Positions 1 through 64,000 of a stretch of 64,000 nucleotides of DNA are shown one piece after another. Under the pieces are notes generated by a model. It was not told the DNA's origin, ran no database searches, and saw only the letters and a list, made by a program, of their open reading frames with translations. Position 1 is the stretch's first letter; each line of letters starts with the position of its first letter. This DNA is from Paenibacillus aceti (GTDB lineage Bacteria; Bacillota; Bacilli; Paenibacillales; Paenibacillaceae). Location of the stretch: positions 1,711,346-1,775,345 of the forward strand of contig NZ_KZ987724.1 of the NCBI RefSeq assembly GCF_003614185.1, given 5' to 3'. The translations under genes and the position numbers were made by a program.

Positions 1-693
1 TCCCTCGCCTTTCCATTTATAGCCGAATCCCCATACCGTCTGGAGGAACATCGGCTCGGAAGGATTGTTCTCGATCTTCTGACGCAGCCGGCGAATGTTA
101 ACGTCAACGATCTTCGGATCGCCCATATATTCTTTGCCCCACACATGATCCAGCAGCTGATCGCGGCTCAGCGGGGAATTCTCATTCTCCAGGAAATATT
201 GGACGAGCGAGAACTCCGTCGGGGTCAGCTCGATCAACTGTCCGCCGCGCTTGAATTGCTTCGAGATCAAATCGAGCGTGAATGGTCCCGAAGTAAAAGT
301 AACCTTCGTGCTGCTCTCCCGATATACATTCACCCGCCGCAGCAAAGAATGGATGCGGGCGATCAGCTCGGTCGGGCTGAATGGCTTGCTGACATGATCA
401 TCCGCTCCGACAGACAGCGCATAGACCTTATCCTGCTCCTGCACCTTGGCAGTCAGAAAAATTATTCCGATCCGCTCATTCGTCTCGCGGATTCTACGGC
501 ACACCTCGAAGCCGTCGATGCCGGGAACCATCACATCAAGCAGCGCAATATCGATATCCGGTACGCTCTGGAGCTTCGCCAGCGCCTCATTCCCTTCCGC
601 GGCCTCCAATACTTCGAAGCCGTTCCGCTTCAAGTTGATCACAATAAAACTGCGGATCGATTCCTCATCTTCCAATATCAAAACCTTACTCAC
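1..693 (-). CDS. OmpR/PhoB-family response regulator (3' end cut by window)
   Basis: DNA-binding response regulator of a two-component system; a partner kinase would be expected just outside the window. The GTG start at 693-691 follows GGAGG at about 8 nt. The receiver domain (residues 1-115) has the acidic pair E8/D9, phospho-acceptor D53 (LLDVMVPG) and K103 (SKPF). The C-terminal winged helix (about 130-231) has LTPTEF, VDVNVRRLRQKIE and the terminal TVWGFGYKW motif typical of OmpR/PhoB members. 231 codons are visible, so only a few C-terminal residues are missing. It lies 40 bp after the lipoprotein gene on the same strand and may be co-transcribed with it. Its stimulus cannot be told from the sequence. 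Confidence 0.93.
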   Translation of the reverse strand, partial: MSKVLILEDEESIRSFIVINLKRNGFEVLEAAEGNEALAKLQSVPDIDIALLDVMVPGIDGFEVCRRIRETNERIGIIFLTAKVQEQDKVYALSVGADDHVSKPFSPTELIARIHSLLRRVNVYRESSTKVTFTSGPFTLDLISKQFKRGGQLIELTPTEFSLVQYFLENENSPLSRDQLLDHVWGKEYMGDPKIVDVNIRRLRQKIENNPSEPMFLQTVWGFGYKWKGEG

Positions 694-733
694 TTCGCGT
701 CTCCTCCCTCTATCATAAACAGCAAACTCCCGT

Positions 734-2002
734 TTAACGCTTGATTTCCTGCTCGCCCTTATTCACCTTCACATTCGTCTTGCTATAGAAGCCGATGACC
801 TTGTCATAATCCCAAGCCAGAAGCTCCCACTGATCCTTATAGTTCTCCCACTCCGATAGCGAGAAGAAGCGTATTTCAGCCACCGTCTCCCCGGTATCCA
901 CCTTGACGAACCATAAATGCTCATCCGGGTCTGACTTGGCATCGACTGTAACATTGCCTGGCCAATCCTTCGGGAAGTTGAAGTAGAAGCGGCCCGACGG
1001 GTCCATATACTGTTGTCTTATAAACTTGATCCCGCCTCCTTCTTCCCACTGATAGTAAGAGAAGAGCGGTATTTCGTACTGGGGTGATTCCCAGCCGATC
1101 GGCTTCTCGGAGCGGCCCACCTCAAGGATTCCATCGCCATCTACATCACCGCTATATACCGGATAGTTCTTATACATGAAATCCTGCGATGGCACTACAT
1201 CCTCGAACTTGCCGTCCTTCATGACGAGCACATGGGAATAGGCATGATGCGACCCAAAGGCAGCATCCAGAATAATCCCCTTCAATTTAGGAGTAATATT
1301 ACCGCTAACCGTATTGTAATATTCCTCTATATTATCATCCAATTGAATGGAATCCAGCTCCTTGAATGATGATCCTTCAAGCTGATACGTCGTTACTGTA
1401 GCCCCCTGGAGCCGCTTCAAATTAACGACCGTAATATCCAGTTGACCATCCTGATTCAAATCATCAATCAGGAAGTTACTATAGGGGATCGTCAGCAGAT
1501 TTTCCACTTTCTCACCATCATAGGAATAGACCGTCAGACCTTTCTGCACATCCTCTCCACCACCTGAGAAGCCTGCGATGATGTTGAGTCGGCCATCACC
1601 AGTCAGGTCCTTCAGATCGAAGGTTTCGAGGTTCTGGCCCTCGCCATCAAATCTCACCTGAACGACCCAGCTATCGCCCTGCTGCTCCAGAATCATCCCA
1701 TGAATACGCACAGTTTCATCTGGAGTCTCATAGAAGACGATCGCTTCCTTGACACCATCATTATCCAAATCCGCCGTCCGAATAGAGCTCTTCACATCCT
1801 TCGGTGCGATGATGGAGCCCTTCGTCTCGACATTAATCACATTGAATAAGGATTCCCGGTCAGAGGATAGCTGCGGTGTTCGCATCAATGATTTGGGATC
1901 ATCGATAATGCCACAGCCGCTAAGTATGAACAGCAGCACGCAGCCCGAGCAAACCATCAGCACATATCTCAGATTACCTTTCAAACTCATCACTCTCTTC
2001 AT
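734..2002 (-). CDS. VCBS/FG-GAP repeat lipoprotein
   Basis: Predicted surface lipoprotein of 422 aa. The signal peptide ends in a lipobox (LSGC, about residues 27-30). The mature part carries several calcium-binding-like D-x-D-x-D-G loops (DLDNDGVKEAI, DLTGDGRLNI, DLNQDGQLDI, DVDGDGILEV), as in integrin-like FG-GAP/VCBS beta-propeller repeats. Its ATG overlaps the TGA of the upstream ABC ATPase by 4 bp (ATGA), so the two are translationally coupled. No catalytic motif is visible. A role in envelope sensing or as an accessory to the ATPase or the neighbouring response regulator is only a guess. Confidence 0.85.
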   Translation of the reverse strand: MKRVMSLKGNLRYVLMVCSGCVLLFILSGCGIIDDPKSLMRTPQLSSDRESLFNVINVETKGSIIAPKDVKSSIRTADLDNDGVKEAIVFYETPDETVRIHGMILEQQGDSWVVQVRFDGEGQNLETFDLKDLTGDGRLNIIAGFSGGGEDVQKGLTVYSYDGEKVENLLTIPYSNFLIDDLNQDGQLDITVVNLKRLQGATVTTYQLEGSSFKELDSIQLDDNIEEYYNTVSGNITPKLKGIILDAAFGSHHAYSHVLVMKDGKFEDVVPSQDFMYKNYPVYSGDVDGDGILEVGRSEKPIGWESPQYEIPLFSYYQWEEGGGIKFIRQQYMDPSGRFYFNFPKDWPGNVTVDAKSDPDEHLWFVKVDTGETVAEIRFFSLSEWENYKDQWELLAWDYDKVIGFYSKTNVKVNKGEQEIKR

Positions 2003-2733
2003 GCCAGATCAATTAATCGTTTCTCCCCGGAAGTCAGCCTTCTCCCCACGATATCCAATTTAAGTTCCCCGGAATGGATGCCCCAAATTCTCGTACAGTA
2101 TTTCTCAGCCAGTTCTATCGGGAGCGCAGTCACGATCGTCGTCTTCTGCGTCTTGCATAGCTGACCCAGCGTTTCCATCACCCGCTCCGCCGATTTCGGA
2201 TCCAGTCCCATCGTCGGCTCATCGGCCGCTATAAATTTCGCGCCGTGGACCAGCGCACGGCAGATCGCTACACGCTGCTTCTCACCGCCGCTAAGCTTGC
2301 CCGCTTTGACATGGGCTTTGTCGAGCAGACCGAACTTTTCCAGCTCATCCATCGCCCCCATATAATCATCCGAACGAACCATACCAGTGAAGCGGCGGAT
2401 CGCCGAGACTTGGCCGACTTGACCAATCAGTACATTCTTGAGCGCCGTGCGCTCGGGATACAGAGAAGGGTTCTGTTCCAAATATGCAAATCTGGAGCGC
2501 AATTTATACGTTCCTTTGCCGCCGCCCTGGATCAGCTTGTCCTCATTCCAGATATAATCCCCACTATCCCATGGTTCACGAAGCGCCAAGCAGCGTAGCA
2601 GCATACTTTTGCCACTGCCGCTAGGTCCCACAATACCGATCAACTCCCCCTGGGCGAATTCCGTGTTAATATCGCGAAGCACTTGCTTCTTATTTCCATC
2701 CACCGATTTTTTTAAGTGGCTAACCTTGATCAT
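1999..2733 (-). CDS. ABC transporter ATP-binding protein, PhnC-like
   Basis: Cytoplasmic ATPase subunit of an ABC system, 244 aa. Walker A GPSGSGKS at 36-43, Q-loop YLEQNP near 84-89, signature LSGGEKQ at 147-153, Walker B ending in DE at 171-172. The ATG at 2733 is chosen because AAAGGAG lies about 8 nt upstream; an in-frame ATG at 2763 lacks such a site. It resembles PhnC-type phosphonate importer ATPases. No permease or binding protein is encoded nearby; its only coupled partner is the FG-GAP lipoprotein, so it may serve a distant permease or a non-transport role. Confidence 0.85.
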   Translation of the reverse strand: MIKVSHLKKSVDGNKKQVLRDINTEFAQGELIGIVGPSGSGKSMLLRCLALREPWDSGDYIWNEDKLIQGGGKGTYKLRSRFAYLEQNPSLYPERTALKNVLIGQVGQVSAIRRFTGMVRSDDYMGAMDELEKFGLLDKAHVKAGKLSGGEKQRVAICRALVHGAKFIAADEPTMGLDPKSAERVMETLGQLCKTQKTTIVTALPIELAEKYCTRIWGIHSGELKLDIVGRRLTSGEKRLIDLA

Positions 2734-2820
2734 GTCTGATTCTCCTTTGTAGCGGTAGTTCACTCTACTTTATAGTTTATTGGAAATAGAGATGAAAATC
2801 CATTACAGCCTGTTCATATT

Positions 2821-4005
2821 TCAGGATTTTTCGAGAGAGCGCTTCTTAAAACCAAAGCCTGTCAGTGTAAATAGCATATATAAGCTGCCTAACAGAATAA
2901 ATAACCAACCCGGTCCAACGCTCTCCATCACCGCCCCGCCAGCATTCGGACCGAGAATACTGCCGATGCTGAAATGGAAAGAGGCGATGACATTGGCGGC
3001 CGGAAGCAGCGCAATCGGAAGCAGGTCCGCGGCATAGGCCAGCCCGAGGGAGAAGAAAGAGCCGACCAAGCCCCCCGCCCCCATGAATAGGAGCAAAAGT
3101 CCCCAGAAAGAATTCCCGACGAGCGGAACGGACAGGAACAAGAGACCGCCGCTCAGCCCCGCGATCATCAGTACGACCTTACGGTTATAACGGTCACTGA
3201 GCATCCCTAGTGGAAGCTGCAGGATCAGTCCGCCGATTCCGAAGAACGGCAGCAGTGTCGCGATCTGCTCTGCGCTTAGTCCAATCCGCAGGCCATAGAT
3301 CGGGAAGTTGCTGTTCATCGTCGATTCCATATAACCGTATAGGAGTGACGTGAACAGAGCAAACCAGGCCAATCTGTAGATTTGACCATATTTACGAGTT
3401 TCCTTCACACTGCGCGCGGTCCTCTCAGGATACATATTCGGCAGCCGGATCAGAACGAGGACGATGGCCACAGCAGTCAGAATAGACAGCAGCACAAAAG
3501 GAAGCAGCTGACTGTAATTCAACAGCCTGATGCCAAAAGGACCAAAGCTGAAGCCTAGTCCATAGGACATGCCATATAATGATAGATTACGTCCGCGCCG
3601 CTCTCTTGGCGATAACAACAGCAGCCAGAGCTGCGAAGTGAAGTGGATCGCGCTGTCGCCAACCCCTACGAGCAAACGCAGCACAAACCAGATCGATAAA
3701 TTAGAAACGAGCGGAAATATCGGCAGAGCGATCATCACGGCAACCATCCCGCCCAGCAGCAGCTTCTTGAAGCCTGTGTATCCGAGCACCCGCTCGGCCA
3801 CGAGCGTCATGGCAAATGAACCGACATACAGAGCAGCAGCGTGCATCCCGTTCACCGAGGAAGGAATCCCCCGCTCCTCCATGAAGATAGCGAGAACTGG
3901 CAAGAGCAGTCCTTGGCTTAATCCCGATATAATAATGACCAGGGTCAATAGGAAAAATGGCGATAAACGAATCGGAAATTTACTAGATTTTGTAGTAAGT
4001 GTCAA
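2821..4005 (-). CDS. MFS transporter
   Basis: Integral membrane carrier of the major facilitator superfamily, 394 aa, with about 12 hydrophobic segments and the short loop motif DRYNRK between helices in the second half (LGMLSDRYNRKVV). The TTG start at 4005-4003 is supported by a strong GGAGGAG 5-7 nt upstream; no ATG fits better. The substrate cannot be predicted; proton-coupled drug or metabolite export is the usual role for this group. It is divergent from the helix-turn-helix gene at 4199, which could be its regulator. Confidence 0.88.
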   Translation of the reverse strand: MTLTTKSSKFPIRLSPFFLLTLVIIISGLSQGLLLPVLAIFMEERGIPSSVNGMHAAALYVGSFAMTLVAERVLGYTGFKKLLLGGMVAVMIALPIFPLVSNLSIWFVLRLLVGVGDSAIHFTSQLWLLLLSPRERRGRNLSLYGMSYGLGFSFGPFGIRLLNYSQLLPFVLLSILTAVAIVLVLIRLPNMYPERTARSVKETRKYGQIYRLAWFALFTSLLYGYMESTMNSNFPIYGLRIGLSAEQIATLLPFFGIGGLILQLPLGMLSDRYNRKVVLMIAGLSGGLLFLSVPLVGNSFWGLLLLFMGAGGLVGSFFSLGLAYAADLLPIALLPAANVIASFHFSIGSILGPNAGGAVMESVGPGWLFILLGSLYMLFTLTGFGFKKRSLEKS

Positions 4006-4198
4006 GTTGTCTCCTCCTGCATAACAAAGAAAACCGTCAATACGATATGACGATTTCCTTCCAAGATGTCATATGTAATATGATGCCAACCGGTCCACGG
4101 CAGCTGAGCGATTCCTCAAACATTATAGTAGACAAGCCCTATTCCCACAAGCATAATTAAGATGTATAAATTTAAGTTTTTTCTGGGAGGCCTCAATA

Positions 4199-5116
4199 AT
4201 GGCTTATGATGTAAAAGTCGACGTTTCGCCGATTTATGAGTTGCTAAGCAGCTTCATGATATATACGACCCGAAAATGGATTAATAATCTGGATGTCGGG
4301 CGCGAATGGATTCAGGATATTCAGCAAAGCCTGAGCGAGGACGCAAGACAAGCCTTTGCCGAAGCAGCGGATTATCCGTTCAGTGATTATGATCTGCTCT
4401 ATGCGCTGGCATTAGAACGCGATGCAGCGGCTGATATCAGCCGCTTCCTGCAGAATTTGGCACATGGAAATGCTTCCGACTTGCTCGCCCAGGTGAACCT
4501 TTATATACCGAGTGCAACATTAGAAGATATGAAGCGAATGCAGACCGATTATGCTCCGCTGCTCCATATCTGGCAGCAAAATTATTTCAGCAGCATTGAA
4601 GAGCCGTATTCCGTTATGCTGGAAGAGGACGCCTTGGAGAAGCAGGGCCTGCTTGAGAAGATGGACCACGAACCCTTGATCGAATTGGCTTCAGGCGGTC
4701 TCGTACTGGAGCAGGAGCTGCCCGTTCAGCATATCATTCTGGTTCCATCGATTCATTTTAGACCTGTCAATACGTATTGCTTCTATGAAAATGCTCTGCT
4801 GATCCAATATCCGATCGACATTCCCGAGGTGGATGAGGACGAGCCGCCGATTTGCCTACTGCGCCTGACACAGGCCTTATCCAAGCCGGAGCGCCTGCAC
4901 CTGTTGCGTTATTTGGCAAATGAGCCCAAATCGATGCAGGAGCTGATTCGCGACACGAATGAGTCGAGAGCGCAATTGCAGCATGAACTGATGATTCTCA
5001 GATCCGCTGGCTTGCTTCGCGTACATTTACCGGACCGCACGACAGAGAAATTCAGCATCCGGCCCGATGGTGTATCCGAGCTGCAGATGTTCCTGGAATC
5101 CTATATTCGCATATAA
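4199..5116 (+). CDS. Winged-helix (ArsR-like) transcriptional regulator
   Basis: 305-aa soluble protein. The last 85 residues resemble an ArsR-type winged helix: LTQALSKPERLHLLRYLANEPKSMQELI, then a recognition-helix-like ESRAQLQHELMILRSAGLLRV. The first 220 residues are helical and acidic with no family I can name; similar Bacillota proteins pair an uncharacterised ligand-binding part with this C-terminal helix-turn-helix. GGGAGG lies 10 nt before the ATG. It is divergent from the MFS gene, a common regulator/target layout, but that link is inference. Confidence 0.75.
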   Translation: MAYDVKVDVSPIYELLSSFMIYTTRKWINNLDVGREWIQDIQQSLSEDARQAFAEAADYPFSDYDLLYALALERDAAADISRFLQNLAHGNASDLLAQVNLYIPSATLEDMKRMQTDYAPLLHIWQQNYFSSIEEPYSVMLEEDALEKQGLLEKMDHEPLIELASGGLVLEQELPVQHIILVPSIHFRPVNTYCFYENALLIQYPIDIPEVDEDEPPICLLRLTQALSKPERLHLLRYLANEPKSMQELIRDTNESRAQLQHELMILRSAGLLRVHLPDRTTEKFSIRPDGVSELQMFLESYIRI

Positions 5117-5131
5117 AGCTGTAGTCACAAG

Positions 5132-5187
5132 ATTCTATTCGCATAATTCTATCCGCATGATTCTATTTGCTTAATTCGCATATTTGC
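5132..5187. repeat. Four tandem 14-bp direct repeats
   Basis: Consecutive 14-mers ATTCTATTCGCATA, ATTCTATCCGCATG, ATTCTATTTGCTTA and a diverged ATTCGCATATTTGC, just after the stop of the regulator gene. The end of that gene (TATTCGCATA at 5104-5113) resembles the unit. No hairpin potential; function unknown. Confidence 0.7.
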
Positions 5188-5259
5188 ATTTTCGCTGCCG
5201 CTTCTGCTAAGTTAGGATAAATATGATAGTAGCGTCAGGTGTAAGAAGGAGTGATAGAG

Positions 5260-6039
5260 ATGAAACAGACTATGCGGCAACAAATTATTTTTGATCTGGA
5301 CGATACTTTGATCTATTGCAATAAATACTTTGATCTGATTCTCAGCCAGTTTGCCGATCTCGTCTCGGAATGGTTCAGCGAGCATCAGTTAGCGATTCAG
5401 GAGATTCGCGACAAGCAGATCGAAATCGATGTAGCCGGAGTGCAGCAGGTCGGATTCGCCAGCCAGCATTTCCCGGAATCTCTGATCGACACATACCGCT
5501 ATTTCTGCCAGAGATTCGGTCAGCGGCGCGATGAGTTCAAGGAGAAGCAATTGATGAAGCTTGGACTCAGCGTATATGAACAATCCGTCGAGCCCTACCC
5601 GGGCATGGTGGATACCCTGGATTTCCTGCAAAGACGGCAGCACGAGCTATATTTGTACACCGGTGGCGAGACCGTAATCCAGCAACGTAAAATCGAGGAA
5701 ATGAGGCTGGCTGATTATTTTCAGGACCGGATCTATATCCGTCAGCATAAAAATATCGAGGCCCTGGAGGAAATTCTCTCCTCCCGCTCGTTCGACCGCC
5801 TGAACACCTGGATGATCGGGAACAGCCTACGCACTGATATTTCACCGGCCTTGTCGGCAGGAATCCACGCCATCCATATCAAGCATCCCGATGAATGGTC
5901 CTATAATCTCGTCGAGCTGGCACCACGAAGAGATTCCCACTTATATACCGTCGCTTCGCTCGACGAAGTGCCCGGCATCATCGTCGGCTCTGGCCAAGCA
6001 CACAGACGCTCCGCCAGAGTATCGCATCGCTCTTTATGA
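5260..6039 (+). CDS. HAD-superfamily hydrolase
   Basis: Cytoplasmic phosphatase-like protein, 259 aa. Motif I is DLDDTL near residue 12, motif II the T of YLYTGGE, and motif III/IV a lysine region followed by GNSLRTDISPALSAG, where the aspartate binds Mg. Layout matches HAD subfamily IA. The ATG at 5260 is preferred over the GTG at 5251 because AAGGAG at 5246-5251 lies 8 nt before it. The substrate is not predictable. It stands alone, followed by a repeat-filled intergenic region. Confidence 0.82.
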   Translation: MKQTMRQQIIFDLDDTLIYCNKYFDLILSQFADLVSEWFSEHQLAIQEIRDKQIEIDVAGVQQVGFASQHFPESLIDTYRYFCQRFGQRRDEFKEKQLMKLGLSVYEQSVEPYPGMVDTLDFLQRRQHELYLYTGGETVIQQRKIEEMRLADYFQDRIYIRQHKNIEALEEILSSRSFDRLNTWMIGNSLRTDISPALSAGIHAIHIKHPDEWSYNLVELAPRRDSHLYTVASLDEVPGIIVGSGQAHRRSARVSHRSL

Positions 6040-6138
6040 CCTCGTAGCTGGCATGTATTTACGAACAGTCTCGCGATCTGCTCAGACTGTTGAGCAGCCT
6101 GCTACGAACGTCGAGGGGTTGATCATTGTTCTATTGTT

Positions 6139-6322
6139 CTAACGAAACACAGAACGTTATTGGCTTCAAAACAAGGGCTCTGCGAATCTAACGAAACTCC
6201 ATAGCGCTATTTGAGCTAAAAGACAGCTTTCAGCAGCTATTTTAGCGATATAACGTTACCCTGTTTCGTTACATTTTCCGCAGGCCCTTTTGGGTCTGAA
6301 TAGCGTTACCACGTTTCGTTAG
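6139..6322. repeat. TAACGAAAC cluster A (forward-forward-reverse-reverse)
   Basis: Four copies of a ~24-bp motif: two forward (CTAACGAAAC...CGTTATT at 6139-6162; CTAACGAAACTCC...GCTATT at 6188-6213) and two inverted (ending GTTTCGTTA at about 6250-6271 and 6299-6322). The inverted pair could fold back on the forward pair. The same family recurs at 9455-9638 and 34258-34339. From 6323 to 6487 nothing else is recognisable. Confidence 0.8.
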
Positions 6323-6487
6323 AGCTCGCTTGTGATCCTATATAGCACAAATCCCCGTCTCCAACCTGCATTTGCCCCATGACAACTAGTTCCTTCTATC
6401 TGCTTTCTACCCTCACTCGACCTATAATAGTAGAATAATACATATTTGCACAACACGCCCGGTTTATCAACCTATATCCGACCTGCC

Positions 6488-6680
6488 ATAGCAAATTCCT
6501 GCGTTTATGCAGGAATTTCACCTCCGTTCCAGTCTGGAATGATAAATTCCTGCAATAATGCAGGAATTCTCTCCAGATTGGCTTGATTCGAAGGAAAATG
6601 GAGGAAAATCCTGCACTTTTTGCAGGAATTGGTGTAGAATAGGTGACTTTAGGCGATAAAGCCTGCATATTTGCAGTTTT
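6488..6680. repeat. Four-hairpin CCTGC/GCAGG repeat, copy 1
   Basis: Four short palindromes: 6493-6518 (perfect 10-bp arms around GTTTAT), 6545-6568 (9-bp arms around AATAAT), 6606-6630 and 6663-6676. The spacers resemble those of copy 2 at 23792-23980 (for example TTGATTCGAAGGAAAATGG against CTGATTCGATAGGAAAAG). Weak similarity to the copy 2 flank continues to about 6860. The hairpins create open frames encoding CKYAGF-like peptides on the minus strand; these are not taken as genes. 6681-6901 shows nothing else. Confidence 0.85.
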
Positions 6681-6901
6681 CGTTGCGTGCCGGGTAGGAG
6701 TTGGTGCGAGAGTCATTACTAGTTTCGTGGATGTAAGATCTGGCCGCCAGTTGCAAGGCCATATTCTCACACCGCACGTAGTACACAGTAAGCAGCACGC
6801 AGTAAGCAACTCCCAGCGCGGTGTTTCGCCGTATGACAGGGGCCACGGTCGACCATAATGCGACTGAGTGCTCCAACCGTCATAGACTGAGCAGACCACC
6901 G

Positions 6902-9295
6902 CTAACTATCCGTCCTTTCCACGCCCAGCTTGCCGCTCATACGATCGAGCAGGACAATCCGGCCCTTGTAATCGCCGGACGCATGCTTGAACGATAGGAG
7001 CTGGGTATGGCCCTTCTCCAGCAAGGAGAGCAGCATCGTCCGAGAGATCTTCTTGCCGGCATGCTCCTTCCAAATGACAAAGCCGCAGCCCTGCTTGTAA
7101 TGCGTGCAGCCGTAGCCTTTGCGGCCCTCGATCAATTGGCCGCCGCAGCCGCTGCGCGGGCATGGGGCGAGCGCTTCGAAGCCGCCGATGGCGCCGGACG
7201 CGCGGGATGCACTAGACGTGCTGGATGAACCTCCAGCACTGCTGGCTTGTCCGGCGGCCGCTTGCCCGGAAGCCCGGCCGCTGCCGGACTTCCCGCCGCC
7301 CGATGCCTCGGCAGTCCCAGCGGACCTGCCGGTTCTGCCCGAGCTGCTTCCCTGCCTCACGGCCGTCGCAGCTCCCGAAGCAGAGCCGCCCCCTCCCTTG
7401 GAGCGTGAGCGGCTGCCCCGCTTGCTCTTCTCCTTCTCCTCGGGCCCGCCAGCAAACAAGGAAGCGTCCGCCTTCGGCTGCACACGCACCTTCTCGATAA
7501 TCGAGATCGTAAATCGCTTCACGTTCTCCATGAACTTCTCGCCGGTCGCCTCGCCCTTCGAGATCTGATGCAGCCGTCTCTCCCATTGTCCGGTCATCTC
7601 CGGCGAAGTTAACAGCTCTACTCCGGCATGCCTGATCAATTCGATGGCTGTACGCCCCTTCTGCGTGACTGTGATCCTCTTGCCCTGCATCGTAATATAT
7701 CCGACGCTCTTCAGCCGCTCGATTGTCGCCGCCCGGGTCGCTGGCGTACCGAGACCGGATTCCTTCATCGCCTCGCGGAGCTCATCGTTCTCCAACTGCT
7801 TGCCCGCACTCTCCATCGCCTTCAACAGAGTCCCCTCTGTATAGGGCTTCGGCGGCTGTGTAGCCTTCTCCTTGGCCTCGGCCTCCTTGCATAGCACCGC
7901 CTGATTGCGATCCACCGAGAATGGCTCGCTCACCAGCTCCGCCTGCTCTTCCTCTTCATCCTTCTTGCCGCGGCGCTTGCCCGATTTATGATCATCGCCG
8001 GGCAGACACACCTTCCAGCCTAGTGAGAGCAGTTCCTTGACATTCGTCTTGAACAATTCCTGCTCCACTTCCGTCATCACCGTATGCTGCTTATATTCCG
8101 CTGCCGGATAGAAATGCGACAGGAAACGGCGGACGACGAGATCATAAATATTTCCCTCTTCCTTGCTGAGCGTTCCCGGTCTTCTCAAGGTCGGTAGAAT
8201 CGCATGGTGATCCTCGACACGGGAAGGATTGCAAACCGATTTATTATTCACATGCACCAGCTTCTGATTTCCGCCCTCGGCCAAATCCTTGTAATCGGTA
8301 GATTTCAGCATATGCAGCGTCTTGTGCATACCCTCAATATTTTGCTCCGTCACATAATTGGAATTTGTACGCGGGTAAGTAATCAGCTTATGGCGTTCGT
8401 ATAAAGCCTGGGCGAGATCCAGCGTCTTCTTGGCGGAATAGCCGAACTTCGCGTTCGCATCACGCTGCAGCAGAGTCAGATCATACAGCTTATAAGGATA
8501 CTCCCTCGTCTCCTTAACCTCATATTCCGCGATCCGCCCCACTTTGCCCCGCACTTTATCGGCCAAGGCCCGCGCCTTCTCCGCATCCGTCAGGCGGTCG
8601 CCTTGCCAGGTTCCGACGTAAGAGCGCTCCGCCTGCTCAAATTCAGCCTTGATCTCGTAATAGGTCAGTGAATCGAAGCTCTCGATTTCCTTCTGACGAT
8701 CATAGATCAGTGCAAGTACAGGCGTCTGCACACGTCCGACCGACAGCAATGTATTATGCTTGGTCGTGAAGGCTCGCGAAGCATTCATGCCGATAAGCCA
8801 ATCCGCCTCGCTTCTCGCCCTCGCCGCCTTCGTCAAATTGGCGAACTCCGCACTATCCCGCAGCTCAGCAAACCCCTTGGCAATGCTCTCTGAGGTCAGA
8901 TCGGAGATCCATAGCCGCCGCACCGGCTGCATCAGCTTCAGCTGCTGCTGGATCAGCGCGAAGATATACTGGCCTTCGCGCCCGGCATCGCAGGCGTTGA
9001 CAATAGCGTTACACCGCTTGGACAACTCCCCGATCGTCTTCAATTGATCCTTCGTCTTCGGGTTCGGCACTATTTTGAATTGCTCCGGCATAATCGGCAG
9101 ATCATAGAAATTCCATCTTTTATACTTGTCATCATAGGCGTCAGGCTCTGCCAATCCAAGCAGATGTCCAATCGCCCAAGTAATAATATATTGCTCTCCT
9201 TCCAGATAGGAACGATTATTCTTCGCTCGCGGCTCAATCACCGCAGCAATAGTCCGCCCCATATCCGGTTTCTCAGCAATTACGAGCGTTTTCAT
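6902..9295 (-). CDS. topB: DNA topoisomerase III
   Basis: Type IA topoisomerase, 797 aa, that relaxes or decatenates DNA. The Toprim domain starts the protein (LVIAEKPDMGR) and has NACDAGREGQ near residue 103. The active-site tyrosine is in ITYPRTNSNYVTE near residue 310. After the core (to about 610) comes a Ser/Gly/Ala-rich low-complexity linker of roughly 90 residues, then a C-terminal zinc-ribbon (CPRSGCGG...GCTHYKQGCGF) and a final small domain. The linker coincides with locally very high GC. It ends in convergent orientation to the HAD gene and is flanked on both sides by repeat clusters. Confidence 0.95.
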   Translation of the reverse strand: MKTLVIAEKPDMGRTIAAVIEPRAKNNRSYLEGEQYIITWAIGHLLGLAEPDAYDDKYKRWNFYDLPIMPEQFKIVPNPKTKDQLKTIGELSKRCNAIVNACDAGREGQYIFALIQQQLKLMQPVRRLWISDLTSESIAKGFAELRDSAEFANLTKAARARSEADWLIGMNASRAFTTKHNTLLSVGRVQTPVLALIYDRQKEIESFDSLTYYEIKAEFEQAERSYVGTWQGDRLTDAEKARALADKVRGKVGRIAEYEVKETREYPYKLYDLTLLQRDANAKFGYSAKKTLDLAQALYERHKLITYPRTNSNYVTEQNIEGMHKTLHMLKSTDYKDLAEGGNQKLVHVNNKSVCNPSRVEDHHAILPTLRRPGTLSKEEGNIYDLVVRRFLSHFYPAAEYKQHTVMTEVEQELFKTNVKELLSLGWKVCLPGDDHKSGKRRGKKDEEEEQAELVSEPFSVDRNQAVLCKEAEAKEKATQPPKPYTEGTLLKAMESAGKQLENDELREAMKESGLGTPATRAATIERLKSVGYITMQGKRITVTQKGRTAIELIRHAGVELLTSPEMTGQWERRLHQISKGEATGEKFMENVKRFTISIIEKVRVQPKADASLFAGGPEEKEKSKRGSRSRSKGGGGSASGAATAVRQGSSSGRTGRSAGTAEASGGGKSGSGRASGQAAAGQASSAGGSSSTSSASRASGAIGGFEALAPCPRSGCGGQLIEGRKGYGCTHYKQGCGFVIWKEHAGKKISRTMLLSLLEKGHTQLLSFKHASGDYKGRIVLLDRMSGKLGVERTDS

Positions 9296-9342
9296 ATTTC
9301 AAGCGCCCCTCTTTCCTAGCATTGCAGTTTTACAAGTTTCAC

Positions 9343-9375
9343 AGATAAAAAGGGCCGCGCTCCGCGCAGCCCTGT
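9343..9375 (-). terminator. Rho-independent terminator-like hairpin
   Basis: On the minus strand GGGCTGCGC, loop GGA, GCGCGGCCC, then TTTTTAT. It lies about 285 nt beyond the gltD stop, with repeat cluster B between, and just before topB, so it should separate the two transcripts. Confidence 0.7.
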
Positions 9376-9454
9376 AGCTAACTCATATTATAACATATTT
9401 TCACTCGTCCTCGTAAGTGCGTCGTATTTCTCAGGACAGATCGTCCCTCTCCGC

Positions 9455-9638
9455 CTAACGAAACTACTAATCGTTATTTCATCAAAAACAACGCTATTTC
9501 AAATCTAACGAAACTCCATATCGTTATTTGAGCGAAATCCCCCCATAACACCCCAAATCAGCTGCAATAGCGATACCCAGTTTCGTTAAAATCTACAGAA
9601 GTCCATTTGCCCCTAAATAACGATACCACGTTTCGTTA
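9455..9638. repeat. TAACGAAAC cluster B (forward-forward-reverse-reverse)
   Basis: Same architecture as cluster A: forward copies at 9455-9479 and 9505-9530 (CTAACGAAACTCCATATC), inverted copies at about 9565-9588 and 9614-9638 (ACGATACCACGTTTCGTTAG). Located in the gltD-topB gap (9296-9657), which otherwise holds only the terminator hairpin. Confidence 0.82.
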
Positions 9639-9657
9639 GCGCTTAAAGCGATTAAAA

Positions 9658-11148
9658 TCAAGGAAGCAGCGAGCTTCCCGTCAACAAATACTTATCGACT
9701 TCTCTGGCGGCATCGCGGCCCTCCTGAATCGCCCAGACGACCAGGCTCTGACCCCGGCGCATGTCACCGGCGGTGAATACTTTGTCAACACTAGTGCTAT
9801 ATTGGCCGTAGCGCGCTTTGACATTGCTGCGTCGGTCCGTCTCTAGCCCCAACTCATCGATTAGCGTCGCCTCCGGGCCATCAAACCCGATGGCGATCAG
9901 CGCCAGCTGAGCCGGGAATACCCGCTCCGTTCCGGGAACAGGCTCATAGCTTTTGCGGCCTGCTGCATCCACCGAACGCTGGATCTGGACCGTATGCAGC
10001 TCTTGCAGATTCCCCTGCTCATCACCGACGAACCTTGTCGTCATGATCGAGAACTCCCGTGGATCATGACCATACAGCGCTTTGGCTTCCTGCTGAGCAT
10101 AATCAAGCGTGTAGACATTCGGGAATTGCGGCCACGGATTGACTAGCGAATCGCGCTCCAGCGGAGCCTTGGCATGGGTGCCAAATTGCGTAATGCTACG
10201 GCAGCCGTGACGCAGCGCAGTAGCGACACAGTCCGAGCCGGTATCACCGCCGCCGATCACGATCACATCCTTACCTGCCGCTGAAATATATTGCCCATCC
10301 CGCAGCCCCGAATCCAGATAGCTCTTGATCGTGCCGTTCAGATAAGGCATCGCATAATGCACTCCCTGCAAATGACTGCCTTCAATCTCGAACTGACGCG
10401 GCTTGGTCGCCCCGCCGCACAGAACGACGGCATCATATTGCTCGACCAGCTGCTGCGCCATGATATCCTTACCGATCTCCGTACTCGTTACGAACTTCAC
10501 GCCTTCTGCCGCGAGCAAATCAACACGGCGCTGCACGACCGCTTTATCCAGCTTCATCGTCGGAATCCCGTACATCAGCAGACCGCCGATCCGATCCGAG
10601 CGCTCATACACGGTAACTTCATGTCCCGCCTTATTCAATTGCGCTGCACAGGCGAGCCCGGCCGGGCCAGAGCCGACAACAGCAACTCTACGGCCTGTGC
10701 GCCGCGCAGGCGGCTCCGGGACGATCCAGCCCTCGTCGAAGCCCCTGTCAACGATCGCTTGCTCGATCGTCTTGATCGTCACCGGCTGGCCGATGAGGCC
10801 CACCGTACAAGAGCCCTCGCAAGGAGCCGGACAGACTCGTCCGGTGAACTCCGGGAAATTATTCGTTCTGTGCAAGCGGTCCAGCGCTTCTCTCCATAAG
10901 CCGCGGTAGACGAGATGATTCCATTCGGGGATCAAGTTATGAAGCGGACAGCCCGACGTGCCCCCACTCATCTCCATCCCTGTATGACAATAAGGAGTTC
11001 CGCAATCCATACAACGGGCTCCCTGCCTCTGCAATTCCTGATCCGTCAAGTGCTTGTGGAACTCCTGCCAGTCCTGCACCCGCTCCAGCGGACTGCGATC
11101 TCCTGGTAGCTGACGGGTAAACTCCATAAATCCAGTTGGTGTAGACAT
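9658..11148 (-). CDS. gltD: Glutamate synthase, small (NADPH) subunit
   Basis: 496-aa FAD/iron-sulfur subunit that passes electrons from NADPH to the large GOGAT subunit to make glutamate. Near the N-terminus two cysteine clusters fit [4Fe-4S] ligation (CMDCGTPYCHTG and CPAPCEGSC). A FAD dinucleotide fold follows (VAVVGSGPAGLACA), then the NADPH fold (VIVIGGGDTGSDC) and a terminal FAD contact (VFTAGDMRRGQSLVVWAI). Start at ATG 11148 after GGGGGAAA; an in-frame codon at 11181 lacks a site. The large subunit gltB, usually adjacent, is not in this window, so gltD may be separate here or act with another partner. Confidence 0.93.
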   Translation of the reverse strand: MSTPTGFMEFTRQLPGDRSPLERVQDWQEFHKHLTDQELQRQGARCMDCGTPYCHTGMEMSGGTSGCPLHNLIPEWNHLVYRGLWREALDRLHRTNNFPEFTGRVCPAPCEGSCTVGLIGQPVTIKTIEQAIVDRGFDEGWIVPEPPARRTGRRVAVVGSGPAGLACAAQLNKAGHEVTVYERSDRIGGLLMYGIPTMKLDKAVVQRRVDLLAAEGVKFVTSTEIGKDIMAQQLVEQYDAVVLCGGATKPRQFEIEGSHLQGVHYAMPYLNGTIKSYLDSGLRDGQYISAAGKDVIVIGGGDTGSDCVATALRHGCRSITQFGTHAKAPLERDSLVNPWPQFPNVYTLDYAQQEAKALYGHDPREFSIMTTRFVGDEQGNLQELHTVQIQRSVDAAGRKSYEPVPGTERVFPAQLALIAIGFDGPEATLIDELGLETDRRSNVKARYGQYSTSVDKVFTAGDMRRGQSLVVWAIQEGRDAAREVDKYLLTGSSLLP

Positions 11149-11183
11149 TTTATTTCCCCCATCCGTTGCCAACAAGAGCATTC

Positions 11184-11207
11184 AAGCCGGATCGGCTGAT
11201 CCGGCTT
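11184..11207. other. Perfect 10-bp inverted repeat upstream of gltD
   Basis: AAGCCGGATC, loop GGCT, GATCCGGCTT, about 36 bp upstream of the gltD ATG. It lacks a U-run in either direction, so it is either an operator or a 5' UTR hairpin of the gltD mRNA. Confidence 0.55.
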
Positions 11208-11324
11208 GTCTATGCGGTGCATATCCACAATGCGACCGCTTAGCGAACCCTCCCGTTTTTGTGTAACTTGATGTTAGCACTCCGGGGGAACGTTATTAAT
11301 GGATTTATAAATTGATATTTTGTA

Positions 11325-11825
11325 CTATTCTGCACTCGGATGTTGTCTTACATAGGTCATAAACCGATAGTGATAAGGGTTCTTCTCATCACGAATCCCT
11401 TCCGTCTCCTGCTCCAGCCGGAACTGGCTCCAGTCGATCTCCGGGAAGTACGTATCCCCTTCGATCTCCTCATCGATCTTCGTGACATGCAGGCGGTCCG
11501 CATAAGGAATCAGCAGCTTATAGATCCCGGCTCCGCCGATTACCATCAATTCCTCGCCAGCCGCAAGAGCTAATACTTGCTCCTCCGAGTGCACCACTTC
11601 CGCGCCCTCAGCATGATACCCGCGATCATTCGTCATGACGATATTGCGGCGATTAGGCAGCGGACGACTGCGCATGGACTCCCAGGTTTTACGGCCCATT
11701 AGCACGGTCTTTCCGGTCGTCTGCGCTTTGAAGAAGGCCATATCCGCCGGCAGGCGCCAAGGCAGATCATTGTTGCGGCCGATCACTCCGTTCCTGGCCA
11801 TGGCCCAAATGAATGTCATTCCCAT
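11325..11825 (-). CDS. folA: Dihydrofolate reductase
   Basis: 166-aa NADPH-dependent enzyme reducing dihydrofolate to tetrahydrofolate. Visible landmarks: FIWAMARNGVIGRNNDLPW at the start, the acidic-site region LPADMAFFK, the NADPH motif VLMGRKTWESM, and VIGGAGIY. Length is normal. GGAG lies 7 nt before ATG 11825. It is 74 bp downstream of thyA on the same strand; ThyA makes the dihydrofolate that FolA recycles, and thyA-folA is a classic operon. Confidence 0.96.
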   Translation of the reverse strand: MGMTFIWAMARNGVIGRNNDLPWRLPADMAFFKAQTTGKTVLMGRKTWESMRSRPLPNRRNIVMTNDRGYHAEGAEVVHSEEQVLALAAGEELMVIGGAGIYKLLIPYADRLHVTKIDEEIEGDTYFPEIDWSQFRLEQETEGIRDEKNPYHYRFMTYVRQHPSAE

Positions 11826-11899
11826 AGAGCTTCTCCACCTTCCTGGAATTCGTTAGTTATCTTTTCGCTCCTAAGACTAGTCTGTTATTCTGCCCAATT

Positions 11900-12694
11900 T
11901 CATATCGCTACAGGGGCTTTAATTCCAGGGTGATGCTGGTATCCGACGAACTCGAAATCGTCATAGACATAATCGAAGATCGAATCCGGCTTGCGCTTGA
12001 TCACAAGCTGCGGCAAAGGATATGGCTCCCGCTGCAATTGCGTATTCACTTGCTCCAGATGATTCTTGTATATATGCACATCCCCACCGGACCAGATGAA
12101 CTCACCAACCTCAAGACCGCATTGCTGGGCTACCATATGAGTCAACAGAGCGTAGCTGGCGATATTGAACGGCAGACCAAGGAAGGTATCGACCGATCGC
12201 ATCGTCAGCATGCAGGACAGCTTCCCGTCAGCCACATAGAACTGGAATACGAAATGGCAAGGCGGCAGCTTCATCTCATCAATCTCCGCTACATTCCACG
12301 CGCTGACCAGATGCCGACGTGAATCCGGATTATTCTTGATCGAGTCAATCACTCTCGAAATCTGATCGATCCTTCTCCCATCCGGCGTTGGCCAGGAACG
12401 CCATTGCGAGCCGTATACAGGACCTAAATCCCCGTTCTCATCCGCCCATTCATCCCAAATCGTAACTCCATTTTCCTTCAAGTATTTTATATTAGTGTCC
12501 CCTCTCAGGAACCAGAGCAGCTCGTGAATCACCGACTTCAGGTGAATACGCTTAGTCGTCATCAGCGGGAAGCCTTCACTCAGATCAAAACGCAATTGTC
12601 TGCCGAATACCGAATAGGTGCCTGTGCCTGTCCGGTCTTCTTTCTCTGTTCCATGGTCCAATACATCCTGCAATAAGTTCAAATAGTTCTTCAT
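11900..12694 (-). CDS. thyA: Thymidylate synthase
   Basis: 264-aa enzyme that methylates dUMP to dTMP using methylenetetrahydrofolate. The catalytic cysteine is in [12 protein letters not shown] near residue 146. Other family motifs: [11 protein letters not shown] at the N-terminus, [28 protein letters not shown], and the C-terminal PVAI that closes over the active site. Length and ends match ThyA exactly. First gene of the thyA-folA pair. Confidence 0.97.
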
Positions 12695-12801
12695 CTATCA
12701 AACACCTCAATCACTTGTTTAAAATGGCATGTCCTAACCATTATAGCAGACTGTTTTGTACAATGGAGCAGAATATAAATCCGACTTAGCAGCGAGCGGC
12801 A

Positions 12802-13392
12802 TCACAGGCGAATATGCTTAATCGTAATCAGCTTACGGTCGAGCGACCTCCTGAAGCGACTTCTCGTATCAGGCGGCAGCGTAATCCCACAGATAGAAGC
12901 GATGCGCTCCACGACCTCATCCACATGCATATTATCAGTCTGTATCTGCTCTGCAAAGGTCGGCTCAGACAGGCTGGCAAGGCAACGGTCTATCTGCTGA
13001 ATCGGCCAGGAATCCGCCCTTTCCCCTCGACTTCTAAGGCGCTTGAACAGAGTTTCCCTGGAGGCAAGTAAGGTCACATGCTTCACTTCAATCCCTTCCC
13101 CCCTGAGCCTGCCAACTATTTCTGCAAAATATGAAAAATCAGTTATCGTCATCGGCACAATCACTGTCCCGTCATATTCCTCGCTTAAATGCTTCAGCAT
13201 CATATAATTGATCTGCCTCCACATCGGGTAATCCTGAAAATCTGCTAGATGTATAGATTTAGGCAGCTGTTTTCTAATGAAGAAGCCAGTATTCTCGGGA
13301 TCATACACGATGGAATTCAAGATTCTTCCCTGTAATTCATATGCGGTTGTCGTCTTTCCTGAACCGAAGGCTCCATTAATCCACAGAATCAT
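12802..13392 (-). CDS. Small P-loop ATPase/kinase
   Basis: 196-aa cytoplasmic P-loop protein. The N-terminus MILWINGAFGSGKTTTAYEL has a complete Walker A (GAFGSGKTT) directly after the start, as in nucleoside/chloramphenicol-phosphotransferase-like or AAA-17 kinases. The ATG at 13392 is chosen because the P-loop of this family begins within about 10 residues of the start; extending to 13455 adds an unconserved tail. The substrate is unknown. It is co-directional with uppP but separated from it by a terminator. Confidence 0.75.
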   Translation of the reverse strand: MILWINGAFGSGKTTTAYELQGRILNSIVYDPENTGFFIRKQLPKSIHLADFQDYPMWRQINYMMLKHLSEEYDGTVIVPMTITDFSYFAEIVGRLRGEGIEVKHVTLLASRETLFKRLRSRGERADSWPIQQIDRCLASLSEPTFAEQIQTDNMHVDEVVERIASICGITLPPDTRSRFRRSLDRKLITIKHIRL

Positions 13393-13455
13393 GTTCCACC
13401 ATCCTGACCTTATTTTGTTAATTATGAGGAATCGCCCGTCGTCTAGGCCATCCAC

Positions 13456-13503
13456 ATAAAAAACGAAACCCGAGCCGAAAAAGTTTCTCTTTCGACCCGG
13501 GTT
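13456..13503 (-). terminator. Rho-independent terminator of uppP
   Basis: Minus-strand hairpin AACCCGGGTCGAAA / TTTTTCGGCTCGGGTT followed by TCGTTTTTT, about 20 nt after the uppP stop. Confidence 0.9.
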
Positions 13504-13523
13504 CTATGCTTCAAGCTCAAGAT

Positions 13524-14387
13524 TCAGTTCGTGGAAAAGATTCCCGCGATCCCTGCTACAAGCACGAAAATAGCGAAAATCATACGGTAGATCGCAAACA
13601 CCTTCATCGGCTTCTTCTGTAAATAAGAGATAAATTTCTTAATTACGGCCAGCGCCACAACGAAGGAAACGACAAAGCCGATAATGAGCGAAATGATCTC
13701 AGTGCTCGTCAGGCTCGTCAACCCGCCAATCTTCAAAATCTTCAGTAGACTCATACCGACCATCACCGGAATGGCCAGGAAGAAGGAAAATTCCGCAGCC
13801 GCGACCGTAGACAACCCTGCGACCCAGCCGCCGATGATCGTCGATGCAGAACGGGACATGCCCGGAATGATCGCCAGACACTGGAAAGCACCGATAATGA
13901 TCGCTTGCTTCACCGTCACATTAAGCTCATCACCGCCCACTCCCGGCGTGCCATTGTTACGGAATCTCGATTCGGCATACATCATCCAAATCCCGCCAAA
14001 GAACAGAGTAATGGCAACTACCACCGGCGTGAATAAGTATTTATCCGACAAGTCATTTAACAGGATACCGAATACCCCGCCTGGAATGCAGGCGATAGCC
14101 AGCATCAGCCAGAACCTGAACCCGGACCGTTCAAACCCGACCTTCCGCGGGAAGAAGTTCACCAGGGTGTCCTTGATTTTGGCCCAATAGAGGAAAATAA
14201 CCGCCAGAATTGCGCCGAGCTGAATGACGTAAGTATACATTTCTACAAAGGAGGGAGTCGTACCCTCAAAGCCCATCAGGTTCTCGAAGATAACAAGGTG
14301 ACCTGTGGAGGATACCGGCAAGAACTCGGTAATCCCTTCTACAATGCCTAGAATAATCGATTTCAAAAAGTCCAAAATATTGTCCAT
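13524..14387 (-). CDS. uppP: Undecaprenyl-diphosphatase
   Basis: 287-aa integral membrane phosphatase that recycles undecaprenyl-PP to the monophosphate lipid carrier for cell-wall synthesis; overexpression gives bacitracin resistance. The signature EGITEFLPVSSTGH is at residues 17-30 and the second motif PGMSRSASTI lies near 170. About eight hydrophobic helices. Length is typical of the BacA/UppP family. Single-gene unit with its own terminator. Confidence 0.96.
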   Translation of the reverse strand: MDNILDFLKSIILGIVEGITEFLPVSSTGHLVIFENLMGFEGTTPSFVEMYTYVIQLGAILAVIFLYWAKIKDTLVNFFPRKVGFERSGFRFWLMLAIACIPGGVFGILLNDLSDKYLFTPVVVAITLFFGGIWMMYAESRFRNNGTPGVGGDELNVTVKQAIIIGAFQCLAIIPGMSRSASTIIGGWVAGLSTVAAAEFSFFLAIPVMVGMSLLKILKIGGLTSLTSTEIISLIIGFVVSFVVALAVIKKFISYLQKKPMKVFAIYRMIFAIFVLVAGIAGIFSTN

Positions 14388-14573
14388 TTCCTGCCTATTC
14401 TCCTTTTCAACACGTTCGTTCTCATCCTATTAACAAATTTGGCACGTTTCAACTTTACCAGTTCACTGTATAAGAAATCAAGCATTGTCTATGATCTGCT
14501 ATTCTGGCGTGTCGATCGCTTCTATATATACCTCCACCAAATCTATATGCGGGCTTGGCTAGGAAATATGAAA

Positions 14574-14602
14574 TTGACTTATATATCTATATATCGTAAT
14601 AT
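14574..14602 (+). promoter_or_regulatory. sigma-A-type promoter of the arsR-CoADR operon
   Basis: -35 TTGACT (14574-14579), 17-bp spacer, -10 TAATAT (14597-14602). The -10 sits in the centre of the 20-bp palindrome. Confidence 0.75.
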
Positions 14603-14610
14603 TACGATAT
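14591..14610. promoter_or_regulatory. ArsR operator: perfect 20-bp palindrome
   Basis: ATATCGTAATATTACGATAT is perfectly self-complementary and overlaps the -10 box of the operon promoter, as expected for autorepression by the ArsR protein encoded next. Confidence 0.8.
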
Positions 14611-14645
14611 AACGAAATAGATTGAGGATCGAGGTGTTATTCCCT

Positions 14646-14936
14646 GTGGACAACAATTTCAAAGCCTATCATCAGGCAGCGGAAATATTGAAGGCCCTGG
14701 CGCATCCTGTAAGGCTCTGTATCATCCGGGGACTGATGGAGAAGAAGCAGTGCAATGTTTCTTATATGCAGGAATGCCTGGATCTGCCGCAATCGACGGT
14801 ATCCCAGCATTTGCAGAAGCTGCGCAGCGCCGGGATCGTTGAAGCGGAGCGCAACGGACTGGAGATTCACTACCGAATCGTTGATGAGAAAATTCAACAG
14901 CTGATCACTGTATTATTCAAGGAGGAACAAGTATGA
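14646..14936 (+). CDS. ArsR/SmtB-family repressor (probably thiol/sulfide-responsive)
   Basis: 96-aa winged-helix dimeric repressor. The GTG at 14646 is preferred because GAGGTG lies 9 nt upstream; a TTG at 14622 would add eight residues without a site. ALAHPVRLCIIRGL is followed by the recognition helix DLPQSTVSQHLQKLRSAGIV. Three cysteines are present (C25, C36, C44); C36 and C44 sit where ArsR has its ligand cysteines, so a metal or persulfide signal is plausible. It overlaps the next gene by ATGA. Because that gene combines sulfur-handling domains, a sulfide or polysulfide response is the best guess. Confidence 0.88.
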   Translation: MDNNFKAYHQAAEILKALAHPVRLCIIRGLMEKKQCNVSYMQECLDLPQSTVSQHLQKLRSAGIVEAERNGLEIHYRIVDEKIQQLITVLFKEEQV

Positions 14937-17452
14937 GTAGAAAAGTATTAATCGTCGGCGGTGTCGCCGGAGGAGCAACAACTGCAGCCCGCCTGCGGAG
15001 ACTCGATGAGGATGCGCATATCGTCATGTTCGAACGGGATGCCTATATCTCCTTCGCCAATTGCGGACTGCCTTATTATATCGGGGACTCCATCAAGGAG
15101 CGCTCCAAGCTGCTGGTGCAGACACCGGAGGCCATGTACCAACGCTTTAATATCGATATCCGTACGGAGAGTGAAGTGGTAGAGCTGCGCCCGGACACCC
15201 AAACAGTGCTCGTCCGCAGCAAGGAACGCGGCGAATACGAGGAGAGCTATGATGCGTTAATCCTCTCCCCGGGTGCCAGACCGATCCGCCCGAATCTGCC
15301 GGGGATTGACAGCCCGCGTGTCCATACTCTGCGCAATATCCCCGATACAGACCGCATCAAGGCGCGCGTCGTCCAAGAGAAGGTTCAATCGGCGATCGTC
15401 ATCGGCGGTGGCTTCATCGGCATAGAGATGGCTGAGAACCTACGTGATATCGGACTGGATGTGACCCTGATTGAAGGCGGGCCGCAAATTCTTGCTCCAT
15501 TCGATCCGGAGATGTCAGCCGAGCTAGCTAAAGAACTGGAGGAGCAAGGCGTGAAGCTGCTCATGTCCCAGACGGTGACCTCCTTCCAGGACGTAGACAA
15601 CCGTATCATGGTACAGACCGCAAGCGGCGATGCATTAACCAGCGATATCGTCATTCTCGCCATCGGCGTTGCACCGGACACTGCCTTCCTGAAGGACAGC
15701 GGACTGGAGCTTGGGCCGCGCGGCCATATCATTGTCGACGATCATCTGAAGACCAATCTGGATCAAGTGTATGCTGTCGGAGACGCGGTTGAAGTCGTGG
15801 ATTTCGTGAATGGGAGCAAAACGGCGATTCCACTGGCTGGACCGGCGAATAAGCAAGGGCGTATTGCTGCGGACAATGTCTGCGGTCTTAGCACGAGTTA
15901 TAAGGGTTCACAGGGCACTTCCATCATCAAAGTATTCGGCCTGACGGGTGCGGCAACGGGCAATAACGAGAAAATTTTGCAGCGACTGGGATTACCCTAC
16001 CACGTATCCTATATTCATCCGAATTCCCACGCCGCATATTATCCGGGCGCTACCCCGCTATCATTGAAGCTGTTATTCGATGATCAAGGAAAAGTGCTCG
16101 GCGCCCAAGCTGTCGGCTATGACGGTGTCGACAAGCGTATTGACGACATCGCAACCGTCATCCGCTTCCGCGGTAATGTCACGGATCTGACAGAGCTGGA
16201 GCTGGCCTACGCCCCTCCCTACTCCTCAGCGAAGGACCCGGTTAATATGGCCGGCTATACCGCCGAGAATATTCTCAGCGGCCGAACCCATGTGTTCACC
16301 GCACATCAATTAGAGATGCGGGATCAGGCGAGTACGATCCTCGTTGATGTCCGCTCTGAAATCGAGCATGCTAATGGCCATATTCCTGATTCTCTGAACA
16401 TTCCTGTCGATGAATTACGCAGCCGACTTGGTGAATTGGATTCCTCGAAGGAGATCTGGGTATACTGCCAGGTCGGGTTAAGAGGGTACACCGCTAGCCG
16501 TATTTTGCAGCAGAAGGGCTATAAGGTTCGCAATCTGAGCGGCGGCTACAAGACATATCAAATGGCAAATTATAAGCCTGGTAAAATAATCGACACCCCC
16601 AAGCAGCCACCAGTCAAGACGGAAGAAGCCAAGCGGGAGGGAACTGAAGCTAAAGCGCAGATCGCTTCTGCTGCTGAACCTGTGATTCAAGCGACAGCCG
16701 AGCTGGACGCCTGCGGACTATGCTGCCCGGGACCGTTAATTCAGTTGAAGCGCAAGATGGATGAGCTGAATGATGGCGAGATCCTGCATGTGAAGGCGAC
16801 GGATGCCGGCTTCTATGAAGACGTTCAAGCCTGGGTCAAAATGTCCGGGAACCAAATCAGACAGGTTAGCAAAAATCCGAATGGTACAGTGGAAGCCTAT
16901 GTGGAGAAGGGGGCTCCTGCTATTGGCGAGGCTGCTGTCTCCGTCCCGGCGCAAGCCTCCACTTCCCCCACATCTGCATCTGCTGAGGGAAGCTCGATGA
17001 TCGTCTTCAGCGGCGATCTGGATAAGGCGATCGCTTCGTTCATTATCGCTAACGGAGCCGCTGCGAGCGGGAAGAAAGTGACGATGTTCTTCACCTTTTG
17101 GGGATTGAACGTCATCCGCAAGCCAGAGAAGGTCGCGGTCTCCAAGAATATGATCGGTCGCATGTTCGGCGCGATGATGCCGCGCGGCAGTAAGAAGCTG
17201 TCCCTATCCAGAATGAACATGATGGGGATGGGCGCGAAGATGATCCGCTCCGTGATGAACAATAACAATGTCTCCTCCCTGGAAGAATTGATTCAATCGG
17301 CGATTCAGCAAGGCGTTGAGATCGTAGCCTGTCAAATGTCGATGGACGTGATGGGCATCAAGCAGGAGGAGCTGATCGACGGCGTTAAAGTCGCTGGCGT
17401 TGGCTACTATCTCGGCAAAGCCGATCAATCGGGCATCAATTTATTTATATAA
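14933..17452 (+). CDS. CoA-disulfide reductase with rhodanese, TusA and DsrE domains
   Basis: 839-aa multidomain sulfur-transfer flavoprotein. Residues 1-445: pyridine-nucleotide-disulfide oxidoreductase with FAD motif VGGVAGGATTAAR and redox Cys44 in SFANCGLPYY, as in CoADR/NPSR. About 455-550: rhodanese with catalytic Cys in YCQVGLRGY. About 600-665: TusA/SirA-like domain with CGLCCPGPLIQLK. About 685-839: DsrE/DsrF-like domain with a cysteine in VACQMSMDVMGI. This chain suggests NAD(P)H reduction of CoA- or protein-bound persulfides with sulfur relayed between domains. The ArsR repressor is coupled upstream and a terminator follows. Confidence 0.92.
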   Translation: MSRKVLIVGGVAGGATTAARLRRLDEDAHIVMFERDAYISFANCGLPYYIGDSIKERSKLLVQTPEAMYQRFNIDIRTESEVVELRPDTQTVLVRSKERGEYEESYDALILSPGARPIRPNLPGIDSPRVHTLRNIPDTDRIKARVVQEKVQSAIVIGGGFIGIEMAENLRDIGLDVTLIEGGPQILAPFDPEMSAELAKELEEQGVKLLMSQTVTSFQDVDNRIMVQTASGDALTSDIVILAIGVAPDTAFLKDSGLELGPRGHIIVDDHLKTNLDQVYAVGDAVEVVDFVNGSKTAIPLAGPANKQGRIAADNVCGLSTSYKGSQGTSIIKVFGLTGAATGNNEKILQRLGLPYHVSYIHPNSHAAYYPGATPLSLKLLFDDQGKVLGAQAVGYDGVDKRIDDIATVIRFRGNVTDLTELELAYAPPYSSAKDPVNMAGYTAENILSGRTHVFTAHQLEMRDQASTILVDVRSEIEHANGHIPDSLNIPVDELRSRLGELDSSKEIWVYCQVGLRGYTASRILQQKGYKVRNLSGGYKTYQMANYKPGKIIDTPKQPPVKTEEAKREGTEAKAQIASAAEPVIQATAELDACGLCCPGPLIQLKRKMDELNDGEILHVKATDAGFYEDVQAWVKMSGNQIRQVSKNPNGTVEAYVEKGAPAIGEAAVSVPAQASTSPTSASAEGSSMIVFSGDLDKAIASFIIANGAAASGKKVTMFFTFWGLNVIRKPEKVAVSKNMIGRMFGAMMPRGSKKLSLSRMNMMGMGAKMIRSVMNNNNVSSLEELIQSAIQQGVEIVACQMSMDVMGIKQEELIDGVKVAGVGYYLGKADQSGINLFI

Positions 17453-17461
17453 AATCAAGCA

Positions 17462-17508
17462 AAAGGCTATCCCGGTCTTTCCTAGTGAAAGTGGGATAGC
17501 CTCTTTGC
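17462..17508 (+). terminator. Rho-independent terminator
   Basis: AGGCTATCCC ... GGGATAGCCT with an inner CTTTC/GAAAG stem, then CTCTTTGCT, right after the sulfur-reductase gene. Confidence 0.85.
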
Positions 17509-17643
17509 TATAATCCAACTTATGTAAATCTTGCTCGACTCACAGCATAGTTATTTATCTTCAAGATAGGCAAATGTCGTGAGCACTCTGGGTCAACATC
17601 CATAGACTATAGTTGAGACCATCCCTGAGTAAGGAGGATAGCT

Positions 17644-17913
17644 ATGGATTATCAACAAATTTGCTGGAACTGTATGAATAAATATGTTGGCATTACGACG
17701 AATGACGGGCAGAATTATGACGGCTTCATCGCCCATGTCGATAATGACTTCGTCACTCTGGCCATACCAACCGATGAGATGATGGCGGGGATGCCCGCGA
17801 ATAAACGACAGTTCGGATTCCATCCCGGCTTCTTCCCGCGGCGTCGCTTCTTCCGCAGACGGATACCGTTTTACGCTATTAACAGTATATTTCTGCTCCC
17901 CTTCTTCTTATAG
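17644..17913 (+). CDS. Small LSm-like (DUF2642-type) protein
   Basis: 89 aa, with AAGGAGG about 8 nt before the ATG. The middle (CMNKYVGITTNDGQNYDGFIAHVDNDFVTLAIP) looks like a small beta-barrel of the LSm/DUF2642 kind: a strand, a turn with DG, then strands ending in hydrophobics. The C-terminus is unusual: an arginine/phenylalanine-rich stretch (PRRRFFRRR) followed by a hydrophobic tail that could associate with membrane or spore-coat material. DUF2642 proteins in Bacillota are often spore-associated, but the role is unknown. Compare the second such gene at 62368. Confidence 0.65.
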   Translation: MDYQQICWNCMNKYVGITTNDGQNYDGFIAHVDNDFVTLAIPTDEMMAGMPANKRQFGFHPGFFPRRRFFRRRIPFYAINSIFLLPFFL

Positions 17914-18008
17914 AGAAAGTTGTAAGGATAAGACTGTATGTGTGGCCCTGATTAAGGGATGTGGAATTTCCATATCCCTTTCTTGTAAGTCTAGCGGCCA
18001 GCCAACGA

Positions 18009-18254
18009 TTAACGCAGTGGCTTCTTTAAGGAATACAGTTCCTCCTCGATCGATGCCCATTTTTGCTCCACAGCTTGCCGTGCATCCTCTACCGCCTTGT
18101 TATAGACATAGGGCGCCAGTTCTTTGAGCATGAAATCGAGCAACTGCTCCGCCGCGATATCCCCGATGCTCTCCGAACGCTCTAGCTCAAAATACTCCTT
18201 CACCCGCTCCACAATCTCCTGCTTCTGCTCTCTTGGCAGCTTAATCGGTATCAT
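18009..18254 (-). CDS. DUF2164 family protein
   Basis: 81-aa soluble, highly charged helical protein; IPIKLPREQKQEIVERVKEYFELERSESIGDIAAEQLLDFMLKEL matches the DUF2164 family as I recall it. Function unknown. A purine-rich GAGAGGAGAAG lies before the ATG. Probably the last gene of the P-loop-kinase / Gfo-Idh unit, following two tiny frames. Confidence 0.8.
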   Translation of the reverse strand: MIPIKLPREQKQEIVERVKEYFELERSESIGDIAAEQLLDFMLKELAPYVYNKAVEDARQAVEQKWASIEEELYSLKKPLR

Positions 18255-18258
18255 AATG

Positions 18259-18306
18259 CTACTTCTCCTCTCCCATGTTTAATGCTTCAATAACTGACTG
18301 ATTCAT
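18259..18306 (-). CDS. Possible 15-aa leader ORF before DUF2164
   Basis: ATG after GGCGGAG reads MNQSVIEALNMGEEK and stops TAG five bases before the DUF2164 ATG. It overlaps that gene's ribosome binding site and lies in the same frame as the small ORF at 18322-18372, separated from it by one amber codon plus five sense codons. It may couple translation or be chance. Confidence 0.3.
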   Translation of the reverse strand: MNQSVIEALNMGEEK

Positions 18307-18321
18307 TTCTCCGCCTCTGAG

Positions 18322-18372
18322 CTATCTGTCTGCAGGCCCGCCTCCGAGAATAATCCACTTCCATATCTTCAT
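18322..18372 (-). CDS. Possible 16-aa ORF coupled to Gfo/Idh gene
   Basis: Its ATG overlaps the TGA of the oxidoreductase (ATGA) after GGAGAGGGG; it reads MKIWKWIILGGGPADR then TAG. The Rossmann-like GGGP end hints at the start of a lost dinucleotide-binding gene, but it is too short to be sure. Confidence 0.3.
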   Translation of the reverse strand: MKIWKWIILGGGPADR

Positions 18373-19415
18373 AGGCATTTCCCCTCTCCTGATGGGTTCA
18401 ATATCCGATCGATGAGCTTCTGATTCTCATGCCCATCCTTAACAGTCGGCAGGTCAGGGTCTAACCGATCTTCCGCCACATATTGATAGACCTTTTCCAC
18501 GAACGGATAGAGGGCCGGGTAATAAGCTCTTGCTTCCATAGATAATAGTGCCGGGATAGGATCAGACTTGGGGAGATGCAATTCTTCGAGCAATCCGTTT
18601 TCTTTTCCAAGACAAAGCACTCGGTCATCCGTCAATTGGATAGTTCCAGCGCTGCCGAACAACCTTAATTGCGAGCCAAAACTATGATGAATTCCCGATA
18701 ACAACTGTATGGAGAAGGTAAAGCTGTCCCTCATCCTCCCGTGGATCAAAAAAGCATCCTCCGCATCTCTTACTTCTGAAGCTCCTTCAGGCACATGCGT
18801 ATGAATTAGACCGTTCAGCTTCTCTATTTCGCCTCGGCCGCCGATCCATAGCAAACAATCAATCATATGCGTACCCAACGCACCTAACATACCACCGAAG
18901 CATTGCCTTTTCCCCATCCAGCCGATCGCTGTTGAACGAAGTCGCTGATATTGGGCACTGGATATATGGTATTCAAAATGAAGAAGCCGGCCGATCTCGC
19001 GATTTCTTACCAATTTTTGTACTTTCTGACGTAAAGGGTGGAATCGCCACTCGAAATCAACAACTACCTTGGCATTATATTGCTCGGTAAGCCTTAGCAG
19101 CTCCGCAGATTCATTACTGTTCATTGTAAATGGCTTTTCACATACAACATGAATTCCTTTGCATATTGCATACTTAACCATTTCAAAGTGATAGACTGGC
19201 AAAGTGCTAACAAATAATAACTCCAAATCCTCATACTCAAGCATATCCTTCCAAGCGGTGTAATGGATAGGGGTGCACTCCCAGCTCGACATTTCTTCAG
19301 GGATCACATGACGGGTCATTGTGCTGACCGCGACCACTTCCAGATCTGGATGGGCTTGAATGATTGGAGTCTGAACCTTTAGGCCAAAACCGCCCCCAAT
19401 GATTCCAACTCGCAT
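18369..19415 (-). CDS. Gfo/Idh/MocA-family oxidoreductase
   Basis: 348-aa NAD(P)-dependent dehydrogenase. The Rossmann motif GIIGGGFG is at residues 4-11 and the family motif EKPFTMN near 93, with Lys94 the usual catalytic/cofactor residue. The C-terminal part forms the alpha/beta substrate domain. Substrates in this family are sugars or sugar-like compounds; the specific one is not predictable. AAAGGGGG precedes the ATG. It is 21 bp downstream of the P-loop kinase-like gene, suggesting an operon. Confidence 0.85.
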   Translation of the reverse strand: MRVGIIGGGFGLKVQTPIIQAHPDLEVVAVSTMTRHVIPEEMSSWECTPIHYTAWKDMLEYEDLELLFVSTLPVYHFEMVKYAICKGIHVVCEKPFTMNSNESAELLRLTEQYNAKVVVDFEWRFHPLRQKVQKLVRNREIGRLLHFEYHISSAQYQRLRSTAIGWMGKRQCFGGMLGALGTHMIDCLLWIGGRGEIEKLNGLIHTHVPEGASEVRDAEDAFLIHGRMRDSFTFSIQLLSGIHHSFGSQLRLFGSAGTIQLTDDRVLCLGKENGLLEELHLPKSDPIPALLSMEARAYYPALYPFVEKVYQYVAEDRLDPDLPTVKDGHENQKLIDRILNPSGEGKCL

Positions 19416-19436
19416 TCGATCTTCCCCCTTTGATGA

Positions 19437-19997
19437 TCATAGTTTGAAATGTTCTTTAATCATCTTGGCGACATCTTCTGCATGAATCGCTGAATTGTTA
19501 ATACGTAAATAGTTGTCCTTCTGGATTTCTCCGTCGTAGGAGTTCAATCTGTGCCTCTCCAGCGTCTTTTTTAGTTCCTGTTCAGACCATTCGGTATTGC
19601 GCTTAGAAGGCTTATGCTCCAGTCGATGCGGTGTCTTATTGCGCTCCAGCCGCTGTTCCAGATCCGCTTCCAGCTCAACATAATAGACCTCGGCTCCACG
19701 GGACTCGAACATCTCACTAATTCGCTCGATATATGCCCAATCATCTGCTTGATCAAAGGCCCATACATATGTAAAAATCATGCCGGGTAAATCACTCTTG
19801 GACACTTCCTCAAAGATTTCTTCACGGAATAGATTAACTAATCTCTTGCCTGGCTTGCTTCCATAGCTGAAAAAGGGCGTCACCAGTTCGATCGTCATAT
19901 GGTTATGAAACAGCTTCAGATCCGTGATCTTCTCAAGCTCATGTCCGACGGTCATCTTGCCGACAGCCTGCGGCCCGAACAAAATTATCAGTTTCAC
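19437..19997 (-). CDS. P-loop kinase-like protein
   Basis: 186-aa nucleotide-binding protein with Walker A GPQAVGKMTVG near residue 9 and a mobile lid with arginines (EQRLERNKTPHRLEHKP). It resembles the shikimate/gluconate-kinase-like AAA group common in Bacillota. The GTG at 19997 is chosen because GGAGGGG lies 6 nt upstream; the ATG at 20015 would place the site inside the gene. Substrate unknown. Confidence 0.75.
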   Translation of the reverse strand: MKLIILFGPQAVGKMTVGHELEKITDLKLFHNHMTIELVTPFFSYGSKPGKRLVNLFREEIFEEVSKSDLPGMIFTYVWAFDQADDWAYIERISEMFESRGAEVYYVELEADLEQRLERNKTPHRLEHKPSKRNTEWSEQELKKTLERHRLNSYDGEIQKDNYLRINNSAIHAEDVAKMIKEHFKL

Positions 19998-20131
19998 CAG
20001 ACTCCCCTCCCCCATATGAATTTCAAAGAATATATCAACAAAATAGAGTCAGGTCAACCCTTTTAAAACTAGAGTCTTCACTCTTTTTCGTGCCCAAAGA
20101 TGTGAACATCCCCCTGTTCTGGCCAGATCAC

Positions 20132-20330
20132 TCGGACACGGACATAAATGTCCGTTAGCGTTGATTCTGTGGCATCCCGCCCTTGTAATGGACATTATTG
20201 TCCGTTACAAGGGAAATTGTCGTGAAAAATGGCATTTTGTGCTTCTAAGGGTCAAAAGTGTCCGTTAGAAGCGGGTAGTGGTCGTTTTCAGGCTCTAACG
20301 GACATTTTTGACCGCTAGAGTCCTGACCGT
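20132..20330. repeat. Cluster of TAACGGACA/TGTCCGTTA palindromes
   Basis: Four hairpins near 20132-20158, 20183-20210, 20242-20271 and 20293-20320. Core arms are TAAcGGACA and TGTCCGTTA around a 4-6 nt A/T loop. The outer stems differ but still pair: CTTG/CAAG, GCTTC/GAAGC, CTC/GAG. The family is seen only here in the window. The remaining DNA from 19998 to 20437 shows nothing else. Confidence 0.75.
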
Positions 20331-20437
20331 CCGTGTTTGTCTCTTGCGCTACGCAAGCTTAATAGATGGTACAAGGATCGAAGCCGACGCGAATAAATAC
20401 TGAGTTTGGGATTTTGGGATTGTGGCTTTGGTCCACA

Positions 20438-20481
20438 AAAAAGTTGGACGAAGAACATGACGTTTCCCCACCCAACTTTTT
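20438..20481. terminator. Bidirectional terminator-like hairpin
   Basis: AAAAAGTTGG and CCAACTTTTT separated by 24 nt, with U-runs in both directions; it lies downstream of the ferredoxin-GNAT pair on the minus strand. Confidence 0.55.
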
Positions 20482-20526
20482 ATTTTGGAGGCTTATTGGA
20501 CAGCCCCATCATTTAGATCAACGAGA

Positions 20527-20601
20527 TTATTCCCGCAGCTGATCGATCTTATCGGGAGTGAAGACTGTGGCAGCTGCGATGACTGAAGCATCTCCTTTCA
20601 C
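20527..20601 (-). pseudogene. Possible gene remnant or 24-aa ORF
   Basis: From GTG 20601 the frame reads VKGDASVIAAATVFTPDKIDQLRE then TAA. The composition looks protein-like, as the C-terminal end of a larger protein. No good ribosome binding site is seen, and the frame runs back into the GNAT gene in another phase. I do not recognise the family. Confidence 0.25.
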
Positions 20602-20627
20602 ATTATTAGAGCCTGCCCCAGCACACT

Positions 20628-20906
20628 TTAATATTTCACATCTGCGTATTCTGACCGAGTATCCAGTTGCCTCTTGGCAAATGGACATAGTCCGAATAGC
20701 TTGATCTCATGCTGTCTTGCATAATCAACCACGGTGGACATCAAATCCTCAGCCAGTCCTTGTCCACGGTAATTATCATCCACATAAGTATGATCAATAA
20801 TATACAGGGTTTCGCTCGACACACTATAGGTCATTTCAGCGATGACATCCCCATTATTTTGAATGAAAAATTGATGTTCCTGCGCATTATGCTCAACTTT
20901 ACTCAT
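20628..20906 (-). CDS. GNAT-family N-acetyltransferase, YjdJ-like
   Basis: 92-aa minimal acetyltransferase with the acetyl-CoA loop NYRGQGLAEDLM near residue 46 and the following helix, then CPFAKRQL. Start at ATG 20906, with AAGGAG 8 nt upstream; a GTG at 20915 is too close to the site. It follows a mono-cluster ferredoxin gene by a few bases, the same pair as E. coli yjdI-yjdJ; function of that pair is not established. Short length is normal for this subgroup. Confidence 0.85.
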   Translation of the reverse strand: MSKVEHNAQEHQFFIQNNGDVIAEMTYSVSSETLYIIDHTYVDDNYRGQGLAEDLMSTVVDYARQHEIKLFGLCPFAKRQLDTRSEYADVKY

Positions 20907-20911
20907 TAATC

Positions 20912-21148
20912 TCACTCCTTATCCGTCTTGTTCTCAGAAGTTTTCAGCTTGTAAGTCAATGCTCCACTAGGGCAAGTATCGATATGGGCAGCGATCTTAT
21001 CTGCCGGAGCGCCAGCCGTATTGACCCATGGCCGCTTCTTCAGATCAAAGACCTCCGGCATTCCCTTCACGCATACACCCGAATGAATACATTTCTCCGC
21101 GTCAAAATACACTTCAATTTCCTCACCTTTATACACTTTCTTACTCAT
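20912..21148 (-). CDS. Mono-cluster ferredoxin-like protein, YjdI-like
   Basis: 78 aa with three cysteines in CIHSGVC (20 and 26) and CPSGAL (59), the pattern of the Fer4_19/YjdI family which probably holds one iron-sulfur cluster. PEVFDLKKRPWV is also typical. The ATG at 21148 is preferred to a GTG at 21157 because the purine-rich site is then at workable distance. Its TGA is a few bases from the GNAT start, so the two are co-translated. Confidence 0.85.
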   Translation of the reverse strand: MSKKVYKGEEIEVYFDAEKCIHSGVCVKGMPEVFDLKKRPWVNTAGAPADKIAAHIDTCPSGALTYKLKTSENKTDKE

Positions 21149-21364
21149 GATGAACACAACCTTCCCCTAATGAAAATGTCAAAAATGCCAAACTTCACAC
21201 TCATTACAGATCATAATGATCATACTGGAATGTAAATATAGTTACTGCGTAAAGTATAGCTGTCGAGATTAAGTTTGCCTATATTCTACATTATGGCATG
21301 GTTGCGCGACATGGTTGTATATAAGCATTTATCGCCTGGACAAATCGCCACTATACACGACGAC

Positions 21365-23572
21365 TCATCCTCCCTGCTCCACATCTTCTGCGTTTTCAGC
21401 TTCCTCAGTCTCTTCACGCTCGCGGCTTGCCACGCCTGGTGGTTCGAGCATGAGCTTTACCTGTTTATTGCCGCTATCCTCAAAGACCGTCTGTGAGACG
21501 ACGAAGCCTTCCCCCTCAAAGGTGACAAAAATATTCAGCGCAGACAGCAGTTCAAGTGCGTCTCGCAGAGACTGTCCCTTGAGATCCGGAATCTCAATAT
21601 GTTCCGCCTCCTCTGTCAGCAGATACACCTGCTGCCCTTGGATCAGCGAACTGCCTGGCTTCGGAAATTGCGACACTAGCTCCTGCCCGTTCCCTAGCAA
21701 GGCATAGGGGATATTCTTATTGCGAAGCTCGGTCAATGCCTGCTTCAGAGAGAGCTCGCTTAAATCCGGGGTTCTGAGCATGGGGGTACCTTGGAGCGGA
21801 TCTTTGTTCCCGGACTGGGTTACTTTCTTCCGTACGCCCATATATTGGAGCGTCTGATTCATAATTTTCTTGAAGACCGGGGCTGCCGCCTTGCCTCCGC
21901 CCAATTCGGAGTCTCTCGGTTCATCGATCAGAACCAATAGCGCCACCTTAGGATCGTCAACCGGAGCATATCCGATAAAAGATACAACCTGCTTGTTGTA
22001 ATCGTATTTGCCTTTGACAGGCTTAACAGCCGTACCCGTCTTGCCGGCCACCCGGTAACCTTCAATATAAGCCCTGCGCCCGGTTCCATACTCACTGTCG
22101 GATACAACCTGCTCCAAATATTTCCCGACCTCTTTGGCCTTATCCGCGGATAATACTTGACGGATCGGCTCGGGCTTCGTCTGAATGACTTCTCCAGACT
22201 GCGGATCTGTCAGCGATTTAACGATATGCGGCTTAAGCAGTGTTCCTCCGTTAGCTACAGCGCCTACCGCAGCTAGCTGCTGCAGAGGCGTAACCATTAA
22301 TTTACCGTGTCCATAAGCCACGGTCGCATATTCAGAGGGCTGTTCTGGATTTACTACCCCTGCGGCTTCACCGGGCAGCTCGATGCCTGTCTTTTTGCCA
22401 AATCCGAAGTCATCCACGTACTGCTTCAAACGCTCTGGACCGAGCATCTCATAGCCCAGCTTGACGAAAGCCACGTTACTGGAGAGCTTGACCCCTTTCA
22501 GATAGCTGATCTCCCCCCAGCCTGAACGCTTGATGTCATGTAATGTCTCGCCCGGCACCCGGATACTTCCCGACATATATGTAGCCTCTGGATTGAACAG
22601 CTTCTCCTGGACTGCTCCGGCCAACGTTACAATTTTGAAGGTCGAGCCCGGTTCATACACCGACATGATCGCATGATTGTAGAAATTCCCTAGGTCTTCC
22701 TCCATCCAGTATTCATTCGGATTATAGGTGGGCAAGTTCGCCATGCCCAGTATTTCCATCGTCTGCGGATCTGCGGCAATCACCGTCATGCTGATCGGAT
22801 TCAGTTCCCCGAAGGCCTCTCTCATCGCTTCTTCAATATAATATTGAATCGTATGATCAATCGTCAGCTTGATATTCAATCCGTTCTTGGCAGGGTTATA
22901 GATCTCATCCGCGCGCGTAACCGCAATTCCTCGGCCATCACTTTTATATTCAAAAGATCCATCCTGACCCTTCAATTCCTCATCGTACAACGCCTCAAGG
23001 CCAGACACCGCAGCTCCATCACGATTCACATAGCCGAGAACATGCGCCGCCAGGCTCTTCCTCGGATAAAAGCGCTTCTGCTCCTTCGTTAGATAGATGC
23101 CCACATCATCCACTTTATGCTTGTCCTTCAATTGCTGGACAAATGCCTCCACTTGATCACGAAGCTCCTGATCGATCTTATAGCCCTCATAGCGCACCTC
23201 GCGCTGTACGTAGTAATTCCCATCCTTGCTCTTCGCACTCATCAGCTTGACCAGATCAGTTCTGTTCTTGCCAAGCACTTTACTAAGACCGTCCGCTACT
23301 TCATCCTGCAGCTCCAGATTGTGAATCAGCCTCGGATTCACCACTACCGTATAAGCAGGGACCGTCATAGCCAGAACCTCCCCGCCCCGATCCGTGATCG
23401 TCCCCCGAGTCGCAGTCAGTACCTGTCGTCTAGACCATTGCTTCTCCGCATAGGCCTGCCAGAAATCTGTCTCTATCACCTGCACCCAGAACACCCGGAA
23501 CATTAATACAAGAAAGGCAACAGTAATACATCCGCCGATCACCAGCGTTCGTAATCTCAATCTCTTGATCAT
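21365..23572 (-). CDS. Class B penicillin-binding protein with PASTA domains (PbpB/SpoVD-like)
   Basis: 735-aa membrane-anchored transpeptidase that cross-links peptidoglycan. One N-terminal membrane helix (about 8-28), a PBP dimerisation domain with RGTITDRGG, then the transpeptidase domain with SxxK (EPGSTFK), SxN (KLSSNVAFV) and KTG (VAGKTGTAV). Two PASTA repeats finish the protein (about 590-700). Two PASTA domains match PbpB of Bacillus, while the isolated location outside a division cluster fits neither PbpB nor SpoVD clearly. Either septal or spore-cortex function is possible. Confidence 0.92.
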   Translation of the reverse strand: MIKRLRLRTLVIGGCITVAFLVLMFRVFWVQVIETDFWQAYAEKQWSRRQVLTATRGTITDRGGEVLAMTVPAYTVVVNPRLIHNLELQDEVADGLSKVLGKNRTDLVKLMSAKSKDGNYYVQREVRYEGYKIDQELRDQVEAFVQQLKDKHKVDDVGIYLTKEQKRFYPRKSLAAHVLGYVNRDGAAVSGLEALYDEELKGQDGSFEYKSDGRGIAVTRADEIYNPAKNGLNIKLTIDHTIQYYIEEAMREAFGELNPISMTVIAADPQTMEILGMANLPTYNPNEYWMEEDLGNFYNHAIMSVYEPGSTFKIVTLAGAVQEKLFNPEATYMSGSIRVPGETLHDIKRSGWGEISYLKGVKLSSNVAFVKLGYEMLGPERLKQYVDDFGFGKKTGIELPGEAAGVVNPEQPSEYATVAYGHGKLMVTPLQQLAAVGAVANGGTLLKPHIVKSLTDPQSGEVIQTKPEPIRQVLSADKAKEVGKYLEQVVSDSEYGTGRRAYIEGYRVAGKTGTAVKPVKGKYDYNKQVVSFIGYAPVDDPKVALLVLIDEPRDSELGGGKAAAPVFKKIMNQTLQYMGVRKKVTQSGNKDPLQGTPMLRTPDLSELSLKQALTELRNKNIPYALLGNGQELVSQFPKPGSSLIQGQQVYLLTEEAEHIEIPDLKGQSLRDALELLSALNIFVTFEGEGFVVSQTVFEDSGNKQVKLMLEPPGVASREREETEEAENAEDVEQGG

Positions 23573-23791
23573 ACCCGTACCTCTTACATTGAATTAATAG
23601 TTGCGATCACATACATTATATTTCATAAAAATCCACAATCAAACCGTTTTTCGAAGATTGAGAGATAATCCGATGACGATGCGACTAGTCAACATAATGA
23701 TTAGGATGAAATAATTAGGAACTCACACCCACTATAGATTAGAAAGAGAATATGTCCGTGTGGAGCGGGGCTAAGTGCCAAGGTTCCAGAA

Positions 23792-23980
23792 AAGCCTGCG
23801 TTTATGCAGGAATTTCGTAAAAAATTTGGCCCGGAGAGGGTAAATTCCTGCGATAATGCAGGTTTTTTCTAAAAATCAGCCTGATTCGATAGGAAAAGAT
23901 GGAAAAGCCTGCATATTTGCAGGAATTTCCTCTGAACAGGTGGTTTTGGGACAAAAAGCCTGCATATTTGCAGTTTTTCG
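23792..23980. repeat. Four-hairpin CCTGC/GCAGG repeat, copy 2
   Basis: Hairpins at about 23792-23816, 23842-23866, 23906-23929 and 23955-23978, in the same order and with similar spacers and loops as copy 1 (first loop GTTTAT, second loop GATAAT, last half CTGCATATTTGCAG then T-rich). Resemblance may continue to the CGACCATAA near 24074. The 23573-23791 stretch shows nothing else. Confidence 0.85.
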
Positions 23981-24080
23981 AAGTTTGCACGGGGGAGTTG
24001 CGGGTGGCTCCCGCCATTAAGCAAGTTATCACGGACGGTTTATGCGAATACGCAGGTAACGAGTGGTTCCGCCGACCATA

Positions 24081-24118
24081 AAAAGAAGGCAAGACCGCGG
24101 ACGGTCTTGCCTTAAAAT
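24081..24118. terminator. Terminator of the pdh operon
   Basis: AAGGCAAGACCG, loop of 4, CGGTCTTGCCTT. On the minus strand it is followed by CTTTTTATGG; on the plus strand by AAAATAAGC. Confidence 0.88.
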
Positions 24119-24175
24119 AAGCTTAGGAGAAATCCTGCTAGAGGATTTTGAGTTGATGAATGTTAGAACTTCGTA

Positions 24176-25594
24176 TTAACGAGAAATCATGTGAATTGGA
24201 TGGCCCTCAACGAGTTCAGCTGTCTCCATAACAATCTCACCAAGGGTTGGGTGAGCATGAACCGTCAGGGAGATATCTTCGAGCGTTGCACCCATTTCAA
24301 CCGCAAGACCAAGCTCAGCGATGAGGTTGGAAGCTTCGATACCGACGATTTGCGCGCCGATTACAACGTCGTTCTCTGCGTTAGCTACAATTTTGATGAA
24401 GCCATCTGGAGCATTCACGGAAGTAGCACGTCCGTTAGCTGCAAATGGGAATTTGCCGGCTTTAACCTTGAAGCCTTTTTCCTTAGCTTCTTTTTCAGTG
24501 TAGCCCACGCTTGCGCATTCAGGATCTGAGAATACTACCGCTGGCATACCCTTGTAATCAATTACAGATGGCAAGCCAGAGATTGCTTCTGCAGCAACCT
24601 TACCTTCGTACGAAGCTTTATGAGCCAGTGCAAGCCCTGGAACGATATCGCCGATAGCGAATACTTTAGGGTTGCTTACACTGCGACCTTGATGGTCTAC
24701 TTTCACCATACCACGATCTGTTAATTCGATGTTCGCCAGATCAAGACCAAGATCACCGTCTGTATTAGGACGACGGCCTACAGTTACAAGCAGGTAGTCC
24801 GCGGTAATTTCTTTGGATTCACCATTAACAGCGTATTTAACCGTAACGTTCTTATCCGTTTGCTCAGCACTTTCAGCTAAAGCATTTGTTACAATTTCAA
24901 TACCTGTCTTCTCCATGCCCTTCGCAACAAGACGAGTCATGTCCTTATCAAGGCCAGGAAGAATAGCGTCAGTGCCTTCGATGATCGTTACTTTCGTACC
25001 AAATTTCGAGAACATTTGGCCGAGCTCAGCACCGATAACGCCGCCACCGATAACAACAAGGCTACCAGGGACTTCTTGCAGGTTCAAGGCTTCTGTCGAG
25101 GACAGGATGCGTCCGCCGAATGGGAATGGCTTCAATTCGATAGGACGGGAACCTGTTGCCAGGATGCAGTGCTTGAAGCGATAGCGCAAGGATTCATGAT
25201 CATTGAAAGCGCGAGCTTCCGAATCATTGATGAACATGATTTCGCCCTTGAACACTTCAACTTTGTTGCCTTTCAGCAAGCCCGTAACACCTTGAGTCAT
25301 TTTGCTAACGACGCCGTTCTTGAATTCTTGTGTCTTGGCGAAGTCTACAGTTACATTCTCAGCAGTAACACCAAAAACGTCAGCATGCTTAGCAGACTCA
25401 TAAGCGTGAGCAGCAGCGATCAATGCCTTGGAAGGGATACAGCCGCGGTTCAAGCACACGCCGCCGAGTTCCGATTTATCAGCGATAATTACCTTTTGTC
25501 CCAGCTGGGCGGCACGAATTGCCGCCACATATCCACCAGGACCAGCACCTACAACCAATGTATCTATATCAATTGAAGCGTCTCCTACTACCAT
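24176..25594 (-). CDS. pdhD: Dihydrolipoamide dehydrogenase (E3)
   Basis: 472-aa flavoenzyme that reoxidises the dihydrolipoyl groups of E2 and reduces NAD+. FAD motif [19 protein letters not shown] near the start, redox pair in [16 protein letters not shown] motif [13 protein letters not shown], and the C-terminal active-site histidine in [10 protein letters not shown]. Start at ATG 25594 after GGAGG; a longer frame to 25633 runs into pdhC. It follows the pdhC stop by 4 bp. Last gene of pdhABCD, followed by a terminator. Confidence 0.97.
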
Positions 25595-25598
25595 GCTG

Positions 25599-26873
25599 TT
25601 ACACCTCCATAACAAGCAGCTCAGGATTGCCAAGCAGTTGTTTAATGTAGTTCATAAAGTTTTGAGCTGTTGCACCGTCGATCAGACGATGGTCGAAGCT
25701 AAGAGACAGAGCCATTACCGGAGCAACGACAATTTCGCCGTCCTTAACAACCGGTTTCTCAGTTATACGACCAGTACCCAGAATAGCTACTTCAGGGTAG
25801 TTGATGATCGGAGTAAAGAACATACCTCCAGCAGAACCGATATTCGTGATCGAGATCGTGCTGCCCTTCATCTCTGCAGCAGACAATTTACCTTCACGAC
25901 CGCGAGTTGCCAGATCTGTGATAGCTTCAGCGATCATCCAGATGCTCTTACGATCCGCTTCTTTGATAACAGGAACGATCAAGCCGTTGTCTGTATCCGT
26001 AGCGATACCGATGTCATAATGCTTCTTGTATACAATTTCATTATTAGCTTCATCAATTGTAGCATTGAGAGCCGGGAATTTACGGGAAGCTGCAACGAGT
26101 GCCTTCACGATAAATGGCAGGTAAGTTACCTTAATGCCCTTCTTCTCAGCTACTGGTTTCATACGTTTGCGGAAAGCAACGAGATCCGTTACGTCCACTT
26201 CGTCCATAATCGTAACATGTGGAGCGGTGTAAGCCGATTTAACCATCGCATTAGCGATTGCCTTACGGATTCCTTTAAACGGAACGCGCTCTTCTTCACC
26301 AGCAACAGTCGATACGGCTGCCGGAGCGGATGCTGCTGCTTGACCAGCGTCTGCGGATGCTGCTGCAGGTGCTGCGCCGCCATTCTTGAATGCTTCAACA
26401 TCTTCGCGAGTAATCTTGCCAGCTTTGCCTGTGCCTGTTACTTGCGCAATATCGATACCTTGTTCGCGAGCGAACTTGCGAACGCTAGGAGTAGCCAATA
26501 CTTCACGGTTCGGAGCTGCTGGAGCTTCTACCGATACAGCCGCAGGTGCTGCTGCAGAGGCAGGAGCCGCTTCGGCCGCAGGTGCTGGAGCTGCTTCTTC
26601 TTCAGCCGGAGTATCTTGCTCAGGGATATCGCCAGTTGCATCGATGATCGCCACGACTTGACCCACGCGGAAAATCGCGCCGTCCGTACCGAATACTTCT
26701 TGAACTGTTCCTTCTACCGGACAAGGAACTTCAACGACCGCTTTGTCGTTCTGTACTTCCATGATAATATCTTCATCAGTTACTTTATCGCCAGGCTTGA
26801 TGTGCATTTTAATAATTTCGCCTTCATGCAACCCTTCACCAAGCTCTGGGAACCGATATTCAAATTTTGCCAC
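25599..26873 (-). CDS. pdhC: Dihydrolipoamide acetyltransferase (E2)
   Basis: 424-aa core of the pyruvate dehydrogenase complex, moving acetyl groups to CoA. One lipoyl domain with the lipoylated lysine in QNDKAVVEV (near 44), an Ala/Pro/Glu-rich linker, the E1/E3-binding domain ([16 protein letters not shown]...[11 protein letters not shown], about 130-170), a second Ala-rich linker and the catalytic domain with DHRLIDG near 395. It has a single lipoyl domain, as in Bacillus E2. Confidence 0.97.
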
Positions 26874-26902
26874 CTGGAGGACCTCCTATAACTTACGTTT
26901 TA

Positions 26903-27880
26903 TTAAAATTCGAGTACTTTATTAACACCTTCGATAATACGGGCAGGTGTTGGAAGCCATTGATCTTCAATTTGTGCGAACGGATATACTGTATCTGGAG
27001 CAGTTACGCGAAGCACTGGAGCTTCCAAATGCAGAATCGCATGCTCATTGATTTGAGCGATTACTTCTGCAGCAATACCCGCAGATTTCTGAGCTTCCTG
27101 AACGATAATGACGCGATTCGTCTTCTTCACGGAAGCAAGAATCGTATCGATATCGAGCGGTACCAGGGTGCGCAGGTCGATAACTTCAGCTTTCACGCCG
27201 TTCTTCTCCAGCTCATCAGCCGCTTTAACAGCAGTATGAACCATCAAGCCGTAAGCAAGAATCGTTACATCGGAACCTTCGCGAACCACATTAGCTTTGC
27301 CAAGCTCAACCGTATATTCACCTTCAGGAACTTCATCACGGAACGCATGATACAGGTTCAAGTGCTCCATGAAAAAGACGGGGTCGTTATCACGGATCGC
27401 CGAAATCAGCAGACCTTTTGCATCATAAGGATTCGAAGGAATGACCAGTTTAATACCTGGAGTTTGTGCGATCAACCCTTCCAGGGAGTCTGTGTGTAGC
27501 TCAGCTGCTTTTACCCCGCCACCAAAAGGTGTACGGAACACGATCGGCGAATGATAACGGCCGCCGGAACGATAACGCATCCGTGCAGCTTGAACAAGAA
27601 TCTGATCAAGTGCTTCAAAGATAAAGCCTACGAACTGGATTTCCGCGATCGGGCGGAAGCCTTGAACGCCAAGACCTACCGCCATACCACCGATAGCAGA
27701 CTCAGCGAGCGGAGTATCGATTACACGTTGCTCTCCGAATTCTTTTTGCAAACCTTCTGTTACCCGGAATACGCCGCCGGCATGACCAACGTCTTCGCCG
27801 AAAATAAGTACGTTCGGATCCCGTTTCATCTCTACGCGCATCGCATCGCGAATTGCTTCTTTCATATTCATTTGTGCCAT
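26903..27880 (-). CDS. pdhB: Pyruvate dehydrogenase E1, beta subunit
   Basis: 325-aa subunit of the thiamine-diphosphate-dependent E1 heterotetramer. Typical landmarks: [29 protein letters not shown], the TPP-side [20 protein letters not shown], and [15 protein letters not shown]. Follows pdhA by 73 bp and precedes pdhC by 29 bp; all in one orientation. Confidence 0.97.
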
Positions 27881-27953
27881 TGCTTCATTTCCTCCTCACT
27901 AGAACTAGAACAATCAATCAGCATTTATTCAAGATCAAAATTCATTATTATTT

Positions 27954-29024
27954 TTATTTTTGAAAATCAGCCTTTTGAGCTTCCAAATGTTTAGGAGTTG
28001 TCTCGAACATGCTGTCGATCAAACCAGGAATTGTCATTTTCTCAGTTTGTTCCGCTTTCTTGATTTGTTCGTTAACCTTCGCCTTCGCTTCGTCTTTTAC
28101 GCGAGCTGTATCTTCTTCAGTCCAAAGACCTTTCTTCTCCAGATATTTAGCCAGACGAGCGATCGGGTCCTTCTCGCTCCATTGTCCTTCTTCTTCCTTC
28201 GTACGATATTTCGAAGTATCGTCAGACAGGGAGTGTGGACGGAAACGATAAGTTACTGCTTCGATCAGAGTTGCCCCTTCTCCATTCCGAGCGCGTTCAG
28301 CAGCTTCACGTACCGCACTGATAACTGCGAATACGTCCATGCCGTCAACCTTAACACCGCGGATGCCGGCAGCCACTGCTTTATGGGCGATCGACTTAGC
28401 TGCAGTCTGTTTAGCAAAAGGAGTTGTAATGGCATAGCCATTATTTTGCACAAAGAAAATAACCGGCAGATTGAATACACCAGCGTAGTTCAACGCCTCG
28501 TAGAAGTCACCTTCGGAAGAACCGCCGTCACCTGTGTAAGTGATAGCAACATGCTTCTGCTGCTTCAATTTGAAGCCCATCGCAATACCCATAGCATGAA
28601 GCACTTGAGCACCGATGATAATTTGCGGCATCAATACATTAACGCCTTCAGGGATTTGTCCACCGTGTTGATGTCCACGGGAATACAGGAATGCTTGATA
28701 CAGTGGAAGTCCGTGCCATACAAGCTGCGGCATATCACGGTAGCCCGGGCAGACGAAGTCTTCCTTGTCCAGAGCGAATTCACTACCTACCATCGTAGCT
28801 TCTTGACCAGAGACAGGCGCATAGAATCCCAGGCGTCCTTGACGGCCCAGGTTAACTGCACGGTCGTCCCAAGTACGGGTAAATACCATGCGATACATAA
28901 GTTCTTTCAATTGATCATCGGTTAAGTCAGGAGCTTTCGCTTTGTTTATGATTTCACCGTCAGGCGACAATACAGTCAAAGCTTCGACATCCTCCGTATA
29001 TACTTCATAAGGAATCTTGCTCAT
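27954..29024 (-). CDS. pdhA: Pyruvate dehydrogenase E1, alpha subunit
   Basis: 356-aa E1 subunit decarboxylating pyruvate. The TPP-binding motif begins at GDGGSSEGDFYEALN and ends with FFVQNNGYAI; the phosphorylation-loop-like RPHSLSDDTSKYR is present. The ATG at 29024 is chosen, with GAGGTG six bases upstream; a GTG at 29033 is part of that site. First gene of pdhABCD, driven by the promoter at 29077-29106. Confidence 0.97.
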   Translation of the reverse strand: MSKIPYEVYTEDVEALTVLSPDGEIINKAKAPDLTDDQLKELMYRMVFTRTWDDRAVNLGRQGRLGFYAPVSGQEATMVGSEFALDKEDFVCPGYRDMPQLVWHGLPLYQAFLYSRGHQHGGQIPEGVNVLMPQIIIGAQVLHAMGIAMGFKLKQQKHVAITYTGDGGSSEGDFYEALNYAGVFNLPVIFFVQNNGYAITTPFAKQTAAKSIAHKAVAAGIRGVKVDGMDVFAVISAVREAAERARNGEGATLIEAVTYRFRPHSLSDDTSKYRTKEEEGQWSEKDPIARLAKYLEKKGLWTEEDTARVKDEAKAKVNEQIKKAEQTEKMTIPGLIDSMFETTPKHLEAQKADFQK

Positions 29025-29063
29025 TTTTTTCACCTCGACAAAAGATTTGAATATCTTGGTTCT

Positions 29064-29177
29064 CTGTTATAGAATTATTATACAACTGTTTTAGTCGTTA
29101 AGTCAAAGGAAATGCGCTTAAATAACTAAAATATTTATTTTTGTTTGTATAACAGGATGCTGATATTTGTATAACAG
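29064..29177. promoter_or_regulatory. TATAACAG repeats in the pdhA-esterase intergenic region
   Basis: Two identical 12-mers TTTGTATAACAG at 29144-29155 and 29166-29177, exactly 22 bp apart (two helical turns). An inverted CTGTTATA at 29064-29071 lies at the pdhA transcription start, and the -10 region itself contains TTGTATAA. These may be operator sites for an unknown regulator. Confidence 0.45.
29077..29106 (-). promoter_or_regulatory. pdhA promoter
   Basis: On the minus strand: -35 TTGACT (29106-29101), 18-bp spacer, -10 TATAAT (29082-29077). A CTATAACAG box follows within 15 bp downstream. Confidence 0.75.
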
Positions 29178-29279
29178 AGAGCCTTATTTGCAGATGTATG
29201 TAACCCTTGTCCTCATGGTTATGATACCTTAAATACATCAGCAAAGCCAAACCAACAATAAGGAGCGAAACATGTAAAA

Positions 29280-30008
29280 ATGACAGATTCACGTTATCTG
29301 AAACGGACCATTGTTAAAGAAGAAATCGCTAGTAGCTATCTGGGAGAGAAACGGTCTCTGCGCATCTACCTGCCTCCCGGCTATAATGAAGTCATTAGTT
29401 ATCCGGTAGTCTATTGCCAGGATGGAGAAGAGTTCTTCAACTTCGGACGTATTGCTACGACAGCGAATCGACTGATTCTAGAAGAGGATGTAGACCCTTT
29501 CATCATTGTCGGGGTAGAAGTAGACACCTCCATTCGTACTGCGGAATATTCTCCTGAAGGAGATCGGTTTGAAGCCTATACGTCTTGTTTCACTGAAGAA
29601 ATTATTCCCTTTGTAGAACGCAATTATCCCGTTCGCCGTACGGCTCAGGAACGGATTCTCGCAGGAGACTCGCTCGGTGGTTCCGTCTCTTTGCATATCG
29701 CTATGAAAAACCGCACACTGTTTTCCAAAATCATCAGCTTGTCCGGTGCATACTATGAACCGTCCCTGAAATTGATCGCCGCTGAACAGGATTTATCGTA
29801 TCTTTCCCTATATATGATTATCGGCTTACAGGAGGACAAGTTTACTAATTCCTTCGGAACTTATAATTTCGTGGAGTTAAATCGCGAAGCGAAGAAGCTG
29901 CTTGAAGAGCGCGGTGCTAAAGTGGAGTATTTCGAGAAGGATGGCCAGCATTTATGGGGATTTTGGCAGAAGGAGCTGCCTGAGGCGTTGATGTATTTTT
30001 TGAAGTAG
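29280..30008 (+). CDS. Esterase-D/enterochelin-esterase-like hydrolase
   Basis: 242-aa alpha/beta hydrolase. The nucleophile elbow GDSLGG places Ser131; a late histidine in DGQHLWGFW near 225 completes the triad, with an aspartate between. Family members hydrolyse siderophore or S-formylglutathione esters; the exact substrate is unclear. The AAGGAG at 29260-29265 is ideally spaced for ATG 29272, which is followed at once by TAA; the true ATG 29280 lies 2 bases after that stop, so start-stop reinitiation is likely. Confidence 0.82.
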   Translation: MTDSRYLKRTIVKEEIASSYLGEKRSLRIYLPPGYNEVISYPVVYCQDGEEFFNFGRIATTANRLILEEDVDPFIIVGVEVDTSIRTAEYSPEGDRFEAYTSCFTEEIIPFVERNYPVRRTAQERILAGDSLGGSVSLHIAMKNRTLFSKIISLSGAYYEPSLKLIAAEQDLSYLSLYMIIGLQEDKFTNSFGTYNFVELNREAKKLLEERGAKVEYFEKDGQHLWGFWQKELPEALMYFLK

Positions 30009-30016
30009 ATATTTAG

Positions 30017-30062
30017 AAAAAGAGCGGACCGCGCGTGGTGATTATCTGCGATCCGCTCTAAC
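30017..30062. terminator. Bidirectional terminator
   Basis: AGAGCGGA ... TCCGCTCT between the convergent esterase and TRIC-like genes; the minus strand ends CTCTTTTTC. Confidence 0.75.
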
Positions 30063-30063
30063 T

Positions 30064-30726
30064 TTACATTTTCATCTGTTCATTCGTGTTGTCCTCATCC
30101 GCCGAAACGCCGGAGGTCGTCCCCAGCTTCAACGAGCGGCGCGGCAGCTTCCATTTATAATATACGGACAGCATCCGGAAGCATACAACCAGAACGAATA
30201 GCACCAGCAGGCTTGCCGTTGATTTGGCGATACCGAGCCCAATAGCCAGTCCAGCTACGATAGACCATACGGCATAGATCTCCTCACGCAGCACCAGCGG
30301 CTTGCGTCCAGCCAGCAAATCGCGAATAATCCCCCCGCCGATCCCTGTCAGCATCGCAGCGACGACCACAGCAAGGATAGGATGCTTCATACCGGTCGCA
30401 TAGAGTGCGCCTTGAATCGCAAACGCCGCCAGACCGATCGCATCGAACCAGGCCTCCGTCTTCTTCCAATGACGAATCCATGATAATGGCAATATAAATA
30501 CGACGACAATCGATGTGATCGCCAGCAGCAGCAGCCCACCCTGAGACCATATGGTTGTAACCGGGACACCGATCACGATGTTGCGGACGATCCCTCCGCC
30601 GAACGCCGTAACCAAGCCTAATACTAGCACGCCAAGAATATCGTACTCCTCTTCCATCGCCACATAAGCTCCGGACAATGCAAAAGCAACCGTTCCTATG
30701 ACGCTAAAGATTTCAAATAGTTCCAT
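30064..30726 (-). CDS. TRIC/UPF0126-family membrane channel protein
   Basis: 220-aa integral membrane protein with seven hydrophobic segments and two repeats of the UPF0126 motif (AFGGGIVRNIVIG and GIGGGIIRDLLAG). This family is related to trimeric intracellular cation channels and probably conducts K+. The C-terminus is polar. It is divergent from thiN and lies convergent to the esterase. No partner gene gives a hint about regulation. Confidence 0.85.
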   Translation of the reverse strand: MELFEIFSVIGTVAFALSGAYVAMEEEYDILGVLVLGLVTAFGGGIVRNIVIGVPVTTIWSQGGLLLLAITSIVVVFILPLSWIRHWKKTEAWFDAIGLAAFAIQGALYATGMKHPILAVVVAAMLTGIGGGIIRDLLAGRKPLVLREEIYAVWSIVAGLAIGLGIAKSTASLLVLFVLVVCFRMLSVYYKWKLPRRSLKLGTTSGVSADEDNTNEQMKM

Positions 30727-30867
30727 GCCCCGTATTTCACTGCCCTTTCTTTATGCTCTGATCGCTTAATTCATTGTAGTCCCGCTTCCTTTAATTGTGC
30801 AAGACCAAAATTTAAATTATACTGAACAAGGGCGCTCTAGCGAGGGTAGAGAAAGGAAGAATAGAAG

Positions 30868-31509
30868 ATGAGAGCAAAACGGATACTCATTTTTGCCGGA
30901 GGATCGATCGATCCTTCTATAATAGAAGAAATAAAATCAGAGGACATCATTATCGGTGCAGATAAAGGGGCTTTATTCCTGGTTGAGCACGGGATCAGGC
31001 CGCATTATGCCGTCGGTGATTTCGACTCTGTAGATGCGGCTGAACTGGAGATAATCGAGAAGCACAGTGAACAACTGCTCGCTTGCGACGCAATAAATAA
31101 AGACTTAACGGATACCGAGCTGGCCTTCGATATCGCACTGGAGCAGCAGCCTGAGCAGATTCTACTGCTCGGCGTTACCGGATCGAGGCTCGACCATACG
31201 CTGGCTAATATCCACCTATTAGTAAGAGCTCTGGAACAGCAGATTCCATGTGCAATTCGAGATCATAACAACTATGTAACCTTGACGGATTCCACCAGTA
31301 CTATTCAAGACCAGGGCTTCACCTATATCTCCCTACTGCCAGTCACCGCAGAGGTTACTGGGATTGATCTGCAAGGGTTCCAATATCCATTACATAACGC
31401 CACCTTAAAAATGGGACAATCTCTTGCGGTCAGCAATCGTCTGGATGAACCAGAAGGGATCATTTCCATCCGCAGCGGCTTGTTATTAATCATTCAAAGT
31501 AAAGACTGA
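30868..31509 (+). CDS. thiN: Thiamine pyrophosphokinase
   Basis: 213-aa cytoplasmic enzyme that pyrophosphorylates thiamine to TPP. Core motifs: GADKGALFLVEHGIRPHYAVGDFDSVD (about 32-55), DLTDTELAFDIAL, and GVTGSRLDHTLAN. The C-terminal part is the thiamine-binding beta-sandwich. AAAGGAAG precedes ATG 30868, and a terminator follows. No TPP riboswitch was recognised upstream. TPP made here is the cofactor of PdhAB nearby, though they are not an operon. Confidence 0.92.
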   Translation: MRAKRILIFAGGSIDPSIIEEIKSEDIIIGADKGALFLVEHGIRPHYAVGDFDSVDAAELEIIEKHSEQLLACDAINKDLTDTELAFDIALEQQPEQILLLGVTGSRLDHTLANIHLLVRALEQQIPCAIRDHNNYVTLTDSTSTIQDQGFTYISLLPVTAEVTGIDLQGFQYPLHNATLKMGQSLAVSNRLDEPEGIISIRSGLLLIIQSKD

Positions 31510-31560
31510 AACTTAAATAATACAATTTTGTAACCTTCTAAAACTGCATATAATCATGTA

Positions 31561-31589
31561 TAAAAGCCTTGATATTCAAGGCTTTTTCA
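31561..31589 (+). terminator. Rho-independent terminator of thiN
   Basis: AAAGCCTTGATATTCAAGGCTTTTTC, 55 nt after the stop. Confidence 0.92.
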
Positions 31590-31797
31590 TGTTTTTCATA
31601 GGTTTATAATTGTCAATATATTAATTTTTTGTAACTTTAATCGTATTTTAATAATTAGTCCTGAAGTCCTGTCGCCCTTCATCCTAAGCACCCTTTGCCA
31701 ATTATTAGGATATTAAAATTCTGTTATAGTTTATCTCGAGCCGGTTAACAAATATCCGGTCAGCAAAACAATCTAGCATTTTGGAGGTAACTACAAC

Positions 31798-32319
31798 ATG
31801 AAAATGAACAACATATCCAAAAAAATACTGGCTGTCGGCCTTGCTTCTACTATTGGTTTTGGAGCTTTGATGGTAACTGGCGTTGATGCCGCTTCCGCAT
31901 CCTCTTCCAATACTACAGCAGAGAGCGTAGCCGTTTCCAAAGGAACACAGGTTGTAAACTACGGTAAAACATTCATGGGAACACCTTATAAATTCGGCGC
32001 TTCCACTTCAACTACAAAAGTATTTGACTGCTCTTCCTTCATGAAGCATATCTTCAAGAAATACGGCGTGACTCTTCCGCGTACTTCTGCAGCACAAGCG
32101 AAGGTCGGTAAAGCCATATCCAAGAGCAATCTTAAAGCCGGCGATCTGGTCTTCTTCTCTAGCGGCAGCCGGGCCACTGGCAGCAACGTAACTCACGTTG
32201 CGGTTTATATGGGCAATGGCAAGATTCTGCATACTTACGGTAAACCAGGAGTAACGATCTCCGATCTGAACTCCGGCAACTGGAAGAAAACTTACCTGAA
32301 AGCTCGTCGCGTACTCTAG
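31798..32319 (+). CDS. Secreted NlpC/P60 peptidoglycan endopeptidase
   Basis: 173 aa. A lysine-rich start and hydrophobic core (about 9-28) give a Sec signal peptide cut near ASA (30-34). The mature part is a single NlpC/P60 domain: catalytic Cys78 in FDCSSF, His133 in VTHVAVY, His145 in ILHTYG. It cleaves stem peptides in the cell wall. There is no binding domain such as LysM or SH3. TTGGAGG precedes the ATG. The 31590-31797 leader is A/T-rich and may hold its promoter, but I could not place -35/-10 with confidence. Confidence 0.92.
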   Translation: MKMNNISKKILAVGLASTIGFGALMVTGVDAASASSSNTTAESVAVSKGTQVVNYGKTFMGTPYKFGASTSTTKVFDCSSFMKHIFKKYGVTLPRTSAAQAKVGKAISKSNLKAGDLVFFSSGSRATGSNVTHVAVYMGNGKILHTYGKPGVTISDLNSGNWKKTYLKARRVL

Positions 32320-32338
32320 TAATATATAGGCACAACCC

Positions 32339-32386
32339 AGGGCTGCTCCCGCAAATGCCATTTACGGCGAGGGAGCAGCCCTTTTT
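32339..32386 (+). terminator. Rho-independent terminator
   Basis: AGGGCTGCTCCC ... GGGAGCAGCCC then TTTTTC, between the convergent NlpC/P60 and response-regulator genes. Confidence 0.92.
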
Positions 32387-33060
32387 CATTGGATCATATA
32401 CCCTGTCCCTCGCACGGTGTGAATCAATTTACGCCCATGGCCCTTATCAATCTTCTTGCGCAGATGGCGTATATAAACATCTACCACATTCGTGCCCGTG
32501 GCAAAATCATAGCCCCATACCTCCTGCAGAATCGAATCTCTTTGGCAAACCTCACCTACTCTTCTCAGTAAATGCCGCAGCAGATCATATTCCTTCGGTG
32601 TCAAGCGGACCAATTCTCCCGCGCGGAACACTTTGCGGCTCTTGAGTTCAATACGTAAATCTTCAAACGACAGCTCATCCGAGTGTACCTCCATAATGCG
32701 CCGAAACAGCCTGATGAAGCTGACGATCCGAGCATTAAGCTCTTCAATGGCAATATTGTCACATACGACATCCGTCGCACCATGCTGGAAGGCCGCCACT
32801 ACATCTGCGGTTCTAGCTGATCTCTGCAGGGCAATGACAGGAAATACCGATTCATCCCCACCAAGCATCGGCATAATCCCAGTGAAATAAGCTAATTCCC
32901 CGGTAACCAGAACGACTTCAGGCGTCTCGCCAGTAATTTCCCGTAAAATATCTTCAGTATCGAGACATAATTGCACTCCGAAGCCCATTTTTTTCAGAAC
33001 ATTCTGCCATTTCGCCCCAAAGTCCCCATCATCTGCGATCAATAACAGGCTTGCCTTCAT
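32386..33060 (-). CDS. OmpR-type regulator with degenerate receiver
   Basis: 224 aa. The winged-helix effector domain is intact (LTPKEYDLLRHLL, VVDVYIRHLRKKID, IHTVRGTGYMIQ). The receiver-like domain keeps the D10/D11 pair, but the phospho-acceptor position is threonine (LVTGEL, T53), and the conserved K of the KPF motif is aspartate (VVCDNIAIEEL). It thus probably cannot be phosphorylated in the normal way and acts as an atypical orphan regulator. No kinase gene lies nearby. Confidence 0.85.
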   Translation of the reverse strand: MKASLLLIADDGDFGAKWQNVLKKMGFGVQLCLDTEDILREITGETPEVVLVTGELAYFTGIMPMLGGDESVFPVIALQRSARTADVVAAFQHGATDVVCDNIAIEELNARIVSFIRLFRRIMEVHSDELSFEDLRIELKSRKVFRAGELVRLTPKEYDLLRHLLRRVGEVCQRDSILQEVWGYDFATGTNVVDVYIRHLRKKIDKGHGRKLIHTVRGTGYMIQ

Positions 33061-33182
33061 GGCTGTCCACCCACCTTTGCGCCGTCAGACTAACTGTATA
33101 GTATTAAAGTGGTCAAAACATGGACAAACCATTCCCCTAAATCAGGAATGACTGTCAATGAAGGAATGAATACAGGATTGGC

Positions 33183-34205
33183 TTAACCAAAATAACGGTC
33201 ATAAAGAGTTTTGGCTTCCGCCAATTCCTTAGTTCCGTGAACAAGCGCTCTTCCGTCGGCGAACAAGACGATCCGTTTATCCCTCAGCGAGAATGAAAGA
33301 AGGAACGGGTTCAGTTCTACCTGCCCTTCGTCCAAACTGTTTAAAGTCTGCGCCACCTCGGACAAATTGAGCTTCCTTGGCTGTGCGGGTCGGATCTGCA
33401 CCGTATCCCTGCCGCAGAGCACCTCCGCTTTCCTTGTTCCAGCAGCCGTTAAATACGGATACACCGGCTCGGCCCCGCAGGAATCGCAGTCGGTTCGCTT
33501 GGCCGAATCCACCTTGATCGATATTTGCTCATTCTTCCATAGATCAAAGGTGAGCAAGGTTCCGCGCAAGGAGTCGCTATTCCCTGTCAACAGCTTGAGC
33601 GCTTCCGCCGCCTGGTGTGCCACAACGATCTGCACAGCGGAGGGAATGACTCCGACGGTATCGCAGGTATCCCCACCGAATGGCATCGTGCCGAGCAAAC
33701 AGTTCAGACAAGGGGTCACTCCAGGAATGATCGTATAGGTGATCCCGTAGCTTCCGACACAGCCGCCATAGATCCAGGGGATGCGATACTTCTGGGACAT
33801 ATCATTGATCAATAGTCGCGTATCGAAATTATCTGTCGCATCTAATATGAGCTGGACGCCAGGAAGCAGTGATTCCAGTTCCTCCTTGGTAACGTCCAGC
33901 ACATGCGCATCGATTCGCACCTCGGAATTGATCGCCGCCAGCCGCTCTTTTACCGCGATCGCCTTCGGCTGCCTTGAAGCAGCATCCGCCTCCGTGAATA
34001 ACTGCTGACGCTGGAGATTGCTCCATTCGACATAATCTCGATCCGCAATCACCAGCTGGCCGACTCCGGAACGGACCAAACTCTCGGCCAGCCCCGTTCC
34101 TAGCGCACCAGCGCCGATAATGAGCACCTTGGCATCCTGCAGCATCTGCTGGCCTTCCGCACCGATTGGCCGAAACAGTTTCTGTCGCGAATAACGATCT
34201 TGCAC
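33183..34205 (-). CDS. ThiF/MoeB/HesA-family adenylyltransferase
   Basis: 340-aa E1-like enzyme that adenylates the C-terminus of a ubiquitin-like sulfur carrier (ThiS or MoaD). ATP-binding GAGALGTGLAESL near residue 30, DYVEWSNLQRQ, DATDNFDTR, a CxxC zinc pair in PCLNCLL with a second CDSC near 235, and a catalytic-cysteine region TCDTVGVIPS. An extra C-terminal segment of about 75 residues follows the core. GTG start 34205 with AGGGGG 6 nt upstream. It is not beside thi or moa genes, so the partner carrier is unknown. Confidence 0.85.
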   Translation of the reverse strand: MQDRYSRQKLFRPIGAEGQQMLQDAKVLIIGAGALGTGLAESLVRSGVGQLVIADRDYVEWSNLQRQQLFTEADAASRQPKAIAVKERLAAINSEVRIDAHVLDVTKEELESLLPGVQLILDATDNFDTRLLINDMSQKYRIPWIYGGCVGSYGITYTIIPGVTPCLNCLLGTMPFGGDTCDTVGVIPSAVQIVVAHQAAEALKLLTGNSDSLRGTLLTFDLWKNEQISIKVDSAKRTDCDSCGAEPVYPYLTAAGTRKAEVLCGRDTVQIRPAQPRKLNLSEVAQTLNSLDEGQVELNPFLLSFSLRDKRIVLFADGRALVHGTKELAEAKTLYDRYFG

Positions 34206-34257
34206 CGGAATCCCCCTCTTTCTTCTATAGATCATGCGAACATGTTTAAAAAAATGG

Positions 34258-34339
34258 AACGAAACACCCTATCGTTATCGGGAAGTATCGTGACTATTAG
34301 CCCCAAACTTGCCACCATAACGATACCACGTTTCGTTAC
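34258..34339. repeat. TAACGAAAC repeat pair C
   Basis: One forward copy (AACGAAACACCCTATCGTTA at about 34259-34278) and one inverted copy (ATAACGATACCACGTTTCG, ending near 34337), same family as clusters A and B. It fills the gap between the ThiF-family and ABC-F genes. Confidence 0.8.
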
Positions 34340-34351
34340 CATTTCTATCGC

Positions 34352-35899
34352 TTATTTATTGGACCATGCTTCAACATCCCATACCTTCGTCACCCAATCT
34401 TCATAGAAATCAGGTTCATGGGACACGAGCAATACGGTGCCTTTAAATTCCTTCAGCGCCCGTTTCAATTCTTCCTTCGCTACGACATCCAGGTGATTCG
34501 TCGGTTCGTCGAATAGAATCCAGTTCGTCTCGCGCATCATCAGCTTGCAGAGCCGTACCTTGGCCTGTTCGCCACCACTGAGTGCCCTAAGCTGTCTCGT
34601 AATATGATCATTCTTCAGCCCACAGCGAGCCAGGTGAGCGCGTACCTCATGCTGGTTCAAATGCGGGAACTCATTCCACACATCATCAATCGGCGTCAAA
34701 TTGCCAGGACGCACCTCCTGCTCGAAATAAGCCGGGAACAGGAAATCACCTTGATAGGTTTTGCCACTAACAGGCGGAATGACACCGAGAATTGTCTTGA
34801 GCAAAGTCGATTTACCTACCCCGTTGCAGCCGACGATCGCGATTTTCTCACCGCGTTCAATCGTCATCGACATCTTCGGCAACAGCGGATGGCTATAACC
34901 GATCTCGAAATCTATACCTTCAAATACCGTCTTGCCACTCGCTCTGGACTCTTTGAAATTAAAGATAGGCTTAGCGGCCTCTTCCGGCTTATCGATCCGT
35001 TCGATACGGTCCAATTGCTTCTCCCGGCTCTTGGCTCGTCCAGAAGTAGAATATCTCGCCTTATTGCGCTGGATGAAATCTTCCTGCTTTTTAATATACT
35101 CCTGCTGTTTCTCATAAGCATCAATATGCTGATTCTTGTTGATATCCGCCATCTCCAGGAACTTGTCATAGTTCGCAGAATAACGGGTCAGCTTGGCGAA
35201 CTCCAGATGATAAATCACATTCACGACCTGGTTCATAAATTCGGTATCATGTGAAATGAGCATGAATGCATACGGATAGTTCTGCAAATAGTTCGTAAGC
35301 CACTGGATATGCTCTACGTCCAGGTAGTTGGTCGGCTCATCGAGCAGCAGCACATTCGGCTTCTCCAGCAGCAGCTTGGCGAGCAGCACCTTCGTACGTT
35401 GACCACCGCTCAGAGCGGATACGTCGCGATCCAAACCGATCGCGGCCAGGCCCAGCCCGTTAGCCATCTCCTCCACCTTGACATCGATCAGGTAGAAATC
35501 ACCGATTTCCAGCTGCTCCTGAATATCCCCCATCTGGATCAGTAGTTCCTCCAGTTCCTCCGGAGTGGCATCCGCCATCTTCTCGGTGATCGCCATCATC
35601 TCCTGCTCCAATTCAAGCAGCGGCAGGAACGCATCCTTAAGCACATCGCGTACCGTCTTCCCTGGTGTCAGCTTGGAATGCTGATCCAGATAGCCATACC
35701 GTACCTTCGGCATCCATTCGACCTTACCCGAATCCCTTAATTGCTGTCCGGTCAGTATGTTCATTAATGTAGATTTTCCAACTCCGTTCGCCCCGACCAG
35801 ACCTACATGCTCTCCGGCCAGCAAACGAAAGGATACGTTCTTGAATAAAGTGCGATCCCCGAAATTATGGGACACGTTCTCGACTGTTAATAAGCTCAT
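34352..35899 (-). CDS. ABC-F family ATPase
   Basis: 515-aa soluble protein with two ABC domains and no membrane part. Walker A motifs GANGVGKS and GCNGVGKS, signatures ALSGGQR and ALSGGEQ, Walker B LLLDEPTNYLD and ILFDEPTNHLD. A charged helical linker (about 245-310, rich in KKQEDFIQRNKAR) joins them, like the P-site tRNA-interaction motif. Resembles YkpA/YbiT-type translation factors rather than a transporter. An extended -10 (TGCTACAAT) lies near 36010 on the minus strand. Confidence 0.9.
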   Translation of the reverse strand: MSLLTVENVSHNFGDRTLFKNVSFRLLAGEHVGLVGANGVGKSTLMNILTGQQLRDSGKVEWMPKVRYGYLDQHSKLTPGKTVRDVLKDAFLPLLELEQEMMAITEKMADATPEELEELLIQMGDIQEQLEIGDFYLIDVKVEEMANGLGLAAIGLDRDVSALSGGQRTKVLLAKLLLEKPNVLLLDEPTNYLDVEHIQWLTNYLQNYPYAFMLISHDTEFMNQVVNVIYHLEFAKLTRYSANYDKFLEMADINKNQHIDAYEKQQEYIKKQEDFIQRNKARYSTSGRAKSREKQLDRIERIDKPEEAAKPIFNFKESRASGKTVFEGIDFEIGYSHPLLPKMSMTIERGEKIAIVGCNGVGKSTLLKTILGVIPPVSGKTYQGDFLFPAYFEQEVRPGNLTPIDDVWNEFPHLNQHEVRAHLARCGLKNDHITRQLRALSGGEQAKVRLCKLMMRETNWILFDEPTNHLDVVAKEELKRALKEFKGTVLLVSHEPDFYEDWVTKVWDVEAWSNK

Positions 35900-36149
35900 T
35901 GAAACTGCATAACTCCTTTATCTAATAGTTCATTATGATTGAATCCATCATTGTCCAACAAGTTCATCCCGAGCGGTTTGTCCCAGGTGGACATTCAAGA
36001 ATTTATTGTAGCATAACAAGCGTTCGTTCGTAACCTATATAATAAGTACAAATATAATAGGTAAAAATTGAACTAATGATTCTCAAGCAGGAAAACAACA
36101 TGTTTCGGATATAGGCACCCGACCGAAATGTTCTTCAGATCACTGTCGC

Positions 36150-37031
36150 TCAGGCATGCTTCAACCGCTGAATGAAGCGTTTGATAATCGGGTTCGCCTG
36201 GTTCTGTGCAGAGCTAACCCAGCCGTAGTATACGGGATGCGAATTCTCCAGCTCAATCGGAACAATGTGGGTAGGGAAGTCCTTGTTCTTGAACGAATAA
36301 TCAAGACCTACCGTCAACGCCAGCCCCCCGAGCACCGCCTTCTGGATCGCCGGAACATTGTTAGAGATGAACAGAATATCCAGTTCGCCGAATTGGGCGA
36401 CAAATTCCGTCATATACGCCCGGATATATTCATCGTCGTACAAAACGAGGGTATATTTCAGCAGTTCTCTCGGATGGATGGACTTCCGCAAGGCGAGCGG
36501 AGAATCGGCTCTGACTCCAACGACCATTTTGCCGGTAAATATTCTCTCGAATCTCAGCATTCGATTCTGATTGATCAGCCGCTCATTCATCGCGATAAAG
36601 CCGATGTCGATCTGATTGCTATGAAGCTCATCGAGAATATCCTTCGGCCCCTTCTCTATAATCTGCACCTTCACATACGGATAATCCGTCTTGAAGTCAG
36701 CGATCAGCTCCATCAGCAGATGCATGGGCCCAGGGATCGTCCCGATGAACAACTCACCACTTAATTTCTCACTGTAATTCCCCGCTTCATCCCGCAGCCG
36801 CTTCACAAGCGTAATAATCTCCCCGGCAATTTCAATCAAAGCCTGTCCCTCTGCCGTCGGAACAGCGCCAATTCCACGCGAGCGATGAAACAACACTACC
36901 TCTAGCTCAGATTCAAGCATAGATATCGATTGGCTCACGGCCGACAAAGTAACATGCGCGTGCTGGGCCGTCTTGGTCAGCGATTTCGTCTTGGCCACAT
37001 CCACTATATACTCCAGTTGCTCCAGATTCAT
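36150..37031 (-). CDS. LysR-family transcriptional regulator
   Basis: 293 aa. N-terminal helix-turn-helix (LEYIVDVAKTKSLTKTAQHAHVTLSAVSQSISMLE, about 5-40) and a periplasmic-binding-protein-like effector domain (about 90-290). It is divergent from the SDR gene at 37199; such pairs usually have the regulator control the neighbour from sites in the shared 167-bp A/T-rich gap. Effector unknown. Confidence 0.9.
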   Translation of the reverse strand: MNLEQLEYIVDVAKTKSLTKTAQHAHVTLSAVSQSISMLESELEVVLFHRSRGIGAVPTAEGQALIEIAGEIITLVKRLRDEAGNYSEKLSGELFIGTIPGPMHLLMELIADFKTDYPYVKVQIIEKGPKDILDELHSNQIDIGFIAMNERLINQNRMLRFERIFTGKMVVGVRADSPLALRKSIHPRELLKYTLVLYDDEYIRAYMTEFVAQFGELDILFISNNVPAIQKAVLGGLALTVGLDYSFKNKDFPTHIVPIELENSHPVYYGWVSSAQNQANPIIKRFIQRLKHA

Positions 37032-37198
37032 TTACTACTCGCCCCTCGCCACTATTCTCTATCATTATCCCATTTTTTACCGACATTATTAAGTAATATT
37101 AAATTGCAGATAAATATATATAAATTTTATTAAACAATGACATTTGTTACAATGGTTTTAGGAATTAATTACAACTTCTAGAAAGGTGGAGTTCTCAT

Positions 37199-37948
37199 AT
37201 GGATACAAAAAGAGTAGCAGTTATTACAGGTAGTGCAAGCGGGATTGGTAAATCAACCGCTTTCAAATTTGCCGCCGAAGGTGATCGCGTCGTCGTTGCC
37301 GATTTCAATGAACAAGCCGGACAAGCTGTAGTCGATGAGATCAAAACAAAAGGCGGAGAAGCTATTTTCGTTAAAACAGATGTTTCGAAGTTCGAAGATG
37401 TTGAGGCATTGGTCGAGAAGGCTGTGAAAACTTATGGCAGAATCGATGTTATGTTCAACAACGCCGGGATCGGCCGCCTGACCCCTGTACTGGATCAAAA
37501 GCTGGAAGATTACCATGCCGTAATCAATGTCAACCAGCATGGCGTGCTGCACGGAATTATCGCCGCAGGCAAGAAAATGAGAGAACTGGGTACACATGGC
37601 GTAATTATTAATACCGCCTCCGTATTCGGTTTCCTCGCTTCGCCAGGAACCTTCGCTTATCATGCCAGCAAGGGCGCTGTCATCATGATGACCAAATCCG
37701 CAGCTCTGGAGCTCGCTCCTCATGGCATCCGCGTAGTTGCCGTAGCTCCGGGCGCTGTTGATACGCCGATCATTCAAGGCTATAAGGATCAAGGCTTGAC
37801 CGATGCGATGAAATCCAAGGTAATGGGCAATAAACTAACTCAACCTGAGCAAATCGCCGACACGGTATACCTTCTGTCCACGCCGGACGCAAGCGCTATC
37901 AACGGCAGCGTCGTCATGGCTGATGAAGGATATGCTTCTTTTAAATAA
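37199..37948 (+). CDS. SDR-family oxidoreductase
   Basis: 249-aa short-chain dehydrogenase. Cofactor motif TGSASGIG at 10-17, NNAGIG near 89, the catalytic Ser in NTASVFG and YxxxK in YHASKGAV. D37-like acidic residue after the second strand (VADFNEQ) favours NAD over NADP. AAAGGTGGAG precedes the ATG. Substrate unknown. Divergent from a LysR gene, followed by a shared terminator. Confidence 0.92.
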   Translation: MDTKRVAVITGSASGIGKSTAFKFAAEGDRVVVADFNEQAGQAVVDEIKTKGGEAIFVKTDVSKFEDVEALVEKAVKTYGRIDVMFNNAGIGRLTPVLDQKLEDYHAVINVNQHGVLHGIIAAGKKMRELGTHGVIINTASVFGFLASPGTFAYHASKGAVIMMTKSAALELAPHGIRVVAVAPGAVDTPIIQGYKDQGLTDAMKSKVMGNKLTQPEQIADTVYLLSTPDASAINGSVVMADEGYASFK

Positions 37949-37966
37949 ACATAACATACAAAACAA

Positions 37967-37999
37967 ACAGGCGCACTCTTACTCAAGAGTAGCGCCTGC
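37967..37999. terminator. Terminator between SDR gene and Tad-like operon
   Basis: AGGCGCACTCTT, loop ACTC, AAGAGTAGCGCCT (one bulge). On the minus strand it is followed by GTTTGTTTTG; thus it can end both convergent units. Confidence 0.8.
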
Positions 38000-38004
38000 T
38001 TCTA

Positions 38005-38985
38005 TTACAGCTCACATCTCGCCTCAAAATATCCCCGGGCCGCCGCTTCCCGCTTGCTGGAGAAGATCTCTTCCCTCCTGTAGGGCAGCTTGCATTCTGC
38101 GTAGTAGTAATACTTGATGTTCGTCACTGGATCGACTCCTCCTGTAATCATCTTCTGCCTCGTTAACCGCCCTCCGCCAAGAGCGAAGTTATTATAATAA
38201 CGGCTGCCGACCGGAATACCTTGCAGAAACACGATTATTCCTACATCATCCAGTGTATTATTCCATTCTTCCTGAGAGATTGTCGGTAAAGTAAAGGTAT
38301 AAGTATAACCCAGTCTGGCGGTATGTTCATTATGTAATGCGATCACCTGCTCCAGTTCATCTTCAATCTGATGCACGATGACAGACCGTCTGATCTGCTC
38401 GAAGACTTCTGCATCTTGCAGCAGCGGAATCGGAACCTGTGAGCTAATATCTGCAAATAAGCCGCGAACTTCCTCTCCGCTAGAAGGAGAGATCACCCGG
38501 ATCATCTGATCGAGCGTAAAAGCGACGCTATTCCCCGCCGCATCCACATAAACATAAGGCTTCTTCGGCCGCCAATGATGCTTCAGGCTGGGTTCACCAT
38601 CCGAGCTTACCCCTTCATCCAGGGCATAGACCCAATAACCGTCATAATCAATGACTACAATCGCAGGAATATAATTAAATAAAGTTTCCATAGCCAACGG
38701 ATCATCGGCAATGCCGAAGTTTAGCGACAGCGTATGCCGCAATACCTCTAACGCCAGTTCCTTATCGGCCCGCATATATTTGTCAGAGCCGTAGCCCGTC
38801 TCGAACTGCTGCAATTCATTTCGACTCAGTACGCTGGCTGTATCCTGTACGGCTGTACGCAGCGCTGTGGTATAACGGATCTGCAGCCGATTAACTTCCT
38901 GAAGATCCGCAGCATATAGAGCTATGACCCAGAGCAGCGGCCCGGCGATCAGTACAAAAACGACAGCCCAGTCAGTGATCTTCAT
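38005..38985 (-). CDS. Membrane-anchored protein of the Tad-like locus
   Basis: 326 aa: one N-terminal membrane helix (about 7-27), then an extracellular part with mixed alpha/beta content and many aromatics. I do not recognise a family. The single anchor followed by a large outside domain fits a minor pseudopilin or assembly protein. It overlaps the previous gene by 14 bp and is the last of ten genes in this operon, followed by a terminator. Confidence 0.7.
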   Translation of the reverse strand: MKITDWAVVFVLIAGPLLWVIALYAADLQEVNRLQIRYTTALRTAVQDTASVLSRNELQQFETGYGSDKYMRADKELALEVLRHTLSLNFGIADDPLAMETLFNYIPAIVVIDYDGYWVYALDEGVSSDGEPSLKHHWRPKKPYVYVDAAGNSVAFTLDQMIRVISPSSGEEVRGLFADISSQVPIPLLQDAEVFEQIRRSVIVHQIEDELEQVIALHNEHTARLGYTYTFTLPTISQEEWNNTLDDVGIIVFLQGIPVGSRYYNNFALGGGRLTRQKMITGGVDPVTNIKYYYYAECKLPYRREEIFSSKREAAARGYFEARCEL

Positions 38986-39538
38986 TCAGTACCATCCCTC
39001 CGTAAAGCAGCACTTGCTGGCTCCGTCCCAGCGCAGAACCGGCATATAGGAACCCGGACAATATCTCATATGGAGTAACCGAACGCCTTGTTAATGAGAC
39101 TGAGAAGAAATCACCCGTTTCGAGCTTGTACAGTCTGTCTGCACTCTGCTGTACACCGTCAGATTCAGGCACGGAGTCAGGGAATAATCGGCTTAACAGA
39201 TCCGAAGTATAGTAGGAATCATACACGACACTGAAGCGATCCTGAAAGGAAGTACTGTCAGCCGGGTCTCTGTATTCAGGGTGGTATTTCTTGTACCTGT
39301 GCTCCAGCTCCACCTCATAGATTCGCCCGGAGACAGCCAAGTCACGCATGAAGTCCTCATACATACCCGCAGATAAGTACCCCTTATTCCGCACCGCATC
39401 CGTGAACTGGACCATCGTATTGTATGCTGCAAGCACCGCAATATCCTCTTCCCGCTCAGCGGCCTGCACTGCCGGAAATAGCAGCAGCAGAGCCACTGCC
39501 AGCAACGCCGCCATAATTTTGGATAGCGGATTACTCAT
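38972..39538 (-). CDS. Secreted/pseudopilin-like protein of the Tad-like locus
   Basis: 188 aa. Residues 8-26 are hydrophobic and end in AVQAAE, so it is either a Sec-secreted protein or a signal-anchored minor pilin. No family recognised. It sits 13 bp after the 132-aa gene and overlaps the 326-aa gene by 14 bp, indicating tight coupling. Confidence 0.7.
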   Translation of the reverse strand: MSNPLSKIMAALLAVALLLLFPAVQAAEREEDIAVLAAYNTMVQFTDAVRNKGYLSAGMYEDFMRDLAVSGRIYEVELEHRYKKYHPEYRDPADSTSFQDRFSVVYDSYYTSDLLSRLFPDSVPESDGVQQSADRLYKLETGDFFSVSLTRRSVTPYEILSGFLYAGSALGRSQQVLLYGGMVLNEDH

Positions 39539-39551
39539 GCATCAACGCCCC

Positions 39552-39950
39552 CTATAGGCTGTAAAATGAGAGACTGCGCAGTTGTCCCCTATCATCATAA
39601 CCTCGATCACAGGAGTAACTACGATCCAGGTGGATCAAAGTATGCAGCAAGGTTTGTGAATCATCCGTATCTGTAATCTGAACCTGATCGACCTGGAGCG
39701 CCACCCCTTGATCAAACCAGGCCTGAAGACTGTATAAAATCTGCACACCTGAATAGATGTCTAGGGTCGGATTTACTTGATTCGCCCAAACCCGGGTATG
39801 GACACTGGCCTTCTGATTCTGAATGAATGGTACCATCCCCTCCAATACCAGCATCTGCCTTGTATTGTAATCCAGCGTGAAGATTAGAGCGCTCATGCAC
39901 AGAGTCAAAGCACCCAGCAGCCATATCATTTCCTTAAGCGTCCGGAGCAT
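39552..39950 (-). CDS. Small membrane-anchored protein of the Tad-like locus
   Basis: 132 aa with an N-terminal hydrophobic helix (about 8-26) and an extracytoplasmic remainder. Its start shares one base with the stop of the gene before (TGATG). Size and layout suggest a pseudopilin or TadE/F-like protein; there is no recognisable motif, so this is positional inference. Confidence 0.7.
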   Translation of the reverse strand: MLRTLKEMIWLLGALTLCMSALIFTLDYNTRQMLVLEGMVPFIQNQKASVHTRVWANQVNPTLDIYSGVQILYSLQAWFDQGVALQVDQVQITDTDDSQTLLHTLIHLDRSYSCDRGYDDRGQLRSLSFYSL

Positions 39951-40435
39951 CAGGAATTTACGGCCGTCTGCGTGAAGATTAACCCGCGCACGACATTGGA
40001 ATTATCCTTAATTACTCTGGCCTTGAACTTCCCGCTCGGATTCACATATTCATTCAGACTCTCATTCCATGAACTACTGATATCTGCCAAGCTTCGGTTG
40101 ATGACGGAGCCGAAATCATCCGAATTGCCGCTGATATTCAAGATACTGCCATACCATTCGCCCTGATGATTCTTCCCGGTGATCACTTGTATACCGAACT
40201 GGTCCCGGTCCTTAAATTTGCGCAGCGCATTCGTCACTTGAGAACCGCTGACAGTCGTATCATCATACACCGTGAAGGATGCCTGTGACAGTTCGGTCTG
40301 AATGTCAGAGAAATTGTTCTGCGCGGTCTTCGTCGCCTCCTGGGCCGAGACGAACAGGACAACCACAATCGTGATCAAGGCGATGGTCAGAAATATACCT
40401 GCTGCTACTTTTAATGCAGATGAAGCGTTATTCAT
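39950..40435 (-). CDS. Pilin-like protein of the Tad-like locus
   Basis: 161 aa. The ATG at 40435 has GGAGG 8 nt upstream. A long hydrophobic helix (about 9-31) follows a short polar start (NNASSALKVAAG), then a Gln/Asn/Ser-rich helix (AQEATKTAQNNFSDIQTELSQ) and a globular domain: a type IV-pilin-like plan, though no clear prepilin-peptidase site (G followed by F/M/E) is visible. It is directly after the TadBC gene and is the best candidate for a major or minor pilin. Confidence 0.7.
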   Translation of the reverse strand: MNNASSALKVAAGIFLTIALITIVVVLFVSAQEATKTAQNNFSDIQTELSQASFTVYDDTTVSGSQVTNALRKFKDRDQFGIQVITGKNHQGEWYGSILNISGNSDDFGSVINRSLADISSSWNESLNEYVNPSGKFKARVIKDNSNVVRGLIFTQTAVNS

Positions 40436-40455
40436 ATTTACTTCCTCCTTCAACC

Positions 40456-42552
40456 CTATAAATTTTGAATTTGCTGAAAATACACATCCATTTGCTTGAA
40501 GCTCATCCAGATCAGCGGAATAACCAAGTAAGCAAAAATTAAGGAGTACATGGGCAAAAAGCCGATCATCCGTCCCAGCTCCGCCTTCATATCCAAATCC
40601 TTCTCATAATCAAGCCGTCTGCGCTCAAAATGGAACCCCATCTCGCTCTGCAAATCATCAAATGCTTTTCGAACCGCGATCTTCTCCTCCGCTTGAATCA
40701 GATGCTCAACCAAACGTTGGAACTCCTCCAGCGCAATCTCATTCCTTAATCCGTGCAGCGCTGCCTCCGCTCCCGCATCATAATGAGCCAGACATTTCTC
40801 AAGCGGCACCTTGAAAATAACAGCATAGCTATACAGCCATTCCAAAATAACTTCCACGGAGATTCGCTCAAAATCCCGCAAAATCAAAATCATCGTCTGA
40901 AACTGATATACTTCATGTCTCATATCTGTCAGGCGTAATCTGCGCTGAAATTGCAGTGTCCATAGCGGGCCGTAATACCCTGCTATTGCAATTAAGAGAG
41001 CCAGCAGGAGCTCCCACCATTTCCAATACTCCGTTTGATAACGCTCCAGCTTGTCCATAATGCGTTGGATCGTTGCGGCCTGCTCTTTATTAAGCTCTAT
41101 TCCTAGATCTTGTGCTGTGGTAGCTATGCTTGCCGCAACCGTAGCCTGATCTGTACTCGCTGACATCCCTGCGCTGCGTAGAACCTGACGATCAAGCTCC
41201 GCCATCTCGCGCGCAGCATCCTTCTCCTCCTTCGAGAGAGTACCGAGAAATACGTAGCTCGCCGGAGGCTCCGCTATAATCCAGACCTTGCTCTTCCAAT
41301 GTGCCCAGGTGATTGCAGATACCGCGATGAGAAGACAGCCAAGGAATAGCGCTAATCGCCTGACCTGGAGTAATTCGACCCGCAGCATCTGGTTCGTCTG
41401 CTTGAGCAATTCAGCCAGATGGTCATAACGAAGCGTGCCCGGAGCGGGGCTGAACCAGCTAACGGCCGCTCGCACCACTTTCCAGCGGTAAGCCTTCGCC
41501 TCCCAAATTGCTTTTTCCGTACTAGCCCGATAAGCAGTAGCCTCCTCACTTCTTAATTTCTGCAGCAGAATATAGCTGAGCAGAATAATAATGAACAGAG
41601 TAATATGAATAGCAATTCCGAGCTTGCTCAAATAGAAGCGATCCATCAACGGAAAATTACTGCGCGCCCAAAGTTCAATCGGCTTGGTGAAGAAGATAGG
41701 TATGAGCGCGATCAAGCTTAGGCCTTTGAGCAAATAATCAAGCTTGTTCCTGCGGATCAGTTCGAGCTGGATCTCCTCAGCCAGACTGGATATCCCTCGC
41801 AAATATAGCGAACCCGCCTGCTCATCCTTGCGATCACCATATTCCATAATCAGTCTGGAGATCGCGGCAAATCCTCTGAGAAAACGGTTCGGTGCCGTCT
41901 CATAATACTGATCCAGCTCTTTATCCGGCTCCGCGGAGATAAGAGCTTCATAGATTCGCCCCCCGTGCCGGGCGATTTCCTCACCCGATGTCTCATTCGC
42001 TTCATCTATGGCATCCGCCACCATCTCATGGCTATGATAGGCATGCCTGACGGCCGAGAACCATTGCAGCATTTGCTGCAGCAGCTTCTTCTCCCATCTC
42101 GCTACATAACCTTCCAAGATCAAGTTGTGAATAACGACAACAGTAATGAGCGTAGTTATGAAGAACAATACACTGGGATGTATCAGGGTCAACAAGCTAA
42201 CCGCCAATCCGGAAATGCTCAGCAGCAAATAGACAAGCTGCATAGTCTGCTGTCTTAATATCAATTCATCGGAAGACCGTAGCAAGGCTATCCGGCTGCG
42301 CACCTTGAGTACATACAAGCGTAAAGGCGCGAACTTCATGGCCAGAGCATAGGATCTTAACAGAAGGGATGAACTTGCAGCCTTGAGCCTTGACGCTATA
42401 CCGAGTTCTGCTTCAACGGCCGCTGCACTTATCCCCAGTTTCTCGGCCCGCTTCTCTTCACGTCTGCGAAGCTCCAGCGCGATCAAATATATAGCACCAA
42501 ATGATAAAAATGATATAAGCGCGACCCATAACAAGACCGAATTAAGCTCCAA
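40456..42552 (-). CDS. Fused TadB-TadC inner-membrane platform protein
   Basis: 698 aa. The start is TTG 42552, with GGGGGAGCGG just upstream inside the end of the ATPase gene; upstream frame is an artefact of that overlap. Two GspF/TadB-C-like halves are seen, each with an alpha-helical cytoplasmic part between membrane helices: about residues 80-330 (ending ARSNFPLMDRFYLSKL) and about 520-698 (GYYGPLWTLQFQRRLRLTDMRHEV ... LPMYSLIFAYLVIPLIW). In most Tad loci these are two genes, tadB and tadC; here one chain seems to hold both. Confidence 0.75.
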   Translation of the reverse strand: MELNSVLLWVALISFLSFGAIYLIALELRRREEKRAEKLGISAAAVEAELGIASRLKAASSSLLLRSYALAMKFAPLRLYVLKVRSRIALLRSSDELILRQQTMQLVYLLLSISGLAVSLLTLIHPSVLFFITTLITVVVIHNLILEGYVARWEKKLLQQMLQWFSAVRHAYHSHEMVADAIDEANETSGEEIARHGGRIYEALISAEPDKELDQYYETAPNRFLRGFAAISRLIMEYGDRKDEQAGSLYLRGISSLAEEIQLELIRRNKLDYLLKGLSLIALIPIFFTKPIELWARSNFPLMDRFYLSKLGIAIHITLFIIILLSYILLQKLRSEEATAYRASTEKAIWEAKAYRWKVVRAAVSWFSPAPGTLRYDHLAELLKQTNQMLRVELLQVRRLALFLGCLLIAVSAITWAHWKSKVWIIAEPPASYVFLGTLSKEEKDAAREMAELDRQVLRSAGMSASTDQATVAASIATTAQDLGIELNKEQAATIQRIMDKLERYQTEYWKWWELLLALLIAIAGYYGPLWTLQFQRRLRLTDMRHEVYQFQTMILILRDFERISVEVILEWLYSYAVIFKVPLEKCLAHYDAGAEAALHGLRNEIALEEFQRLVEHLIQAEEKIAVRKAFDDLQSEMGFHFERRRLDYEKDLDMKAELGRMIGFLPMYSLIFAYLVIPLIWMSFKQMDVYFQQIQNL

Positions 42553-44425
42553 CCCGCTCCCCCCAATACTGCGACAGAAATTGCTCGAAGCGATCCGCAT
42601 CCTCCGGGAGCATCTCACGCTGCATCTCCTTGCGACAGCGCTCCGTAATCGGCTGAACAGGCCGGTATTCACCATCTACATACTCAATGATTGTTCTTTC
42701 CTGATAGGTTCGCTCCCATAGATGTCTATTAAGAGCAACAGCTGTATTATAGGTATCTGTAAACTCGCTGCTACCCCGCGCAATCTCATGATCAATACGC
42801 TGGCAGCACTGGGTAATCCGTTCAATATACCGATGCCCATGTATGTCTCTACGCAAATGGATGTCAAAATCGATAACCCCCGCCACCTGCAACTCAGCGA
42901 CCCGTTCATCCCGGAACACACCCGTTTTCAGCAAAGAGTTGCGCAATGAATCTACCAGATCAGGGAACGTCTTGGCATGATGCGTAAACACGGTAAATAG
43001 ACTGGCCACTTGCGCCATTTGAATCATCCAGGATGCTACCTCATCTGTAGCAACCTCGCCCAGAATATGCACAGTCCCATCCGTCTTCTTCTGCAGATCA
43101 AGCCCGGCCTGACCGCTCACATACTCCGTCTCCCGGAAACTGAGTATATTTCTCGCGTTATACAGCTTCCGCAAATTCAACTCGAAGGACATTTCTTGCA
43201 CACGAAGCGTGTAAGAAGCATAAATATGCTTGACCAGCGCCATTAACAGCGTCGTTTTGCCCGAGCCCTGCGATCCGGTGATAGAGGTAATGCGGCTGCC
43301 CTTCATCAAATACTTCAGCAATTGTATGGGAAGCTCGGCCCGGCCGCCCTGGATTAACTGTTCAAGTGCAGCCCCGCGGGTATCGAATTTGCGGACGAAA
43401 AAGGCCCATGACTCAGCGAAGGGCGGACGCACTACGACGACCCGCGAGCCATCCTTCATATCGTTTACCTTATAACCGCTCGCCTCAGACAATTGCCCCG
43501 GCAAATTGTACTTGTAAATATTTTGACAAATCCGCTTGAGCTCGAATTCACTGCCGAAGGATAGGAAGGGGAGCCTGATGCTCTTACCTTTATAAAATAT
43601 CCAGACACTCTCCCAGACCTGAGAAAAATCGCGGCCATCTTCATCCACATTCGCTTCAATCCCATTCATATAACTGTAATCGCTCGGTGAATTATCCAAC
43701 TGGGCGGATGCCGAAATTCCGCTCACTCCGCCGCTTACCCCATCGATCCGCTGCTCCATGATACTGTCGATCACCGAAAAACCCTTATAGGATTGGTACA
43801 CACGCTGCACAATAATATCCAGCTTCTCTTCGAAGCTCAACTGCCTATATTCCCGGCCGAAGCAATAATCGATATCTTCACCGCTAATTTCATACATATA
43901 GCTGCCCTCTTCATCTGTGGACGGCTTCGGTTCATCCAGTTCATAGTCCTCGATCAGAGCGGATAGTGCCTCATCGCCATACCTTTGGCGGTACAAGTAG
44001 AATACAATTTCAAAGCGATCCTGACAGGTTAGCCTGACAGGCTGCTGAAACGGAATGATCCGTTCCATCCTGTCCTCTGTCAATTTATAGCCATCTATCA
44101 GCAAATCGCGGATATAGGCTTGAACGAAGCGCTTATCCTGGCGATCTCCCAGGGAGCAGCCCCGCAAAGCCTGACGCAGCTCCGTCCTCGCTTTCACTTT
44201 ACGGTTCCAGGCTTCCTCGCTCATTCCCCATTGATTGATCTTGTTGCGGCTCAGCTCATGCAGCTGAAATTTCACATACTCAATGAGATCCGGCAAGCTG
44301 TATGGCTCATGGGCCGTCCCCTTCCCTGATTTATCACTCGAAACTGCTCTAGCCCTAAGCCATACGAGAAGAAGCGCCAGCAGCGAGATCAAGGCAATAC
44401 CGATGCCATTCGCAACTCTTTCCAT
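42542..44425 (-). CDS. TadA/CpaF-type secretion ATPase
   Basis: 627-aa hexameric ATPase driving pilus assembly or secretion. A membrane helix (about 8-25) and a roughly 300-residue extension precede the motor. Walker A is TGSQGSGKTTLL near 390; an Asp-box-like FRETEYVSG, a Walker-B-like VHILGEVATDEV, and a His box (FTHHAKT) follow in the order of this family. Walker B has GEVATDE where CpaF usually has GEVRGxE. Starts 2 nt after the TadZ-like gene and overlaps the next. Confidence 0.88.
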   Translation of the reverse strand: MERVANGIGIALISLLALLLVWLRARAVSSDKSGKGTAHEPYSLPDLIEYVKFQLHELSRNKINQWGMSEEAWNRKVKARTELRQALRGCSLGDRQDKRFVQAYIRDLLIDGYKLTEDRMERIIPFQQPVRLTCQDRFEIVFYLYRQRYGDEALSALIEDYELDEPKPSTDEEGSYMYEISGEDIDYCFGREYRQLSFEEKLDIIVQRVYQSYKGFSVIDSIMEQRIDGVSGGVSGISASAQLDNSPSDYSYMNGIEANVDEDGRDFSQVWESVWIFYKGKSIRLPFLSFGSEFELKRICQNIYKYNLPGQLSEASGYKVNDMKDGSRVVVVRPPFAESWAFFVRKFDTRGAALEQLIQGGRAELPIQLLKYLMKGSRITSITGSQGSGKTTLLMALVKHIYASYTLRVQEMSFELNLRKLYNARNILSFRETEYVSGQAGLDLQKKTDGTVHILGEVATDEVASWMIQMAQVASLFTVFTHHAKTFPDLVDSLRNSLLKTGVFRDERVAELQVAGVIDFDIHLRRDIHGHRYIERITQCCQRIDHEIARGSSEFTDTYNTAVALNRHLWERTYQERTIIEYVDGEYRPVQPITERCRKEMQREMLPEDADRFEQFLSQYWGERVGA

Positions 44426-44427
44426 CG

Positions 44428-45258
44428 CTACGCCCCCTTGTCATTGGACGGAGATCGCGAGACCGTGTACTTGCCACATAATTTAATTACTCCTTCAGCA
44501 AGCTCCTGCAGCGCCTCCAACAGCGTCCCTCGCTTCGTCCCCGTTCGGCCAGGTAGCTGGATCCTTCGGAAATAGCGGAGCAGATCGCGCTCATTCCACG
44601 CATCTGCGAACCCGGTCTCATAACAGATGCCATAGATCGGGAGATCGCAATCATAATATCGTCTGATATTGGCTATATTCCACTTGGCCTGCCGATCATA
44701 GTTACGGAGAACGATGCCGCTAACCCGATTCGCAGAATTCTGGAGAGATGATCTATATAATTCAAAAAAATGATCAAGCTCCGTCCGATTCTGATGCAAC
44801 ACCGGAAATAACAGCTCCGGCTCCAACTCTTCATTCGGTATGAATCTGCCGCTTCGATGCAGTAGCACGAGCTCATAGGAATCCTCAGCAATCGCGTATA
44901 GCTGCTGCAGCAGCATTTCATCCACCTGCTTGTCCATCCCTCCTCTGGCACCAGCCACCAGATCAAGGCGGCCATTAATCAGTGGTCTCGTATAATCTGC
45001 AAAATTGTGGCGCGATAGACGCCGATTATGGAGCAAGCGAAGTAAAGCCTCGGTTCCTGTCTCGGCTACCATCTTGCCATCGCCTGCAGCAGCAATATGA
45101 TCTTGCGCCGGGAAGCCTTGCTCTACCCCATATCCAGCCTCCGCTTCATTAACCAGCAAGATATGCTGCCTATGATAGAGTGCTACAGCTATAGCCACTG
45201 CTGCTGCAATCCCTTCCGCACCGCCATGACCGAAATCCCAAAATACGATTCGACTCAT
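44428..45258 (-). CDS. TadZ/CpaE-like protein without P-loop
   Basis: 276 aa. The beginning (RIVFWDFGHGGAEGIAAAVAIAVAL) has the MinD/ParA strand-loop-helix layout but no lysine in the loop, so ATP binding is doubtful. The rest keeps a Rossmann-like order with VSGIVLRNYD and DLPIYGICYE, like MinD's late strands. TadZ proteins position Tad machines at the pole, and many have such degenerate loops. ATGA overlap with the previous gene. Confidence 0.65.
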   Translation of the reverse strand: MSRIVFWDFGHGGAEGIAAAVAIAVALYHRQHILLVNEAEAGYGVEQGFPAQDHIAAAGDGKMVAETGTEALLRLLHNRRLSRHNFADYTRPLINGRLDLVAGARGGMDKQVDEMLLQQLYAIAEDSYELVLLHRSGRFIPNEELEPELLFPVLHQNRTELDHFFELYRSSLQNSANRVSGIVLRNYDRQAKWNIANIRRYYDCDLPIYGICYETGFADAWNERDLLRYFRRIQLPGRTGTKRGTLLEALQELAEGVIKLCGKYTVSRSPSNDKGA

Positions 45259-45974
45259 AGGTCCCTCCTTTGCGCACTGCGCAGCGCCCTCTTCGCTTCG
45301 CCTCTCGTCCAGCCAGCTAATTGGACGAGCAGTGACACCAGCGCTCTTTTGTAAGAACGAGTGACTTTATGTATGGCAAGTGTATGCTCATGCCCATTCT
45401 CGAAATGAACGGCTGCATCGATCTCATTCCAGGGAATACAGGTTACCTCTGCCTCCCAATGAATCGGTAAATCCTCTACAATGCTCATCATGTAATCAGC
45501 GGTCAAATAGCTCTCCACCGTTCTTACCAGAACGGGTTCAATGCTGATCTCTCCTAGCTCAGGGTCGGCTTGAAGTAATTGTCTGAACCAGGCCGCACTT
45601 CGTTCCACCTCATAGTGATCAAAGGTCGTCACCCATATGAAACGATCGATTTGTGGCCACAGCCACGCTCTAACCGGCAGCTCCGGCTCGAAGTCATACA
45701 GCACATAATCATAGCCGCTATGCTGTTCAGCCTCCGGCTGCCCCTTGAATGTCTCCGCTTCCCCCACCACTTCCGGTAAACCGGCCGATATATCAAAGCC
45801 GCAGAATTCAATCAACGGCAAATCGCCCGTGCTATTGCGAGCGAGATATTGATACTTCCTTCCGGCTGTTCCGTCTATGAGCAGGACGCGATGTCCCGCA
45901 GCGGCGAGCAGTCTGCAAATATAGAGAATTAGCTCTCGCTTATCGCTCACCCCGGCGAATAGCCAACGTTGCAT
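45255..45974 (-). CDS. Second MinD-like protein without Walker A
   Basis: 239 aa from ATG 45974 (GGAGGGGG upstream); a longer frame to 46052 lacks a site. The N-terminus RWLFAGVSDKRELILYICRLLAAAGHRVLLIDGTAG matches the MinD start with the P-loop lost but the LLIDG strand retained. Middle: YDYVLYDFEPELPVRAW, parallel to the switch II strand. Probably a structural partner of the TadZ-like protein. Confidence 0.65.
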   Translation of the reverse strand: MQRWLFAGVSDKRELILYICRLLAAAGHRVLLIDGTAGRKYQYLARNSTGDLPLIEFCGFDISAGLPEVVGEAETFKGQPEAEQHSGYDYVLYDFEPELPVRAWLWPQIDRFIWVTTFDHYEVERSAAWFRQLLQADPELGEISIEPVLVRTVESYLTADYMMSIVEDLPIHWEAEVTCIPWNEIDAAVHFENGHEHTLAIHKVTRSYKRALVSLLVQLAGWTRGEAKRALRSAQRRDL

Positions 45975-46023
45975 CTGATCCCCCTCCATTTCAGCTGGCT
46001 CCAGCGAGCCAGTTCTCAAAATG

Positions 46024-46923
46024 TCACTCTCCCTGCGCCCCATCAAATACAAATGAATCGGTTGTTGACTGAGCAGGTTGAGCAGCCTTCATACCGGACT
46101 TACCGCCGACAAATTCAGCAGCTCGCTGTGGAGATACCGCCGCCAAATCCCCCTCTAGTCCCGCTCTTAACGAAGAGGTCAATGCATGCTCGGCCTTTTC
46201 CACAATATTCGGGTCCTTGCGAATCACCTGTAGAACAGCATCGCTAGGCGGATAAGTCGGGATGGCCTCGCGCTGCAAAAAGGGTTCTACGTATTTAAGG
46301 GCATAAATCGAAGCCTTATGTAAATAAGCGTCTACAATCCCGCTTGAGAGCAGCAAGATCTCCGCTTCATCCAAGGTTGCCGTGATTACTCCCGGAGATA
46401 ATGACTCGATCCGCTTCTTGGAGAGCAGGATATAGTCCTGCCCTGTCGGGAATTGAATCCGCACATCCACAACGTCCTTTGCCTTCAGTTCACCCGGCAA
46501 TTGAATGAAGCCCATTTCCCGGTAACGCAGATCATCCGGCACAGCCCCTTCCTCGTACAACAACGACTCGGTAATGATCGTGTTGGGGGAAACTGTAATC
46601 TTTACAGCCTTGCCAACGATCTGCTCAGAAGCTCTGATCCAATTGTCAGGCACATGGTTGACCGCCATTGTAACCGATGCGAGATCCTGCCTTGTAATCC
46701 GTTCTCCGGCAGTCTTCTCCCGGGCCAGGGTCCATCCCGCAACAAGATCTTCGGAAGCCTGATTGAGCATGGATATCTCGGCTTCATATTGCTGCTTCAA
46801 TGAAGCTCGAACCTCCTGTAAATGCTTGGATGCATGTACGGCATAGCCGGCGAATAAAATGCCGATAATGCCCGCCCCTACCATTCCGGCATAGAGAAAT
46901 TGCCTGGTTCGTCTTCTGAACAT
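46024..46923 (-). CDS. CpaB-like SAF-domain protein
   Basis: 299 aa with one membrane helix (about 11-28), a coiled segment, then a SAF-like region (LAREKTAGERITRQDLASVTMA ... AVKITVSPNTIITESLLY, about 65-125) as in CpaB/RcpC assembly proteins. A C-terminal tail rich in Ala/Gln/Ser is poorly conserved-looking. Start at ATG 46923 after GAGGTG. In Gram-positive Tad loci CpaB probably works at the membrane face. Confidence 0.75.
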   Translation of the reverse strand: MFRRRTRQFLYAGMVGAGIIGILFAGYAVHASKHLQEVRASLKQQYEAEISMLNQASEDLVAGWTLAREKTAGERITRQDLASVTMAVNHVPDNWIRASEQIVGKAVKITVSPNTIITESLLYEEGAVPDDLRYREMGFIQLPGELKAKDVVDVRIQFPTGQDYILLSKKRIESLSPGVITATLDEAEILLLSSGIVDAYLHKASIYALKYVEPFLQREAIPTYPPSDAVLQVIRKDPNIVEKAEHALTSSLRAGLEGDLAAVSPQRAAEFVGGKSGMKAAQPAQSTTDSFVFDGAQGE

Positions 46924-46946
46924 GTACACACCTCACTTCCTCTCAT

Positions 46947-48458
46947 TCATTTCCTGCCTGAGAGCCAGAACCCGCGCTTCAGCGGACGCAGCACTTGAGG
47001 CAGCACCTCACTGCATACCTGCAATAACGCCATTTCGATCGCTTGCCCGGGGGAGAAGGGATTGCTCTCAGCCGGCAAAGCATACACCTGCTTCGTCCCC
47101 AGCCTCCTCTGCAGCCTGCCGATATCTGCGGCAGAAGCGAGCGGGAGACAATAAATCGGCGGTCGCTTGCTCTGCCCCAATGTCTCTGCAGCGAACATCT
47201 CCAGCTCATCGATCTTCCACACGGTTGCCGAACCGACTAATATCGCCAGGTCAGCTCTGACGAATTCCTCCAGCAGATCCTTACGCTTGCCCGCGCCAAG
47301 ATCACAAATCATATAAGTGTAGTTCTCGGCGAACAAATCAAGCAGTTCAACCCGCGAGCTGGTTCTAATATAGTCGACCCCCTCGATCCGGTTGCGCTGA
47401 TAATGCGATGACTTGGCTGGCCTGCTCCCTAGCTCCAGCCTATGAAAAATTCGTTCGAATGCAGTTGCCCGTGGATCCAGCTCCAACACAGCCACTCTTC
47501 GCGAATATCTAACCAAGGAATGGGCCATCGCTATCGCCGCATGCGTCGTACCCACTCCCGGGCCTGCACCCATCAATGCGATCACAATCGAGCGCCCGGG
47601 AACGAATATGCCTCCCTCTTCGGCCCGGTCTCTATCCTTAGATTTAACACTCCCAAGCGACCGCTGCTCAATCAACTTGGCCAGTACAGTCCCAGCCTCC
47701 TGCGCGGATTGAAACCTATCTTCAGGGCTGCTCCTCAACAACCTCTCAATTACAGGACCGAGGAGCGAGAAGCCCTTCTTGTCTAGCCACTGCTTGGCCT
47801 CGGTCGTATACTCTGTATATTGGAATTTCGTAGCCAAATATAATAACACCGCGCCAAGGGAGTACAAATCTGCACGTCCATCACTCTGACGTCCGCCATA
47901 CTGCTCAGGCGCCGCAAACCCGATCGTTCCCAGCTTCACGGTATCATCATCCCTATCGAACTTGAATTTTCTAGCGACACCAAAGTCTACTAGCCGGATC
48001 TCACCCTTAGTATCGATCAGCAGATTGGATGGCTTCAAATCGCGATGGATAATCGGCGGTTGCCGTGTATGCAAATAGTGCAGCCCTTCACAGATCTGTA
48101 CCCCCATCCCGATCAGCATCTCCGGCTTCAAGCTCCGTCCAAGCTGGCGAACATATTGATCCAGATGAATCCCCTCGATGTAATCCATGACAAGATAGGA
48201 GCAGCCCTCCGAGGACCAGTAATCCACAATGCGCGGCAGGCGATGGTGATTCATCGCAATAAGCAGCGCCGCTTCCTCCTCCAATTGTGCCTCTAATGGG
48301 GCACTTGCTGTCGTCACTTTGACCGCCCATCGTTTGCCTGGAAGCTTCATATCGGCGGCCAGATAGACATAGCTCATCCCGCCCCGCCCAATCAAGCGTT
48401 CGATCCGATACCGCCCCGCGATCACCTCTCCTTGAGTCAGCACTGCGATATGCGGCAA
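46947..48458 (-). CDS. Ser/Thr protein kinase fused to CpaE/MinD-like domain
   Basis: 503 aa, TTG start 48458 after AAAGGAGGG (7 nt). Residues 12-265: Hanks-type kinase with the glycine loop IGRGGMSYVY (23-32), K47 of AVKV, HRDLKPSN (138-145), DFG (158-160) and APEQ (184-187), so it should be active. Residues 290-490: MinD/CpaE-like domain with a deviant Walker A GAGPGVGTTH (297-306), lacking the lysine. No membrane helix or PASTA sensor. As first gene of the Tad-like operon it may control the machine by phosphorylation. I know of no named family with this fusion. Confidence 0.88.
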   Translation of the reverse strand: MPHIAVLTQGEVIAGRYRIERLIGRGGMSYVYLAADMKLPGKRWAVKVTTASAPLEAQLEEEAALLIAMNHHRLPRIVDYWSSEGCSYLVMDYIEGIHLDQYVRQLGRSLKPEMLIGMGVQICEGLHYLHTRQPPIIHRDLKPSNLLIDTKGEIRLVDFGVARKFKFDRDDDTVKLGTIGFAAPEQYGGRQSDGRADLYSLGAVLLYLATKFQYTEYTTEAKQWLDKKGFSLLGPVIERLLRSSPEDRFQSAQEAGTVLAKLIEQRSLGSVKSKDRDRAEEGGIFVPGRSIVIALMGAGPGVGTTHAAIAMAHSLVRYSRRVAVLELDPRATAFERIFHRLELGSRPAKSSHYQRNRIEGVDYIRTSSRVELLDLFAENYTYMICDLGAGKRKDLLEEFVRADLAILVGSATVWKIDELEMFAAETLGQSKRPPIYCLPLASAADIGRLQRRLGTKQVYALPAESNPFSPGQAIEMALLQVCSEVLPQVLRPLKRGFWLSGRK

Positions 48459-48480
48459 TCCATTCCCTCCTTTGCAACGC

Positions 48481-48540
48481 AAAAAGGGAAAGCCCACGTC
48501 CAGCCCGGAATAACCGAGACTAAACGGGATGCTTTCCCAT
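48481..48540 (-). terminator. Terminator of the DNA-repair operon
   Basis: Minus-strand GGGAAAGC ... GCTTTCCC-type stem (48538-48531 with 48493-48486) with a smaller inner CCCG/CGGG stem, then TTTTT, just before the Tad-like operon. Confidence 0.8.
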
Positions 48541-48625
48541 TGGTTGTTTTGTATAATTTTGGAATCAGTATACCATATTTCAGCAGAATGTAAAGCTATA
48601 TTTTCTAAAAATATAATTCATTCCG

Positions 48626-49699
48626 TTAATATTTAATCATATATAGAGTGATCTCATCACGGTTATGGAACAGCTGCTTAGCCCGCTGTACCTGCATTTG
48701 TGCCGCTTCGAACAACGAGATTACTTCTCCAATTAACGCCATCGGTTTCTTGCTCATCAGCTTTACAGTAACGACCGCTGTTCCGCCAGGAACGAGGGCA
48801 TACAGCAAATCGATAACCATTTTGGCCGTCTGCTTCGGACTCCAGCTCATATCACATACGAGCAAATCGAACTGTCCTTCCCGGAACTTAACGCTATCCG
48901 CGTTCTTCCGTATATGGGTCAATTGGGGAGAGGCCAGCACCGACGGATGCATCTTGGCCGGATCAACTGCAGTCACCTTAAGTCCGCGTTCGAGCAGGAA
49001 GGAGGACCAACCTCCGGGAGCAGCACCGATATCAAGTGCCTCATGAAAGGCTGCAAAATCGATACCAAAGACCGCTTCCGCCTCCAGCAGCTTGAATTTT
49101 GCCCGTGAAATCTGGCCTTCCTCGCGCTGAAAGCGAATCGCACCGCCACTCCAGTCCGATAAATTCTGCTGCGGAGTGGAGATCCCCGCCAGAACGGAAT
49201 CCTTGCTGGCAAATACGGAAATAATCCAATCGGCATCTCTGACGACAAACTCAGCCCCGGAATCCCCCAGTCTCGTTTGCAACATATCCCTTAGCGCCGA
49301 CGCGCTCTCCTGCCATAAAGAAGCCTCAGACTTGCGCGGTTGGATCGCAATCTTGGCCCCATTTAACCGCCCATCCTCCAAAATAAAGCGGACAAGCCCA
49401 TCAACCCAGACTTGATCCTGAGCGGCTTCATTCTCCACCCACTGCCACTGCACCGGGAACATATGCCGCAGAAACCTCGGCTCGGCCAGGCCTAATCGTC
49501 TCTCGATCTCATCGGACTCCTGCGGTAAGGTGACTAGCAATACCTCACCAGGAATAAGAACCGTACTCTTAACCGATCCGAATAATCTGCGTAATTCCTC
49601 CTGAGCATAAGGGGCGAATCCATGGTTCGCAGTACAAATATATTTTGCAGACATTTCGCCTTGAGCCTCTGCTGTATTCTCTTCTATGTGAATATTCAA
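48626..49699 (-). CDS. FtsJ/RlmM-like SAM-dependent RNA methyltransferase
   Basis: About 357 aa. An N-terminal domain (TANHGFAPYAQEELRRLF, THUMP-like) leads to an FtsJ-type fold with SAM motif LDIGAAPGGWSSFLLERG near 235 and catalytic-region VCDMSWSP. RlmM in E. coli 2'-O-methylates 23S rRNA C2498; this may be the Bacillota analogue. The TTG at 49699 is chosen (GAGAGG 9 nt upstream); the ATG at 49654 is a fair alternative. Confidence 0.8.
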   Translation of the reverse strand: MNIHIEENTAEAQGEMSAKYICTANHGFAPYAQEELRRLFGSVKSTVLIPGEVLLVTLPQESDEIERRLGLAEPRFLRHMFPVQWQWVENEAAQDQVWVDGLVRFILEDGRLNGAKIAIQPRKSEASLWQESASALRDMLQTRLGDSGAEFVVRDADWIISVFASKDSVLAGISTPQQNLSDWSGGAIRFQREEGQISRAKFKLLEAEAVFGIDFAAFHEALDIGAAPGGWSSFLLERGLKVTAVDPAKMHPSVLASPQLTHIRKNADSVKFREGQFDLLVCDMSWSPKQTAKMVIDLLYALVPGGTAVVTVKLMSKKPMALIGEVISLFEAAQMQVQRAKQLFHNRDEITLYMIKY

Positions 49700-49714
49700 T
49701 TTGTGCAACCTCTC

Positions 49715-50068
49715 TTACTTTCCAGCACGTTGCCCTGCCTGACGCGCAATCTCATCCAACCGCTCGAACGGAATCGGGCAATTATGCAGCACGACGTGCT
49801 CCGGTTTATTCTGATATAAAATTTCGTACATGCTCTTCTTGCCACACATACTCGATGTATGCAAATAGATTTCACGCGGATACAGTCCCTCCCGGGCGAT
49901 AGCAGCCGCTACCTCCGTACCTGTCTTCTCATCAGGGCCCATATCATGGTCCAGCGATAGAATATCTACCTCAGCCAAGCGCAGCAGTTCAATACATTCA
50001 TCCACCGAGCGCGCTAATGTAAATCCTTCTGGACATCGTCGGAAATCGTCCATATATACATGAATCAC
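49715..50068 (-). CDS. Cyclic-phosphate-processing receiver-like (cREC) protein
   Basis: 117-aa stand-alone domain: VYMDDFRRCPEGF at the start and ILSLDHDMGPDEKTG mid-protein, then IYLHTSSMCGKKSMYEIL and the end segment PEHVVLHNCPIPFERLDEI. This is the receiver-like fold described as cREC, predicted to act on cyclic-phosphate nucleotide or RNA ends; activity unproven. GTG start 50068 overlaps an ATG-TGA start-stop pair. 15 bp before the RNA methyltransferase gene, which supports an RNA-related role. Confidence 0.75.
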   Translation of the reverse strand: MIHVYMDDFRRCPEGFTLARSVDECIELLRLAEVDILSLDHDMGPDEKTGTEVAAAIAREGLYPREIYLHTSSMCGKKSMYEILYQNKPEHVVLHNCPIPFERLDEIARQAGQRAGK

Positions 50069-50099
50069 ATTCTTCTTCCTTTCTGCTGTTTTTCCAGCA

Positions 50100-50954
50100 C
50101 TAGCTCTCTACCCACCGCCTTACCAGCTCCATATCCTCTTTATGAGTTCCATCCGCTCCAGAAGCGGTCTCTAGTATAAACGGTTTATTCCTGATCGCAT
50201 CTACCTGTAGCAACCGTCTGAATCCTGATTCTCCAATGTATCCTTGCCCGACTCTAGCATGGCGGTCTTTGCGCGAATGAAGCGGGTATCTGGAATCATT
50301 CAGATGAACGACGGACAGAGCCTCCCAGAAGCCAAGCCGCTCCGCCTTAACAGCAAATTCATCATCCTGCGTTCCACGCCACATTCCTGAAGCAAAAGCA
50401 TGGCAAGTATCAAGGCAAAAACCGATCTGCTGCGGAGAATCACAGAGCTTGCGAATTTGCACCATCTCCTCAAGCGTCATTCCCAGATCTCCATGATCTC
50501 CTGCCTGGTTCTCAATCAGCAGCTTCGCTTGACCCTGCCAATTTGCAAGCACTTTATTTATACATTGTATAATATTTTGATAACTTTGTAAGGGGCTTCC
50601 AGTCTTATTTGTGCCAAAATGGACTACAATTCCAATTGAACCGCAGGTCTCGGCGATTTCAAGGTCATTTCGCAGCGATTCTACTACCCGTTGGAACTGC
50701 CCATCTCCACTCTGCGGATCTGAAGCCAGATTACTAGGATAAGGCGTATGGGCCACAGACATGATGTGATTGTTAAGACAAAGCTGGCGGCATATTTCAG
50801 CGTCCCGCGCATCGAATGCCTTGACTGTCAGACTCCGCGGATTTTTGGGAAAATATTGAAAAGCCCCCGCCCCCATCTGCAGCGCAGTTCTAGCAGCGCC
50901 GGAATACCCGGAACGTATACTGAAATGTCCGCCGATCTTAATCTTATCTATCAT
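50100..50954 (-). CDS. nfo: Endonuclease IV
   Basis: 284-aa zinc-dependent AP endonuclease of base-excision repair that nicks 5' of abasic sites. TIM-barrel motifs are visible: GGHFSIRSGYSGA, SVAHTPYPSNLAS, IGIVVHFGTNKTG, IENQAGDHGDLG, GFCLDTCHAFASG, VHLNDSRYPLHSRKDRHARVGQG. These supply the three-metal ligands. It overlaps the DNA glycosylase gene by 11 bp, so AP sites made by the glycosylase and this nuclease are produced together. Confidence 0.95.
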   Translation of the reverse strand: MIDKIKIGGHFSIRSGYSGAARTALQMGAGAFQYFPKNPRSLTVKAFDARDAEICRQLCLNNHIMSVAHTPYPSNLASDPQSGDGQFQRVVESLRNDLEIAETCGSIGIVVHFGTNKTGSPLQSYQNIIQCINKVLANWQGQAKLLIENQAGDHGDLGMTLEEMVQIRKLCDSPQQIGFCLDTCHAFASGMWRGTQDDEFAVKAERLGFWEALSVVHLNDSRYPLHSRKDRHARVGQGYIGESGFRRLLQVDAIRNKPFILETASGADGTHKEDMELVRRWVES

Positions 50955-51762
50955 GCTGACAGCCCGGGCTATAGAATACCTTGCGCCCGCTCATCTCCGT
51001 CTTCACAATCTGATCACCGCAGCGGGAACATCTCTCCCCGCCCCGGTCATAGACCTCGCAAATGTCATTGGACCCACCTGTCAGGGTATCCCCCTTGATG
51101 ACAGGCATCTCCATATATCCTCCGGCCTCCGTCGCCTTAATTAGCACATCACGCATCGCTTGATACAAGCGGGAAAAATCAGCCGCATCGAAGTTCTGCA
51201 GCTTAGCGGAAGGGAGCAGTTCTGCAGCAAAGGCGATTTCATCCGCATAGCAGTTGCCGATCCCGGCGATAATGTCCTGATTGATCAAGGCTGTCTTCAG
51301 GCTGCCACGCCGATTCTGCAGCAGGCTGATGAACCTCTCTTCATCCATTCTCCGCCCAAGCGGCTCTGGACCAAGATGGGATAACGCTTCTTCCGCTTCT
51401 TTGGCGCTGAGGATATGTAAATAACCGAGCCTTAATCCCATGAAATATAGGATAAGATCCTCACCGAAGGTAATCTCGATCTGGGTGTTCCGCTCCGGCC
51501 GATCCTCGGATGAGCCTAAATAAATCAAGCCTCCCAGCATTAAATGCAGCAGGAGACGCCGTCCGTTATCAAGATGGAACAGCAGATGCTTCCCGCGGCG
51601 TTCTATAAACACGACTTGTCTGTCAAGCAGCTCCGAACGGAAAGCCTCCGGCTCCACATTAATCGACTTCTCGCGGTTAACGGTCACGGAAGTGATCGGC
51701 AAATCTAAGATATGCTGTGATAGTTGTACTTTATAATTCTCCATTTCCGGCAATTCCGGCAT
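50944..51762 (-). CDS. Fpg/Nei-family DNA glycosylase
   Basis: 272-aa oxidised-base glycosylase/AP lyase. N-terminal PELPE gives the catalytic Pro2 and Glu3, K58 lies in ERRGKHLLF, and the H2TH region contains NQDIIAGIGNCYADEIAF. The C-terminal zinc-finger is altered: CEVYDRGGERCSRCG keeps two cysteines plus one earlier, while the expected YCPxCQ reads YSPGCQ. Four cysteines still exist, so zinc may be bound with shifted ligands. Part of a HAD-IIA/fpg/nfo/cREC/methyltransferase operon. Confidence 0.9.
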   Translation of the reverse strand: MPELPEMENYKVQLSQHILDLPITSVTVNREKSINVEPEAFRSELLDRQVVFIERRGKHLLFHLDNGRRLLLHLMLGGLIYLGSSEDRPERNTQIEITFGEDLILYFMGLRLGYLHILSAKEAEEALSHLGPEPLGRRMDEERFISLLQNRRGSLKTALINQDIIAGIGNCYADEIAFAAELLPSAKLQNFDAADFSRLYQAMRDVLIKATEAGGYMEMPVIKGDTLTGGSNDICEVYDRGGERCSRCGDQIVKTEMSGRKVFYSPGCQHDR

Positions 51763-51776
51763 GGCTCATCTTCCCT

Positions 51777-52586
51777 TCATTCTATATTCACACACACCAG
51801 CTTGCGAACCTCCTCCAGGTCCCAGCAAATCACATCAGGGCGAATCCCTGCGCTGGCCACATACTTCTCCAAATTATGCTCCGTAGTCACACCGGTTAAA
51901 GTGAGGATCGTACCGCAACCCGCATTGACCCCTGCGGAAATATCGGTGAGCATATTATCTCCAATAACTGCAACTTCTTCATTCCTGAGACCGAGGCGGT
52001 CGATCGCGAACTTCATCAGAATCCCCGATGGCTTGCCGATGACTACCGGTTCACTGCCCGTCGCCGCCTTGATTGCTGCAGCGATCGTCCCCGCTCCCGG
52101 CATTAATCCGTCCTGTGACGGCAGAAGTAGATCGGGATTGGTCAGTACATAGCGAGCTCCACCGGAGATCAGGCGGGCCGCCTTCGTTAATTTCTCATAT
52201 GTAAATGAGCGGTCAATGCCCTGGATAACGACATCTGGATGTTCTTCATCATATTCCACACCCGCTTCACGCAACGCTTCCAGAAGCCCGGTCTCTCCAA
52301 TCGGGGCTACTGTGCTGCCGGGATATTGCTTAGCGATATATTGCGCGGCTGCTACAGCCGATGTACATACTTCAGCTTCCCCAGCCGGAATCCCCATACT
52401 CTGCAGGCTGGCAGCAACCTCAGCCGGTGTACGCGAAGAATTATTCGTGACGAACAGATAGGGAATACCGGCAGCCTGAAGCCCGGTTATCAAGCGATCT
52501 GCACCCGGTATCATACGGCTTCCATGATATAAAGTTCCATCCAAATCTATAAGATAAGCCTTCCAGTCGGCTCTTAATTTGCTCAT
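51777..52586 (-). CDS. HAD-IIA phosphatase (NagD/YutF-like)
   Basis: 269-aa cytoplasmic phosphatase. Motif I DLDGTLYHG near 15-23, motif II VTNNSSRTP, motif III with IGKPSGILMKFA, motif IV GDNMLTDISAGVNAGCGTILTLTGV. The ATG at 52586 is preceded by GAGGAGG. Subfamily IIA enzymes have a large cap; substrates are usually nucleotides or sugar phosphates. First gene of the repair operon, 14 bp before the glycosylase. 52587-52843 holds no recognised gene. Confidence 0.88.
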   Translation of the reverse strand: MSKLRADWKAYLIDLDGTLYHGSRMIPGADRLITGLQAAGIPYLFVTNNSSRTPAEVAASLQSMGIPAGEAEVCTSAVAAAQYIAKQYPGSTVAPIGETGLLEALREAGVEYDEEHPDVVIQGIDRSFTYEKLTKAARLISGGARYVLTNPDLLLPSQDGLMPGAGTIAAAIKAATGSEPVVIGKPSGILMKFAIDRLGLRNEEVAVIGDNMLTDISAGVNAGCGTILTLTGVTTEHNLEKYVASAGIRPDVICWDLEEVRKLVCVNIE

Positions 52587-52843
52587 CGTTTTATCCTCCT
52601 CTGTATCAATAATCATTGTACATGGAAAACAAAAGGACAAGCAAATTTCCGAACATTACGCTGACAAAAAGACCTTTGGCTCCAGGCAGGATTCTGTCAA
52701 AACGTTGCACCAAGCCGTCTGGATGCGTCGAACAAAATCGAAGTGCTGATCTCGGATTTGATGGATATAGCAAACTTTGCAATCGCCTGTCATTTCCTGC
52801 GCTTTCCCGGAAAATAATTAATAAGTGCCTTTATTTCCCGCCC

Positions 52844-53782
52844 TTATTCCTCCCCATCAGCCCGGTTCACCGGATACAGGATATGCTCCCTCGCCAGCTC
52901 GCTATTAGCAAATACTTGCCGCGCTTCAACTAGCAGTTGCTGGAGCTGATCCTCGGATTTATATCTGGAGCTGAAATGGGTGAGATAGAGCTGCTTCGCT
53001 CCCGCTGCTTCAGCTGCCTCTGCAGCCTGCTTCGCGGTGCTATGATGATAATCATATGCCGTCTGGGCCAGTTCATCGAGAAAAGTGGACTCATGAACCA
53101 TTGCATCGGCTCCTTCGGACAGACTGATCGCTGCCGGACAAGGGCGAGTATCGCCCAGAATCGTAACGATCCTCCCTTGCTTTGGACTGCCCAGCACTTC
53201 TTCCGGCTTAATGATTACGCCATCTGGCGCCTCTACGCTCTCGCCCCGCTTAAGCTTGCCATACAGTGGCCCCGGCTTGATTCCATGACTGGACAGCAGC
53301 ACGGAATCGAGCTTGCCCGGCAAATCCTTCTCAACTATGCGATAGCCATAGCTGGCAATCCGATGATCGAGCAGGGCCGACTCGACCCGGAAGGTCTCAT
53401 CCTCAAATAGATGACCGCCTACATGCTCGACGATATCAAGCTGATAATCGATCCGGGACTCGCTGATATTCAGTGAAGTCTTGATATATTGCTTCAACCC
53501 CGTCGGTCCGTATATCGTCAGCGGAGTGTTGCCCCCCTGATAAGCTCGGCTCGATATAAGCCCGGGTAGACCGAAGAGATGATCACCGTGAAGATGGCTA
53601 ATGAAGATCTTCTCCAGCTTGCTAAGCTTCAGAGGAGAGCGAAGAATCTGATGCTGGGTTCCTTCCCCACAATCGAACAGCCAGAAGCTGCGCCGTTCAT
53701 CGAACAAGCGAAGCGCCAGCGATGTTACATTGCGTTCTAATGAAGGAACTCCCGCATTCGTTCCCATGAAGTATAATTCCAT
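52844..53782 (-). CDS. rnz: Ribonuclease Z
   Basis: 312-aa zinc-dependent endonuclease that matures tRNA 3' ends. The metallo-beta-lactamase motif SHLHGDHLFGLPG gives H63, H65, D67 and H68; further ligands are in LLDHRIASYGYR, LGDTRPC and HYHHSTAKQAAE-like HHSTAKQ. The exosite-like region near 150-180 is present. Length is normal. Located after metH on the same strand, separated by a terminator. Confidence 0.95.
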   Translation of the reverse strand: MELYFMGTNAGVPSLERNVTSLALRLFDERRSFWLFDCGEGTQHQILRSPLKLSKLEKIFISHLHGDHLFGLPGLISSRAYQGGNTPLTIYGPTGLKQYIKTSLNISESRIDYQLDIVEHVGGHLFEDETFRVESALLDHRIASYGYRIVEKDLPGKLDSVLLSSHGIKPGPLYGKLKRGESVEAPDGVIIKPEEVLGSPKQGRIVTILGDTRPCPAAISLSEGADAMVHESTFLDELAQTAYDYHHSTAKQAAEAAEAAGAKQLYLTHFSSRYKSEDQLQQLLVEARQVFANSELAREHILYPVNRADGEE

Positions 53783-53821
53783 AACTCTAACCTCCTTAGG
53801 GCAAATGCCCTGCTAATTGCC

Positions 53822-53852
53822 CGAGAACCCTCCGTAAGCCGGAGGGTTCTCG
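53822..53852. terminator. Hairpin terminator of metH
   Basis: CGAGAACCCTCCG, short loop, CGGAGGGTTCTCG, 15 nt after the metH stop; the U-tract is weak (GGGCAATT). Confidence 0.7.
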
Positions 53853-53867
53853 AATTATATTCAATCC

Positions 53868-56800
53868 TTAGGCTTTCTCTACATTGAAGTATTGCGCCTG
53901 AGGATGCGCAAATACCATCGCCGATACAGAAGCCTCCGGCTCCATCATAAATCCTTCCGTCAGCTCCACACCGATATCCTCTGGCTTCATCAGCTCGAAC
54001 AGCGGCCCTTGATCCTCCAGATTCGGGCAAGCCGGATAACCGAAGGATACACGAATCCCTTGATAACGGGCACCATGACGCTGCTTCATCGTCATATCCT
54101 GCGGATCCGGGAAGCCCCATATATCGCGCATAATATGATGCACCCGCTCGGCAAGCGCCTCCGCTGTCTCCAGCGCAACAGATTGCAGCGCATGGGAGCG
54201 CAGATAATCGCCGCTTTCCTTCCATTTCTCAGACAATTCCCGAACTCCCTGACCTGCGGTAACGACAAGGAATCCTACATAATCCATCATACCGCTCTCG
54301 ACCGGCTTAAGGAAATCTGCCAGGCATAAATAAGGTTCTACCCGCTGTCTCGGGAAGCTGAAGGTTTTGAGGACAGTACTGTGATCCTGCGGATCATACA
54401 CTATAATATCATTACCAGACGACTGCGCCGGGAAGAAGCGATACATCGCATTTGCCCGAATAATCCCGTCACGGACCGCATGGCCGAGAATTTCATCCAC
54501 CGTCTCCTTCAGTTGAATGGCCTTGGGATCGCCCTTGGCCAGAAGCTGCTCTACCGAGCCGCGTAGTCCCAGATGATGCCCGAGCAGCATCTGCATATTA
54601 ATATATGGAATAATGTGCTGAACCGGATACTCTCTTAGAATATGACGCTCCAGATCAGGCGGTTGGTATACCGGTACGTCGAGTGATATCTTCGAACGTT
54701 CCACCCGGGTTAACTGCGGCAGCGGGGCTGCTTCGGTTTTTTGGGCGTCGGCTTCTTTCTCCGCTTCCATCTCCAGCCGCATCTTCTCTCGATGCTCCTC
54801 ATTCATCAGCTTATTGGCCAAATCCAGCCCTTCCATCGCATCCTTGGCATAGACGACCATGCCATCATATTCAGGGCGAATCCGCGTACGTGTAAATTTA
54901 CGGGTCAGAGCAGCCCCGCCGACCATAATCGGCACATCGATGCCCGCTCCCCGTAAATCCTGGGCTGTAGTCACCATTTGCTGCGCCGACTTAACGAGCA
55001 GACCGGACAATCCTATCGCATCCGCCTTCTCTTCGCGATAGGCTTCGATAATTCGCTCCGGTGGTACTTTTATACCCAAATTCACGATCTTGTAACCGTT
55101 ATTAGAGAGAATGATCTCCACCAGGTTCTTGCCGATATCGTGGACGTCGCCCTTCACGGTTGCCAGCAGGATTTTCCCTTTGACCGATGTCTCGTTCTTC
55201 TCCATGAAATTCTCCAGGAAAGCAACGGAGGCCTTCATCACCTCTGCACTCTGCAGCACTTCCGCCACAATCAGTTCATTGTTGTTGAACAGGCGTCCAA
55301 CCTCTTCCATACCGGTCATTAACGGCCCGTTAATGATCTCAAGCGCGCTGTACCGGTTCAATGCTTCCTCTAAATCTGGAATCAGGCCTTCCTTTGTGCC
55401 CTCCACAACATAAGATGCGAGTCGCTCCTCCAGCGACAGGTTCACGGTCTTCTCCTTCTTCTCTACCTTCTTGTTGCGGAATGCGGCGACAAATGCGGCT
55501 AATGTCGCATCATTCGTATGATAGATCAGCTCTTCAGCCAATCTGCGTTCTTCTTCTGGAATGGAAGCGTAACGCTCCAGCTTCTCGGTATTGACGATGG
55601 CATAATCGAGCCCTGCCTTCGTACATTCATATAAGAAGACGGAATTCAGCACCTCGCGTCCCGCCTCCGGCAGGCCGAAGGATACGTTACTGATCCCAAG
55701 AACAGTGTGGCATGCAGGCAGCGCCTGCTTAATCAAACGGATCCCCTCAATCGTCTCGCCGGCTGAACCGATATACTGCTCATCCCCTGTACCTACCGGG
55801 AACACCAGTGGGTCAAAAATAATATCCTCCGCAGCAAGCCCATACTTGTTCACGAGCAGATCATGGGAACGTTTGGCGACCTCCAGCTTATCCTCGCGCT
55901 TGATGGCTTGTCCCTTCTCATCGATGGTCCCGACGACGACCGCCGCACCATACTTATGGATCAGCGGGGTCACATGCTCGAATTTTTCTTCACCATCTTC
56001 AAGATTAATGGAGTTAATTATTGACTTTCCCTGACAGTATTTCAAGGCCAATTCCAGCACCTTCGGATCGGTTGTGTCGATCATTAACGGTACCTTCACC
56101 TTTTTGGCCACCAGCCCGAGGAATAGCTTCATATCTTCAGCTTCATCCCGATCCGGGTCCTGGACGCAGACATCGATTACCTGAGCCCCATTCTTCACCT
56201 GAGCACGAGCGATCTCCGACGCTTCCTCATATTTCCCTTCCACGATGAGCCGTTTGAACTTCCGCGAACCGAGTACATTCGTTCTCTCACCGATCATATA
56301 CGGACGATTGTCCGCTTCCACATACACCGGTTCAATACCGGATAATGCAGGTGAATGCTCACCGCTGATAGTCCTAGGCTTATACTGACTCATCTTGTCC
56401 GCCATCGCGGCGATATGAGCGGGCGTCGTTCCGCAGCAGCCGCCAGCGATATTCAGCCAGCCCTGCTCAGCGAATCCGGCCAGCTTCTGAGCCAGGGATT
56501 CCGGTGATTCATGATAATTTCCGTTCTCATCAGGCAATCCTGCATTCGGATAGCAGCTGACGGCTGTTCTGGCCATCTCTGACAATGTTCTGATATGGTC
56601 ACGCATAAATTCCGGTCCGGTAGCACAGTTCAAGCCCACCGAGATCGGCCTTAAATGCTCCAGCGAGATGTAGAAGGATTCAATGTTCTGCCCGGCGAGG
56701 GTTGTACCCATCGGCTCAATCGTCCCTGAAATCATCAGTGGCAGTCTAATTCCCGACTTCTCATAAGCCCGGCTAATTCCGATGCTTCCCGCCTTAACAT

Positions 56801-57305
56801 TAAGAGTATCCTGAGAGGTCTCTAGTAGCAGCACATCAACTCCTGCCTCAATTAGAGCCAGCGCCTGCTCCTCATAGCTGTCCGTAAGCTCATCAAAGGT
56901 CACGCCGCCTGTAACCGATAATGTCTTCGTCGTCGGTCCAAGTGCTCCAACTACATAACGCGGATGCTCCGGGGTGCTATATTTATCAGCCGCTGCAATC
57001 GCCAGCTGCGCAGCCGCCAGGTTAATATCGCGCGCGCGATCCTCCAGCCCGTATTCAGCCAGGACGATGGAAGTAGCACCGAAGGTATTGGTTTCTATGA
57101 GATCGGCTCCCGCCTGCAAATATCGCTCATGAATATTCTGAATCACATCCGGACGGGTGAGCACAAGCATTTCATTACAGCCGTCCAGATCCTCTCCGCC
57201 GAAATCGGCTGGTGACAGGTTCTCCTGCTGAATCATCGTACCCATAGCCCCGTCGAGGATTAATATTCGTTCTTTCATTCTGGACTCCAGACTCGGTTTA
57301 CTCAT
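53868..57305 (-). CDS. metH: Cobalamin-dependent methionine synthase
   Basis: 1145-aa modular enzyme transferring a methyl group from methyltetrahydrofolate to homocysteine. Domains in order: homocysteine-binding barrel (about 10-305; zinc cysteines in NCATG-like GLNCATG and GGCCGTTPAH), pterin-binding barrel (about 335-600), B12 cap and B12 domain (about 640-880; DVHDIGKNLV with the cobalt-binding His), and the AdoMet reactivation domain (to the end; RYQGIRVSFGYPACP). A little shorter than E. coli's 1227. No S-box or B12 riboswitch could be recognised upstream. Confidence 0.97.
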   Translation of the reverse strand: MSKPSLESRMKERILILDGAMGTMIQQENLSPADFGGEDLDGCNEMLVLTRPDVIQNIHERYLQAGADLIETNTFGATSIVLAEYGLEDRARDINLAAAQLAIAAADKYSTPEHPRYVVGALGPTTKTLSVTGGVTFDELTDSYEEQALALIEAGVDVLLLETSQDTLNVKAGSIGISRAYEKSGIRLPLMISGTIEPMGTTLAGQNIESFYISLEHLRPISVGLNCATGPEFMRDHIRTLSEMARTAVSCYPNAGLPDENGNYHESPESLAQKLAGFAEQGWLNIAGGCCGTTPAHIAAMADKMSQYKPRTISGEHSPALSGIEPVYVEADNRPYMIGERTNVLGSRKFKRLIVEGKYEEASEIARAQVKNGAQVIDVCVQDPDRDEAEDMKLFLGLVAKKVKVPLMIDTTDPKVLELALKYCQGKSIINSINLEDGEEKFEHVTPLIHKYGAAVVVGTIDEKGQAIKREDKLEVAKRSHDLLVNKYGLAAEDIIFDPLVFPVGTGDEQYIGSAGETIEGIRLIKQALPACHTVLGISNVSFGLPEAGREVLNSVFLYECTKAGLDYAIVNTEKLERYASIPEEERRLAEELIYHTNDATLAAFVAAFRNKKVEKKEKTVNLSLEERLASYVVEGTKEGLIPDLEEALNRYSALEIINGPLMTGMEEVGRLFNNNELIVAEVLQSAEVMKASVAFLENFMEKNETSVKGKILLATVKGDVHDIGKNLVEIILSNNGYKIVNLGIKVPPERIIEAYREEKADAIGLSGLLVKSAQQMVTTAQDLRGAGIDVPIMVGGAALTRKFTRTRIRPEYDGMVVYAKDAMEGLDLANKLMNEEHREKMRLEMEAEKEADAQKTEAAPLPQLTRVERSKISLDVPVYQPPDLERHILREYPVQHIIPYINMQMLLGHHLGLRGSVEQLLAKGDPKAIQLKETVDEILGHAVRDGIIRANAMYRFFPAQSSGNDIIVYDPQDHSTVLKTFSFPRQRVEPYLCLADFLKPVESGMMDYVGFLVVTAGQGVRELSEKWKESGDYLRSHALQSVALETAEALAERVHHIMRDIWGFPDPQDMTMKQRHGARYQGIRVSFGYPACPNLEDQGPLFELMKPEDIGVELTEGFMMEPEASVSAMVFAHPQAQYFNVEKA

Positions 57306-57755
57306 GTTCTATCCCTCCCGCAAAACGTTACGTTTTAGTTTATCAGAAGTAGCCCATTAAGAAAAGATGCAATTATCATTCGGTGATTCCCGCGCCAGCA
57401 CTGCACTTTCAACTATCATTCACCCCGTGAAGTAACTTTCTCCGGTAGCGGATAAAGAGGATTTGGGTCAAATAAAGGTATGGGTAAAGTTGTGTAATCC
57501 TATGTTAGTTATGAGGATTATAAATGCGAACAAAAATTTAATTGTATCGGGAAATGTTCGTGATTACTCGGATTGGCAGGGGGTATTTGTAAATGTTGAG
57601 GAGTGGGTGGGGAAAGCTTAGGTGTCGGGATTAGTGCCGGGATCCTTGAATGAGCATTGGGAAAGCGATGGTGAGGACTGACTGATGAGAATCGGTAAGT
57701 GTGGGTGAGCATTAGTAGGTGTGGAAGTGCGTAGATGGGGCGGGGCGGATAGGCT

Positions 57756-58010
57756 CTGGTAAGGGCCGGGTGTGCATTGATAAGGGCTGATGAGCCCCGG
57801 TAAGGGCCGGATGTACAGCGATAGGGGCGTGGGCTATGATTATGTGCGAATGTGCGTTTATAGGTGCTGGTGGAGAGCCATGGTATGGTATATACGGATG
57901 TGCGATGGGTTCCGGTAAGCCAGGGTATGATGGATTTGCAGCAAGTGGTGGGCCATGGTATGTCCGGATGTACAGCGATAGATGTGGTGAGCCCCGGTAA
58001 TCGCTGATAG
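57756..58010. repeat. Degenerate ~40-bp tandem repeat
   Basis: Six or seven decayed units starting near 57756, 57797, (57838), 57880, 57912, 57955 and 57994. Each starts with (C/A)(C/T)GGTA and ends in GAGCC or GGGCC; ATGTACAGCGATAG occurs in two units (57811 and 57968). The strand is strongly G-rich. The 57306-57755 stretch is also G-rich and may carry older, unrecognisable units; I see no gene there. Confidence 0.7.
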
Positions 58011-58041
58011 TTTTAATCGAATATCCAAACTTTCCTTCAAA

Positions 58042-58220
58042 GCCTGCATTTTTGCAGGTATTTTGCCCAATACCCCGCCGCCAACCAGAAATACCTGCAA
58101 ATATGCATCCTTTTGTTCAAAAACATCCGAAAACACGCTCATCGACCCAAAATTCCTGCATATTTGCAGGTATTTACCCAATATCGGGTATTATAAGCAT
58201 AAAAACATGCATTTTTGCAT
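58042..58220. repeat. Four-hairpin CCTGC/GCAGG repeat, copy 3
   Basis: Hairpins at 58042-58060, 58093-58109, 58151-58174 and 58205-58220, the last reduced to ATGCAT/TGCAT. More diverged than copies 1 and 2 but again four hairpins at about 50-bp spacing. 58221-58313 holds nothing recognised. Confidence 0.75.
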
Positions 58221-58314
58221 CTTTTTTCTATATATCTCCACCAGACTAGCCAATAAATCAATCAAAGGGCCCAACGATTGTATTTAGGAATCCCGGGTTG
58301 CACCGCCAAGCACA

Positions 58315-58344
58315 CAAAAACTGCCCTTCCCTAAGAAGAGCAGC
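58315..58344 (-). terminator. Rho-independent terminator
   Basis: Minus strand CTGCTCTTC, loop TTAGG, GAAGGGCAG, then TTTTTGTG, 50 nt after the FixH-like lipoprotein gene. Confidence 0.85.
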
Positions 58345-58397
58345 TTCTGCTTATTAGAACATTTATATTATAATAGCGAGATAACGAATGAACGATC

Positions 58398-58811
58398 TTA
58401 CTCCTTAACGACAAACTCTGCAGAGGGCATGGAATGCTGATCTCTGGCCGTTACATGGGAGATGACATGGTAGCTACCCGGCGCTTTGAAGGATTTCTCA
58501 AGCACATACTTTCCTTCTCCTGCACCCTTAACAGTAATTTTACTATGGTCATCTTCGCTGTCCCCATCTTTCCAGATTTCGAACATTACCTCTTTAGCAT
58601 CATCCACGGGCTTCCCCTGATGGGTCACCAGGGCTTCAAAACGGATTTTCTCGCCTGCTTGGATCTCAGTCGGATTCACTTGAAGTTGAACCTGAATCGG
58701 TTCCAGAGCCATGTTGTTGTCTCCATGGTTGCCAGAGTTCTTATCTCCACAACCACTGATCACGATGAGAATCAGCGCGAATAACAGTACACTCCAGCGT
58801 CTTCTTCGCAT
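58398..58811 (-). CDS. YtkA/FixH-like lipoprotein
   Basis: 137 aa from ATG 58811 (GGAAG upstream; a longer frame to 58829 is less likely). Signal peptide with lipobox ISGC (about 20-23), an Asn/Asp/His-rich spacer, then an immunoglobulin-like domain of the YtkA/FixH kind (VNPTEIQAGEKIRFEALVTHQGKPVDDAKEVMFEIW ... GSYHVISHVTARDQHSMPSAEFVV). Surface-anchored; FixH/YtkA-like domains occur near copper or respiratory proteins, but no such gene is close. Confidence 0.8.
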   Translation of the reverse strand: MRRRRWSVLLFALILIVISGCGDKNSGNHGDNNMALEPIQVQLQVNPTEIQAGEKIRFEALVTHQGKPVDDAKEVMFEIWKDGDSEDDHSKITVKGAGEGKYVLEKSFKAPGSYHVISHVTARDQHSMPSAEFVVKE

Positions 58812-58863
58812 GTAATCTTCCTTCCTCATAAATGAATCTGGTGGCGAGGACTATCCGCAAATT

Positions 58864-59658
58864 TTAAGACAGTTCCTCGATAATTCGATGCAATTCGGAC
58901 AAATCAGCTATTTCATAATCCGGTACAATCTCATCATTGCGGGTCTTCTTATCCCGATTAACCCATACGGCAGTGATGCCAACGCTTAAGGCCCCGCGAA
59001 TATCGGTTGTAAGCTTGTCCCCGACCATTAAGGTCTCTTCCGGCTTCGTACCTAATTGCTCCAACGCATGCTTAAAGATCGATGAATCCGGTTTACCTTT
59101 GCCAAAGCTGCCGGAAATAATAATTTTATCAAAATAACTCGAGAGCTCCGGTACCCCGTCCAGCTTCTCTTGCTGCAGCGCAGGGCAGCCATTGGTCAAC
59201 AGAAGCAGCTTCACCTGTCCCTTCAACTCCTGTAAAATCCGAAAAGTCTCTTCATAAACATAAGGGCGTGATCTGCGTTCCTTGGCAAATGCTTCAGCAA
59301 GGTCGGCGGCCAATTCATCATCAGAAATACCAAGAGCGAGTAAGCCACGGCGCCACGACTCCTTGCGATAAATCGGAGCCAATTGCTCAAGTTGGCGGAA
59401 TTCCGGCTGTTCTCCGGCAGAGAAGTTAGCCCATAATCCTTCGAAAGGATTAATCCCGATCATTTTTGTGAACGGAAACGTCTCATAGGACTCATATAAT
59501 TCTCTCGCTTCCCTGCGAACTGCAGCTTCCAGCTCGGCCGGATTGCAGCCAGTCACCGCTTCAGCCTTGCGGCAGGTCTCCACAAAAGCCTCTCTAACAC
59601 TCCGATCATCCCATAGCAATGTATCATCCAAATCAAAACATACCGCTTTAATAGCCAC
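58864..59658 (-). CDS. HAD-IA family hydrolase
   Basis: 264-aa phosphatase-like protein: motif I DLDDTLLWDD (8-17), motif II LLTNGCP, motif III K in FGKGKPD, motif IV GDKLTTDIRGALSVG. Resembles YjjG/YfnB-type nucleotidases, with a helical cap between motif I and II. Substrate unproven. Confidence 0.88.
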   Translation of the reverse strand: MAIKAVCFDLDDTLLWDDRSVREAFVETCRKAEAVTGCNPAELEAAVRREARELYESYETFPFTKMIGINPFEGLWANFSAGEQPEFRQLEQLAPIYRKESWRRGLLALGISDDELAADLAEAFAKERRSRPYVYEETFRILQELKGQVKLLLLTNGCPALQQEKLDGVPELSSYFDKIIISGSFGKGKPDSSIFKHALEQLGTKPEETLMVGDKLTTDIRGALSVGITAVWVNRDKKTRNDEIVPDYEIADLSELHRIIEELS

Positions 59659-59722
59659 TTTGACCAGGCCTCCCTCTCCAATGCCAACTACGCTATTTCA
59701 ATACTGTCTTCCGAAACTTTGC

Positions 59723-60256
59723 CTATTCTCTCTCAAACGGAACATGATAAGCGTTCGCGAACTGCTCCAGACGATCCCCCATTGCCGCTACGTCAAACAG
59801 GTTGCGATGACGGTAGAACACCCAATTCGCGTCTTTGATTTTCGGCACAATCATAATCTTCTTGCGGCTTACCTTGATCTTGCTAATGTTGCCTGCTTCT
59901 AGAATTCGATCACGATTGTACTTGGTCGTGTAAATCCAGTTCTTGTTGATGCGAAGATACGGCCTTCTCATAAACAATGTGAACGCAAGCAATAAATAGA
60001 GTCCAATTGTCATCCAATACAGCCAGGAATTCATCTCCGCAGCTCTACCGATAAATCCAACCGCCGAATATAACAGCGCCACAAGCACCAGCACGCCCGG
60101 GAAAATGATATTGCGCCCCCGAAAAATATCACCATCGCCTCTCGGACCAAGCGATTTACGCGGATCAGCTGCTTTGCCTGTTGTTATTGTGGGTCCCTTT
60201 CCTTTTTGATTGAGTCTTTTCTGGTTGCGTTCCACTTTTCTGTCAAATGACCCCAT
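59723..60256 (-). CDS. Two-helix membrane protein of unknown function
   Basis: 177 aa. A basic, likely cytoplasmic N-terminus (KVERNQKRLNQKGKG) precedes two membrane helices (about 50-70 and 76-95), then a cytoplasmic tail with NKNWIYTTKYNRDRILEAGNISKIKVSRKKI, like a PH/YdbT-type strand set. No family that I can name with confidence. Co-directional with neighbouring HAD and DUF896 genes. Confidence 0.75.
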   Translation of the reverse strand: MGSFDRKVERNQKRLNQKGKGPTITTGKAADPRKSLGPRGDGDIFRGRNIIFPGVLVLVALLYSAVGFIGRAAEMNSWLYWMTIGLYLLLAFTLFMRRPYLRINKNWIYTTKYNRDRILEAGNISKIKVSRKKIMIVPKIKDANWVFYRHRNLFDVAAMGDRLEQFANAYHVPFERE

Positions 60257-60378
60257 AGTCTGTCCTCCTTATAAAATAACGCATTTTCACACTGCAGCCT
60301 ATAATTCTCAGGCTCCATTGAGCGTTCCTGAGCGATTCATAAGCCCCATGCTATGTATAGCCGGGCCCTAAGGCCGGC

Positions 60379-60552
60379 TTATTCATCCACAATTTCAATC
60401 GATTCCAGCCTCTGGCGGAAATTAGTGCGGAAATTCTGAAGATATCTCTCCCGAAGCTGTGCTCTCTCCAGAATCTCTTCCTCCGTCAATCCGACCGATT
60501 TATGCTTGCGGGCCAGTTCATTGATCCGCTCAACAACAGATTCTATATCCAT
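60379..60552 (-). CDS. ynzC: DUF896/YnzC-family small protein
   Basis: 57 aa: two basic/acidic amphipathic helices with INELARKHKSVGLTEEEI and LRERYLQNFRTNFRQRLE, which is the DUF896 signature. GAGGAGGG lies before ATG 60552. In Bacillus subtilis ynzC sits in the lexA/yneA neighbourhood, and here yneA and lexA lie just upstream, which supports the call. The protein binds nothing known; YnzC structure is a helical hairpin. Confidence 0.88.
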   Translation of the reverse strand: MDIESVVERINELARKHKSVGLTEEEILERAQLRERYLQNFRTNFRQRLESIEIVDE

Positions 60553-60670
60553 AAGTCCCTCCTCAAGTTGTTAGTCTTTGGGTTCAGCTCTTAACCTAAA
60601 CATAATAGGTACAATATTCGAGCCTAACTGCTACTCATATCAAGCAGCATTATTCATACTCTGACATGAG

Positions 60671-60712
60671 AAAAAGAGCTTGTCAAGGCACTCTGCCTAC
60701 AGTGCAAGCTCT
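60671..60712 (-). terminator. Rho-independent terminator of yneA
   Basis: Minus strand AGAGCTTG ... CAAGCTCT then TTTTTC. Confidence 0.88.
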
Positions 60713-60844
60713 CTTCATTATATAGTAATTTCCGGTCATCGTAAAACAGCTTATCGCATGAATATATTCAAGCTCAGTCTCGAACAATCGAACTAACAAT
60801 TAAGAGACTTCTTAAAAACTTCTATTGATCTTATCACTCTGATC

Positions 60845-61219
60845 TCACTCCGGCAGAATAAGCACCTCTCCAGGCTGTATTGAACTCATATGCAAATCGT
60901 TAATCTGCTTCATAGAATAGATATATCTTCGAATATCTTTCCCTTGCGGTTTATGTTCTGTGGCAATTTCCCATAGTGTATCCCCCGGCATAACGATGAC
61001 CGTCTTCAATGCTTTCTTCTGGGTGCTATTACTATCGTTACTATTATTAGATGAAGTAAACGCAGAAACTACTCCCGTACAGGTCAACAATAGCAGCAAC
61101 GCGACCAGTAACGTCCTCTTTACATTTATGGAGAAATGGGCAGATCTGGTTCCAGCAGATACGACAGGCTTCTTAACCGGCTCTGAATAAATACTTTTAT
61201 AAGTGCTATATTTAAGCAT
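60845..61219 (-). CDS. yneA: LysM-domain SOS division inhibitor (YneA-like)
   Basis: 124 aa. One membrane helix (about 34-54) with the start inside, then an extracytoplasmic LysM domain (VIVMPGDTLWEIATEH ... QINDLHMSSIQPGEVLILP, about 73-123). This matches YneA of Bacillus, which blocks division during DNA damage. It is divergent from lexA, and its promoter carries a SOS box. GAGGTAAA precedes the ATG. Confidence 0.9.
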   Translation of the reverse strand: MLKYSTYKSIYSEPVKKPVVSAGTRSAHFSINVKRTLLVALLLLLTCTGVVSAFTSSNNSNDSNSTQKKALKTVIVMPGDTLWEIATEHKPQGKDIRRYIYSMKQINDLHMSSIQPGEVLILPE

Positions 61220-61258
61220 TTTACCTCACTCCAAACAAGTGTTCTTATCGTTAAAAAT

Positions 61259-61287
61259 AATATAACACGAACGTTTGTTTGATTCAA
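61259..61287 (-). promoter_or_regulatory. yneA promoter with SOS box in spacer
   Basis: Minus strand -35 TTGAAT (61287-61282), 17-bp spacer, -10 TATATT (61264-61259). SOS box CGAACGTTTGTTTG (61268-61281) fills the spacer. Confidence 0.75.
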
Positions 61288-61296
61288 TAGTTTTTT

Positions 61297-61310
61297 CGAA
61301 CATTCGTTCC
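61297..61310. promoter_or_regulatory. SOS (LexA) box between yneA and lexA
   Basis: CGAACATTCGTTCC matches the Bacillus LexA consensus CGAACN4GTTCG at all but the last base. Confidence 0.88.
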
Positions 61311-61373
61311 CTAAATTTCAAATAGTCATTTGCATGACATACGAACGATATCTCTCTAAAAACAAGTGACTTT

Positions 61374-61413
61374 AGAACTTACGTTTGTACGAACGGCAGT
61401 TCTATGTTATAAT
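61374..61413 (+). promoter_or_regulatory. lexA promoter with two SOS boxes
   Basis: -35 TTGTAC (61385-61390), 17-bp spacer, -10 TATAAT (61408-61413). SOS boxes AGAACTTACGTTTG (61374-61387) and CGAACGGCAGTTCT (61390-61403) cover the -35 and spacer; autoregulation is thus expected. Confidence 0.85.
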
Positions 61414-61447
61414 TTTTCCAAACGTTACTAAGTGGAGTTGATAGGTT

Positions 61448-62071
61448 ATGTCTAAGGTTTCCAGCCGTCAGCAGGCTATATTAGAATTTATACGCAGCGA
61501 AGTACGAACGAAAGGATATCCACCCTCCGTCCGTGAAATTGGAGAAGCCGTTGGACTAGCCTCCAGCTCTACGGTACACGGACATTTAGATCGTCTGGAG
61601 AAGAAAGGATTCATCCGTCGTGACCCTACGAAGCCAAGAGCCATCGAGCTATTAGGTGAAGAGTCCGAAAGTGCTGGCCTGTTTGCTCATTCGGTAGCTC
61701 GTGTGCCTGTCGTTGGCAAGGTAACAGCGGGTGTGCCAATCACCGCAACTGAGAATATTGAAGACTACTTCCCGCTACCTAACCACTACGCCAATGATGG
61801 CGAGATATTCATGTTATCCGTTGTCGGCAACAGCATGATTGAAGCTGGTATCTATAATGGCGACTATGTTATCGTCAGACAGCAGCAAACTGCAAATAAC
61901 GGCGATATCGTCGTAGCAATGACCGATGAGGATGAAGCGACGGTTAAGACCTTCTACAAAGAGAAGGATCATATCCGCCTGCAACCAGAGAACCCGACGA
62001 TGGAACCACTGCGCCTGAAGCATGTCAGCATCCTCGGTAAAGTCATCGGCCTATTCCGTGATTTTCACTAA
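61448..62071 (+). CDS. lexA: SOS repressor LexA
   Basis: 207-aa repressor that self-cleaves on RecA activation. Winged-helix DNA-binding domain (1-70; [22 protein letters not shown]), cleavage site Ala94-Gly95 (VTAGVP), serine/lysine dyad Ser129 (VGNSM) and Lys167 (ATVKTFY). Divergent from yneA, with four SOS boxes between. GGAG precedes ATG 61448. Confidence 0.98.
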
Positions 62072-62087
62072 TCTTGATGTGATACAA

Positions 62088-62222
62088 TGGATTGTGCCTG
62101 TCTGAACAAATTCCCGTCGAGCGGGAGCATAGAAGCAACGACATAAATTGAGCCATCGACTAGTATCAACGGTTTAATGCTGCAGCGATGGCATAAGGCA
62201 TCCCTGATGGGATGCCTTTTTA
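62088..62222 (+). ncRNA. Candidate small RNA downstream of lexA
   Basis: An extended -10 (TGATACAAT, about 62088-62096) is followed by about 120 nt with two stems: TCCCG/CGGGA at 62112-62126 and GCCATCG/CGATGGC at 62152-62192. It ends in the terminator hairpin. Could instead be the lexA 3' UTR. Confidence 0.35.
62195..62222 (+). terminator. Rho-independent terminator
   Basis: AAGGCATCCC, loop TGAT, GGGATGCCTTTTT, after lexA. Confidence 0.93.
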
Positions 62223-62367
62223 TGTTGTTATTTTTTGCAATCCGTCTTTATCGCAAAATCCGTTTCTAACTTGTCAAATTAATTTTATTTTGTAACTGGG
62301 CAGCGGCCCAGTTGTTTTATAGGCATTAGCATAGAATGGCCTATAAAATGAATTGGGAGGTAATTCT

Positions 62368-62667
62368 TTGAGTAATTATCCTATGATGTACCCAATGCCT
62401 ACAATGGCTAACATGGCTAACATGCCTAATATGTCTAACATGCCCTATAAGCATCACATGCCTCAATCTCTCGTTGTCCACCCTGTTGATCAATGCGTCG
62501 TCGAGTGTTTAATGTCGCTTAAGGGCACTGTTGTCATTCTTGAAACTACCCGCGGCAGACTTGACGGATGCGTCATCGATGTCAAACCAGACCATGTCGT
62601 GCTTGAAGAAAGACATAAGAAGTTTATTGTCCGCATTTGTGAAATTGTTTGGATCATGCCTGAATAA
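62368..62667 (+). CDS. DUF2642 (YuzF-like) protein
   Basis: 99 aa from TTG 62368, with GGGAGG 7 nt upstream. The N-terminus is a Met/Asn/Pro repeat (ANMANMPNMSNMPY), then a C-terminal LSm-like DUF2642 domain (LKGTVVILETTRGRLDGCVIDVKPDHVVLEE ... IVRICEIVWI). Similar proteins in sporulating Bacillota are often spore-associated. The second such gene in this window, after 17644. Role unknown. Confidence 0.82.
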   Translation: MSNYPMMYPMPTMANMANMPNMSNMPYKHHMPQSLVVHPVDQCVVECLMSLKGTVVILETTRGRLDGCVIDVKPDHVVLEERHKKFIVRICEIVWIMPE

Positions 62668-62956
62668 TAGAACATAAGGGGAATCTCCCCTCCTATCCAC
62701 ACCTTCTAGCATGCGTGCCTGACCAGGTGCTCCAAAAGGTCAGCAAAATCATATAACGAATCAGAAAACAACTCAGTCCTTGGGCTTCCCTGCGGGAAGT
62801 TCTAAGGACATTATTTATGTTCCGGTACAGGCTTAGAGCATTCATTAAACCATACCAGTTCCTTGTTGCACCCGCCCACTTGACCATCTTCTTTATTATG
62901 CTATCGTATTCATTGTAAGACACTGGAAATCGCACAATTCCCAATAGGAGGTAACC

Positions 62957-63241
62957 GTGAGAGGAATTAAGTCGATCTGGTTCGTTCTTCTGATGCTGCC
63001 TGCCACCGTTGGATGTTCCTCCTCAGAGAACGACCTTGCAATCTTCACCCTATCCATTAGTCAAAGAGAAATCGAATTTGCAACTTCCATAGAAAGGAAA
63101 ACCGTTGACGGACTGGAGCTCCTCTATACCAAGATCCATGACATCTTGAATCCAATGTCCGCCCAAAAAGGGACGAGACTCTATCTCGCGTTACCAGCCT
63201 TGTTCCATACAGTCCTAAAAGCAGGTTGTATCAGAAAATAA
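62957..63241 (+). CDS. Putative small lipoprotein, possibly cut by the IS element
   Basis: 94 aa from GTG 62957 with AGGAGGT 4 nt upstream. The first 20 residues look like a lipoprotein signal (LLMLPATVGC). The rest has no known family. The stop comes about 8 bp before the IS hairpin, so the original gene may have been longer and have been truncated by insertion. 62700-62944 holds no gene that I trust. Confidence 0.45.
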   Translation: MRGIKSIWFVLLMLPATVGCSSSENDLAIFTLSISQREIEFATSIERKTVDGLELLYTKIHDILNPMSAQKGTRLYLALPALFHTVLKAGCIRK

Positions 63242-63382
63242 ATCATGACCACCCGTCCAACGGGTGGTTTGCACTTGGGGTATAACCCCCTGTTGCCAAA
63301 CTGCGCCTAAAGACGCTAGCCTGACCACAAATCTGTTCAGGCTCAGTGTAATTTGTCACTTTCACTAACCAGTTAAACTGGT

Positions 63383-63856
63383 TTATTTCTTTTTGCTCCT
63401 GTTACTGCTAAACGGATCTTCGTACTCTTTTACACTCAACTTATCTATTGCTTGGTCATGTGCTTCTTGTTCACGAATGTATTTTGCTACGGTTGCTTCA
63501 TTTAGGCCCACTGTACTTACATAATAGCCTTCTGCCCAAAATTTTCGATTCCCATATTTATACTTTAGTTGCGCGTGCTTTTCAAAGATCATTAGCGAAC
63601 TTTTCCCCTTCAGATATCCCATGAATGTGGACACGGCTATCTTTGGGGGGATCGCTACCAGCATGTGTACATGATCTGGCATCATATGACCTTCCAGGAT
63701 GTCCACTCCCTTATACTTACATAAACGTTTGAAAATTTCGATTAAGTCTTTCCTCACTTGATTATAGATCTCTTTCCGTCTATACTTCGGGGTGAACACA
63801 ATGTGGTATTTGCACATCCACTTCGTGTGAGCTAGACTATAGCTCTTGTTTGCCAT
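63383..63856 (-). CDS. tnpA: IS200 Y1 transposase
   Basis: 157-aa single-strand transposase. HUH motif His62-Val-His64 in PDHVHMLV, catalytic Tyr126 with Gln130 (YIREQ). Complete, so likely active. Its ribosome binding site (AAAGGA) is in the 3' arm of the hairpin at 63859-63912. No TnpB or RNA-guide gene lies in the element. Confidence 0.95.
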   Translation of the reverse strand: MANKSYSLAHTKWMCKYHIVFTPKYRRKEIYNQVRKDLIEIFKRLCKYKGVDILEGHMMPDHVHMLVAIPPKIAVSTFMGYLKGKSSLMIFEKHAQLKYKYGNRKFWAEGYYVSTVGLNEATVAKYIREQEAHDQAIDKLSVKEYEDPFSSNRSKKK

Positions 63857-63858
63857 CT

Positions 63859-63912
63859 AAGACCATTCCTTTCAATTGAGCCTGAACATCTCAATTCTAT
63901 CGGGATGGTCTT
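63859..63912 (-). promoter_or_regulatory. 5' UTR hairpin that can hide the tnpA ribosome binding site
   Basis: Outer arms AAGACCAT and ATGGTCTT and an inner AATTGAG/CTCAATT stem; the tnpA Shine-Dalgarno lies in one arm. IS200 elements are known to restrict translation by this kind of stem. A perfect 12-bp inverted pair TGTTCAGGCTCA (63339-63350) / TGAGCCTGAACA (63878-63889) also brackets the gene. Confidence 0.7.
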
Positions 63913-64000
63913 ATTGGTCAAACCCTCGATCCCTCCACCCGCATAGCGGGTGGTTTTTTGTTTCGCGCGTTTCACGCACTCAACTGGCTAAAGCCATAAT

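Follow-up and report, generated by a model that had tools for sequence, protein, structure and literature searches.

A ten-gene cluster of Paenibacillus aceti encodes a variant Tad-type machine in which a CpaE/MinD-like domain is fused to a Ser/Thr kinase. Since its close relatives lie on large plasmids that are probably conjugative, in most cases next to a gene for a giant surface protein, the machine looks like a contact filament that was recruited and brought under kinase control. Our preferred explanation, held with middling confidence, is a divergent Tad-type contact filament that works with the DUF5704 family, probably descends from a plasmid system, and carries a kinase on its CpaE-like protein. 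A sequence-only reading of the window (the whole 64,000-nucleotide stretch of DNA that was analyzed) had proposed a variant Tad machine. That proposal is upheld by the ATPase, the platform, and the CpaB- and CpaE-like proteins, all homologous to Tad components, but it has to be widened, as the locus belongs to a family in which other branches lack the kinase and lie on plasmids.

Organization of the cluster

All ten open reading frames (ORFs) were confirmed on the minus strand, ordered as read earlier and packed or overlapping, from 38005 to 48458. The cluster and its flanking signals are listed from the kinase end.

48567..48594, minus strand: promoter-like site upstream of the kinase gene, TTTACA-16-TATACT with an extended -10 (10/12 matches)
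46947..48458, minus strand: Ser/Thr kinase-CpaE/MinD-like fusion (ORF open to a GTG at 48497; likely start, TTG at 48458)
46024..46923, minus strand: CpaB/RcpC-like SAF protein with one N-terminal membrane helix (TIGR03177 and SAF matches)
45255..45974, minus strand: degenerate MinD-like protein 1, MIN1 (start MQRWLF inferred from homologues)
44428..45258, minus strand: degenerate MinD-like protein 2, MIN2 (alignment of 23 rows; ParA-family profile match)
42542..44425, minus strand: CpaF/TadA-type ATPase whose N terminus has a membrane helix and an additional conserved region (CpaF profile matches)
40456..42552, minus strand: fused double platform, TadB/TadC-like twice (likely TTG start overlaps the ATPase stop)
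39950..40435, minus strand: S1, candidate for the main subunit of the filament (true start, ATG at 40435)
39552..39950, minus strand: S2, S1 paralogue and minor subunit candidate (hhalign of S1 with S2)
38972..39538, minus strand: S3, small exported/anchored protein with a conserved C terminus (alignment of 18 rows)
38005..38985, minus strand: S4, single N-terminal anchor and conserved outer domain of about 290 residues (20 homologues)
37946..38004, minus strand: likely intrinsic terminator hairpin behind S4 (fold of -24.6 kcal/mol, then a T-rich tail)

The TTG at 48458 lies behind a GGAGG and is the likely kinase start, in agreement with the earlier call. The earlier parts list of ten genes also stood, but it had to be amended in three points: S2 is a paralogue of S1, S1 qualifies as a candidate pilin, and the platform is double. 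The promoter-like site is weak because the whole region held 18 such sites, with 12.4 +/- 3.9 expected. The terminator hairpin was absent from the consensus-scan list.

The core proteins are of Tad type

HMM searches, suggested with the sequence-only reading as a check, gave Pkinase, CpaB, and TadA matches on the kinase fusion, the SAF protein, and the ATPase, respectively. In the same scans of the ten proteins, no convincing family match was obtained for MIN1, MIN2, the platform, or S1 to S4. The ATPase matched TadA (TIGR03819) at 1.3e-9, under the curated cutoff; its profile matched solved CpaF (8rkd/9e24) at about 1e-13 and CpaF profiles of related genomes at 1e-20, which places it in the CpaF/TadA type. 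The Walker A GKT/S was preserved in ten aligned rows. An ATPase of competence or type II kind, which would have spoken against a Tad machine, was not seen: the ComGA match (2e-4) was poorer than that to TadA (1e-9), both being under cutoff, and GspE was not among the NCBIfam matches.

The platform, for which Pfam gave nothing convincing in 24 members, was identified by profile comparison alone, with S4 and the SAF protein as controls. Its halves (alignment columns 37 to 375 and 546 to 728) matched TadB/TadC profiles at 3e-9 and 8e-8; neither control did. By this comparison, the platform is a TadB-like/TadC-like pair fused in one protein. The SAF protein is of RcpC/CpaB type, matching CpaB (TIGR03177) at 4.5e-8, under the curated cutoff, and SAF at 2e-4, with no significant hhalign match to the SAF proteins of the same genome. 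MIN1 has invariant residues D60, D87, Y114, and D120 (alignment of 21 rows) and a weak profile link to MIN2 (3e-4), whose own profile matched the ParA-family chain 3ea0 at 7e-4.

In common with the Tad/Flp (type IVc) pilus of the Caulobacter Cpa and Aggregatibacter Tad systems, the cluster has a CpaF ATPase, a TadB/TadC platform, a CpaB/RcpC SAF protein, and a CpaE/TadZ MinD protein. Unlike those systems, it has fused platform halves, two extra degenerate MinD proteins, a kinase on the CpaE-like protein, and a DUF5704 partner, and no Flp pilin, class III site, secretin, or prepilin peptidase was found in the locus. Two further Tad-type loci of the same genome, L007 and L008, are alike in ATPase and platform types, but L008 differs in encoding TadB and TadC separately and in having a pilin motif that is Flp-like, and L007 in adjoining a DUF5050 gene. 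A Tad locus next to type VII system g, with a DUF5050 gene, has been described (PMC11217815). Among the matches listed, second CpaF-type matches in related genomes were mostly 27 to 31% identical to the window ATPase core.

S1 is a candidate filament subunit

Neither a secretin nor a prepilin peptidase was matched among the ten proteins in the HMM scan, which bears out their reported absence from the locus. A secretin is not expected in a monoderm, and three Peptidase_A24 (prepilin peptidase) genes lie elsewhere in the genome. The class III cleavage site of Flp pilins is a G before xxxxE. This motif is seen in the L008 pilin; none was found in 23 aligned rows of S1, which offers no recognizable class III site to the three peptidases, and none was seen in S2 to S4 of the window. 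The earlier claim of a missing pilin therefore holds for the cleavage site but not for the subunit, for which S1 is plausible.

Across 19 rows of S1, the mean majority per column was 0.92 for residues 1 to 60 versus 0.53 for residues 91 to 128. The best of five predicted models (pLDDT, 75.5; pTM, 0.58) has a helix at residues 2 to 51 followed by six strands, and the remaining four had a pLDDT of 43 to 55. In this one fair model, the layout fits that of a type IV pilin, with a long N-terminal helix and a beta-sheet head. The near-invariant helix, variable surface, and pilin-like predicted layout make S1 a candidate for the missing filament subunit. If S1 does assemble without prepilin cleavage, this would challenge a rule for type IV filaments as a superfamily.

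S1 and S2 were joined by hhalign at 94% and 1e-7 over 127 columns and, on this alignment, are paralogues. S3 ends in the consensus YGGMVLNEDY (18 rows). S4 is 34 to 69% identical to 20 homologues, plasmid forms among them, with no convincing Pfam or PDB match. No profile link was found between S1 to S4 and the small proteins, Flp/TadE-type or otherwise, of the remaining Tad loci in the genome, taken as single sequences.

From homology, we infer that the CpaF ATPase acts on the fused TadB-TadC-like platform and that S1, apparently unprocessed, is the main subunit pushed out through the envelope. S2 to S4 may be minor or base parts, and the CpaB-like SAF protein may form a ring.

The kinase-CpaE/MinD fusion has a single origin in the ATPase tree

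In HMM scans, the fusion matched Pkinase at 6e-38 and gave weak MinD/CpaE and CbiA signals. The catalytic set of a Hanks-type Ser/Thr kinase (VAIK Lys, alpha-C Glu, RD Asp, Lys, Asn, DFG, and APE) was intact in 72/72 homologues. In the same 72, the MinD P-loop GxxxGxGxTH was mostly kept, without the Lys. The MinD part is of TadZ/CpaE type, matching the L008 CpaE of the same genome at 3e-13 by hhalign, while no significant match to the L007 CpaE was found. Kinase and CpaE/MinD parts share one ORF in 73 of the 74 kinase-type loci and are two adjacent ORFs in the last (L103), so the fusion reported earlier is genuine. A kinase profile matched the window fusion at 1e-130, with no match in 10 plasmid stretches or in 6 kinase-less contig loci.

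ATPase trees were built from 69 and 44 of 113 sequences, thinned by identity; L007, L008, and two Butyrivibrio rows were omitted from the second due to their long branches. The kinase rows formed one clade (support, 100/100) in 100% of 200 bootstrap trees. We propose that in Paenibacillus an active Ser/Thr kinase was swapped in once for the N-terminal part of a CpaE-like positioning protein, and therefore that phosphorylation probably sets where or when the machine assembles. Such a replacement amounts to a natural experiment. Phosphorylation control of the machine, which had been suggested from the fusion, is proposed here as well. The kinase might instead act on unrelated targets, being tied to the machine by no more than a common transcript and scaffold; no sensor domain was recognized in HMM scans of the fusion, and no target was identified here. 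We regard this as very unlikely given the in-frame junction with a CpaE-like domain in 73/74 loci, the position at the head of the cluster, and the single origin in the tree. Type VII secretion clusters likewise encode a Ser/Thr kinase with an envelope machine, but in the clusters described in PMC11217815 the kinase is a component of its own, in several cases bearing a membrane helix.

The chromosomal locus is conserved at a fixed site

We read the best 80 of 251 contig relatives, and the loci are therefore skewed to close Paenibacillus. The full order of kinase-MinD, SAF, MIN1, MIN2, ATPase, platform, S1, S3, and S4 was found in 63/74 kinase-type loci, and the SAF gene in all 74. This count used a crude ORF caller, which lost some ORFs behind longer opposite-strand ORFs, and ignored unlabeled ORFs; S2 was not demanded because its sequence is too variable. 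A gene order that was not kept in relatives would have weakened the sequence-only reading, which survived since the order is conserved. Neighbors in the 74 Paenibacillus-group loci were FPG (74), HAD (74), NFO (73), and SAM-methyltransferase (72) genes. On the Paenibacillus chromosome, we take the cluster to be a single derived lineage that keeps a fixed site.

FPG and NFO are DNA repair genes, as might suit a DNA-uptake machine for natural transformation like that of Micrococcus luteus, whose tad clusters are described as essential for transformation (PMC8467076). We consider this highly improbable here: the ATPase fits TadA better than ComGA, no competence protein was recognized among the other nine, other neighbors are not DNA related (annotated thioredoxin and ABC genes in L041), and the DUF5704 partner would be left unexplained.

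Kinase-less relatives lie on large plasmids

The nine core genes without the kinase were found on large plasmids from several genera of Firmicutes. Plasmid records matched in 24 cases, and stretches of 11 were read; pHD02 (L041) holds a chromosomal kinase-type locus and was excluded from the counts (n = 10). The nine-gene order was identical in all 10 stretches. Three of them (L175 to L177) had no MinD-type protein at the kinase position. The N terminus of plasmid CpaE appeared receiver-like by eye; alone, it gave no significant profile match.

On pCY360, the cluster continues into genes for VirD4, PrgI, and VirB4, and pTHECO01 has a coupling protein as well as genes of VirB4, TcpC, and TcpE type. 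A coupling protein was annotated in 5/10 stretches and a relaxase-like gene in 6/10. No VirB4 or VirD4 match was found among the ten window proteins. In PLSDB, each of the 24 plasmids with a match is typed as non-mobilizable. L045, a 174-kb TubZ plasmid of Lysinibacillus that carries the cluster, is by our reading of the pBsph type, TubZ-bearing conjugative Lysinibacillus plasmids of which a pBsph-like L. sphaericus member was shown to transfer; "pilus" and "tad" do not occur in the main text of that paper (PMC13239906). We take these large plasmids to be probably conjugative, and the cluster probably descended from a plasmid system, although the plasmid-to-chromosome direction is uncertain because the outgroup joins the tree on a very long branch (about 4 to 6 changes per column).

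On plasmids, the filament would most likely give donor-recipient contact rather than carry DNA. More speculatively, we picture an unnamed Firmicutes family of contact machines, in which a plasmid Tad-like filament of unprocessed subunits with DUF5704 serves donor-recipient contact and the Paenibacillus chromosomal copy has taken on a host function, switched by the kinase that replaced the N terminus; this is possible but somewhat doubtful. It suggests a way in which large plasmids of Firmicutes with a non-mobilizable typing might bring about contact between cells. A plain Tad pilus that serves adhesion in surface life, its plasmid homologues being passengers unrelated to mating, seems unlikely. 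Horizontal transfer of Tad loci is frequent (PMC6668835), and a Cutibacterium acnes plasmid, comparable by description, joins a tad locus to VirB4/TcpC-type conjugation genes with no proven link to transfer; it is actinobacterial, and the available part of its report mentions neither DUF5704 nor a kinase (PMC5696575). Against passengers stand the continuation into conjugation genes on pCY360 and coupling or relaxase-like genes near the cluster on six other plasmids.

DUF5704 accompanies the machine

The earlier view of the locus stands for the ten genes but leaves out a partner beyond the window, DUF5704 with a wall-anchored neighbor. Over 118 genomes, with ATPase presence set at E < 1e-100, both were found in 64, the ATPase only in 3, DUF5704 only in 1, and neither in 50. 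Outside the genus, the counts were 23, 3, 1, and 50 (Fisher, 2e-15). DUF5704 is a giant secreted family and a near-obligate partner of the machine. Its members share the C terminus SSxDDFxxxxxH and have an N terminus that is signal peptide-like by eye, and the gene usually adjoins a wall-anchoring (SLH or stalk-domain) gene. No paper in the open literature searched (5.39 million papers) uses the name DUF5704, and the family gains a testable role.

The partnership is supported statistically; in the role we propose, the filament would work with the wall-anchored SLH/stalk-domain protein and DUF5704, the latter as a surface effector of contact. The near-obligate pairing, the DUF5704 termini, and the missing Flp cleavage site would also suit a type II secretion-like pseudopilus, in which S1 to S4 form a short piston, and no long pilus, that moves Sec-exported DUF5704 and the partner bound to the wall through this thick layer or releases them. 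This, too, we think improbable. The ATPase and platform match Tad models or profiles, with GspE lacking among the ATPase matches; in a monoderm, Sec already puts DUF5704 outside; and the variable part of S1 looks like an exposed filament surface.

DUF5704 lies downstream of the cluster in 8/10 plasmid stretches and was not found in the other two (L176 and L180). It also follows the cluster in two kinase-type chromosomal loci (L105 and L120), and in the window genome it lies at another site, behind an SLH gene.

A Tad-type machine without recognized pilin, peptidase or secretin

Ten tightly packed genes lie on one strand of the window:

38005-48458, minus strand: Ser/Thr kinase-CpaE/MinD fusion; CpaB-like protein (SAF); degenerate MinD-like proteins MIN1 and MIN2; CpaF ATPase; platform protein; small membrane proteins S1, S2, S3 and S4

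The ATPase stop is overlapped by the platform start, and several further gene pairs touch or overlap, which suggests a single translationally coupled operon. A consensus scan gave a weak promoter-like site upstream of the kinase gene. Behind S4 stands a strong hairpin (-24.6 kcal/mol) followed by a T-rich tail, absent from the consensus-scan list.

The kinase was well recognized by Pfam and NCBIfam, the CpaB and ATPase parts matched below their TIGR cut-offs, and the remaining proteins had no convincing match in either collection. A ten-row ATPase profile matched solved CpaF chains at ~1e-13 and other CpaF profiles from this and related genomes at 1e-20. None of 24 platform members scanned had a convincing Pfam match. 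The platform profile matched TadB/TadC profiles twice, at columns 37-375 (3e-9) and 546-728 (8e-8), and S4 and SAF, used as controls, matched neither. By these two separate matches, the protein consists of two platforms fused into one. Within the kinase fusion, the MinD part matched the CpaE of L008, a second locus in this genome, at 3e-13 and gave no match to the other own-genome CpaE (L007). MIN2 is weakly ParA-like by profile, and the identity of MIN1 comes from an alignment of its homologues plus weak similarity to MIN2.

The sequence-only reading had proposed a variant Tad machine. Homology of the motor, platform, CpaB and CpaE parts bears out the Tad kinship. The pilin, peptidase and secretin that mark a Tad pilus were not recognized in the locus, and we therefore file it as a new variant, apart from the Tad pilus proper.

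Two further Tad-type loci were seen in this genome. L007 (G000:C1:2771000-2787000) carries one at 3215-11947 with a DUF5050 protein downstream, which agrees with a publication associating Tad loci with type VII system g (PMC11217815). The more classical locus in L008 (G000:C1:5503000-5519000), at 5279-12481, has Flp-like pilin (QQG-ASIVE), CpaE-like, TadB, TadC, TadE-like and SAF genes.

The kinase fusion and the filament candidate

Across 72 kinase homologues, the VAIK lysine, alpha-C glutamate, RD aspartate, the next lysine and asparagine, DFG and APE are all invariant, with Y, H or F as the first letter of HRD. Given these residues, the kinase should be active, and it may control machine assembly. 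The P-loop of the MinD part keeps GxxxGxGxTH (H in 68/72) and lacks the lysine, so this part appears atypical, like TadZ proteins, which are described as atypical MinD-type proteins (PMC6668835).

Mean column majority in S1 was 0.92 at residues 1-60 versus 0.53 at 91-128 (19 rows), as expected of a subunit that buries its helix and exposes one face; S1 is the candidate filament-forming subunit. In its predicted model (pLDDT 75.5, pTM 0.58), six strands follow a helix at 2-51; four further models reached pLDDT 43-55. S1 and S2 are paralogues (1e-7, profile comparison). Aligning 23 S1 sequences revealed no class III cleavage motif. The annotation "ABC transporter permease" on two plasmid S1 genes is probably a misnomer.

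Distribution and chromosomal site

An ATPase search split 118 related genomes cleanly, with 67 at E<1e-100 and the remaining 51 no better than 4e-16. Every one of the 41 same-genus genomes was in this group of 67, and in 40 the identity was at least 59%. A phylum-wide draw of 398 genomes gave the ATPase at E<=1e-60 in 5, all of the same family and including the window's own.

Scanning 84,980 species yielded 251 stretches encoding a relative. Among the best 80 of these 251, the kinase was present in 74 (as a single fusion ORF in 73), and its profile did not match the other 6. Near the 74 kinase-type loci recur FPG and HAD (74/74 each), NFO (73/74) and SAM-methyltransferase (72/74) genes, which places these loci at one chromosomal site. 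In L053 (Paenibacillus sp. D2_2), the SAF, ATPase and platform genes are each split into two ORFs, perhaps by sequencing errors or decay.

Kinase-less relatives on plasmids

Matches were found in 24 of 72,556 plasmid records, and we read stretches from 11. Ten form a plasmid branch. The record of the eleventh, L041 (plasmid pHD02 of Paenibacillus sp. IHB B 3084), is named plasmid and contains a kinase-type locus among the neighbours typical of the chromosome; it may be a misassigned piece of chromosome.

The nine core genes, i.e., the cluster without the kinase fusion, keep an identical order in 10/10 plasmid stretches. HMMs label all nine in 8/10; MIN1 is unlabelled in L176, and S3 is masked by an opposite-strand ORF in L177. 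The kinase profile matched none of the ten (positive controls, the window and L052, 1e-130). The gene preceding SAF has a MinD match in 7/10: six carry it in their C-terminal half, and in L042 it is in pieces; no MinD-match protein stands there in L175, L176 or L177. At 3e-37, the fusion's MinD part also matches CpaE-like proteins from three plasmid relatives, in their C-terminal halves. By eye, the replaced CpaE N-terminus resembles a receiver domain. Compared over its full length with the L008 CpaE, the protein gave a significant match that spanned the N-terminus; the N-terminus on its own gave no significant profile match. On pTHECO01 (L042 4570-9191), annotated AAA-ATPase and DDE transposase genes lie between the pieces of the CpaE-like gene.

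ATPase trees were built in 44-row and 69-row versions. With 44 rows, the kinase rows form one clade (100/100, in 100% of 200 bootstrap trees), and the plasmid rows, which need four changes, are placed around it when the tree is rooted on other CpaF. A single gain of the kinase fits these data best. The plasmid forms likely came first, a very long root branch keeping this order short of proof.

A coupling protein is annotated in 5/10 plasmid stretches (L042, L045, L176, L178, L180) and a replication-relaxation (relaxase-like) gene in 6/10 (L042, L044, L045, L178, L179, L180). Plasmid pCY360 has the order cell wall hydrolase, SAF-S4, cold-shock gene, VirD4, two genes, PrgI, VirB4, with VirD4 and VirB4 exceeding NCBIfam cut-offs. 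Because pTHECO01 encodes its own VirB4-like ATPase (TcpF model 5e-146, below cut-off), TcpC and TcpE, besides an EF1877-type membrane protein, DNA probably does not pass through the Tad-like machine there. The plasmid-borne machine might make mating contact. Among precedents, Gram-positive conjugative plasmids are described as carrying surface adhesins, one of which efficient conjugation requires (PMC7726212, PMC8092201). A Cutibacterium acnes plasmid has been reported with tad and conjugation genes together, their linkage unclear (PMC5696575), and M. luteus tad clusters are reported to function in transformation (PMC8467076). The Lysinibacillus plasmid L045 carries TubZ, a gene shared with pBsph-like plasmids, and may be of that type; transfer has been shown for one of those plasmids (PMC13239906). 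Annotations of "ribosomal protein S1" or an S1 RNA-binding domain recur near plasmid clusters (L178 9101-9949; L180 1-490; L175 10770-12038).

A giant, probably secreted partner

DUF5704 (PF18964) is present in 65 of the same 118 genomes: 64 have both it and the ATPase, 3 the ATPase only (G067, G073, G081), 1 DUF5704 only (G074, a 44-position match) and 50 neither. Outside the genus the counts are 23/3/1/50 (Fisher 2e-15, ignoring shared ancestry). Three genera (g5, g25, g37) hold both kinds of genome, and within each the two are jointly present or jointly missing. DUF5704 was found in 0/14 control genomes. Tables read by eye place it within ~12 kb of at least 28 ATPase copies.

In the window's genome, DUF5704 lies 0.8 Mb from the cluster and immediately follows an SLH gene. 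An SLH or copper-amine-oxidase-N gene immediately adjoins it in 11 of 12 other same-genus genomes chosen for inspection; the exception, L182, has a 387-residue neighbour that lacks a Pfam match. SLH and DUF5704 come immediately after S4 in two kinase-type loci (L105, L120), connecting the cluster-adjacent and separate-site arrangements. The 10-kb flanks of the other 72, some ended by contig ends, held no labelled DUF5704. The six kinase-less contig loci have a stalk-domain gene in 6/6 and DUF5704 in 4/6. DUF5704 follows the cluster in 8/10 plasmid stretches, preceded by an SLH or copper-amine-oxidase-N gene in 7 of the 8, with a small ORF intervening in L178.

The conserved C-terminal region ends SSxDDFxxxxxH in 10/10 aligned proteins, and a search of solved structures returned no relative at E<=0.1. 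DUF5704 might act as a surface effector of the machine.

GGDEF/diguanylate cyclase genes lie downstream of plasmid DUF5704 in L042, L043, L044 and L178, with an HD phosphohydrolase too in L042 and L178, hinting at cyclic-di-nucleotide control. On a Sporosarcina plasmid (L180 22311-31094), a 2927-residue SLH protein occupies the place that SLH and DUF5704 take at other loci. CRISPR-like tandem short repeats, seen as repetitive spurious ORFs, adjoin the DUF5704-SLH pair of the window's genome (L138, G000:C1:2554000-2572000, ~2589-7400).
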